A DNA stretch of 34,640 bases from Gemmatimonadaceae bacterium (GTDB taxonomy: Bacteria; Gemmatimonadota; Gemmatimonadetes; Gemmatimonadales; Gemmatimonadaceae). Below are positions 1-34,640 of this stretch, in pieces (positions within the stretch are counted from its first letter, which is position 1; every line of letters starts with the position of its first letter). Below the pieces are notes generated by a model. It worked only from the letters and a program-made list of their open reading frames with translations. It made no database searches and was not told the DNA's origin. The stretch is taken from positions 1 to 34,640 of the forward strand of contig JANYIN010000023.1 in NCBI GenBank assembly GCA_025362035.1, written 5' to 3'. Position numbers and translations under genes: made by a program.

Positions 1-1
1 G

Positions 2-1171
2 CATGGGATCGGCGAGCTCGTCGCCGAGATGGTGAAAGGCGGCACGCTCACCGCGACGACGGATGTGGCCGATGCGGTGGCCCGCACCGAAATTTCGCTC
101 GTCTGCGTCGGCACGCCGAGCCAATCCAATGGCGGCCTGGATCTGGCCTACGTGCGCCGCGTCGCGGCGGAGATTGGCGCCGCGCTCCGCAGCAAAGATG
201 CGTGGCATGTGGTTGTCATTCGCAGCACGGTGCTGCCCGGCACCACGGCGGATGTCGTCACGCCGATTCTCGAGCAGGCATCGGGGAAGAAGGCGGGCAT
301 CGGCTTTGGCATCTCGATGAATCCGGAGTTCCTGCGTGAAGGAACGTCCATCAAGGACTTCGACGACCCGCCGTTCACGGTAATCGGTGCGGATGACGAG
401 CGCACGGCGAATTCTGTCGCCTCCCTGTATGCCGGACTTTCGGCGCCGGTGCGCGTCGTGCCGCTGGCCGTAGCTGAGATGGTGAAGTACGCCTGTAACA
501 GCTTCCACGGACTCAAGGTGGCGTTCGGCAACGAGATCGGCAGCATCTGCAAAGCGCTCAACGTGGACAGTCACGAAGTGATGCGCATCTTCTGCGAGGA
601 TACGAAGCTGAACATCGCGCCCACGTACCTACGTCCGGGCTTTGCCTTCGGGGGTTCGTGTTTGCCGAAGGATCTGCGTGCGCTCTCGTATCGGGCACGC
701 CAACTCGACATCGACACTCCCGTGCTCGCGGCGGCGCTGTCCAGTAATGCAAGTCAGATTGCGAGAGTCTATGACATGGTGCGAGCCACGGGGGCAAAGC
801 GCGTCGGGATTCTGGGGCTCGCGTTCAAGGCGGGCACAGATGACCTGCGCGAGTCACCGATCGTGACGCTGGTGGAACGGCTGATCGGCAAGGGTGTGAA
901 CCTGGCGATCTACGACGGCCACGTGTCGCGCGCCAACCTGATTGGCGCGAACCGCGAATACATCGAGAACGAGATTCCGCACATCTGGTCGTTGATGCGC
1001 GGCTCGGTGCAGGAAGTCGTTGAATTCGGCGACGTCGTGGTGATCGGCAACGGCACGCCGGAGTTTCGCGAGATTCAGCCGTCGCTGAAGGATGGTCAGG
1101 TCGTCATCGATCTCGTGCGCGCGTTCGGCTCACGGGTTTCAGACGAGTCGTATCAGGGCATCGCATGGTGA
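2..1171 (+). CDS. GDP-mannose 6-dehydrogenase, 5'-truncated by the window edge
   Basis: NAD-dependent enzyme that oxidises GDP-mannose to GDP-mannuronate, a uronic-acid donor for EPS. The frame is open from base 2 with no stop, so the gene starts upstream; about 55-60 residues carrying the Rossmann GxGxxG are missing. Visible are the VCVGTP segment, the NPEFLREG motif followed by a run typical of GDP-mannose rather than UDP-glucose enzymes, and the catalytic Cys in FGGSCLPKD (Cys codon 659-661). The C-terminal UDPGDH domain has GLAFKAGTDDLRESP. AlgD of Pseudomonas is the best-known relative. The gene lies 64 bases before a glycosyltransferase on the same strand, so the two are probably cotranscribed. 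Family assignment is firm. GDP-mannose as substrate is inferred from motif resemblance, with another nucleotide sugar as the alternative. Confidence 0.9.
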   Translation, partial: HGIGELVAEMVKGGTLTATTDVADAVARTEISLVCVGTPSQSNGGLDLAYVRRVAAEIGAALRSKDAWHVVVIRSTVLPGTTADVVTPILEQASGKKAGIGFGISMNPEFLREGTSIKDFDDPPFTVIGADDERTANSVASLYAGLSAPVRVVPLAVAEMVKYACNSFHGLKVAFGNEIGSICKALNVDSHEVMRIFCEDTKLNIAPTYLRPGFAFGGSCLPKDLRALSYRARQLDIDTPVLAAALSSNASQIARVYDMVRATGAKRVGILGLAFKAGTDDLRESPIVTLVERLIGKGVNLAIYDGHVSRANLIGANREYIENEIPHIWSLMRGSVQEVVEFGDVVVIGNGTPEFREIQPSLKDGQVVIDLVRAFGSRVSDESYQGIAW

Positions 1172-1235
1172 TGCCCGTCGGATCGCCGTCCAGCGGAGCG
1201 CTGCGGCGGAACGGTTCGGATGGGTCATCCACGGG

Positions 1236-2435
1236 ATGATGCGACTGCTCTGGGTCAAGGCCGGGAAGCTGCTTCCGGTGGACACGGGCGGCAAGATTCG
1301 CTCATTCAACATCCTTCGACACCTCGCGGCCCGCCACGAGCTGACGCTTCTGTCGTACTATCACGGCGCGCGGGATGCACGGTACGAGGAAGACCTTTTC
1401 CGCGAATTTCCCGGCGCCGTAGTCGTGGCGGTGACGGAGCGCGGCGGACCGGCGTATCAGGCGCTTCACTACGCTCGGCGCTTTCCGATGGCGGCACCCT
1501 ACTCGGTGTCCAAGTTCACATCGGCAGCGGTCAGGAGCCGGCTGGCGGACGTGATCGCGGAACGAACGCCGCAGGTGACCGTCTGCGACTTTCTCGCCGC
1601 CTCTCTGAACTTTCCGCCCCGCCCGGTCACACCGAGCATTCTCTTTCAGCACAATGTCGAGAGCGCCCTCTGGCAGCGACAGGCTCGACACGAGAGCAAC
1701 CTGGCGAAGCGGGCGGTATTCCGAGTCGAGGCCGCCAAGATGTATCGGTATGAAACCGCGGCGCTCGGGCGGTTTCACCACGTCATCGCCGTGTCCGATC
1801 ACGACCGCGCGTTGATGACGCAGATGGCGCCGCAGACGGACATCACGGTGGTGCCCACCGGCGTCGATGTCGCGCTCTATCGCCGAGGCGATGCACCGCT
1901 TCCCTCCCGTCCGCTCGTCATGTTCCTGGGCTCGATGGACTGGCCGGCGAACATTGATGGGGTAGAGTTCTTCTGCGAGAAGGTTTGGCCCCGGGTGATC
2001 GCGAACGTACCGCTCGCGAAATTTCAGGTTGTTGGGCGCAATCCGCCACCCAGAATACGTCGACTCGGCAACGACTCGGTGGAGATCGTGGGAGGCGTGC
2101 AGTCGGTCCTGCCCCATCTGCACAACGCCGCGGTGTTCGTGGTTCCGCTCCGCATTGGCGGCGGGACGCGCCTCAAGATCTACGAAGCGATGGCAGCGGC
2201 TCTGCCAATCGTGTCCACGCGAGTCGGGGCGGAGGGGCTCGACGTGACGGACGGCAAAGACATCGTGCTCGAGGATGATCCCGCCCAATTCGCGGACGCG
2301 CTGGCTGCCCTGCTTCAGGACGGCGAGAAGCGAAGAACAATCGGCGATGCCGCGGCAGCGACGGCCGCACGCTTCGACTGGTCCGTCATAGCAACTGATT
2401 TCGAGTCCGTGCTCGAGCGGGTTGCCACGCCGTAG
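1236..2435 (+). CDS. GT-B glycosyltransferase, resembling the exosortase/EPS-associated sugar transferase type
   Basis: Cytoplasmic sugar transferase of 399 aa. The frame is open upstream to 1092, overlapping the dehydrogenase. I place the start at the ATG-ATG pair at 1236/1239, because family homology begins at MRLLWVKAGKLLPVDTGG, a typical GT-B N-terminus with the substrate loop rich in Gly. The C-terminal half has a VVPTGVD segment, FLGSMDWPANIDG, and the nucleotide-sugar binding stretch GGTRLKIYEAMAAALPIVST with the expected Glu. It resembles the glycosyltransferase type often found beside exosortase systems (TIGR03087-like). That match is from memory of the motifs, not a search. It ends 6 bases before a convergent beta-helix gene. 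Donor and acceptor sugars cannot be read from the sequence. Confidence 0.85.
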   Translation: MMRLLWVKAGKLLPVDTGGKIRSFNILRHLAARHELTLLSYYHGARDARYEEDLFREFPGAVVVAVTERGGPAYQALHYARRFPMAAPYSVSKFTSAAVRSRLADVIAERTPQVTVCDFLAASLNFPPRPVTPSILFQHNVESALWQRQARHESNLAKRAVFRVEAAKMYRYETAALGRFHHVIAVSDHDRALMTQMAPQTDITVVPTGVDVALYRRGDAPLPSRPLVMFLGSMDWPANIDGVEFFCEKVWPRVIANVPLAKFQVVGRNPPPRIRRLGNDSVEIVGGVQSVLPHLHNAAVFVVPLRIGGGTRLKIYEAMAAALPIVSTRVGAEGLDVTDGKDIVLEDDPAQFADALAALLQDGEKRRTIGDAAAATAARFDWSVIATDFESVLERVATP

Positions 2436-2441
2436 GTCGGC

Positions 2442-4079
2442 TCACGGCACGACGACGCCGGCAATCGCGGCGTTCACGGCGTTGACGTCGGCGCCAGGAT
2501 CCCGGCCATCCGTGCCCCTGTTCCTCATTCCCCCGATGAGCCGGAAGTCCAGGCCAGTAGCATTGGCGAAACCCACGGCAGCCACCGACGACAACAGGTA
2601 ATTCCCGCCGGGATAGCCGCTCCCGTTTGTAAGAATGAGGACGTTGCCTCCGAACGCGCGACTGTCCATGAAGGTGCTGATCGTCGCAGTCCCAGCCGCC
2701 AGGCCCGGTCCCTTCACCCCATACTGGCCGCCGCCAATGATGTTGTCGCGGATGATGAGGCGCACGGGCGGCGTCTGCAAGGGACCCCCAAACCCAATGC
2801 CCGAATTGGTTGGGCTGATCACGGTATTGTGCACGATCGTCAGGTCCGCAGGATTCTGATTGATCAGGAAGCCACGACCATCCCCGTTGAAGATGGGTGC
2901 CACATCGATGTTGGCGAGGATGTTGTCCTGAATCGTTATCCGCTGTAAGGGATAGCTGGTAACGTTGGGATCCGGTGCGGCCGACAGGGCGAATCCCGAG
3001 CCGGTATTCCGGACGAGATTGAGCCGGAAGGTCACGTCCTGCGTGCCGCACCACGGACAGCCGCCATCCTGATTCGTGGACTTGAGGACGATGGCGCTTC
3101 CCGCCTGACCGTGGGCCCAGTTGTTCTCCATGACGTTGCCTTCGACGAGCACGCGTTTCGCGCTCTTGAGTTCGAAGAGGTTCTTCACCAGCCACACACC
3201 CTTCCACGCCACCGGTCGGAAGAAATGATTGCGCCGGATCTCGATGTCACTCGGGACGAGGTCGCGGATTCCCGGATCCGCGCCGCCGAATGAGACAATC
3301 TCAGTCGAGGCCTCCAGGTAGTTGTTCGTAATCTTGTAGGGGCCCGGGCCGTTCCACCCGGCGATCGCTTGCGCGTCTCCCCCGACGGAGTGACAACCGG
3401 CGATGTAGCTGTCGATCACCGCACTCGCTCCGCTCTGAAGATCGATGCAGCGTCGAATGTCCAAGGTCGGGCCGGCATGCACGTAGCTCCGATCAAGAAC
3501 CAGGTTCTGAGGGACGCTGGCGTCCGTGTTCTGGGCAGTGCCGCTACCGTTTCCAAACCGTACCAGACGACCGAGCTGCGTTACGATAGGCGCCGCCGTA
3601 ATCTCGAGTCCAGCAAGGCGCCAGCCAGCCGCTCCAGGGCTTGAACCGATGACTTCGGCACCGTTGATTCGCGTGACGATACGGGCCATCATCAGCGTGT
3701 CGCTCAGTCCGACCCGTCGGCCTTCGGCCAACGAGGAGAGCATCGAACTGCGGACCGTGACCACCATTCCGGAACCGGGCGCCCGTGATGTGCCAACTTT
3801 GGCCGGGAGGTTGAAATTACCGGTATAGGTGACGCCAGCCGTGAGAACGATCTCATCGCCTGGACGTGCGCGATCCAACGCCGCCTGCAAGTCACCGCCG
3901 GCCGATACCGTCAGCCTACGCCCTGTGGCGACCGGCATCCGAGTGTCGAGATAGACGCGCGGCGTCTCGGCGACCGTCGCCTGCTGGCCCCCGGAGCTGT
4001 CGCTTCGCATGCACGCAACGACAAGAACCAAAGCCGCGCATCCGGAGGTGCTTCGAGAGTGACGACGATACGCGTGCAT
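2442..4079 (-). CDS. Right-handed parallel beta-helix lipoprotein (short paralogue)
   Basis: Exported protein of 545 aa. The ATG at 4079 overlaps the upstream acyltransferase stop as TGATG, so translation is probably coupled. A longer open frame to 4787 is a shadow of the acyltransferase and was not used. The N-terminus has basic residues (RRHSR) and a hydrophobic run ending LVVAC, a lipobox with Cys at residue 23. From about residue 55 (AGGDLQAALDRARPGDE) to the end the protein is a beta-helix with repeated hydrophobic/Asn ladders such as IEIRRNHFF, ITIQDNIL and LTIVHNTV. It contains a CPWCG motif (3045-3059). About 480 residues align closely with the C-terminal half of the 1171-aa protein of the same strand block. 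Function is unknown: glycan binding, lyase or epimerase activity are all possible for this fold. Confidence 0.87.
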   Translation of the reverse strand: MHAYRRHSRSTSGCAALVLVVACMRSDSSGGQQATVAETPRVYLDTRMPVATGRRLTVSAGGDLQAALDRARPGDEIVLTAGVTYTGNFNLPAKVGTSRAPGSGMVVTVRSSMLSSLAEGRRVGLSDTLMMARIVTRINGAEVIGSSPGAAGWRLAGLEITAAPIVTQLGRLVRFGNGSGTAQNTDASVPQNLVLDRSYVHAGPTLDIRRCIDLQSGASAVIDSYIAGCHSVGGDAQAIAGWNGPGPYKITNNYLEASTEIVSFGGADPGIRDLVPSDIEIRRNHFFRPVAWKGVWLVKNLFELKSAKRVLVEGNVMENNWAHGQAGSAIVLKSTNQDGGCPWCGTQDVTFRLNLVRNTGSGFALSAAPDPNVTSYPLQRITIQDNILANIDVAPIFNGDGRGFLINQNPADLTIVHNTVISPTNSGIGFGGPLQTPPVRLIIRDNIIGGGQYGVKGPGLAAGTATISTFMDSRAFGGNVLILTNGSGYPGGNYLLSSVAAVGFANATGLDFRLIGGMRNRGTDGRDPGADVNAVNAAIAGVVVP

Positions 4080-5350
4080 CACGCGACCCCAGCTGAGCTC
4101 TGAGGTCTCAGAGCCTCCCCACCGCCCAGCGACGGCGTCCCGGCGGACTGCGGATGGGCCGGCCTGTCCCTCTCCCCGAACCAGTGCTCGCGGAGCATGA
4201 GAAACGGATGCTCGATCAGGATGAAAGTGACCGTTGCGACCCCTGCGGAGATCGCCGTTCCGATCACCAGCCCCGCGAGGAACACCAGCACGGGCAGGTA
4301 CAGGACGCCCGAGAGGTGTGTCACTGTCCACGCCGTGCTCCCGTGGGCGAACCAGAAATGGTTCAAGTACATCCCGAACGCCAGGCGCGAAAATGGATAG
4401 AACACCCACGACCGCAGTGGGCGAGTGAGCGGCGATCGATCTGCCAGAACGAAGAACGCCAGTGATCCGTAAATCAGACTCAGCGCGAGAAAGGAAAAGA
4501 TGTTCTTGTTCAGCAGGTCGAGCGCCATCCCAAGGCTGGATCCCAACACGACCACGAGCAGCCCGAGGGTCGAGGTCCCCCAGCGTCCTTCCGCTCGAAA
4601 CAGATGGGGCCGCGAAGTGCTCAGGTACGCGATCAAGAGACCGACGAGCAGTGACTCGCAGTGCACATGGATGGGAAACTGCATTCGATCGATGATCTGG
4701 GTTGCCGGCACGCCGGCCGCAAGCAGATACCGTCGTTGCCAGACTCGCACTCCTTGCACAGCGACGAGCAGCCCGACGAGCGGCCACGCCTGTGCTCTAC
4801 GCGGGATCACGCGGGTGGTCAGGAGCAGGAGCAGAGGCACGGCGATGTAGAACTGTTCCTCGGTCGAAAGCGACCACGAGCGAGCGTACGCCGTCGTGAA
4901 GTAGTTCGACAGAAAGAGCCAGTCCGGCCATTGCGCGAGATGACCCTTCCAGATGGTCAGTATGCCGAGCATCGCAAAATACAGCGGCCAGATGCGGAAC
5001 CCTCGTCGCAGCCAGAAGCGGGGAACGCGGACGGTGCCGGTCCGGTCGAGTTCGCGCCACAACTGCTTCCCGATGAGAAAGCCGCTGAGGATGAAGAAGA
5101 GATCGACGCCGGTCCAGCCGAAATAGAAGACCGGATTATGCGCCAGGCGCAGATCTACTCCCCCAGCGGCAGGCCATTGGCTCCCCGCGTAGTGGGCGCC
5201 GATCACGAGGAATACCGCGCACGCGCGCAACGCATCGAGAGCGGGGACCTGCGAGGCGGGCCGATGGGACAGCTCGTGCCACCCCGAACGAACGATATCG
5301 AAGGCTTTCAAGAGTCTGGATCGCTCAACTGAGACTTGGAGGGGCTGCAA
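4079..5350 (-). CDS. Acyltransferase-3 family membrane protein (OafA/YrhL-like)
   Basis: Integral membrane O-acyltransferase of about 423 aa that probably acetylates an exported or nascent sugar, as known for OafA-type proteins. The N-terminal segment has LDALRACAVFLVIGAHY, the family's early membrane helix with its conserved His. This is followed by FFILSGFLIGKQLW, then RFWLRRGFRIWPLYF, and several more hydrophobic helices to about residue 385. The start is uncertain. The longest frame begins with TTG at 5350, which lies inside an out-of-frame 12-codon mini-ORF with its own purine-rich site. Another TTG at 5311 would also keep the whole domain. The stop overlaps the next gene's ATG. The acyl donor and target are not deducible. 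Confidence 0.88.
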   Translation of the reverse strand: MQPLQVSVERSRLLKAFDIVRSGWHELSHRPASQVPALDALRACAVFLVIGAHYAGSQWPAAGGVDLRLAHNPVFYFGWTGVDLFFILSGFLIGKQLWRELDRTGTVRVPRFWLRRGFRIWPLYFAMLGILTIWKGHLAQWPDWLFLSNYFTTAYARSWSLSTEEQFYIAVPLLLLLTTRVIPRRAQAWPLVGLLVAVQGVRVWQRRYLLAAGVPATQIIDRMQFPIHVHCESLLVGLLIAYLSTSRPHLFRAEGRWGTSTLGLLVVVLGSSLGMALDLLNKNIFSFLALSLIYGSLAFFVLADRSPLTRPLRSWVFYPFSRLAFGMYLNHFWFAHGSTAWTVTHLSGVLYLPVLVFLAGLVIGTAISAGVATVTFILIEHPFLMLREHWFGERDRPAHPQSAGTPSLGGGEALRPQSSAGVA

Positions 5351-5363
5351 GGAGATCTGTCAT
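5325..5363 (-). CDS. Possible 12-codon leader mini-ORF overlapping the acyltransferase start
   Basis: An ATG at 5363 is preceded by GGGGAG (5367-5372) at a short 3-base spacing and reads 12 codons (MTDLLAAPPSLS) to a TGA at 5325-5327. It is in a different frame from the acyltransferase, whose candidate TTG start lies inside it. It may couple or attenuate translation, or it may be chance. It is too short for any protein-level evidence. Confidence 0.2.
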   Translation of the reverse strand: MTDLLAAPPSLS

Positions 5364-5398
5364 TATCTCCCCACGCCGTAATGAAGGAATGCAGCGGG

Positions 5399-6535
5399 TC
5401 ACGTGCGCCCCACGCCCGCGAGCAGTCGATAGAGATCCGAGATCATCGGTATCACGGCCGCCGCCGTGAATCGCGATCGGGCAATTTGCTGACCGGCGTG
5501 TCCCATTTGCGCCCTCAACATGGAACTGTTGAGTAGTCGCTCGAGTGCGCTGGCGAGACCGGGAACATCGTTCGAATCGATCAGAAGCCCATTGACACCA
5601 TGCTCCACGGAGTCCGGCACCCCACCCACGGACGTCGCGACAACCGAACGCGCTGCGGCCATCGCCTCGACGATGGAATTCGGAAAGCCCTCGCTCAGCG
5701 AACACAATACCGAAATATCGAAGAGCCGATGGGGATTCGGAAGATTGTCCTGCATGCCGACGAACCGCACGATCTGGCCAAGGTTTAGGTCTGCGGTGCG
5801 CGCTTCGAGCGCTGCGCGCTCGGGGCCCTCTCCCATCACGACCAGAACGAGATTGGGGAAGCGCGGCTGAAGGAGGGACATGGCGTCGAGCAGCATCCGG
5901 TGATTCTTGATCGCCCGCAGATTCGCGACGATGCCGACAACCAGTGCCTCGGCCGGCAACGCGAGCGCAATGCGCATCTGCGCGAGCCACGAAAGTTCTG
6001 GAAGGTCGAATGCCGCCTCATCGACAAAATTCGGTATGACGACGATCCGCCGCGCCGGAACGTCATCAACGGAAGCCAGCGAGGCGCCGACCACTGCGCT
6101 GTTCGCGAGCACACGGTCGGACAGGCGGTACGCAATCCGGTTGCCCACGCCGTGCGCGGTGCTGATGCTGCCCCAACGCTTGCTGGTGATTACAGCGCGA
6201 GTGCCGCCCAGCCTCGCCCACGCCCCGGCGAAGACGTTCGCGTACCGGTCGTGAGCATGGACGACGTCGACTCGGTCTCGATGCAGGAACCGCATGAAAC
6301 GCCACCCCTGAGCGATCATGCTGCTCCCGTACAGGCTGCGTACCGGAAAGACGTCGATCGGTACACCCGCCGCCTCGAAGCGCGGCCGCAGGGCACCGTC
6401 TCCTCGAAAGCAGGCCACCGACAGCTTGAACATGGAACGGTCGAGGCGCTCTGCTATGCGCACCGCGTTCATTTCGGTGCCACCAACGCCGAGGCTATCG
6501 AGGCAGAAGACGACACGAACCGGACGACGCGACAT
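5399..6535 (-). CDS. GT4 family glycosyltransferase
   Basis: Retaining GT-B glycosyltransferase of 378 aa, probably adding one sugar to the EPS repeat unit at the inner membrane. I chose the ATG at 6535 because the family N-terminus begins there: RVVFCLDSLGVGGTEMNAVR has the Gly-rich acceptor loop. The extra 38 upstream codons look like non-coding sequence. The middle has VVIPNFVDEAAF and VLVVMGEGPERAALE. The C-terminal nucleotide-sugar site is LSEGFPNSIVEAMAAARSVVAT, with the E-x7-E pair typical of GT4, followed by GGVPDSVEHG. It lies between the large Big_2/beta-helix gene (142 bases upstream) and the acyltransferase (48 bases downstream), all on one strand. Sugar specificity is unknown. 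Confidence 0.9.
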   Translation of the reverse strand: MSRRPVRVVFCLDSLGVGGTEMNAVRIAERLDRSMFKLSVACFRGDGALRPRFEAAGVPIDVFPVRSLYGSSMIAQGWRFMRFLHRDRVDVVHAHDRYANVFAGAWARLGGTRAVITSKRWGSISTAHGVGNRIAYRLSDRVLANSAVVGASLASVDDVPARRIVVIPNFVDEAAFDLPELSWLAQMRIALALPAEALVVGIVANLRAIKNHRMLLDAMSLLQPRFPNLVLVVMGEGPERAALEARTADLNLGQIVRFVGMQDNLPNPHRLFDISVLCSLSEGFPNSIVEAMAAARSVVATSVGGVPDSVEHGVNGLLIDSNDVPGLASALERLLNSSMLRAQMGHAGQQIARSRFTAAAVIPMISDLYRLLAGVGRT

Positions 6536-6677
6536 GTGAGCGGTACTCTGGTGCGGTGAACAAGACGGTCGCAGCCGCGAGCACGCCCTCCATGCGTCGC
6601 CGGTCCGACGCCCCTTCGCTATACCGCGCTCAGCGCCGCCGGTTCCCAAGCGTGTCCTGGCGATCGACCGCCGGAGG

Positions 6678-9600
6678 TCAGGGAACGATGACTCCGGCAG
6701 TCGCCGCGTTGACCCTGTCGATGTCGGCGCCGACGTCGCGTCCGTCCGAGCCCCTGCTCTTCAACATGCTGTTCGGCGCGAGATGGAAATCCAGGCCCGC
6801 CGCGTTTACGAACCCCACCGAAGACAAGCTCGCCGGATAGAAGCCGATGGTAGGATAGCCTACCGACGTCACTGTCGGAAGCGCATTGGCGATGAAGTAC
6901 CCCTCGGGATTGAACTGGAGCAGCGTCGCGGTCCCGGGACTCAGCCCAGGACCCTTCACCCCGTAGAGGCCCCCGCCGACGATGTTGTCTCGCATGCTGA
7001 GGCGGACCGGCGGTGTCAGTGAAGGCCCCCCAAACGTCACGGCGGAGTTCGTCGGGCTCACCACCGTGTTGTGGACGATGGTGATATCGGTGGGATTCTG
7101 ATTGATCAGAAAGCCACGTCCATCTCCGTTGAACGTCGGAGCCACATCGATGTTGGCGACGACGTTGTCCTGAATCGTGATTCGCTGCAGCGGGAAGTTC
7201 GTGACGTTCGGATCCGGATCGGCGGACAGCACGAAGCCGGCGCCAGTGTTCATGATGATGTTGTAGCGGAAGGTGATGTCCTGCGTGCCGCACCAGGGAC
7301 AGCCGCCGCTCTGGTTTGTGGACTTCAGATTGACGGCACTTCCTCCCTGTCCGTCCTGCCAATTATTCTGGAAGATGTTACCCTCGACGAGCGTGCGCTT
7401 CGACGATTTCGACTCGTAAAGATTCTTCACCAACCACACGCCCTTCCAGGCGACCGGCTTGAAGAAATGATTGTGTCGAATTTCGATGTCGCTCGGCACG
7501 AGGTTCTGGATGTCTGGATCGGAGCCGCCGAAGCTGAGATTTTCGGTGGACGCCTCGAGATAGTTGTTCACGATCTTGTAGGGGCCTGGACCGTTCCACC
7601 CCGCGATCGCTTGCGCGTCAGCGCCCGAGTCGTGGATCTCGCTGATGTACGAATCGATGATCGCTGTTGACGCGGACTGCAGGCTGATGGCACGGCGAAC
7701 GAATTGCGTCGGTGTGCCATGGATGAAGACGCGATCGAGCACCAGGTCATGCGCCACCAGCGGCAAGCTCGTCTGGCCGCCCCCGCCGCCATCGCCGAAG
7801 CGAATGAGACCGGTATTGCCCGTGTTCGTCGGCGACACCGAGATCTCGATTCCGATGATGCGATAGTGATGGGCACCAAGAACGGTATTGAAGGCGCCTT
7901 GATTCGTTGGGCTCAGGACAATCGGCAACTGCGCCGCCGCCGCGATAGCGGGTGTCATGCGCGACCCCTCAGGCGGCAGAAGCGTGGTGTTCAGCGGACG
8001 GATCGTGATCCACTTCGTGCTGCTGGTGTTCTTGTTTTGAAGCAGGAAGTTGCCGGTGAACGTCGCACCATTGGCCAGCGCCACCACATCGCCCGGTTGT
8101 GCCGCGTTGAGAGCCGCCTGGAGGTTGCCACCGGCATTGACCGTAATGACGCTGCCACCCACATCAGGTGCCGGAGGCGCAGCGGTATTCATGAAGACCT
8201 GCGGGAGCGCCGCCCCGGCTTCCAGCGGGTGCCCTTGGGTATTGAACACGATGCTGCCACTCACCGTCGGCGTATTCGTATACGTCGTCGCGGTAATGGT
8301 GACGGGGCCGGCGATGCCCTTGCCGACGATCGACACCAGGCCAGTTGGTGATACCGTTGCCTGGGCGGGATTGCTCGTCGACCACCCGATCGGAGCGCTC
8401 AGCACCGGATTCCCGTTCACGTCCAGGATCTGCGTCGTTAGCTGGGTCGTCTGGCCCCATAGCAACATGGTGTTGGCGTTCGACACCGAAATGCTCGCGA
8501 TGGGCGGAATGGTGACCGTGATGAGGATGATGGCCGTTCTTCCCTCGCTCGATGCAACAATGCCGCCCGATCCCGGGCCAATCGCCGTAATCAGTCCCGT
8601 TGCCGCATCGACCGTGGCAACTGCCGGGGTGACGTAGGACCACGCCAGTGCTCTACCGGTCAACACGCTGCCGGTCGTATCGCGCAAGACGGCCACCGCC
8701 TGCGTCGTGCGACCGGCAACCAGTGTCGTGCTTCCGACGGAAATCGTAATCGTCTTGACGGGAGGCGGTATGACGACCACCGTCGCAGTGCCTACGGTTC
8801 CGGAGTTGGTGGCTGAAATGACGGCCGTTCCCACTCCGACCGCGGACACCACGCCGATAGAGTTCACGATGGCAACCGCGGGACTCGAGCTGGACCAGGT
8901 GATCGGCGAAAGTGATGTGATGACCGTGCCCGTCGAATCGCGCAGCGACGCTGTCGCCTGGACGACGTTGCCGGGACTCAGCGTGTCGGGATTGGCGAGA
9001 CTGACGAAGACGGTGACGGTCTTTGGCGGTTGATTGGATATCGCGCCAACCTGTACGGACAAGCTCCCGACCTTTCCGCCGCTGGTCGCGCTGATCAGGG
9101 CGGTCCCGGGGGCAACACCCGTGATCACCCCGCTCGACGTGACGGTCGCGATGTTCGTCGCACTCGATGACCATGTGAATGCGGTGCCGACCAGCACGTT
9201 GCCAAGCGTATCGTGTGGTATTGCAACGGCAGGCGTCGATTGACCGGGACTCAGTGCTGCAACGAGCGTGGACACAGCAATGGTCGCCACCGGCAACGCT
9301 GAGGAACTACCAACAGTCAGGGAAGCGCTCCCGCTCACGCCACCGCTCGAAGCGGACACCACGACGGAGCCGAGCGCAATGCCAGTCAGTACTCCCAGCG
9401 GCGAAACGGTCGCGACCGACGGGTTCGAGCTTGTCCAGAGGATCGGTCGATTGGACAGCACGGCACCGGTGGAATCTCGCGCGGTTGCCGTGACCTGAGT
9501 CGTCTGCCCGATCGCAATCAGCGGGACGCTCACGACCACGGCAATCGACTTGACCGAGGATGGCGCGAGGGAGACCACGACGGTGGCGGTACCGGTGACG

Positions 9601-10193
9601 CCACCGACGACGGCGTCGATCTTCGTGGTACCGGCGGACACGCCCACGACGATTCCTCCAGGCGACACAGTGACAATGGCGGTATTACGACTCGACCAGG
9701 ACGCAACGCGTCCGACGAGCACATTGCCCACGGCATCCACGGGCACGGCCACTGCGGCAACAGAATCGCCGACAAAGAATGCCGGTGCCACGATGACGCT
9801 CACCGCGTTGACTGCAACAGGATTGACCGTGATCGTCACGGATGCGGCCAGTCCGCCAGCCGTCGCCTGGATGGTGGCGATGCCCGAGCTACGGCCGACG
9901 ACGACACCAGTGGCCGATACGCTGGCGACCGCAGTGTCCGAACTGCTCCAGACGACTGCAACAGAGGTCACGGGCTGGCCAGATGCATCGCGCACTGTCG
10001 CCACGAGGCTGAGTGACGTGCCAATCGTGAGGACGGGAGTGGCCGGAGGAGCGATGGCAATCGCCGCCGGTATGCCAGAAAAGCTGGCGCCGACGATGCC
10101 CCCATTTGGCGACGGCGCCGTCAACTCGCCGCTACTGCATGCAACCGCCAGGATACCCAGCGCCAACAAGCTTCTCCTCGATACCGTTTGCAT
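6678..10193 (-). CDS. Large lipoprotein: seven Big_2 (Ig-like) repeats plus right-handed beta-helix
   Basis: Surface or periplasmic protein of 1171 aa. The ATG at 10193 has a strong GGAGGAGG site 4 bases upstream. The N-terminus, SRRSLLALGILAVAC, combines a twin-arginine-like start with a lipobox-like end (Cys 19). From about residue 40 to 650 there are seven Ig-like units of about 80-90 residues, each with a W-S/T-S core and an A-x-V/I-x-A ladder (examples: VWSSSDTAVASVS, LWTSSNPSVATVS, GWSTSNPAQATVS). This is the bacterial Ig-like group 2 pattern. From about residue 675 a beta-helix follows that closely matches the 545-aa protein encoded at 2442-4079, including CPWCG (7287-7301). Big_2 repeats usually act as stalks or adhesins, so the helix may be displayed at a distance from the membrane. 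Catalytic function is unknown. Confidence 0.9.
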   Translation of the reverse strand: MQTVSRRSLLALGILAVACSSGELTAPSPNGGIVGASFSGIPAAIAIAPPATPVLTIGTSLSLVATVRDASGQPVTSVAVVWSSSDTAVASVSATGVVVGRSSGIATIQATAGGLAASVTITVNPVAVNAVSVIVAPAFFVGDSVAAVAVPVDAVGNVLVGRVASWSSRNTAIVTVSPGGIVVGVSAGTTKIDAVVGGVTGTATVVVSLAPSSVKSIAVVVSVPLIAIGQTTQVTATARDSTGAVLSNRPILWTSSNPSVATVSPLGVLTGIALGSVVVSASSGGVSGSASLTVGSSSALPVATIAVSTLVAALSPGQSTPAVAIPHDTLGNVLVGTAFTWSSSATNIATVTSSGVITGVAPGTALISATSGGKVGSLSVQVGAISNQPPKTVTVFVSLANPDTLSPGNVVQATASLRDSTGTVITSLSPITWSSSSPAVAIVNSIGVVSAVGVGTAVISATNSGTVGTATVVVIPPPVKTITISVGSTTLVAGRTTQAVAVLRDTTGSVLTGRALAWSYVTPAVATVDAATGLITAIGPGSGGIVASSEGRTAIILITVTIPPIASISVSNANTMLLWGQTTQLTTQILDVNGNPVLSAPIGWSTSNPAQATVSPTGLVSIVGKGIAGPVTITATTYTNTPTVSGSIVFNTQGHPLEAGAALPQVFMNTAAPPAPDVGGSVITVNAGGNLQAALNAAQPGDVVALANGATFTGNFLLQNKNTSSTKWITIRPLNTTLLPPEGSRMTPAIAAAAQLPIVLSPTNQGAFNTVLGAHHYRIIGIEISVSPTNTGNTGLIRFGDGGGGGQTSLPLVAHDLVLDRVFIHGTPTQFVRRAISLQSASTAIIDSYISEIHDSGADAQAIAGWNGPGPYKIVNNYLEASTENLSFGGSDPDIQNLVPSDIEIRHNHFFKPVAWKGVWLVKNLYESKSSKRTLVEGNIFQNNWQDGQGGSAVNLKSTNQSGGCPWCGTQDITFRYNIIMNTGAGFVLSADPDPNVTNFPLQRITIQDNVVANIDVAPTFNGDGRGFLINQNPTDITIVHNTVVSPTNSAVTFGGPSLTPPVRLSMRDNIVGGGLYGVKGPGLSPGTATLLQFNPEGYFIANALPTVTSVGYPTIGFYPASLSSVGFVNAAGLDFHLAPNSMLKSRGSDGRDVGADIDRVNAATAGVIVP

Positions 10194-10197
10194 CGAA

Positions 10198-10205
10198 CCT
10201 CCTCC
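10198..10205 (-). promoter_or_regulatory. Strong Shine-Dalgarno site of the Big_2/beta-helix gene
   Basis: GGAGGAGG on the minus strand, ending 4 bases before the ATG at 10193. It is one of the two clearest ribosome sites in the window and fixes this start. Just upstream, in the likely 5' leader, lie two small perfect inverted repeats: CTCTC-AC-GAGAG (10209-10220) and GTCGGC-AACT-GCCGAC (10220-10235). Confidence 0.7.
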
Positions 10206-10792
10206 ATCCTCTCACGAGAGTCGGCAACTGCCGACGCCGGACTGTTAGGGAGAACGCCCACAATTCCGATGGTCTAAGCACGTGCGTGTAGAGACTTCGA
10301 CGACCTCCCCGCCGCCCCAACGACTCGGAGGCCGCGCCAGTCGGCATGACGCTACGGAAGCACCATCATCGGGCTCCGGAGTGGACAACTCAACCCATCG
10401 TTTGCGCGAGGCGCGTGTTCGGGCAGGAATGAAACGACAACCGACTGCGATCTGACGTTGGCCAGAAGTATTCGGAGGGGCGAGTATCTACTCTCGCTAA
10501 GCGACAAGATTCGGTAGCTTCAGGCGACCGTAAACAGATGGAGAGGGCACGAGCCAAGGTGGGAAGCTGCGTGGCGCCATTCTCTGTCGACAATCTCTTA
10601 CCGAGTACGACGAATTGCCGTGTGGTGAGTCACAATCGGTGAAGGTGTTTTTCGACCCATCGGCGCGTCGCATCGGCCAAACAAGTGAGTATCGGTCACG
10701 CCGCGTAAACACTTGAGGAACGCAGCCCTGCGGCGTCGCAGCCTGTAACTGAGGTTGTGAGCAGGAATATGCGTGACAAGGGTGGGGCCGTC

Positions 10793-10825
10793 AAAAAAAT
10801 TGAAAGGCCACCGGCCCTTCCGGTG
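10793..10825 (-). terminator. Candidate intrinsic terminator reading on the minus strand
   Basis: On the minus strand a perfect 6-bp stem CACCGG / CCGGTG with a 5-base loop (10825 down to 10809) is followed, after nine bases, by seven Ts (10799-10793). The plus strand lacks a T-run after the stem, so the direction is minus. No gene recognised here ends just upstream of it on that strand, which leaves open what transcript it would stop. Confidence 0.4.
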
Positions 10826-11326
10826 ATCAACGTTGCACGGGGGTGGCGCCCCGCGGACGGGGATAGATGACCGATGACTCCTCCTGCCCCAAGCGCTGGG
10901 CAGCAGTGGCGCTGAGGGTGGCGCGCGAAGGGTCATCGCGGCCAAACTCGTAAAACGTCCCTCGCGCTCCCGGTCTTGCTCACTCAGGAGTCGGTGCGGT
11001 CTTCGCCGCATTCGAATGCTGCTCACGACTGCTTCCCGTGGCTTGTGTCGCGGACGACGACGTCGACCGTGCCCCAGCTGAGAGGTGTAGAATCGGCTCC
11101 GTGCCGGGCTCGTCCCTCGCGCGGCGCCAGCGAGTCCTGAGTCATTCAACTCGCGCCGTGGAACGTGATCGTCAGAAGTGGCCAATCATGGTGTACGCGG
11201 CTACCATATCTCAGTCGGACTTTCGGCGTCGCGGACCAGGGCAGCCAATACTGGCAAACCCGATCCACCCGAGAGAAGACGTCCGGCATCCCACGACGTC
11301 TGCCCGTCATCTCCTCCACGCATGCG

Positions 11327-12736
11327 ATGACCCAACTCTACGCGGCATTCCTCGTTGGAATCCCACTACTGTGGCTTGGTGCCAGGCACGCCGAATCCGC
11401 GCGGGTACGGCAGATGCTGTACCTCGCAGCGAGCTACCTGTTCTATCTCACCTTCGGTCTCGGTTCATTCGCGGTTCTTCTGGCGAGCACGATGTTCAAC
11501 TTTTGGTGGGGATCGGTCATTCGCCGTCGACCGAGCACCTGGATGTTGTGGATCGGAATACTCCTCAACGTTGCCCTCCTCAGCACGTTCAAGTACCTCC
11601 CGCAAGTCGCGGCGAATGTTGCTCCAACGCTGCCACTCGCGAGCCCCGTCGCTCATCTGGCGCTGCCCATCGGCATTTCGTTCTGGACGTTTCAGGGGCT
11701 CAGCTACCTGTTTGACCAATTCCGTGAAGAACGGCTCGATCCCACACTGATCGAGTTCATGCTCTATATGGGCTTCGCGCCCACGGTGCTCTCCGGACCG
11801 ATCTGTCGTCTGCCCGAGTTGTTGCCGCAGTTCCGTGACACGTCCAAGGCGACGTGGGCCAACGTGGTCGACGGTGCGCGAGGCATTTGGGTTGGCGTGC
11901 TCATGATCACGTTGGCGCGTTTTCTCGGAGGCGGCTTTGATGGTCATGGCGTGAACTGGGGATTCGATCACGCCGGCCTGCGACTCGGTGCCGCCGACGT
12001 GTGGCTCTTGCTGGTCGGGTATGGATTCCAGCTCTTCTTTGATTTTGCCGGCTACTCCCGCGTCGTGATCGGCATCGCGCAACTGTTCGGAATTCGCCTG
12101 CCGGAGAACTTTCGACACCCTTACCTGTCCACGACGCTTGCGATGTTTTGGACGAGGTGGCACATGTCGTTGTCGTTCTGGATTCGCGACTATCTCTTCA
12201 TGCCGCTGGCGACGCTGCGCCGGGAGGCATGGTGGCGCAATGCGATGCTCGTGTTCTCCATGATCGTGTTTGGTCTGTGGCACAAGGCCAGTTTCCTGTT
12301 CTTGCTGTGGGGAACGTATCAGGGCCTGTTACTGCTCGCGTATCGCCTCCTCCAGCAGCGGCAGCGTCGCCTCGGCGTGTCCATCTCCGGTGTTGCCGGA
12401 TCGTTTCTGTCCTGGCTCTTGACGTTTGGCCTCATTACCCTCGGCTGGATCATGTTCCGGGCGCGCGACGGCTCGCAAGCCATGTATCTCCTCGGTCAAG
12501 CCGTAACGCCGTTTGCGTCACAAGGCATGACGCTGCCGGCAAACTTTGCGCTGTTCATCGTCGGCGTCGTCGCTGCGTACTTTGTCGTCGCGGCGGCAAG
12601 CCGGCGTTATGCGCAGGGCGGCGCAGTCCTCGGCGGCTTTCCGCTTGGTGTTCGATACGTGTGCTACGCTGGAATCTTCTACTTCGCCGTGTTCCACGCA
12701 GCCGATCCACAATCATTCATCTACTTCCAGTTCTGA
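11327..12736 (+). CDS. MBOAT family membrane O-acyltransferase (AlgI/DltB-like)
   Basis: Polytopic membrane protein of 469 aa that transfers acyl groups across the inner membrane to an extracytoplasmic polymer, as AlgI does for alginate and DltB for teichoic acid. The ATG at 11327 is chosen because hydrophobic MBOAT sequence starts right after it; the 54 codons upstream in frame look non-coding. Features include the early LYLAASYLFYLTFG helix, ISFWTFQGLSYLFDQFRE, FFDFAGYSRVVIGIAQLFGI, FWTRWHMSLSFWIRDYLFMPL (His 279), and FGLWHKASFLFLLWG with the expected catalytic His 319. No Shine-Dalgarno site is evident. The stop overlaps the next gene's ATG as TGATG. The carrier-protein gene two genes downstream suggests an acyl-ACP rather than acetyl-CoA donor; this is inference. 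Confidence 0.92.
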   Translation: MTQLYAAFLVGIPLLWLGARHAESARVRQMLYLAASYLFYLTFGLGSFAVLLASTMFNFWWGSVIRRRPSTWMLWIGILLNVALLSTFKYLPQVAANVAPTLPLASPVAHLALPIGISFWTFQGLSYLFDQFREERLDPTLIEFMLYMGFAPTVLSGPICRLPELLPQFRDTSKATWANVVDGARGIWVGVLMITLARFLGGGFDGHGVNWGFDHAGLRLGAADVWLLLVGYGFQLFFDFAGYSRVVIGIAQLFGIRLPENFRHPYLSTTLAMFWTRWHMSLSFWIRDYLFMPLATLRREAWWRNAMLVFSMIVFGLWHKASFLFLLWGTYQGLLLLAYRLLQQRQRRLGVSISGVAGSFLSWLLTFGLITLGWIMFRARDGSQAMYLLGQAVTPFASQGMTLPANFALFIVGVVAAYFVVAAASRRYAQGGAVLGGFPLGVRYVCYAGIFYFAVFHAADPQSFIYFQF

Positions 12737-13818
12737 TGCGATCAGCGGGAAGAGGTGTTCGCATATCCGTTGCGGTGGTCGTGTTTGCCGTGTCGCTCGA
12801 GTTCTGGGCCCGTGTCGACGACTACCTCACGTATGATGCGCCGTTCTGGGGCAGGTACAATAGCCAGATGCTCTACATCAGAGACACGTTGGGCCAACGA
12901 GGGAAGCCAAACGCTCGGTATCGCAAGTGGAAGCTCAACGAGCTCGGATTCCGCGGTCCGGCGATGCGGCACGATCGAATCAACGTTCTGTGCTTTGGCG
13001 CGTCGGAGACGTTCGGTCTGTACGAGAGCGAAGGGCAGGAGTACCCCCGTTTGCTCGAACGAAAGTTGAATGAGCGTGCTGGCAGGGACACGTTTCAGGT
13101 CGTGAACGCCGCCTATCCGGGAGAGTCCGCGTTCACGGCGGTGGTACGAGTACCAGAGCTGATCGATGCGATTCATCCGCGCATTGCAATTGTGTACCCG
13201 ACGCCGGCGGACTACATCTGGCTCCCGTATCTGCACCCGGCCGAGTCGCCACCGCAATCGGCAGAGGCCCCGTTTGACTTTCGCATGGGTGAGCGCCTCC
13301 GCACGTTCGCCAAGGGACTTCTTCCCGAAGGCATACAGAGCCGGCTCCGCGAGCAGGAAATTCGGCGGGGCGCGGCCGCGTTCGCGGTAATGGACCGGCT
13401 GCCCGATGAAAACGTTCGGCAGTTTCATGACGACGTTGCGCATCTGGTACAGACGCTCCGAGACCGTGGCGTGCTTCCGGTCGTCGTCACGCATGCGAGC
13501 GCGTTCGGTCCAACGCTCAGCGAGGATGATCGCCGCCTACTGATCAGCTGGCGAAAGTTCTATCCAATGCTGAAAGAGGACGGCTTTCTCGATATGGAGC
13601 GGCGGATGAATGAGACGTTGCGCGCGATCGCGACGGAGCAGGGCGTCCCGCTCATCGATGCCGCCGCGCAGATTCCGGCGACTCGACAGAACTTTGCCGA
13701 TTTTGTACACTTCACAAACCGGGGAGCAGAGGTCATGGCGGAGAAGCTCACGCGGGGGCTGATGCCAATTGTTCAAGCCCAATTGCAGCCATCCTCGACC
13801 CCGAAAGGCGCTGAATGA
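12736..13818 (+). CDS. SGNH-hydrolase-like membrane-anchored protein, MBOAT partner (AlgJ/DltD-like role)
   Basis: Protein of 360 aa with one N-terminal membrane segment (about residues 8-23) and a large domain that should face the periplasm. The ATG at 12736 overlaps the MBOAT stop; the longer frame upstream is a shadow of the MBOAT gene. SGNH features are a block-I-like FGASETFG with nucleophile Ser 90 and a C-terminal block-V-like DFVHFTNRG with Asp 322 and His 325. Between them are VVNAAYPGES, which may include the SGNH Gly block, and VYPTPADYIWLPY. Known MBOAT systems pair the membrane enzyme with such a protein (AlgJ/AlgX, DltD, PatB) that completes transfer to the polymer. The stop overlaps the next ATG as ATGA, supporting one translational unit. 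Confidence 0.88.
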   Translation: MRSAGRGVRISVAVVVFAVSLEFWARVDDYLTYDAPFWGRYNSQMLYIRDTLGQRGKPNARYRKWKLNELGFRGPAMRHDRINVLCFGASETFGLYESEGQEYPRLLERKLNERAGRDTFQVVNAAYPGESAFTAVVRVPELIDAIHPRIAIVYPTPADYIWLPYLHPAESPPQSAEAPFDFRMGERLRTFAKGLLPEGIQSRLREQEIRRGAAAFAVMDRLPDENVRQFHDDVAHLVQTLRDRGVLPVVVTHASAFGPTLSEDDRRLLISWRKFYPMLKEDGFLDMERRMNETLRAIATEQGVPLIDAAAQIPATRQNFADFVHFTNRGAEVMAEKLTRGLMPIVQAQLQPSSTPKGAE

Positions 13819-14738
13819 CGTCGGACTTCGTTCTCGAGCTGGGCATGCCACACCTCGGGCGGAATAATCTTTCCGAGAACGCGTTGTTCAAGGCAATCGG
13901 CAACGATCGGTGGCGAACGATCGAGGAAATTGGAGGAGTCCCGACCGGGCTGATTCGGGACGATGCCGATTCGCGCCTCTACGCCACCTTCTTCTTTCTG
14001 GAGGTACACTCGACGCCGGAGCATCCGCTGGCCGCGCACGGCGAGAACCAGAGCATGTCGTTCAGTACGGACCTCTCACACTTCGACAAAGTGTATCTCG
14101 ATGGCCACCATCGCTTGGTGGGCGACACGGATTTTTGGGTCCGCAGCAGTAACGTGTTCATCTACCAGGAGCGCGGGCCTTCGAAGCTCTCAATGTCCAT
14201 TCCTGCCAACGTCGACTTCGCAGGTGTGCCGGCACTCTCGGCGCCGCCGGACTCACTGTCGCTTTGCCGGCTGGCCCGAACGAACGGCACATTTTTCGAG
14301 CCGGAACCGGACGACATCGGGATATTCGAGGGTGTTCGCGAATACCGGTATCAGTTGGATCCCGACCGCGACATGAACGGCGCTGGCCTCGTCTATTTTG
14401 CGAACTTCATCGCGTTTCTCGACCGCGCAGAGCGCGGTGCCCTCGTCGACCTGAAGCTCCCTATTCCCGAGACGGTACTCGATGCCCGATCGACGTATCG
14501 TCGACGCATCGGGTATTTCGGGAATGCCCAAGCCACGGACACGTTGCGGGTTCTCGTTCGGGCAAGAATGCGTTCGCTTCCGAGCCAGCGGTTCGGCCGC
14601 TTGATTGACCTGGGATTCGACTATCGTATCCTTCGCTCCTCGGACGACAAGGAAATAGTCATCTCGTCGTGTCGAAAGGTCAGTCCCATGGAAGCCGGAT
14701 CAGCCGACGAGGCATGGTTCCAGCAAATGACGTCCTGA
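13815..14738 (+). CDS. LnmK-like double-hotdog acyltransferase/decarboxylase (Pnap_2097-type)
   Basis: Cytoplasmic protein of 307 aa, start fixed by the ATGA overlap with the SGNH gene. The opening FVLELGMPHLGRNNLSENAL and the following DRW match my recollection of the LnmK / Pnap_2097 family N-terminus. The second half has YFANFIAFLDRAERGAL, a hotdog-helix signature resembling thioesterase-like proteins. LnmK from leinamycin biosynthesis loads methylmalonyl from CoA, decarboxylates it and leaves propionyl on an acyl carrier protein, using an active-site Tyr; Tyr 56 in RLYATFFFLEV is a candidate equivalent. An acyl carrier protein gene follows 35 bases downstream, which fits this chemistry. 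No ketosynthase, AMP ligase or other loading enzyme is present. Family assignment is from pattern recognition; the acyl group is inferred. Confidence 0.75.
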   Translation: MTSDFVLELGMPHLGRNNLSENALFKAIGNDRWRTIEEIGGVPTGLIRDDADSRLYATFFFLEVHSTPEHPLAAHGENQSMSFSTDLSHFDKVYLDGHHRLVGDTDFWVRSSNVFIYQERGPSKLSMSIPANVDFAGVPALSAPPDSLSLCRLARTNGTFFEPEPDDIGIFEGVREYRYQLDPDRDMNGAGLVYFANFIAFLDRAERGALVDLKLPIPETVLDARSTYRRRIGYFGNAQATDTLRVLVRARMRSLPSQRFGRLIDLGFDYRILRSSDDKEIVISSCRKVSPMEAGSADEAWFQQMTS

Positions 14739-14764
14739 CGCCCGGACCAACACCAACGCGATTT

Positions 14765-14770
14765 GGAGGA
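14765..14770 (+). promoter_or_regulatory. Shine-Dalgarno site of the acyl carrier protein gene
   Basis: GGAGGA ends 3 bases before the ATG at 14774. This gene has its own ribosome site, whereas the three genes before it have none evident. That would allow the carrier to be made in excess of the enzymes, and it decides the start against the longer open frame from 14669. Confidence 0.6.
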
Positions 14771-14773
14771 GCA

Positions 14774-15031
14774 ATGGCACATAGCGCGGAAGGTCAAGCA
14801 CTCATCGACTACTTGAAAACGCGTATACTTCCGAAGGGCGCCCCCGACATCACCGAGGATACACCGCTTGTGTCGTCCGGTCTGGTCGATTCATTTGCGA
14901 TGATCGAGATACTGATGGAGGTCGAGAAGGTGACGAAGCGCCGAATTTCGCCGGGGAAGGTGGGCGCGAAGGACATGGATACCGTCACTCTCATGCTCGC
15001 CACCGCTGAACGCGTGGGTGTACCGCGCTGA
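14774..15031 (+). CDS. Acyl carrier protein (phosphopantetheine carrier)
   Basis: Small carrier of 85 aa. The phosphopantetheine attachment motif is LVSSGLVDSFAMIEIL, with Ser 40 as the modified residue in the DS(F/L) context after a Gly-Leu-Val lead. Helix I (about residues 7-19) and the acidic segments fit the four-helix carrier fold. The start is set by the GGAGGA site. Helix III/IV residues continue to DTVTLMLATAERVG. It stands next to the LnmK-like enzyme and in the same run as MBOAT and SGNH genes, as DltC does with DltB and DltD. No fatty-acid or polyketide synthase genes lie nearby, so it is unlikely to be the fatty-acid AcpP. Its cargo is inferred, not seen. Confidence 0.9.
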   Translation: MAHSAEGQALIDYLKTRILPKGAPDITEDTPLVSSGLVDSFAMIEILMEVEKVTKRRISPGKVGAKDMDTVTLMLATAERVGVPR

Positions 15032-15244
15032 TTGCGCTCGTAGTCACAGGGCGGTGTGCGCGCACCGGCGGAGCGGCTCGCGACGTGAATATCCATGATC
15101 GCTTGACGCGTTGCTGGGATAACACGGCGGGGTCATGCCGAGGCGCTACCAGCAACAGCCGCGAACCGTCGGTGCTCGAGCGTGGCTCTCTCCCCGCCTG
15201 GAAGCAGCGCTGCTCGCGGGGCCGCGGTAACGGCCTACTTGCAC

Positions 15245-16051
15245 ATGCGGATTCCGCCATCTGCCGACGAGGTTGATTTGGAACTATCCCTTTGGGACGA
15301 ACTGCAGTATCGTCTCTTACGACGCATCGCTCCTGCCGCCCCCACCTACATGACGGGAGCCGCGTACGCCAGCAGAAGCAAGCTCGAGGTGTTGCTCGGC
15401 AAGGATCTGCTCGAGGGAATTCGCGGGAAGGACGTGCTCGATTTCGGATGCGGCCAAGGGGTCGAAGCGGTTGAGATGGCCCGTGTTGCCCGGTCGGTAT
15501 TCGGGCTGGATATCCTACCCTCATCGCTGGAGAAGGCCCGCACGCGTGCCGAGACGGCAGGGGTCGCGGATACGTGTACCTTTGGGACGACTCCTCCGTC
15601 GAGGAAGGTGGACGCCATCATCTCCCTCGATTCGTTCGAGCATTTCGACGATCCGGCCGACATCTTGAAGCAGATGTATGACCTGCTTCGCCCTGGTGGG
15701 CAGGTCATTGTGAGCTTCGGGCCGCCGTGGTTCCATCCATTCGGTGGGCATCTGTTTTCTGTCTTTCCATGGGCCCACGTTGTCTTCAGCGAGGCGGCTC
15801 TCCTCGCATGGCGATCCGGGATAAGGTCGGATGGCGCCACGCGGTTCCGCGAAGTCGAAGGAGGGCTGAATCAGATGACCGTCAAACATTTCGAGGAGCT
15901 CGTGGCAGACAGTCAGTTCCGTCTCAGTCATTTGGAGGTCGTCCCCATTCGGAAGTTGCGACCGGTCGCGAACAGGCTCACGCGCGAGTTCACGACATCG
16001 GTGGTGCGCTGTGTTCTGGAGCGCGCGGCAACGGGCAATGCAAATGTCTAG
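15245..16051 (+). CDS. Class I SAM-dependent methyltransferase
   Basis: Cytoplasmic methyltransferase of about 268 aa. Motif I is DVLDFGCGQGVEAVE near residues 63-77, followed by an acidic end of strand 2 (VFGLDILPSSLEKA), an IISLDSFEHFDDP motif-IV region and LLRPGGQVIVSFGPPW, all in the usual order for a class I Rossmann methyltransferase of the Methyltransf_11 kind. The ATG at 15245 was preferred; a GTG at 15182 extends the frame 21 codons with no sign of conservation. It follows the carrier protein after 213 bases, so it may have its own promoter. In an EPS locus it could methylate a sugar, the lipid-linked intermediate or an acyl group. The substrate is not evident. Confidence 0.82.
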   Translation: MRIPPSADEVDLELSLWDELQYRLLRRIAPAAPTYMTGAAYASRSKLEVLLGKDLLEGIRGKDVLDFGCGQGVEAVEMARVARSVFGLDILPSSLEKARTRAETAGVADTCTFGTTPPSRKVDAIISLDSFEHFDDPADILKQMYDLLRPGGQVIVSFGPPWFHPFGGHLFSVFPWAHVVFSEAALLAWRSGIRSDGATRFREVEGGLNQMTVKHFEELVADSQFRLSHLEVVPIRKLRPVANRLTREFTTSVVRCVLERAATGNANV

Positions 16052-16133
16052 GATCCGGATGAACCGGCTGGTTTCGTGGGCCGCACGACACAACCGGAGA
16101 ACATTCGGGAGATGAACCGTTGCGCGTCCCATC

Positions 16134-17573
16134 ATGGCTGATTTGACGTCGTCAGGCATCACACAGATGCCTTGGGCGGGATACAGCGCATTGTACTACG
16201 AGTCGCCGGCGGCTGCGCGGGACGGGTCGCCGCGACTCATGCTCATCACCTACAACTTTCCACCCGATCCATCCGTCGGCGGCCTACGCTGGCAGGAAAT
16301 GGCGAGGCATCTCGCCGCGCTAGGTTGGGCGGTAGACGTCATCACGCGTGACTTTCGCGGAGTGCACGGGCTGGATGGTGAACGCCTCCAGCGGCTTCCT
16401 CGCGGCGTCCGCATCTTCTCCGTGCCAAGCAGCGAGCCGCTCGCCAGTCGCGCCCACAAATTCGCGTGGCCGTTCCTGCGCAAATGGATACCCGAGCGCA
16501 CCACCAGCGGCGTCGATGCGCTGACGCGAGAACAGATGGCGGCGCAACGCGGAGGGCGAACGGTGTTGCGCGCCTATCTGGCCTGGATCGAGTTTTCGCG
16601 CGACTTGAAGTGGGCGCGGGCTGCCGCCCGGCTTGCCACCATCATGATGTTGACGGAAAAATATGTGACCGTCGTCAGTTCCGGCCCACCCCACATGGCG
16701 CACGAGGCAGGGCGTCTCGCCGCTCGCCGGACGGGAACGCCGCACGTTGTGGACATGCGTGACCCGTGGAGCCAGAACCAGTTCATCAAGGAAGCGGTCG
16801 CGAGTCCTGTCTGGCTTCGCCTGGCGCGAAAGTACGAGAGCCGAGCAGTGGCGAATGCAGCGCTGCTGACCATGAACACGGAGTCGGCGTGCGATGCGCT
16901 GCGTGACGCGTATCCGGACCACGCCGCAAAGATTCACGTCGTGCGAAATGGCAGCGATGACGAACCGCTTCCGCCTCCGCGCCGCGACGGATGCTTTCGG
17001 GTCAGATTTGCCGGATCGATCTACATGGATCGCGATCCGCGCATGCTGTTTCGTGCGGCGCGCCGCGTCATTACGGAGCTCGGACTGACTCCAGCACAAT
17101 TCCTGATCGAGTTTACGGGACAGGCCAATCAGTACCAGGGGCGACCCACAATTCAGCTCGCCGCGGAAGAGGAAATCGCGGACTTTGTTCGGATCAGAGG
17201 ACAGGTACCGAGAAAACGCGTGTTGGAGTTCCTGGCTGGGGCGACTGTACTGCTCAGCCTCCCGCAAGGAACTGAATTTGCCATCCCCGCGAAGATCTAC
17301 GAGTACGTCCGATTGCCCGCGTGGCTACTGACCACGGCGTCACCGAACAGCGCCACCGCACACCTGCTTCACGGGACCGAGGCCGATGTGGTCGAGCCGT
17401 CCGACCTGGATGGAATGACTCGCGTGCTTCGCCATCGCTACGAACAGTTCACGAATGGGGTGCAGCCGCTGCCCGTCGGTCGAGATGGTCGATTTGACCG
17501 TTCGGTCCAGGTGCAGGCGTTCCTGGGCCTCATCGAGCAATACTGTGCGGCTCCGTCGCGATCTGAACGGTAG
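16134..17573 (+). CDS. GT4-like glycosyltransferase
   Basis: GT-B fold glycosyltransferase of 479 aa. The N-terminal domain has LMLITYNFPPDPSVGGLRWQ, the classic loop of the WcaI/WbuB-like group, then VDVITRDF. The linker region has VVDMRDPWSQ. The C-terminal domain has VVRNGSDDEP, FAGSIYMDRDPRMLF, and FAIPAKIYEYVRLPAWLL, where the Glu before Tyr-Val is the expected donor-binding residue. The ATG at 16134 was taken because the frame is open from it; internal ATGs (for example before LITYN) remain possible, since the first 30 residues are not family-like. It ends 2 bases before the convergent epsI-like gene. It likely adds one sugar of the EPS repeat. Confidence 0.87.
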   Translation: MADLTSSGITQMPWAGYSALYYESPAAARDGSPRLMLITYNFPPDPSVGGLRWQEMARHLAALGWAVDVITRDFRGVHGLDGERLQRLPRGVRIFSVPSSEPLASRAHKFAWPFLRKWIPERTTSGVDALTREQMAAQRGGRTVLRAYLAWIEFSRDLKWARAAARLATIMMLTEKYVTVVSSGPPHMAHEAGRLAARRTGTPHVVDMRDPWSQNQFIKEAVASPVWLRLARKYESRAVANAALLTMNTESACDALRDAYPDHAAKIHVVRNGSDDEPLPPPRRDGCFRVRFAGSIYMDRDPRMLFRAARRVITELGLTPAQFLIEFTGQANQYQGRPTIQLAAEEEIADFVRIRGQVPRKRVLEFLAGATVLLSLPQGTEFAIPAKIYEYVRLPAWLLTTASPNSATAHLLHGTEADVVEPSDLDGMTRVLRHRYEQFTNGVQPLPVGRDGRFDRSVQVQAFLGLIEQYCAAPSRSER

Positions 17574-17575
17574 AA

Positions 17576-18325
17576 TCAGCGCGACGCCGCCCGGATCGTG
17601 TCAGGTTCGGCGAGCACCGTTTTCATCGGCAACTCGTCCACGGACTTGGGGAGGACGCGGGCAACGTCCGTAAGGAGTGGCCCGCCCACGGATTCGCCAA
17701 GTCGTGCCGCATCGGCGTAGGCGCGAGCGAGTGAGCCAGCGTCCAGCTGATTTGCGTTGGGCACGAAGACCACGATTCGAACGAGCGCCTCCTCGGTGTG
17801 TCCTTCCAACGCCGCGTCGCGTAGCAGATTCCACTTGACCGCGTATTCGCTGGCAACGATCCGCCCGCGCCCCTGATACCAGTAGAGCACCAGCGCCTGT
17901 GTCACGCCATTCTTGAGCAGGTATTTGTTCACGACATGAGACCGGCCCGCAACCGAGATGCTCCCAGTGTCCGCGCTCAGGATCTCCCACCCCGCGCCCG
18001 GCAGACAGTTTTTCGGTGAGTGCATCGTGTGGCCCTGGGCCTGACGGTCGTAGTATCCGACGTAGGTCGAAAATGCCGGCGTCGAATCCGTTGGCCCTCG
18101 GAATTGCCAGAACACACGCGCGACGTAATCGGTCATCCCGGCGATCCTTCGTTCCTCATCCCCAATGACCTGGGTGTTCGCTTTGTACCCGGAGACCTCG
18201 GGGAGTACGCTGGACAGCGGACCCGCGAGCGGCACTTCTCGCTGCGATCGCGTGGACCACACGAGCAGAAAGCCCCCCAGCAACACCGCGCCGGGCAGAT
18301 AGCGGCGAAGCACGCCCTTATCCAT
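17576..18325 (-). CDS. epsI: EpsI-type exosortase-associated protein
   Basis: Protein of 249 aa with one N-terminal membrane helix (about residues 10-24) and an extracytoplasmic domain. The HSPKNCLPGAGWE segment is the hallmark of the EpsI / exosortase C-terminal-associated family, and the YWYQGRGR stretch further down fits. The ATG at 18325 overlaps the exosortase stop by 8 bases, which fixes the start; the longer frame to 18502 only shadows the exosortase. EpsI partners exosortases either fused at their C-terminus or as a separate gene, as here. Its exact biochemical role is not established; the conserved His-Ser-Pro and Cys suggest a functional site. Confidence 0.88.
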   Translation of the reverse strand: MDKGVLRRYLPGAVLLGGFLLVWSTRSQREVPLAGPLSSVLPEVSGYKANTQVIGDEERRIAGMTDYVARVFWQFRGPTDSTPAFSTYVGYYDRQAQGHTMHSPKNCLPGAGWEILSADTGSISVAGRSHVVNKYLLKNGVTQALVLYWYQGRGRIVASEYAVKWNLLRDAALEGHTEEALVRIVVFVPNANQLDAGSLARAYADAARLGESVGGPLLTDVARVLPKSVDELPMKTVLAEPDTIRAASR

Positions 18326-19376
18326 TGAGGGCGACCGGCCGTGCGAAGAACTTCTCGATCGTCGCACCGAGCCAGGCGACTGCACCCATGCATGATAGCG
18401 AGACGAGGAATAGCAACCACCCTTCCGTGACATGCATGAATCCCTTGCCAAGCGCGGGATCGACGAAGTACACCAGGAAGCCGGTGAGGAACACCCGGAC
18501 ACCGTTGATCACGACGGCAATGGGAACCGCCAATGCGACAAGCAACGCACGAGTGGCGGGCTTCTGCAGGAACAATCCGCCAAGCAGTACGGACAGACTC
18601 AACAGCGCCGTGAGCGAACGAAGGCCGCTGCAGGCTTCGGTGACGAACAACTCGTTGCCCGGAATGCGAATGACGTTTCCGGTGAGGAGCACCGGGACCT
18701 GCCGCATCTTCAGCAACGCTGCTCCCATCTGCGACGCCTTGAACTGCAGCGGCAGTGCCAAGGCTTGCGTGACGAGCTCTGGCAGGGGGATGGAGAGGGA
18801 ACCGAGTACGAATGGCAGCCACCAGTGCAGCAGCTGCCGAAAGCCATAGTGGTACACGGTGAGCGCGGCGAGTGCGAGCACCATGGAAGCCCGCATCGTG
18901 AAGATCTCGGCGGCCAGGCCGGACATGTATCGCAGCAAGACGGCGATCGCGAGCATTACCAGTCCCAGCGACTCGTTCGGAGTGGCGTCTTTGCGGATGC
19001 CGCTCTTGTACGCGAGCCAGATCGCAACCGGCGCGAGGAGAAGGCCGTGTCCGGCTTCCGGCAACACCCACCAATCGCGCACGAGCAGCGTGAGCGGCTG
19101 CAGGAAGAGAGCAGCGAACGCGACGACCGTGACCACCGAGGGGAGCACCAGACGCGCGCTGGCACGAGGATCGACGAGCAAAGCGCCAACGCCTCTCCGC
19201 GCTGACTCGAGGTGCGCTGAGTACCAGTCTCCCGTCGTTGGGCGCGCGTGGGTCACGTAGGTCCTGCCATGGAGGAGGATATCAATATGAAACGCATGCC
19301 GCTGAGCCGAAAGCAAGGCGGACCAGCGTTGGACCACGCCATCAGGACCACACGTCCCACCGACCCCGGACGCCAT
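18318..19376 (-). CDS. Exosortase (membrane transpeptidase)
   Basis: Polytopic membrane cysteine protease/transpeptidase of about 352 aa, predicted to cleave PEP-CTERM-like sorting signals and anchor the proteins. The catalytic set is present: Cys 249 in VTEACSGLRSL, Arg 294 in INGVRVFLTG and His 315 in GFMHVTEGW. About eight hydrophobic helices start near residue 76. The start is uncertain. The frame is open to a TTG at 19388; the ATG at 19376 overlaps the upstream GT2 by 35 bases, and a GTG at 19337 would begin just after the GT2 stop. The exosortase is coupled to epsI by an 8-base overlap (ATGGATAA). No PEP-CTERM protein is visible in the window, so its substrates are elsewhere. Confidence 0.9.
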   Translation of the reverse strand: MASGVGGTCGPDGVVQRWSALLSAQRHAFHIDILLHGRTYVTHARPTTGDWYSAHLESARRGVGALLVDPRASARLVLPSVVTVVAFAALFLQPLTLLVRDWWVLPEAGHGLLLAPVAIWLAYKSGIRKDATPNESLGLVMLAIAVLLRYMSGLAAEIFTMRASMVLALAALTVYHYGFRQLLHWWLPFVLGSLSIPLPELVTQALALPLQFKASQMGAALLKMRQVPVLLTGNVIRIPGNELFVTEACSGLRSLTALLSLSVLLGGLFLQKPATRALLVALAVPIAVVINGVRVFLTGFLVYFVDPALGKGFMHVTEGWLLFLVSLSCMGAVAWLGATIEKFFARPVALNG

Positions 19377-20457
19377 TGACGGTAGCAACGACGATAGAAC
19401 TCTGCATCGCCACTCCCCACGCGATCTGAGCGCGCAGCACTCGGCGCACGTGGGGAACCAGACAAACCACCAACACCGCTAGACCGATGCCGGTCAGCAG
19501 CGGCACGCGGAGGGGACTCGCGAGAACACGCGCCGCGACTGTCCAAGCGACACTCAACGCCAGAATCGTGGCAAAGTAAGGGGTCAGCAGGCGCAGTAGC
19601 TTATGAAAGACGAACTGAAGCCAAATGGGATTCCGAAATGGATTCAAGATCCCCGGGAGCCAGGCGCAGACTTGTATGACACCAGTGAGCGTTCGCACTT
19701 TGCGACGGTATTCCTGTCCGGCAGCGAAGCGACGGACGTCGTACGCCCGCGCGCGATCAGTAAACCCCACACGCCACCCGTCGAGTACCAAGCGCATGGG
19801 CAGGAACAGGTCGTCCAGGATGAGCCCGGCGGGAAGGGGCCGCCAGAGCGCCCGCCGCATGGCGTAAATAGCGCCGGTGACGCCGACGCTTGAATGTAAG
19901 CGCGACTCCCACAGTCGGAGCCACCGTTCATACCGCCAGTACCGCTCAGCGAGGTTCAACGAGCCCTCCGCGCCGGGCAGATCGAGCATTCCGGACACCG
20001 CGCCCATCCGGTCGTCGCCGAGCTGTTCCACCAATTCCGGAATGGCGTCCGGATCGAACCGTTGGGCGGTGTCGGTAAAGACCAGAATCTCATTCCGAGC
20101 CGCTCGGATTGCCGCGTTCAACGTTGCGGCCTTCCCACCGGGCGCGTCGCCGAGAAGTACAGTCACGCGGGGGTCGATGCCCTGCAGTTGATCCATGGTG
20201 GCCTTGGCCCGAGCCGAGTCGAGCGCGACAATCACTTCGAGCCGTCCCGCGGGGTATGCCGTGCGGAACACGTCCGCAAGGCGAGCGCGGATAGCGGACG
20301 CATCATCGCTGCTGGCGATGGCGACTGACACGGTGGGCGCCGCGCCAGACCTCCCTGTGCTCCGCCTGCGTCGCAGTCCGCCAAGCGCGCGAACCGCAAG
20401 CGGGTAGCCGCCCCAAATGGCGGCCAGGACAAGCGTGGAAAAGACGCCAAACTGCAT
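19342..20457 (-). CDS. Membrane GT2 family glycosyltransferase
   Basis: Inverting GT-A enzyme of about 371 aa. A hydrophobic N-terminal segment (about residues 5-24) is followed by the GT2 catalytic domain: VIVALDSARAK, then GGKAATLNAAI with EILVFTDTAQRFDP (the D-x-D region), VSGMLDLPG, GAIYAMRR, LDDLFLPMRLVLDGW and QEYRRKVR, a variant of the QxxRW site. The C-terminal 110 residues are two to three membrane helices. The order resembles processive or initiating membrane GT2 enzymes of EPS loci. GTG (20460) and ATG (20457) are adjacent. The ATG forms a TGATG overlap with a nine-codon mini-ORF, so I use it. It is first of the run GT2-exosortase-epsI. Confidence 0.88.
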   Translation of the reverse strand: MQFGVFSTLVLAAIWGGYPLAVRALGGLRRRRSTGRSGAAPTVSVAIASSDDASAIRARLADVFRTAYPAGRLEVIVALDSARAKATMDQLQGIDPRVTVLLGDAPGGKAATLNAAIRAARNEILVFTDTAQRFDPDAIPELVEQLGDDRMGAVSGMLDLPGAEGSLNLAERYWRYERWLRLWESRLHSSVGVTGAIYAMRRALWRPLPAGLILDDLFLPMRLVLDGWRVGFTDRARAYDVRRFAAGQEYRRKVRTLTGVIQVCAWLPGILNPFRNPIWLQFVFHKLLRLLTPYFATILALSVAWTVAARVLASPLRVPLLTGIGLAVLVVCLVPHVRRVLRAQIAWGVAMQSSIVVATVNGVRGRWDVWS

Positions 20458-20483
20458 CACCGGCTCTTCCCCTCCGCAGCCAT
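20457..20483 (-). CDS. Possible 8-codon leader mini-ORF coupled to the GT2 start
   Basis: ATG at 20483, with GGGAG (20489-20493) five bases upstream, reads eight codons (MAAEGKSR) to a TGA that overlaps the GT2 ATG. Its GAGGGGAAGAG codons also form the purine-rich stretch ahead of the GT2. It could be a coupling leader or chance, and no protein-level evidence is possible at this length. Confidence 0.2.
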   Translation of the reverse strand: MAAEGKSR

Positions 20484-20807
20484 GGATACTCCCGCCCGCC
20501 GAATGTGCCCTCGCCTCACAAACTCTCGTTCGGCTTGCGGATCAAGCACAGGAGTGAAAGGCGACATGAGTCTCCAATAGCGGTAGCTGGAGAGACGCGA
20601 TGCCCACCGAATCAGTCACTGACTCTGGTAGCAAGCAAAAGGCCGCGGCGCTCTCTTTATAACCTGTTGTAGCGCAAAGATTTATGCGACGAATCCACCG
20701 AAGTGACCAACGAGTGTTGCATCCAAACCACAGCACTCGCGGTCCCGGTGCGTCAGTACTGCGATCACCCGTGCGGTGTTCCAGGACAGTCGGCAACCCC
20801 GAGGTAA
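20484..20807. other. Intergenic region before the GT2-exosortase-epsI run
   Basis: About 325 bases between the UDP-sugar dehydrogenase stop and the exosortase operon, both read leftward. It is somewhat richer in AT than its surroundings around 20640-20690, where a minus-strand TTGGTC-N18-CATAAA could serve as a weak promoter. That pairing is speculative. A 3' hairpin for the dehydrogenase is not obvious. The open frame 20542-20796 looks non-coding. Confidence 0.35.
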
Positions 20808-22175
20808 CTACACCGCAAATGAACCCGTGCCGGACAGAGAAATGACAGTGGCGCGGCCTTGGTTGGTCTTTGAGGTCGCATTCCGAGTATCGACCACCAA
20901 GGCCGCATTATCCACGACGAACTGATAGTCCACTGTGCGGTGGTCGGTCACGATGACCACGACATCTGCCGCCGCCAGGGTTGTCGCGCTGAGTTCCACA
21001 CCGAATCGAAGACTCGGCTTGACGCCTGGAGCCGGCGTGTCGTGACCGTCGTCGTCGCGAATGGACGCGACATACGGATCATGGAAGGAGACAGTGGCGC
21101 CATGCGCCTCCAGCAAACGGATGACGTCGAGAGCCGGGCTCTCGCGCACGTCATCGATATCCCGCTTGTACGCCACGCCGAGGATGAGCACACCGCTGCC
21201 GTTCATCGGCTTCTTCACGGCGTTCAGTGCGTGCGCGATCTTTTCGACCACGAAGTTCGGCATGGCGGTGTTGATTTCGCCGGCGAGGTCGATGAAGCGC
21301 GTCTTGTAGTTCAACGATCGCATCTTCCAGGCGAGGTAGTGCGGATCGAGTGGAATGCAGTGTCCGCCAATGCCGGGCCCCGGCGTGAACTTCATGAACC
21401 CAAAGGGCTTGGTGGCGGCGGCGTCGATGACTTCCCATACGTTCACGCCCAGCTTGTCGCAAACGATGGCCATCTCGTTCGCCATGGCGATATTCACCGA
21501 CCGAAACGTGTTCTCGAGCAACTTCACCAACTCAGCCGTTTCGGTGGAGGTGACCGGGACGATCGTGTCAATGCATGACGCATAGAGCGCCGTGGCGACT
21601 TCGGTGCACGCCTTCGTGATGCCACCGACCACCTTGGGCGTGTTCTTGGTATGGTAGACTGGGTTACCCGGGTCGACGCGCTCCGGGCTGAACGCGATGA
21701 AGATGTCCTGCCCGACGGTGTAGCCGGCAGCAGTCAGCAGGGGAAGCACGACTTCGCGGGTGGTGCCCGGGTACGTGGTGCTCTCGAGCACCACGAGTAG
21801 ACCTGGGTGTGCCACTTGCGCGACGGTCTCGGCGGCGGCCTGCACGTAACTCATGTCCGGATCGCGCGTCTTGCCCAACGGCGTGGGGACGGCAATGGAC
21901 AGTGCATCGGCCGTTTTGAGCTCCGCGGCGTGTGTCGTCGCGCGGAATTTCCCGCTCTTCACGAGCGCTGCGACATCCGCAGCCGGAACGTCCTGAATGT
22001 GCGAGTCGCCGGCATTGAGAAGACTGCACACTCGTTCGCTGACGTCGAATCCGACGACCGTGAATCCCTCCTTCGCGAACTCGACCGCCAGAGGCAGCCC
22101 GACGTAACCCAATCCGATGACACCAACGATGGCCGAGCGGTTTTCGATGCGGTTGAGAAGCTGGTCTTTCATCAT
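20808..22175 (-). CDS. UDP-N-acetylhexosamine / UDP-glucose 6-dehydrogenase family (WecC/WbpA-like)
   Basis: Nucleotide-sugar dehydrogenase of 455 aa, oxidising a UDP-hexose or UDP-HexNAc C6 to the uronic acid with two NAD+. The Rossmann motif is VGVIGLGYVGLPLA. It continues with VPTPLGKTRDPDMSY, which is more like the WecC/WbpA group than UDP-glucose dehydrogenase, then ESTTYPGTT and SPERVDPGN. Catalytic Cys 273 sits in GPGIGGHCIPLDPHY, and the C-terminal domain has GVAYKRDIDDVRESP. ATGs at 22175 and 22172 are adjacent. The C-rich CTCACCCCCC immediately before the start is not a ribosome site. It stands alone as a transcription unit upstream of the exosortase run and gives the locus a second uronate supply beside the GDP-mannose enzyme. 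Confidence 0.92.
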   Translation of the reverse strand: MMKDQLLNRIENRSAIVGVIGLGYVGLPLAVEFAKEGFTVVGFDVSERVCSLLNAGDSHIQDVPAADVAALVKSGKFRATTHAAELKTADALSIAVPTPLGKTRDPDMSYVQAAAETVAQVAHPGLLVVLESTTYPGTTREVVLPLLTAAGYTVGQDIFIAFSPERVDPGNPVYHTKNTPKVVGGITKACTEVATALYASCIDTIVPVTSTETAELVKLLENTFRSVNIAMANEMAIVCDKLGVNVWEVIDAAATKPFGFMKFTPGPGIGGHCIPLDPHYLAWKMRSLNYKTRFIDLAGEINTAMPNFVVEKIAHALNAVKKPMNGSGVLILGVAYKRDIDDVRESPALDVIRLLEAHGATVSFHDPYVASIRDDDGHDTPAPGVKPSLRFGVELSATTLAAADVVVIVTDHRTVDYQFVVDNAALVVDTRNATSKTNQGRATVISLSGTGSFAV

Positions 22176-22178
22176 GGG

Positions 22179-22203
22179 GGGTGAGTAGTCGAGTGCCTCA
22201 CCC
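22179..22203. promoter_or_regulatory. Inverted repeat in the leader of the UDP-sugar dehydrogenase
   Basis: GGGTGAG (22179-22185) and CTCACCC (22197-22203) form a perfect 7-bp inverted repeat with an 11-base loop, ending 4 bases before the start codon. It could be an operator, or an RNA hairpin that hides the start. An AT-rich spot (AGTAAATATAAG, 22251-22262) midway to the divergent GroES-like gene is the likely promoter area. Confidence 0.4.
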
Positions 22204-22339
22204 ATCCGGCTTGGAGGATGGTGATGCCGCCCGAGGACTGTGCTTGGCTGAGTAAATATAAGAGGGCCATGAAATGTAGCCCGGCGCCACCGCCTGACCC
22301 AACGACGCAGGCACCTTTCCGGCGTGCCGGGATATATTC

Positions 22340-22705
22340 ATGGGTATGATTCGTAACGACAAAGAGTTGATCGTGGTCGGAGACCGGGTGCTCGTCAAAG
22401 TCGAGGAAGGCGAAGAGCGTACCAGTGTCGGTCTTTACCTTCCGTCCACGGCGATCGACAACATGGCTGTCCAAGGCGGCACGATCATGGCTACCGGACC
22501 GGGGCAGCCAATGCCAAGCTTCGACTCGGCGGCGGGAGAGGAACCGTGGAAGGAACCGGCGCGCGAAACCCGCTTTGTCCCGATGCAGGCCCGATGCGGC
22601 GACTTCGCGCTATTCTTTCGCAAGGCGTCTGTCGAAATCACCTTCGAGGGCGAACGATTTCTCGTCGTACCCCAAGCGGCCATCCTGGCCCTCGTGCGCG
22701 AGTAG
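22340..22705 (+). CDS. GroES-like co-chaperonin domain protein (divergent)
   Basis: Protein of 121 aa with a Cpn10 pattern: VVGDRVLVKVEEGEERTSVGLYLPSTA aligns with the usual P-x-GDRVLV/I start and the mobile loop. This is followed by GGTIMATGPG, GDFALFFRKASVEITFEGERFLVV, and an AILALV end in place of the usual DILA. It is longer than a standard GroES (about 95-105 aa) because of an insert around PSFDSAAGEEPWKEPARET. No groEL is adjacent. It is probably an accessory paralogue rather than the main GroES. Starts at 22340 and 22346 are both ATG; the first was taken. It is followed by a bacilliredoxin after 43 bases on the same strand. Confidence 0.75.
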   Translation: MGMIRNDKELIVVGDRVLVKVEEGEERTSVGLYLPSTAIDNMAVQGGTIMATGPGQPMPSFDSAAGEEPWKEPARETRFVPMQARCGDFALFFRKASVEITFEGERFLVVPQAAILALVRE

Positions 22706-22748
22706 CCGAGCGACGGCTGCCCCCAAATTCTTCCCTGAGGCACGATAA

Positions 22749-23168
22749 ATGTACGATGAACGGTTCATTACTCCCATGCGGCAGGAACTCACGCGACTCG
22801 GCGTCGAGGAGCTTCGCACGGTTGTCGAAGTGGATTCACGGCTCAAGGACACAAAAGGAACCACGCTGGTCGTCGTGAACTCCGTCTGTGGATGCGCAGC
22901 CCGCAATGCGCGGCCGGCGGTGGCGTCCGCGTTGCAGCACGCCGTAAAGCCCGATCACCTGACCACGGTGTTCGCTGGTCAGGACGTAGAGGCCGCGGCT
23001 CGGGCACGGAGCTACTTTACCGGCTACGCTCCCAGCTCCCCGCAGATCGGCCTGCTGAAGGACGGCAAGCTCGTATTCATGCTCGAACGCTTTCAGATCG
23101 AAGGACGCAGCGCGGACGACATCGCAGAAGCCCTCGTGGGAGCGTTCGACCAGTTCTGCACCGCCTAG
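22749..23168 (+). CDS. Bacilliredoxin, BrxA/BrxB family (YphP/YqiW-like)
   Basis: Cytoplasmic thioredoxin-fold protein of 139 aa that in Firmicutes removes bacillithiol from S-bacillithiolated proteins. The family hallmark VVNSVCGCAARNARPA is present, with Cys 47 and Cys 49 in the CGC site. After it come TTVFAGQDVEAAARAR, APSSPQIGLLKDGKLVFMLER and a C-terminal helix ending FDQFC. The length matches the family (about 140 aa). ATG at 22749, with GAGG about ten bases upstream. Bacillithiol or a related low-molecular-weight thiol in this organism is implied, not shown. It is probably cotranscribed with the GroES-like gene, suggesting a stress-related pair. Confidence 0.9.
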   Translation: MYDERFITPMRQELTRLGVEELRTVVEVDSRLKDTKGTTLVVVNSVCGCAARNARPAVASALQHAVKPDHLTTVFAGQDVEAAARARSYFTGYAPSSPQIGLLKDGKLVFMLERFQIEGRSADDIAEALVGAFDQFCTA

Positions 23169-23249
23169 TAGGGATCCCATCTCGGTCGCGCGTGGAGCGT
23201 CGAGCGCCACGCACGACCGCCGCGGAATCCGCGACGTGATCGAATCGCG
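23169..23249. terminator. Convergent intergenic region with two GC hairpins
   Basis: Between the bacilliredoxin (+) and the ABC permease (-) there are 81 bases holding GCGTGG-N11-CCACGC (23190-23212) and CGCGG-AAT-CCGCG (23221-23233). Neither has a T-run, so intrinsic termination is doubtful. A bidirectional RNA 3'-end structure is the likely reading. Confidence 0.3.
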
Positions 23250-24596
23250 TCACCCCGCATAGCGGACCCAACGCGCCAGCTCGGCGAACGACGGCCGCTT
23301 GCCGTACATCAGCAGGCCCACACGGTAGATGCGCGCCGATACCCAGATGGCGGCGATGCACGCCAACGCCACGCCACCGAGCGACGCGGTGAGTTCATAC
23401 CACGGCACGGCGATGAGGGACATCCGCAGGGGCATGATGATCGGCGCCGTGAACGGGATCAGGGACATCGTCCGCGACAGTGCGCTGCCGGGATTGAGCA
23501 GTACCGGCTGCATGAAGATGACCGACGAGATCAGCATCAGCATGACTGGCATGGACGCCTGTTGCACGTCTTCCTGGCTGCTCACCATTGCCCCTACGGC
23601 GGCGAACAACGCCGCGTAGAAGATGAAGCCGAGCACGAAATACCCCAGAATCATCAACGATGCACCCGGCGTGGGGAGCGCGCCGGTGATGGAATCCATG
23701 GGGAGTCCGCGCGAAGCCGCCGCGGCCGCTCCCGCAGCGGCGCCCGCGCCGGGGCCCATCCGCTCCATGAGGATCGGACCGAGGTAGAACATCATCGCGC
23801 CGCTCAGGCCCACCCAGGCAAGAACCTGCGTCACGGCGACGAGTCCGACGCCGAACACCTTGCCCGCGAGCAACGTGTCCGTGGAGACACTGGACACCAC
23901 GACCTCGGCAACACGCGTCGTCTTTTCCTCCATGACGCCACGCAGAATGTTCTGCCCATACAGCGCAATCATCATGTACAGCAGAAAGGCGACGATGTAG
24001 CCGAACACGAGGTTGCCGACGCCGCTGCCTTTTTCCCGTCCCTTGTCGCCGATTTTCTCGGTGCGCGTCTCGAGCTTTGCGTCGGTCAGCCGCCGAACGC
24101 GAGCGGCGTCAAGGCCCTCGTTTTCCAACCGCTTGGCAAGCACCTGCTCCTTCACGCTGCTCATCACCGCCTGCACGTCATTAATGGATGTCGCGTTGCG
24201 TCCGGCGTAGCGAACGCTATGCCCCGCGAGCGTTGCCGTGTCGAGCACTAGGTACCCCTTGGCCTCGTGCGCGACCACCGCGGCGACGGCCGAATCCTCC
24301 GTACCCGCCAGCTGGCCGGCTGAGACCACCTTTACACGCGGCGGTGGAGACTGCGGGAACGCCTTGAGCAGGGCATCGGACACCCGTCCGCCCAGCCCGG
24401 CCCCCGTTGCATCGATCACGATGACATTGGCCAGGTCCGTGCTCGGCCGTTGCCGCAGGCTGATCAACGCGGGCAGTATGGCGATCGCAAAGAAAAACGC
24501 GGGTCCCAGCAGCGTACCGATCAAGAACCAACGGGAGCGCACACGCTCCAGGTATTCGCGCCGAAACACCACGTTCAGTTTGGTGAAGTTAACCAT
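23250..24596 (-). CDS. ABC-2 type exporter permease (NatB-like)
   Basis: Membrane subunit of 448 aa. The N-terminus, FRREYLERVRSRWFLIGTLLGP, is the typical cytoplasmic helix plus first membrane span of NatB-type permeases. A large extracytoplasmic region follows (about residues 50-190), then a cluster of five to six membrane helices in the C-terminal half, starting near LVFGYIVAFLLYMMIALYGQ. EEKTTRVAEVVVSSV is the conserved stretch of this ABC-2 group. It also has an unusual Gly/Ala-rich loop (GPGAGAAAGAAAAASRG). The ATG overlaps the ATPase stop by 8 bases (ATGGTTAA). NatA/NatB pumps export Na+ in Bacillus; the substrate here is unknown. Confidence 0.88.
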   Translation of the reverse strand: MVNFTKLNVVFRREYLERVRSRWFLIGTLLGPAFFFAIAILPALISLRQRPSTDLANVIVIDATGAGLGGRVSDALLKAFPQSPPPRVKVVSAGQLAGTEDSAVAAVVAHEAKGYLVLDTATLAGHSVRYAGRNATSINDVQAVMSSVKEQVLAKRLENEGLDAARVRRLTDAKLETRTEKIGDKGREKGSGVGNLVFGYIVAFLLYMMIALYGQNILRGVMEEKTTRVAEVVVSSVSTDTLLAGKVFGVGLVAVTQVLAWVGLSGAMMFYLGPILMERMGPGAGAAAGAAAAASRGLPMDSITGALPTPGASLMILGYFVLGFIFYAALFAAVGAMVSSQEDVQQASMPVMLMLISSVIFMQPVLLNPGSALSRTMSLIPFTAPIIMPLRMSLIAVPWYELTASLGGVALACIAAIWVSARIYRVGLLMYGKRPSFAELARWVRYAG

Positions 24597-25554
24597 GGCC
24601 GGACATCCCCTCCTCGACGCCCGTAGCGCCGACTCGCTCCAGAAAGATCTGGTGCAGCGACGGCTGCACCAGCTCGAAACGTTCGATGGCCGCGCCGCTC
24701 TCGACTACGCGGTGCAGCAGGACCTGCGCGTCGGCGCCCGGCGCCAACTCTACCTCGTAGTAGCGGTTCTGGTCGTCGGCCCGCGCCACCAGCGCACGGT
24801 CCGCGAGCACGGGCGCGATACGGGCTCGCGACTCGCTGGCGACCGAAAGCGCCACGACGCGCGACCCGTGCGCCGCCTTCACCTCGGCGACGTCGCCATC
24901 CAGCACCTTGTCGCCATGCGCGATGATGCACACCGAGTCGCAGAGCCGCTCGGCGTTGTCCATCAAGTGGGTGGAAAAAATCACCGTCTTGCCGCGAGTC
25001 TTCAGGTCGACGATGGTGTCCTTCAAGGCCTGCGCATTGATGGGGTCGAGCCCAGAGAATGGCTCATCGAGGATGACAAGGTCGGGGTCGTGCAGGAGCG
25101 TCCCGATGAACTGGACCTTCTGCTGCATGCCGCGCGACAGCTCGTCGATCTTCGACGCGCCCCAATCCTTCTCGGGCGTCTTGAGCTCGAAGCGCTCCAG
25201 CCAGTACTCGACGCGCCGCTCGGCTTCCTTGCCCTCCACGCCCTTGAGCTCCGCGAGGAACTTCAGAACGCGGCGCACCTGCATCTTCTTGTACAGGCCG
25301 CGCTCTTCCGGCAGATATCCAATGCGATCCGTGGCACCATTGGAGAGGTGCGATTGTCCGAAAAGCGAAATGGATCCGCTGTCCGGAACGATGATGTTGA
25401 GTATCATGCGGATGGTCGTGGTCTTGCCGGCGCCATTCGGGCCGAGCAGGCCGTAGACCGATCCGCGCGGTACCGCAAGCGAGAGATTGCGTACGGCGAC
25501 ATGCTCCGCATAGCGTTTGGCCACGTTGCGGATATCGATTGCGAGATCGGGCAT
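24589..25554 (-). CDS. ABC transporter ATPase (NatA/DrrA-like), partner of the ABC-2 permease
   Basis: ATPase of 321 aa that powers the adjacent permease. Walker A is GLLGPNGAGKTTTIRMI, the signature is ELSRGMQQKVQ, and Walker B is LVILDEPFSGLDPINAQ followed by STHLMDNAERLCD. The C-terminal about 100 residues form the accessory domain typical of ABC-2 exporters (DUF4162-like). The ATG at 25554 was chosen because the domain starts there (PDLAIDIRNVAKRY); 12 further codons upstream are open but unlikely. The start is preceded by a C-run within the leader rather than a ribosome site, much as in the UDP-sugar dehydrogenase. A promoter candidate lies 20-50 bases upstream. Confidence 0.92.
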   Translation of the reverse strand: MPDLAIDIRNVAKRYAEHVAVRNLSLAVPRGSVYGLLGPNGAGKTTTIRMILNIIVPDSGSISLFGQSHLSNGATDRIGYLPEERGLYKKMQVRRVLKFLAELKGVEGKEAERRVEYWLERFELKTPEKDWGASKIDELSRGMQQKVQFIGTLLHDPDLVILDEPFSGLDPINAQALKDTIVDLKTRGKTVIFSTHLMDNAERLCDSVCIIAHGDKVLDGDVAEVKAAHGSRVVALSVASESRARIAPVLADRALVARADDQNRYYEVELAPGADAQVLLHRVVESGAAIERFELVQPSLHQIFLERVGATGVEEGMSGHG

Positions 25555-25575
25555 GAGGGGGGGTGAGGACACGCA

Positions 25576-25606
25576 AATATACGGATTCACGCGGCGTTCG
25601 TTTCAA
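25576..25606 (-). promoter_or_regulatory. Promoter candidate for the ABC-2 exporter operon
   Basis: On the minus strand TTGAAA (25606-25601), 19 bases, then TATATT (25581-25576), which extends to TATATTTG. The -10 element would sit about 20 bases before the ATG, giving a very short leader. TATATTTG also fits the TAnnTTTG element known from Bacteroidetes promoters, so the sigma type is open. Confidence 0.4.
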
Positions 25607-25656
25607 TTTTATTCAACGACCTGCCGCCAGTCCGCGGTGCCGCGGCACTTGAGCAC

Positions 25657-26631
25657 TTGCCGCCCGCCCGCGAGATTCGCGTCGTGCAACACCATGCCGT
25701 GTTCCCGCTGCTCGTATTGGCCGCCACCGGATGCTCCCCGCGGGGCGACCAGATGGCTCGAGACACCATCGTGGTGTTCGAGGCGGCGAGCCTGGCGGGC
25801 CCAATGCACGCTACCCTCGACAGCTTCGCGCGGCAGTCGGTCCCGCCACCGGTGGTCCTCGAGGAGCACGGCGCATCGATCGAGTTGGCGCGTCGGGTCA
25901 CCGAGCTGCATAGAGTGCCAGACGTCATCGCTCTCGCCGATCAGGAGGTGTTCCCTCAATTACTCATGCCGGGCGTGACGCGCTGGTATGCAACGTTCGC
26001 GCGGAACCGCATGGTCGTGGCGTACACGTCCCGCTCTCGCCATGCGACGGCAATCACCTCGGCAAACTGGCCGTCGATCCTCTTGCGCGACGATGTACTG
26101 TTGGGACGTACCGACCCATCATTGGCACCCGCGGGATACCGCGCGCTGCTCGTCTATCGCCTGGCGGAGACGTTCTATCGCGAACCAGGGCTGGCCGCTC
26201 GGCTCGAGGCCCGCACGCCGTCGCGGATGTTTCGCGGCAACGCGGCGGAACTGGCGGCACTCCTCGCGGCCGGTGAACTGGATTACATCGTGGACTACGA
26301 GTCGCTGGCGATTGCGCAGGGATTCCGCTACGTGACGCTCCCACCGCAGATCGATCTCGGCGATGCGCGATTCGCTGCCACGTATGGCGCGGCGAGCGTA
26401 CGGGTCAAGCGCGGACAGGATTCGATGGAGGTGCGCGGCTCGCCGATCCTGTACGGCGTCAGCATGCCGCGCGCGGCACCGCACCGAGCAGCCGGCGAGC
26501 GTTTCGTCAATTATCTGCTGGGTTCACAGGGACAGACGATCCTCCGCGCGTTCAGGGTCGACGCACTCGCGAGACCTCTGATTCGCGGCGACTCCATTCC
26601 GCCGGCGCTCACCCGGGTAGGTCTGCCATGA
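25657..26631 (+). CDS. wtpA: Tungstate/molybdate ABC transporter substrate-binding lipoprotein (WtpA-type)
   Basis: Periplasmic oxyanion-binding protein of 324 aa, exported as a lipoprotein (hydrophobic run ending LAATGC). The mature part has EAASLAGPM, PPVVLEEHGASIELARRVTEL, DVIALADQEVFPQL, WYATFARNRMVVAYT, then NWPSILLRDDVLLGRTDPSLAPAGYRALLVYRLAE, a run characteristic of WtpA/archaeal ModA rather than bacterial ModA. It continues with ELDYIVDYESLA. Start choice: TTG at 25657 gives a basic n-region (R, R) to the signal peptide; GTG at 25684 gives a shorter one. Its stop overlaps the permease ATG (ATGA). The neighbours complete a WtpABC set. Tungstate versus molybdate preference cannot be read from sequence. 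Confidence 0.9.
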   Translation: MPPAREIRVVQHHAVFPLLVLAATGCSPRGDQMARDTIVVFEAASLAGPMHATLDSFARQSVPPPVVLEEHGASIELARRVTELHRVPDVIALADQEVFPQLLMPGVTRWYATFARNRMVVAYTSRSRHATAITSANWPSILLRDDVLLGRTDPSLAPAGYRALLVYRLAETFYREPGLAARLEARTPSRMFRGNAAELAALLAAGELDYIVDYESLAIAQGFRYVTLPPQIDLGDARFAATYGAASVRVKRGQDSMEVRGSPILYGVSMPRAAPHRAAGERFVNYLLGSQGQTILRAFRVDALARPLIRGDSIPPALTRVGLP

Positions 26632-27431
26632 CCATGCGCGTCACGCACCGTGTGGCCACGACCGGAGTCGTCGGCGGTGCCATCGTGCTGTTGGCACTGC
26701 TGGCACTGCCCGTGGGGGCGCTTGTGCTGCGCGGCGGTCTTGACGGCCTCCGTGAATTGGGCGGCGATCGTGAGCTGCAGCAGTCGCTCGCGCTCACGGC
26801 CATCGCGGCCACAACCGCCACTCTGGTCGCCGTGGCGCTCGGAACCCCACTCGCGTATCTACTGGCGCGCGACCGCATGCCGGCCGGCGCTCTGGTGGGC
26901 GCCTTGGTGGAACTGCCGCTGCTCATTCCACATCCCGTGGCGGGCATTGCCCTTTTGCTGGCGTTCGGGAGGGCAAGCCCCGCGGGTGAGGCACTCGCGC
27001 GGATTGGGTTGGGCGTAGTCGGTTCACCCCTCGGCATCGGGCTCGCAATGCTGTTCGTCGCCGCGCCGCTCTACGTAAGTGCGGCGCGCGAGTCGATTGC
27101 ACGCGTGGACGAGCGGTACGAGGCTGTGGCCCGAACGCTCGGTGACACCCGGTGGCGGGCGGTGCGGCGTGTGACACTGCCGCTCGCCGGGCGAGGATTG
27201 TCCTCCGCGGCCGTCGTGATGTGGGCACGCGCCGTCAGCGAGTTCGGCGCTATCGTCATTCTCACGTACAATCCCAAGGTGGCGAGCGTGTTGAGTTACG
27301 ACCGGTTCACCGCGACCGGACTCGATGCGTCACTTCCCGTGGCGGCCGTGCTCGTGTTGCTCGCGCTCGTTCCGTTGCTCGTCCTGCGGTCGCTACGGAC
27401 AAACCAGGCGCGTGCTGAGCGGGCATGGTGA
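26628..27431 (+). CDS. wtpB: Tungstate/molybdate ABC transporter permease
   Basis: Inner-membrane permease of 267 aa with about six membrane helices. The cytoplasmic coupling loop is ESIARVDERYEAVARTLGDTRWRAV followed by RRVTLPLAGRGL, the EAA motif contacting the ATPase. The preceding LVELPLLIPHPVAGIALLLAFG and the later SEFGAIVILTYNPKVASVL are also family-typical of ModB/WtpB. ATG at 26628 overlaps wtpA; the stop overlaps wtpC's ATG by 7 bases. The gene functions with the WtpA lipoprotein and WtpC ATPase as a homodimeric pore, as in known family structures. Confidence 0.92.
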   Translation: MTMRVTHRVATTGVVGGAIVLLALLALPVGALVLRGGLDGLRELGGDRELQQSLALTAIAATTATLVAVALGTPLAYLLARDRMPAGALVGALVELPLLIPHPVAGIALLLAFGRASPAGEALARIGLGVVGSPLGIGLAMLFVAAPLYVSAARESIARVDERYEAVARTLGDTRWRAVRRVTLPLAGRGLSSAAVVMWARAVSEFGAIVILTYNPKVASVLSYDRFTATGLDASLPVAAVLVLLALVPLLVLRSLRTNQARAERAW

Positions 27432-28474
27432 TTGTCCAGGGGCTCTCCTCACGTGCGGGCACTTTCCTGTTGCACGATGTCTCCTTCCAGCTGGCGAGCG
27501 GCGCGTGGGGGATCGTGCTCGGCCAGACAGGATCGGGCAAGACCACGCTGCTCGAGACGATCGCCGGCGTTCGTCGGGCGATTGCTGGCCAGATCATCCT
27601 TCGCGACGAGGACGTGACATCCCATCCGATAGAACAACGTCGCGTGAGCATCGTATATCAGCACAGCTATTTGTTCCCGCATCTTACGGTGGACGAGAAC
27701 GTGGGATACGGGACGATGGACACGCGATTTGCGAGCGACTTGGCGAGTCGGTTCGGCGTAGATGGCTTGCGCGGCCGACCGGTGGCGTCGCTCAGCGGCG
27801 GGGAGCGCCAGTTGGTGGCGCTCGTGCGTGCGCTGGCGCGGCATCCCGACATTTTGCTGCTCGACGAGCCCTTTGCGGCGCTTGATCCCCGGCGCCGCAT
27901 CCAGGTGAGACGCCAGTTGCGACTCCTGCAGCGTGAAAGTGGAATGACCGTCTTGCACGTCACGCACGACTTCGCGGAGGCGGGGACGTTGGGTGATCTG
28001 GCCATCGTGTTGGAAGCCGGACGTGTCATCCAGATCGGCACACCAACGGAAGTGTTCCGACGGCCGGCGTCCGGATCGGTCGCCGAGTTCCTCGGGGCGG
28101 AAAATGTGTTTTCCGGCACCATCCAACGGACGGCGACTCCCACGAGCGGCGAGACCGACGTGCTCCACTTTACCGGGGAAGGCATCGCGCTCGTTGGCGT
28201 GGGTGAGCACGCGGGGGGCGCCGGACACGCGGTGATCCGCGGGAGCGACGTGGTGCTCGCGCACGCACGCTCCGCCCGCACATCCGCCCGCAACGTGCTG
28301 GACGGTGTGGTCGAGGAGGTGCTCTTCGACGGCATGATCGCACGTGTCGCCATTCGGGTTGGATCGACGATGCTCGTGGCCGTGGTGACGCGGAGTGCGG
28401 TGGACGACCTTGGGTTTGCGCCCGGCTTGGCGGTCGTCGCCAGCATCAAAGCGATCGCGGTTCATCTCTGCTGA
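27425..28474 (+). CDS. wtpC: Tungstate/molybdate ABC transporter ATPase
   Basis: ATPase of 349 aa. Walker A is VLGQTGSGKTTLLETI, the Q-loop is SIVYQHSYLFPHLTV, the signature is ASLSGGERQLVAL, Walker B is ILLLDEPFAALDPRRR and the switch is HVTHDFAEA. A C-terminal regulatory domain from about residue 240 (ENVFSGTI, then VIRGSDVVLA and RNVLDGVVEEV) looks like a TOBE/MOP-type oxyanion sensor, known to allow trans-inhibition by tungstate or molybdate in related transporters. Close overlap with wtpB supports a single operon. It is followed after 7 bases by a membrane glycosyltransferase gene, an unexpected partner. Confidence 0.92.
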   Translation: MVIVQGLSSRAGTFLLHDVSFQLASGAWGIVLGQTGSGKTTLLETIAGVRRAIAGQIILRDEDVTSHPIEQRRVSIVYQHSYLFPHLTVDENVGYGTMDTRFASDLASRFGVDGLRGRPVASLSGGERQLVALVRALARHPDILLLDEPFAALDPRRRIQVRRQLRLLQRESGMTVLHVTHDFAEAGTLGDLAIVLEAGRVIQIGTPTEVFRRPASGSVAEFLGAENVFSGTIQRTATPTSGETDVLHFTGEGIALVGVGEHAGGAGHAVIRGSDVVLAHARSARTSARNVLDGVVEEVLFDGMIARVAIRVGSTMLVAVVTRSAVDDLGFAPGLAVVASIKAIAVHLC

Positions 28475-28481
28475 TGACGCC

Positions 28482-30125
28482 GTGATCACTCTGACCTTGC
28501 TGGCAATCGGGTTCCTGTACTGCACGGCACACTTCGCAGGCCGGACGCCGGAAACTCCTCAAGGGCTGGTCACGCGCTTGCTCGCGTCGCGCGGGGTGGT
28601 CGTGGCGGTGTTTGCGGCGACGTTCGCGGTCATGTGGTATTCGTGGGCATCATCACATCCGATGCCCGTGGTGCACGACGAGATGGCCTACGTGCTCCAG
28701 GCACAGATCTTCGCTGGAGGCGACTGGGCGCTGCCGTCGCCACCGCTTCCGGGATTCTGGGAACAGCCATACGTCCTGCTCCAGCCCGCGGTCGCCGCGA
28801 AATACTTTCCAGGCCACGCTCTTGTCCTTGCGCTCGGTGCGTTGATGGGTTGGACGGCATTGATGCCCCTGGTGCTGCAGTCCACGGCCGGCGCGCTGCT
28901 CTTCGTCCTTGCGCGACGCGTGGCCGAGGGAGGAGTGGCGTTTCTGGCGTGGATGCTCTGGCTCTTTACTCCGATGACCCTGTATTTCGGGCCGTCGTAC
29001 TACTCCGAAGCCACGACGGTCGTTTGCTGGCTGGCCGGCTGGTATGCCTTGCTCCGGTGGCGCAGTGCGCGAGCGACGTCGTGGCTGCTGGTCGTGGCGA
29101 TCTGCGTCGCATGGGGAGCCCTCACGCGACCGCTAACGGGCCTGGCATACGCGATCCCCGTCGGCGTGGTGGTTGGCCGCGACGTGCTCGCGACTCGCCG
29201 CTGGCGCGATTTGCTTCTGGCCGCCACGGTCGGCGTGGCAGTCCTCGCGCTGATTCCGCTCTGGAGCGCACGCACCACGGGAGACTGGCGCGTCACACCC
29301 TTGGCGCTGTATACGCGTGAGTTCATGCCGTTCGATCTGCCGGGGTTCGGGTTGCCCGGACCACCGCCGTCTCACCTGCTCACACCGGAGATGGCGCGCC
29401 TCGACGAGGCGTTGAGAGTGGCGCACGCGCATCATTTTCCGTCGACACTGCCGGCCGCGCTGGTGTCGCGCGCGCGATATCTCTGGGAAAGTATCTGGGG
29501 CGTGAGTTCCGGTGTGCTGAGCGTATTCGCGGTGCTTGGTCTGCTGACACTCCGCGGCGAGACCGCGTTCGCGGTGGGAAGCGGCGTTTGGCTGCTGCTC
29601 GTATACCTGCTGTTCGCCACACCGGCAAAGTGGACGCTCTACTATTACGAGAGTGTGCCCGCTTTCGCGTATCTGACCGCGGCCGGTCTGGCCTGGGCGG
29701 CGTCCCTGGTCGGGCGCCCGCGCGGTGTTCCACCGTCGTCCGGGTTCAACTGGCGAGCGCCACGCTATGCGAGCGCCCTCGCCTCGAGCGCGCTCGCGTT
29801 CGCGCTTCCGGGTGTCGTCGCGCTTCGTCTCATTCACCTTCAGCACATCACGGAACGGCGGGACCTCTCCCGGTTCGCCGCGCTCGTCGCGTCGCTACCC
29901 GGTGACAAGGCCGTCATGTTCGTCCGATACGCTCCAGACCACGACGCGCACGTGACCTTCGTGCGCAATTCGGCCCATCCCCAGCGTGAACGAATTTGGG
30001 TCGTGTACGATCGCGGCGACGTGGAGAATGCCCACTTCCTTGACCTTTCGCCGGGCCGGACGGCGTATCTGTTCGACGAGTCGCTGGGACGGACGTATGC
30101 CTACGATCCGCACTCGCCGCCATGA
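28482..30125 (+). CDS. Polytopic GT-C type membrane protein, probable lipid-linked-sugar glycosyltransferase
   Basis: Membrane protein of 547 aa with about ten helices and a soluble C-terminal tail. The first long loop has PMPVVHDEMAYVLQAQ, the acidic (D-E) motif expected in the first extracytoplasmic loop of GT-C enzymes that use polyprenyl-phosphate sugars (ArnT/PMT/GT39/GT83-like). FGPSYYSEATTVVCWLAGWYALL and ALTRPLTGLAYAIPVGVV are typical later helices. The start is GTG at 28482; an ATG at 28474 is out of frame, and the longer frame to 28395 shadows wtpC. The C-terminal 100 residues include VMFVRYAPDHDAHVTFVRN. It lies 7 bases after wtpC and may be cotranscribed, though functional linkage is not apparent. 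The acceptor is unknown. Confidence 0.78.
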   Translation: MITLTLLAIGFLYCTAHFAGRTPETPQGLVTRLLASRGVVVAVFAATFAVMWYSWASSHPMPVVHDEMAYVLQAQIFAGGDWALPSPPLPGFWEQPYVLLQPAVAAKYFPGHALVLALGALMGWTALMPLVLQSTAGALLFVLARRVAEGGVAFLAWMLWLFTPMTLYFGPSYYSEATTVVCWLAGWYALLRWRSARATSWLLVVAICVAWGALTRPLTGLAYAIPVGVVVGRDVLATRRWRDLLLAATVGVAVLALIPLWSARTTGDWRVTPLALYTREFMPFDLPGFGLPGPPPSHLLTPEMARLDEALRVAHAHHFPSTLPAALVSRARYLWESIWGVSSGVLSVFAVLGLLTLRGETAFAVGSGVWLLLVYLLFATPAKWTLYYYESVPAFAYLTAAGLAWAASLVGRPRGVPPSSGFNWRAPRYASALASSALAFALPGVVALRLIHLQHITERRDLSRFAALVASLPGDKAVMFVRYAPDHDAHVTFVRNSAHPQRERIWVVYDRGDVENAHFLDLSPGRTAYLFDESLGRTYAYDPHSPP

Positions 30126-30210
30126 ACGCCGGTAAGCGTGGACATGGAAGACCAAAACCACTCCGGAATTGTCGGACAGCACATCGTGCAATCGACCGCG
30201 TGCGCGCTGC

Positions 30211-31434
30211 CTAAATCGTTAGCGAGGGCGCCGCAAACAGCAGCTTCGCCTCTTCCACGGCACGCACGAGCGCGTCCACGTCGCTCTCGTCGCTGTACAC
30301 GTAGAAGGACGCACGCGCCGTGGCCGGCACGCCGAGTCGCCGCATCAGCGGTTGCGCACAATGATGACCGGCGCGAATGCATACCCCCCGCTGGTCCAGC
30401 ACGGTCGCGAGATCGTGCGGATGTATGTCGTCTACCGAGAAGCTCACCACACCGCTCCGTTCCCGGGCGGGCGGACCAAAAACGCGCACGCCATCGATGA
30501 GTTGCAGCCGTTCCGACGCGAGGCTGGTCAGGGCGCGCTCATGCGCGAGCACTTCATCGAGCCCGATGCCATCCAGATATTCGCACGCGGCCGCCAGCCC
30601 GACCGCATCCGCCACGTTGGGTGTGCCCGCTTCGAACTTGTGGGGGAGGACATTCCACGTCGAATGATCGTCCCGGACGAAGTCGATCATGTCGCCCCCA
30701 AACTGATAGGGTGGCATGGCCTCGAGGATGGCGCGCCGGCCGACGAGCCCGCCGATGCCCATCGGCCCGCACATCTTGTGGCCGCTGAACGCGTAGAAAT
30801 CCACGTCGAGCGCGTCGAAGTCCACACGTAGATGTGGTGCACCCTGTGCTCCGTCGCACACCACGAGCGCGCCAACGCTTCGCGCGATTGCCGCGATGTC
30901 GCGCACGGGATTCACGGTGCCGATGGCGTTGGACACATGCCCGAACGCGACAACCCTTGTACGCGGCCCGACCAACTGGCGCAACGCCCCAACGTCCACG
31001 CGCTGATCGTCCGTCAGCGGGGAGACGACCAGGCGCGCCGCGCGTGCCAGCGCAAGCTGCTGCCACGGGACGAAGTTCGCGTGATGCTCCAGCGCCGTCA
31101 CGACAATTTCGTCACCGGCACCGATGTACGCATGACCCCACGCCGTCGCCACGAGATTCAGTGCCTCGGTGGTGCCCCGCGTGAAGAGCAGGCAGTCTAC
31201 GTCGGACACACCGAGGAACCGGGCAATCCGCTCTCGGGCGCCGTGGTAGCGCTCCGTGGCGCGCGCCGAGAGATCGTAGGCGCCGCGATGTGGATTCGCG
31301 TTGTCCCGTTCGTAGAAATCGCGAATGGCGTCGAGCACCGCGCGCGGCTTGTGCGACGTCGCCGCCGAGTCGAGGTAATGCAACCCCGGATCGCGGGCGA
31401 GCAACGGAAAATCTGCGCGACGCGACGTTCTCAC
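30211..31434 (-). CDS. sufS: SufS-type cysteine desulfurase (group II)
   Basis: PLP enzyme of 407 aa that takes sulfur from cysteine and hands it to SufU. The start is the GTG at 31434, which overlaps the Rieske gene's stop as GTGA; the frame open to 31686 is a shadow. Motifs are HYLDSAATSHKP, NPHRGAYDLSARAT, LFTRGTTEALNLVA, EHHANFVPW, VCDGAQGAPH, the PLP Lys 220 in FSGHKMCGPMGIGGL and catalytic Cys 359 in RAGHHCAQPLMRRLG. Length matches SufS (about 406 aa). It is last in the suf operon. It functions with SufU (Zn-dependent sulfur shuttle), which is encoded two genes before it. Confidence 0.95.
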   Translation of the reverse strand: MRTSRRADFPLLARDPGLHYLDSAATSHKPRAVLDAIRDFYERDNANPHRGAYDLSARATERYHGARERIARFLGVSDVDCLLFTRGTTEALNLVATAWGHAYIGAGDEIVVTALEHHANFVPWQQLALARAARLVVSPLTDDQRVDVGALRQLVGPRTRVVAFGHVSNAIGTVNPVRDIAAIARSVGALVVCDGAQGAPHLRVDFDALDVDFYAFSGHKMCGPMGIGGLVGRRAILEAMPPYQFGGDMIDFVRDDHSTWNVLPHKFEAGTPNVADAVGLAAACEYLDGIGLDEVLAHERALTSLASERLQLIDGVRVFGPPARERSGVVSFSVDDIHPHDLATVLDQRGVCIRAGHHCAQPLMRRLGVPATARASFYVYSDESDVDALVRAVEEAKLLFAAPSLTI

Positions 31435-31772
31435 GACTCGGCCTCCTCGGCAACCACGCGCGGCCCCACGCATATCTGGCCGTCCCGAACACGCACCGCG
31501 TACACCGGAAGAGGCGCGGGGGCAGGATGCCGCTTCACAGCGCCCGTGTGGCAGTCGAACTTCGCGCCGTGCCACAGGCACTCCAGCGTCCCGTCCGCGT
31601 GGAGCACACCGTCCGACAATCGGAACAGGGCGTGGGTACACATGTCGCTCACGGCGCCAACGGTCCCTGCATGGTTGAACACGCACACTGGCTCCCCGTC
31701 GGGAAGGGTCACAGCCACCATCTCGCCCTCCGGGAGGTCCGCCACGGCGACAACCGGCAGGTACCCATTCAC
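31431..31772 (-). CDS. Rieske [2Fe-2S] ferredoxin-like protein within the suf operon
   Basis: Small soluble Rieske protein of 113 aa. The two cluster-binding boxes are C-T-H (Cys 45, His 47) in DMCTHALFRL and C-L-W-H (Cys 65, His 68) in LECLWHGAKFDCHTG, the pattern of ferredoxin components of aromatic dioxygenases. The GTG start at 31772 overlaps the sufU stop as GTGA; a frame to 31829 shadows sufU. It ends with another GTGA overlap into sufS, so it is tightly embedded. Similar Rieske genes are known in actinobacterial suf operons. A role as electron donor for cluster assembly, or as a client or cluster carrier, is inferred. Confidence 0.9.
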   Translation of the reverse strand: MNGYLPVVAVADLPEGEMVAVTLPDGEPVCVFNHAGTVGAVSDMCTHALFRLSDGVLHADGTLECLWHGAKFDCHTGAVKRHPAPAPLPVYAVRVRDGQICVGPRVVAEEAES

Positions 31773-32212
31773 GTACTTGCTGCGTCTTCCAGCGCCTTCC
31801 GGAGCGTGTGCCAGGGCATGCTCGCGCACTTCACCCGGATGGGGAATTTCGATACGCCGCTGAACGCTGCCATCTCGCCCATCGCCCGCGCCTCGGCAGG
31901 TTCGGGCTTGAGCTTACCAGTCACGAGCTCGTGGAACCTGATGAACATCTGCTCTACTTCCGCTCGCGTCCTTCCCTTGACCGCCTGCGTCATGATCGAT
32001 GCCGAGGCCCGGGAGACGGCGCAGCCCGACCCGGTAAAGCGTACGTCCTCGATGCCGCCTTCACCGACAACCAGCTCGACCCGCACCGCATCGCCGCAGA
32101 GTGGATTGCGTCCCTCGGCGCTGCAGGTGGCTCCCTCCAGCGCGCCGTAGTTCTTTGGCTTGCGGTTATGATCGAGAATGATCGACTGATAGAGATCCTG
32201 GAGGTCGGCCAT
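31769..32212 (-). CDS. sufU: SufU-type sulfur-transfer scaffold protein
   Basis: Zinc-binding sulfurtransferase of 147 aa that accepts persulfide from SufS and passes it to SufBCD. All metal ligands are visible: Cys 39 and Asp 41 (NPLCGD), Cys 64 (FTGSGCAVSRASASIM) and Cys 129 (RVKCASMPWHTL). An internal insert around residues 82-110 (the ELVTGK segment) marks the SufU rather than IscU class. The ATG at 32212 has AGGG a few bases upstream. It lies after sufD and before the Rieske gene in the order B-C-D-U-Rieske-S, with SufS downstream. Confidence 0.93.
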   Translation of the reverse strand: MADLQDLYQSIILDHNRKPKNYGALEGATCSAEGRNPLCGDAVRVELVVGEGGIEDVRFTGSGCAVSRASASIMTQAVKGRTRAEVEQMFIRFHELVTGKLKPEPAEARAMGEMAAFSGVSKFPIRVKCASMPWHTLRKALEDAAST

Positions 32213-32223
32213 GGTCCCTCAGC

Positions 32224-33527
32224 CTACGTCCGTTCGGTGTAGCGGCGCAACGTGGCGGCCTCGAGACCGTGCCGCACTTCGTCCAGGTCGATCGTCTCCA
32301 GCACATCCGCCGCGAATGCGTACGTCAGCAACTCGCGCGCGGTGCGCGCGTTGATGCCACGGCTCTTCATGTAGAACAATGCCGTTTCGTCCAACCGCCC
32401 CACCGTGGCGCCGTGCGTGCACTTGACGTCGTCGGCAAAAATCTCCAGTTGCGGCTTGGTGTCGATTTGTGCCCGCTCGGACAGGAGCAACGTGTTGTTG
32501 GTCTGCTTGCCGTCCGTCTTCTGGGCCGCAGGATGGACGAACACCTTGCCGTTGAACACGCCGTGGGCCGCGCCGTCGAGGATCCCCTTGTACAGCTCGC
32601 GGCTGTAGCAATTGGGCTCCACGTGCTCGATTCGCGTCTGGTGGTCGATGAGCTGGGCGCCGTTGCCCAGGTAGAGGCCATTGAGCGTGGCGCCGCCACC
32701 TTCGCCTCGGAGTTCCGTGTAGATGTTCGTGCGCGACAGCGCCCCGCCCGTCGCGAAGCTGAACGAGTACAGGTGACTGCCTCGTGCTTGGCGAACATCG
32801 AGTGTTCCAACGTGGTAGGCGGAAGCCGACTCTTGCTGCAGCTTGAGGTGAGTGAGCGTGGCCCCCTCGCCGACGACGGCCTCCGTGACGGCATTGGTGA
32901 GATAGGCGCTGTCGCCGATGCCCACGTAACTCTCGACGATCGTTGCCTTCGCGTGACGATCGATGACGATGAGGTTGCGCGGCTGCGCGGTACGCTTCGC
33001 CGATGCCGCATCGCTCACGAAGAACAGGTGGATTGGACGCGCGAGCTCGATGTCCTGTTGCACATGGACCACGGCGCCATCGTTGATGAATGCGGTGTTC
33101 AACGCAGTGAAGGTATGCGCGTCGAACGACGCGACCTTCCCCATGTACGCCTCGAGGAGAATCGGCAACTCGTCGTACGCCTGTGCCAGGGGAAGGACAC
33201 GCACCCCGTCAGGGAGTTCACCGCCGCCGGACAGTGACGCGTTGTAACGGCCGTTCACGAAGACGAGTGTACGCCAGTCTGCTTCCGCGAACGCGAACGG
33301 AGTGAGCTGCGCCGCCGTGACGCTGCCACTCTCGTGCGTCAGCGGAGAAAAGGTCGACTCCACGATCGGCGCAACGGACGTGAAGTGCCAGTCCTCGTTG
33401 TGCGTCGTCGGAAAGCCGAGCGTCTCGAACCGGGTGATGGCCGCAAGCCGGAGTGAGCGGGTCCACGCCGGAGCCGCGGCGCCGCCGTTGGCCGAAAACG
33501 CCTCGAAACTCCGCAGATATGGCTCGA

Positions 33528-33531
<4 letters not shown>
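32224..33531 (-). CDS. sufD: Fe-S cluster assembly protein SufD
   Basis: Component of the SufBC2D scaffold, 435 aa. The beta-helix core ends in [27 protein letters not shown], the conserved SufB/SufD C-terminal segment with the HGA (His) motif, followed by [13 protein letters not shown]. The N-terminal [15 protein letters not shown] is also family-typical. The start is the GTG at 33531, overlapping the sufC stop (GTGA); the ORF frame to 33555 only adds codons from the sufC end. It pairs with SufB, whose gene runs off the right edge, on the ATPase SufC. Confidence 0.94.
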
Positions 33532-34289
<758 letters not shown>

Positions 34290-34313
34290 AAAATGTCGTA
34301 TGTCATGTCTCGA

Positions 34314-34640
34314 TTAGCCTACGGATCCCTCGAGCGTAATGCCGAGCAACTGCTGCGCTTCCAGCGCAAACTCCATCGGCAGCTCCTTGAACACTTCCTT
34401 GCAGAAGCCGCTCACGATCATGCTCACCGCCTGCTCGGCGCTCAACCCGCGCTGCTTCAAATAGAAAATCTGGTCTTCCCCGATCTTGCTGGTGGACGCC
34501 TCGTGCTCTACCTGCGCGGTATTGTTGCCCACCTCGATATACGGAAACGTGTGCGCACCGCAGGCATTGCCGACCAGCATGGAATCGCACTGCGTGTAGT
34601 TGCGCGCGTTCTCCGCCTTCGGCAGCACCTTCACCTGGCC
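34314..34640 (-). CDS. sufB: Fe-S cluster assembly protein SufB, partial (C-terminal 108 residues)
   Basis: Only the C-terminal part of sufB is inside the window; the frame runs open to the right edge, so the start and roughly three-quarters of the gene lie outside. The part seen contains [26 protein letters not shown], then [22 protein letters not shown] and [14 protein letters not shown]. These are near-invariant in SufB and include the Cys residues proposed for sulfur transfer and cluster building. It is the first suf gene seen in the operon that continues leftward through sufC, sufD, sufU, Rieske and sufS. Confidence 0.96.

Follow-up and report, generated by a model that had tools for sequence, protein, structure and literature searches.

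In the Dlt system (DltA-DltB-DltC-DltD-DltX), which is responsible for D-alanylation of teichoic acid, the carrier passes the acyl group to the MBOAT protein (PMC12148441, PMC11035591). DltB is described in part of the first of these sources as having no C-terminal shuttle motif, with DltX supplying that part (PMC12148441). The acyl-shuttle motif of PatA-type MBOATs is the C-terminal FXYXXF, where the acyl group is carried in PatA; PatA uses acetyl-CoA, and the relevant section of the same source states that MBOAT-SGNH pathways other than Dlt operate without a carrier (PMC12148441).

LnmK/LnmL (leinamycin) and LrgK/LrgL (largimycin) are described systems of a different kind, in which an LnmK-family gene adjoins a carrier gene. 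LnmK reportedly makes propionyl-ACP from methylmalonyl-CoA by transfer and decarboxylation. The title of an LnmK-related entry in a reference list names (2R)-methylmalonyl-CoA. LrgK has been proposed, by analogy, to make propionyl-ACP, and the pertinent section of the same source has the propionyl-carrier of both pathways feeding HMG-CoA-synthase-type beta-alkylation of the polyketide (PMC9396626). In the literature searched, with most subscription journals outside coverage, the papers listed gave no description of an LnmK-loaded MBOAT system or of any carrier-loaded MBOAT system other than Dlt.

Organization of the Cassette

The window is the whole stretch of DNA that was analyzed, 34,640 nucleotides of a Gemmatimonadota genome (contig JANYIN010000023.1). 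Four tightly packed genes between positions 11327 and 15031 code for an MBOAT, an SGNH protein, an LnmK-like protein and a carrier (Table 1). The ATG start codon of the SGNH gene shares one base with the TGA stop codon of the MBOAT gene, the start of the LnmK-like gene overlaps the end of the SGNH gene by 4 bases, and the carrier gene starts 35 bases after the LnmK-like gene, which confirms the places and spacings given in a preliminary description of this DNA. The residues which it had singled out in the MBOAT, SGNH and carrier proteins likewise agree with our alignments and with the orthologues. Pfam searches of 20 window proteins (up to position 30122) recognized neither a PKS nor an HMG-CoA synthase nor any further protein that would use a carrier. 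A promoter and terminator scan of positions 10100-16200 gave no result that we draw on.

Table 1. Genes of the cassette and of the surrounding polysaccharide cluster (window coordinates).
Feature	Position	Strand	Basis
PatA/AlgI-type MBOAT, 469 aa	11327..12736	+	Pfam MBOAT; His319; C-terminal FIYFQF (Tyr466)
Membrane-anchored SGNH protein, 360 aa, proposed transferase	12736..13818	+	Lipase_GDSL_2; Ser90-Asp322-His325; SGNH fold matches
LnmK-like protein, 307 aa, proposed decarboxylative carrier loader	13815..14738	+	TIGR04098; LnmK structures by profile search; Tyr56
Acyl carrier protein, 85 aa, Ser40	14774..15031	+	PP-binding just below cut-off; weak phmmer matches; 3/3 orthologues
Cluster context: Acyl_transf_3, glycosyltransferase, Big_2 protein	4082..10193	-	Pfam; relatives in genome G004
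Cluster context: methyltransferase and glycosyltransferase (family-4 N-domain)	15182..17573	+	Pfam
Cluster context: EpsI, exosortase, GT2, nucleotide-sugar dehydrogenase	17576..22205	-	Pfam and NCBIfam

We propose, with a probability of roughly 0.6, that the four genes form one cassette that acylates an exported sugar polymer, propionyl being delivered through an LnmK-loaded carrier. Every chemical step in this scheme is an inference, and so are the acyl group, the use of the carrier as donor for the MBOAT, and the acceptor. On the cytosolic side, an alkylmalonyl group would first be transferred from CoA to Tyr56 of the LnmK-like enzyme, (2R)-methylmalonyl being the likeliest one; after decarboxylation, the enzyme would load the resulting propionyl on the phosphopantetheine at Ser40 of the carrier. 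At its cytosolic mouth the MBOAT would collect this acyl group from the carrier and, helped by His319, move it to its own Tyr466 on the outer face. The anchored SGNH protein would then receive the group on Ser90 and esterify the polysaccharide of the surrounding exosortase-type cluster.

Comparison with Dlt and PatA/PatB

The cassette had been called Dlt-like, and as far as the carrier logic goes this holds: as in Dlt, an MBOAT, an SGNH protein and a small carrier with a phosphopantetheine serine are encoded together. The likeness does not extend to the other components. There is no AMP-binding gene among the four, and the LnmK-like gene stands in the place of DltA. The cassette MBOAT scores 159.3 bits on the DltB model TIGR04091, below the cut-off of 375, and carries its own shuttle tyrosine, the part that DltX plays in Dlt; the SGNH protein matches GDSL families and not DltD. 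Assignment to the Dlt system was therefore rejected, since DltA loader, DltB-model MBOAT and DltD-family SGNH protein all failed.

The MBOAT passed its Pfam model, as expected from the preliminary description (50.2 bits, cut-off 27). Its His319 aligns with His336 of DltB, and the C-terminal FIYFQF, which that description did not mention, is of the FXYXXF type in all three copies of the module. An invariant histidine with FXYXXF, together with an anchored SGNH protein carrying Ser-Asp-His, is what the cassette shares with PatA/PatB and AlgI; it differs from PatA/PatB in that a carrier and a putative loader are encoded with the pair. Judged by its sequences, the cassette is thus a hybrid of a PatA-type MBOAT-SGNH relay and a Dlt-type carrier, with an LnmK-type enzyme as the putative loader.

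The SGNH protein scores 37.7 bits on Lipase_GDSL_2 (cut-off 32.9), and its Ser90, Asp322 and His325 are invariant in 3/3 orthologues. Its structure model, of low-to-medium confidence (pLDDT 62), begins with an N-terminal helix (residues 4-33) and resembles SGNH hydrolases, including acetylxylan esterases; none of its best 50 fold matches is named as a known polymer-acylating SGNH protein. The best match in a profile search against solved structures had an E value of 0.017.

The LnmK-Like Protein and the Identity of the Acyl Group

As had been claimed, the 307-aa protein is LnmK-like. The three module copies score 124.4 (this cassette), 137.8 and 125.8 bits on the LnmK model TIGR04098 (cut-off 100), and 76.4, 87.6 and 67.7 bits on TIGR04099 (Pnap_2097), in each case below the cut-off of 125. 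The protein has no Pfam match, but a profile search retrieves LnmK structures with E about 4e-52. The active-site tyrosine, on which the earlier assignment had been made to depend, is present: Tyr56 is invariant in 14/14 aligned homologues and aligns with the tyrosine of solved LnmK chains (position 62 in chain 6x7l by counting), which we take to be Tyr62, the catalytic tyrosine of LnmK. The structure model is poor, having been built from a 3-sequence alignment (mean pLDDT 46, only the C-terminal half fairly confident), and no LnmK chain is among its best 50 fold matches, so that the family assignment rests on sequence.

Like LnmK and LrgK, the protein is encoded next to a carrier and keeps the catalytic tyrosine. 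Here, however, the partner is an MBOAT-SGNH pair, no polyketide gene was recognized, and identity to the two aligned Streptomyces homologues is 19-21%. The homologous Pnap_2097 family also keeps the tyrosine. We examined 17 plasmid stretches with LnmK relatives, 14 neighborhoods from the first 21 records and 3 from the later 58. Nit1/MSMEG_0565-0572 clusters make up 10 of the 14, a methylmalonyl-CoA mutase gene adjoins the LnmK relative in 5 of the 14, and further relatives lie beside carriers in PKS-type clusters. None of the 17 stretches contains an MBOAT relative, so three genomes of a single genus are the only ones in which LnmK and MBOAT are seen linked.

Two genes with methylmalonyl-CoA mutase domains are present in the genome; together with the mutase genes beside LnmK relatives, they support the methylmalonyl route. 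The same cassette and relay could nevertheless handle another group, either drawn from malonyl-, ethylmalonyl- or another alkylmalonyl-CoA (giving acetyl, butyryl, etc.) or transferred without decarboxylation, which would place a charged malonyl-type group on the polymer. The module copies are only 19-27% identical to other LnmK subfamilies and branch off deeply and separately in a tree that does not settle their place among the subfamilies and in which long branches call for caution; low identity and separate branching mean that the substrate may differ. In S. globosus, an LnmK-like domain at the start of a PKS-type protein has a crotonyl-CoA carboxylase/reductase nearby, a sign that members of the family may use other alkylmalonyl substrates. 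Against this stand the mutase domains and the propionyl product that LnmK is said to form, with LrgK proposed to act likewise, and we consider a different acyl group unlikely, though the strongest competitor of propionyl.

Conservation of the Cassette and the Acyl Donor of the MBOAT

A second and a third genome of the genus share the four-gene order, at 64-86% identity. These are the only others found with an LnmK gene over the cut-off, so the expectation that relatives would conserve the order is borne out in both. In the three genomes the cassette occupies, as one unit, three different positions within the same exosortase-linked polysaccharide cluster. All four genes are under purifying selection: three pairwise comparisons, in which synonymous sites are near saturation, give approximate dN/dS values of 0.08-0.26. 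Conserved order and selection rule out chance or artefact. Of 10 genomes examined within the genus, the same 3 have orthologous MBOAT, LnmK and carrier genes, and in a check of 10 MBOAT loci carrier genes turned up only at the three LnmK modules and the dlt operon, the six loci without LnmK or dlt genes showing none; both distributions support the cassette. Weak LnmK matches below the cut-off were seen in genomes G020 (22.1 bits, with a stop) and G099 (18.8 bits), and a carrier-like match in G064 lies in a stretch where tblastn detected no further module or cluster genes.

The carrier protein has its Ser40 in the motif LVDSF. Its PP-binding score of 19.6 bits falls just under the Pfam gathering score of 20.8, phmmer matches to carrier proteins are weak (best E 3.6e-4), and DltC models give 18.9, far under the cut-off of 68. 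The serine is kept in 3/3 orthologues of 78-86% identity. In the alignment, F41, I44 and E45 occupy the positions of DltC Met36, Val39 and Glu40, which are described as contacting DltB (PMC11035591, in the relevant section); this supports a carrier-MBOAT relay. The carrier side of the presumed docking is thus compatible, whereas the MBOAT side does not appear clearly conserved: in the helix of DltB that docks DltC, Met302 is kept, Val305 is replaced by Ala and Ile306 falls in a gap. A 'GG' in the cytosolic HC loop is present in 4/5 readable carrier-less MBOATs (L039, whose row is in the wrong frame, is left out) and absent from the three module copies and DltB. It was rejected as a marker of CoA-using MBOATs: L041, which is carrier-less, also has no GG, so the loop is no proof of a carrier donor and its absence is only suggestive of one.

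These data bear on a reading in which the MBOAT-SGNH pair is fed by acyl-CoA, as in PatA/AlgI, while LnmK and the carrier serve a distant lipid or small-molecule pathway and their adjacency is incidental. The FXYXXF motif is of the CoA-using type, and on the DltB model four carrier-less paralogues (142-166 bits) score in the same range as the cassette MBOAT. However, the window proteins searched include no other recognized carrier user, at all three insertion points the four genes are still side by side, within the genus MBOAT, LnmK and carrier either occur jointly or are jointly missing, and MBOAT loci devoid of LnmK and dlt genes have no carrier gene, all of which makes incidental adjacency improbable. 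Still less probable is a role of the LnmK homologue as a hotdog thioesterase or an editing enzyme, stripping or proofreading a carrier that a ligase elsewhere has loaded: the C-terminal half of its low-confidence model does match hotdog thioesterases, but the LnmK tyrosine is invariant, the LnmK model is passed while the YbgC thioesterase model fails (17 bits, cut-off 141), and the sole carrier ligase seen, dltA, sits in its own dlt operon.

Implications for Surface-Polymer Acylation

If the propionyl cassette operates as proposed, it would break the rule, stated in part of PMC12148441, that non-Dlt MBOAT-SGNH pathways lack a carrier, and would take LnmK chemistry out of the antibiotic assembly line and onto the cell surface. 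We see an even chance that it represents a third feed for transmembrane surface-polymer acylation, distinct from the ATP-driven amino-acid loading of Dlt and from PatA's direct use of acyl-CoA: an LnmK-type enzyme would charge a dedicated carrier by decarboxylative transfer, and propionyl or another non-acetyl acyl group derived from an alkylmalonyl-CoA would end up on exopolysaccharide; decarboxylation would make loading irreversible, and the carrier would exclude abundant acetyl-CoA. An unusual polysaccharide ester is then predicted, which can be searched for directly.

LnmK-type enzymes might, in that case, be a wider source of acyl groups for polysaccharide decoration, as is also hinted at by an LbH-LnmK fusion of Roseobacter litoralis. 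The pRLO149_63 stretch encoding it contains no MBOAT and no annotated carrier; a hexapeptide acyltransferase domain is fused to LnmK in place of the MBOAT, and the LnmK domain (157.6 bits) likewise lies in a polysaccharide-type cluster.

Besides the cassette, the genome analyzed here has a dltDCAB operon (DltB 406.6 bits on TIGR04091, DltD 134.9 bits on PF04914, DltA present) and a carrier-less MBOAT-SGNH pair. With three types of MBOAT system in one genome, the choice of donor by bacterial MBOATs, carrier or CoA, can be tested by comparison.

The LnmK-type cassette and its family matches

Gene positions and Pfam and NCBIfam scores confirm the four genes noted in the preliminary description, which encode an MBOAT protein, an SGNH protein, an LnmK-like protein and a carrier and follow one another in the same direction in the window, contig C108 of a genome of 4.64 Mb (G000, 212 contigs). 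The ATG of the SGNH gene shares one base with the upstream MBOAT TGA, and the SGNH and LnmK-like genes overlap by four bases.

Features of the window and of the loci compared with it
Feature	Location	Strand	Description
Acyl_transf_3 (AT3) protein	window 4082-5350	-	same cluster as the cassette
MBOAT	window 11327-12736	+	469 aa; Pfam MBOAT 50.2 bits (cut-off 27)
SGNH	window 12736-13818	+	360 aa; Pfam Lipase_GDSL_2 37.7 bits (cut-off 32.9)
LnmK-like	window 13815-14738	+	307 aa; NCBIfam TIGR04098 LnmK 124.4 bits (cut-off 100)
Carrier	window 14774-15031	+	85 aa; Pfam PP-binding 19.6 bits, just under cut-off 20.8
Exosortase and EpsI	window 17579-19388	-	match two halves of XrtD (VPLPA type), both under cut-off
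Chaperonin-10-like	window 22340-22702	+	121 aa; partial match, 44.7 bits
dltD-dltC-dltA-dltB operon	L042 2408-6774		contig C161 of the same genome
Hexapeptide-repeat/LnmK fusion	L011 7311-8768		Roseobacter litoralis plasmid pRLO149_63
LnmK-like/PKS-type protein	L056 5995-12069		Streptomyces globosus plasmid

The 307-aa protein had no match in the Pfam scan and stayed under the cut-off of TIGR04099 Pnap_2097 (76.4 bits; cut-off 125). Its assignment to the family of LnmK, the leinamycin-pathway enzyme, nevertheless holds, given its TIGR04098 score and its match to solved LnmK chains, which were found by phmmer with the single sequence (E 2.8e-7) and by a profile of 14 homologues (E about 4e-52). 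In the phmmer alignment, Tyr56 stands opposite position 62 of chain 6x7l, which we take to be the catalytic Tyr62 of LnmK; that stretch alone is not significant, and the pairing is seen again in the profile alignments. Six positions (G29, W33, Y56, N188, Y194 and N237) are invariant in all 14 rows of an alignment of three module copies, two Streptomyces proteins, seven Nit1-cluster proteins and one each from Thalassospira and Roseobacter, so the putative active-site tyrosine, whose absence would have counted against the model of the preliminary description, is kept. An AlphaFold2 model built from three sequences reached a pLDDT of 46, a poor value; the more confident C-terminal half is a predicted hotdog and matches thioesterases, and LnmK chains were absent among the 50 fold matches listed. 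In a 17-row tree, the three module copies, 19-27% identical to other subfamilies, form their own branch (support 100/99), whose position among the subfamilies the tree does not settle.

The MBOAT protein and the carrier

Against TIGR04091 DltB (NCBIfam; cut-off 375), the module MBOAT scored 159.3 bits and four carrier-less MBOATs from this genome and its congeners scored 142-166 bits, versus 406.6 bits for the genome's own DltB. According to PMC12148441, the Tyr of an FXYXXF motif in PatA receives the acetyl group and presents it to the SGNH partner, the same motif lies on a separate microprotein, DltX, in the Dlt system, and MBOAT-SGNH pathways except Dlt are without a carrier, evidently because acyl-CoA is used. 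The module MBOAT ends in FIYFQF; FXYXXF is present in all three module MBOATs and five readable carrier-less MBOATs and absent from the genome's DltB. The score and the C-terminal motif rule out DltB as the identity of this protein, as judged from sequence. The outline of the earlier interpretation stands, its acyl group and acceptor being putative, and its term "Dlt-like" does not fit the membrane part: the module combines the relay of PatA and AlgI with a carrier like that of Dlt.

The DltB-binding residues of DltC are given as Met36, Val39 and Glu40 in PMC11035591. Ser40 of the carrier is followed by F41, I44 and E45, all invariant in the three aligned copies, and the latter three stand at the places of these DltC residues. 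Since Glu at that position is common in carriers, the correspondence hints only faintly at DltC-like docking to the MBOAT. Of the residues through which DltB makes this contact, the alignment shows only Met302 clearly retained in the MBOAT.

This Gemmatimonadota genome has a dlt operon as well. Its DltC and DltB score over the model cut-offs, DltA over one model (518 vs 476) and under another (515 vs 560), and DltD over PF04914 and under TIGR04092 (137.8 vs 150); the same contig carries an MBOAT gene with an SGNH neighbour and without a carrier (L043). When ten MBOAT loci (the window and L037-L045) were queried with six carrier sequences and the carrier motif, carrier genes were found at the three LnmK modules and the dlt operon, and none at the other six, one of which (L039) spans only 5 kb.

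Proposed route of acylation

Each step of the following route has a named precedent, and each is inferred here. The LnmK-like protein, through Tyr56, would convert methylmalonyl-CoA and holo-carrier to propionyl-carrier and CO2; propionyl would pass from the carrier, via His319, to Tyr466 of the MBOAT, then to Ser90 of the SGNH protein and finally to a polymer hydroxyl. Decarboxylation would power carrier loading without ATP, and the carrier would permit a rare acyl group free of acetyl-CoA competition. No description of an LnmK-loaded MBOAT-SGNH system was found in the open-access papers searched.

Substrate and LnmK relatives elsewhere

Two methylmalonyl-CoA mutase-domain genes are present in the genome (732 and 705 bits), both of the N-terminal-domain type and under the full-length equivalog cut-off. 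Outside the genus, 14 of 21 plasmid neighbourhoods of LnmK relatives were examined, and ten of the 14 are Nit1/MSMEG_0565-0572 clusters. In five of these ten (L012, L018, L019, L020 and L022, on Burkholderiales plasmids), a Pnap_2097-type gene at the cluster end directly adjoins a methylmalonyl-CoA mutase gene, which suggests methylmalonyl-CoA as its substrate and supports this compound as a usual substrate of the LnmK family. The LnmK relatives of S. xanthii and Azospirillum have PKS-type genes and carriers close by. In S. globosus, the LnmK-like stretch starts a PKS-type protein, and since a crotonyl-CoA carboxylase/reductase gene is nearby, along with a phosphopantetheinyl transferase gene, other alkylmalonyl-CoAs are possible substrates.

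When 17 plasmid LnmK stretches were searched by tblastn with seven MBOATs and the module SGNH protein, no relative of any of these was found, which counts against a wide LnmK-MBOAT link. The R. litoralis fusion of a hexapeptide-repeat acyltransferase domain to an LnmK domain, located in a polysaccharide-type cluster, provides another connection between LnmK and sugar acylation.

Distribution and conservation of the cassette

The LnmK cut-off was passed by 3 of 149 relatives, all in the window's genus, and by two of 395 genomes of the phylum, G000 and its congener G004 (another congener, G006, was not among the matches and apparently not in that draw). A scan of genome contigs retrieved two loci, L009 (G006 contig C496) and L010 (G004 contig C3), giving three cassette genomes in all. 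Identities between the window and G006/G004 are 72/68% for MBOAT, 67/64% for SGNH, 80/67% for LnmK and 86/78% for the carrier; approximate dN/dS is 0.08-0.26 for every cassette gene in every pair, with synonymous changes near saturation.

The four-gene order is kept in both relatives with the LnmK gene, as the preliminary description would have it. The polysaccharide cluster is common to the three genomes, and the cassette occupies a different point in each. In the window it stands between a Big_2 protein and a methyltransferase; in G004 it lies past the Acyl_transf_3 gene and the adjacent beta-helix-like gene; and in G006, whose exosortase is located on a different contig, it lies close to the genes for a nucleotide-sugar dehydrogenase and a chaperonin-10-like protein. 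That the block moves as a unit within the cluster is good evidence that the four genes share one function. The MBOAT orthologue (at least 68% identity), LnmK and the carrier each occur in the same three of ten genomes of the genus and the exosortase in five, one copy having an internal stop; the cassette therefore looks optional within the cluster, with the reservation that the genomes are incomplete.

Neighbouring genes

Since an Acyl_transf_3 protein is encoded in the same cluster, the polymer may bear a second acyl group. The exosortase and EpsI genes look as if a protein of the XrtD type, described by a single-protein model, were split in two here. The gene of the chaperonin-10-like protein has the polysaccharide cluster on one side and an ABC transporter on the other, and the protein is 83-89% identical in the two relatives.
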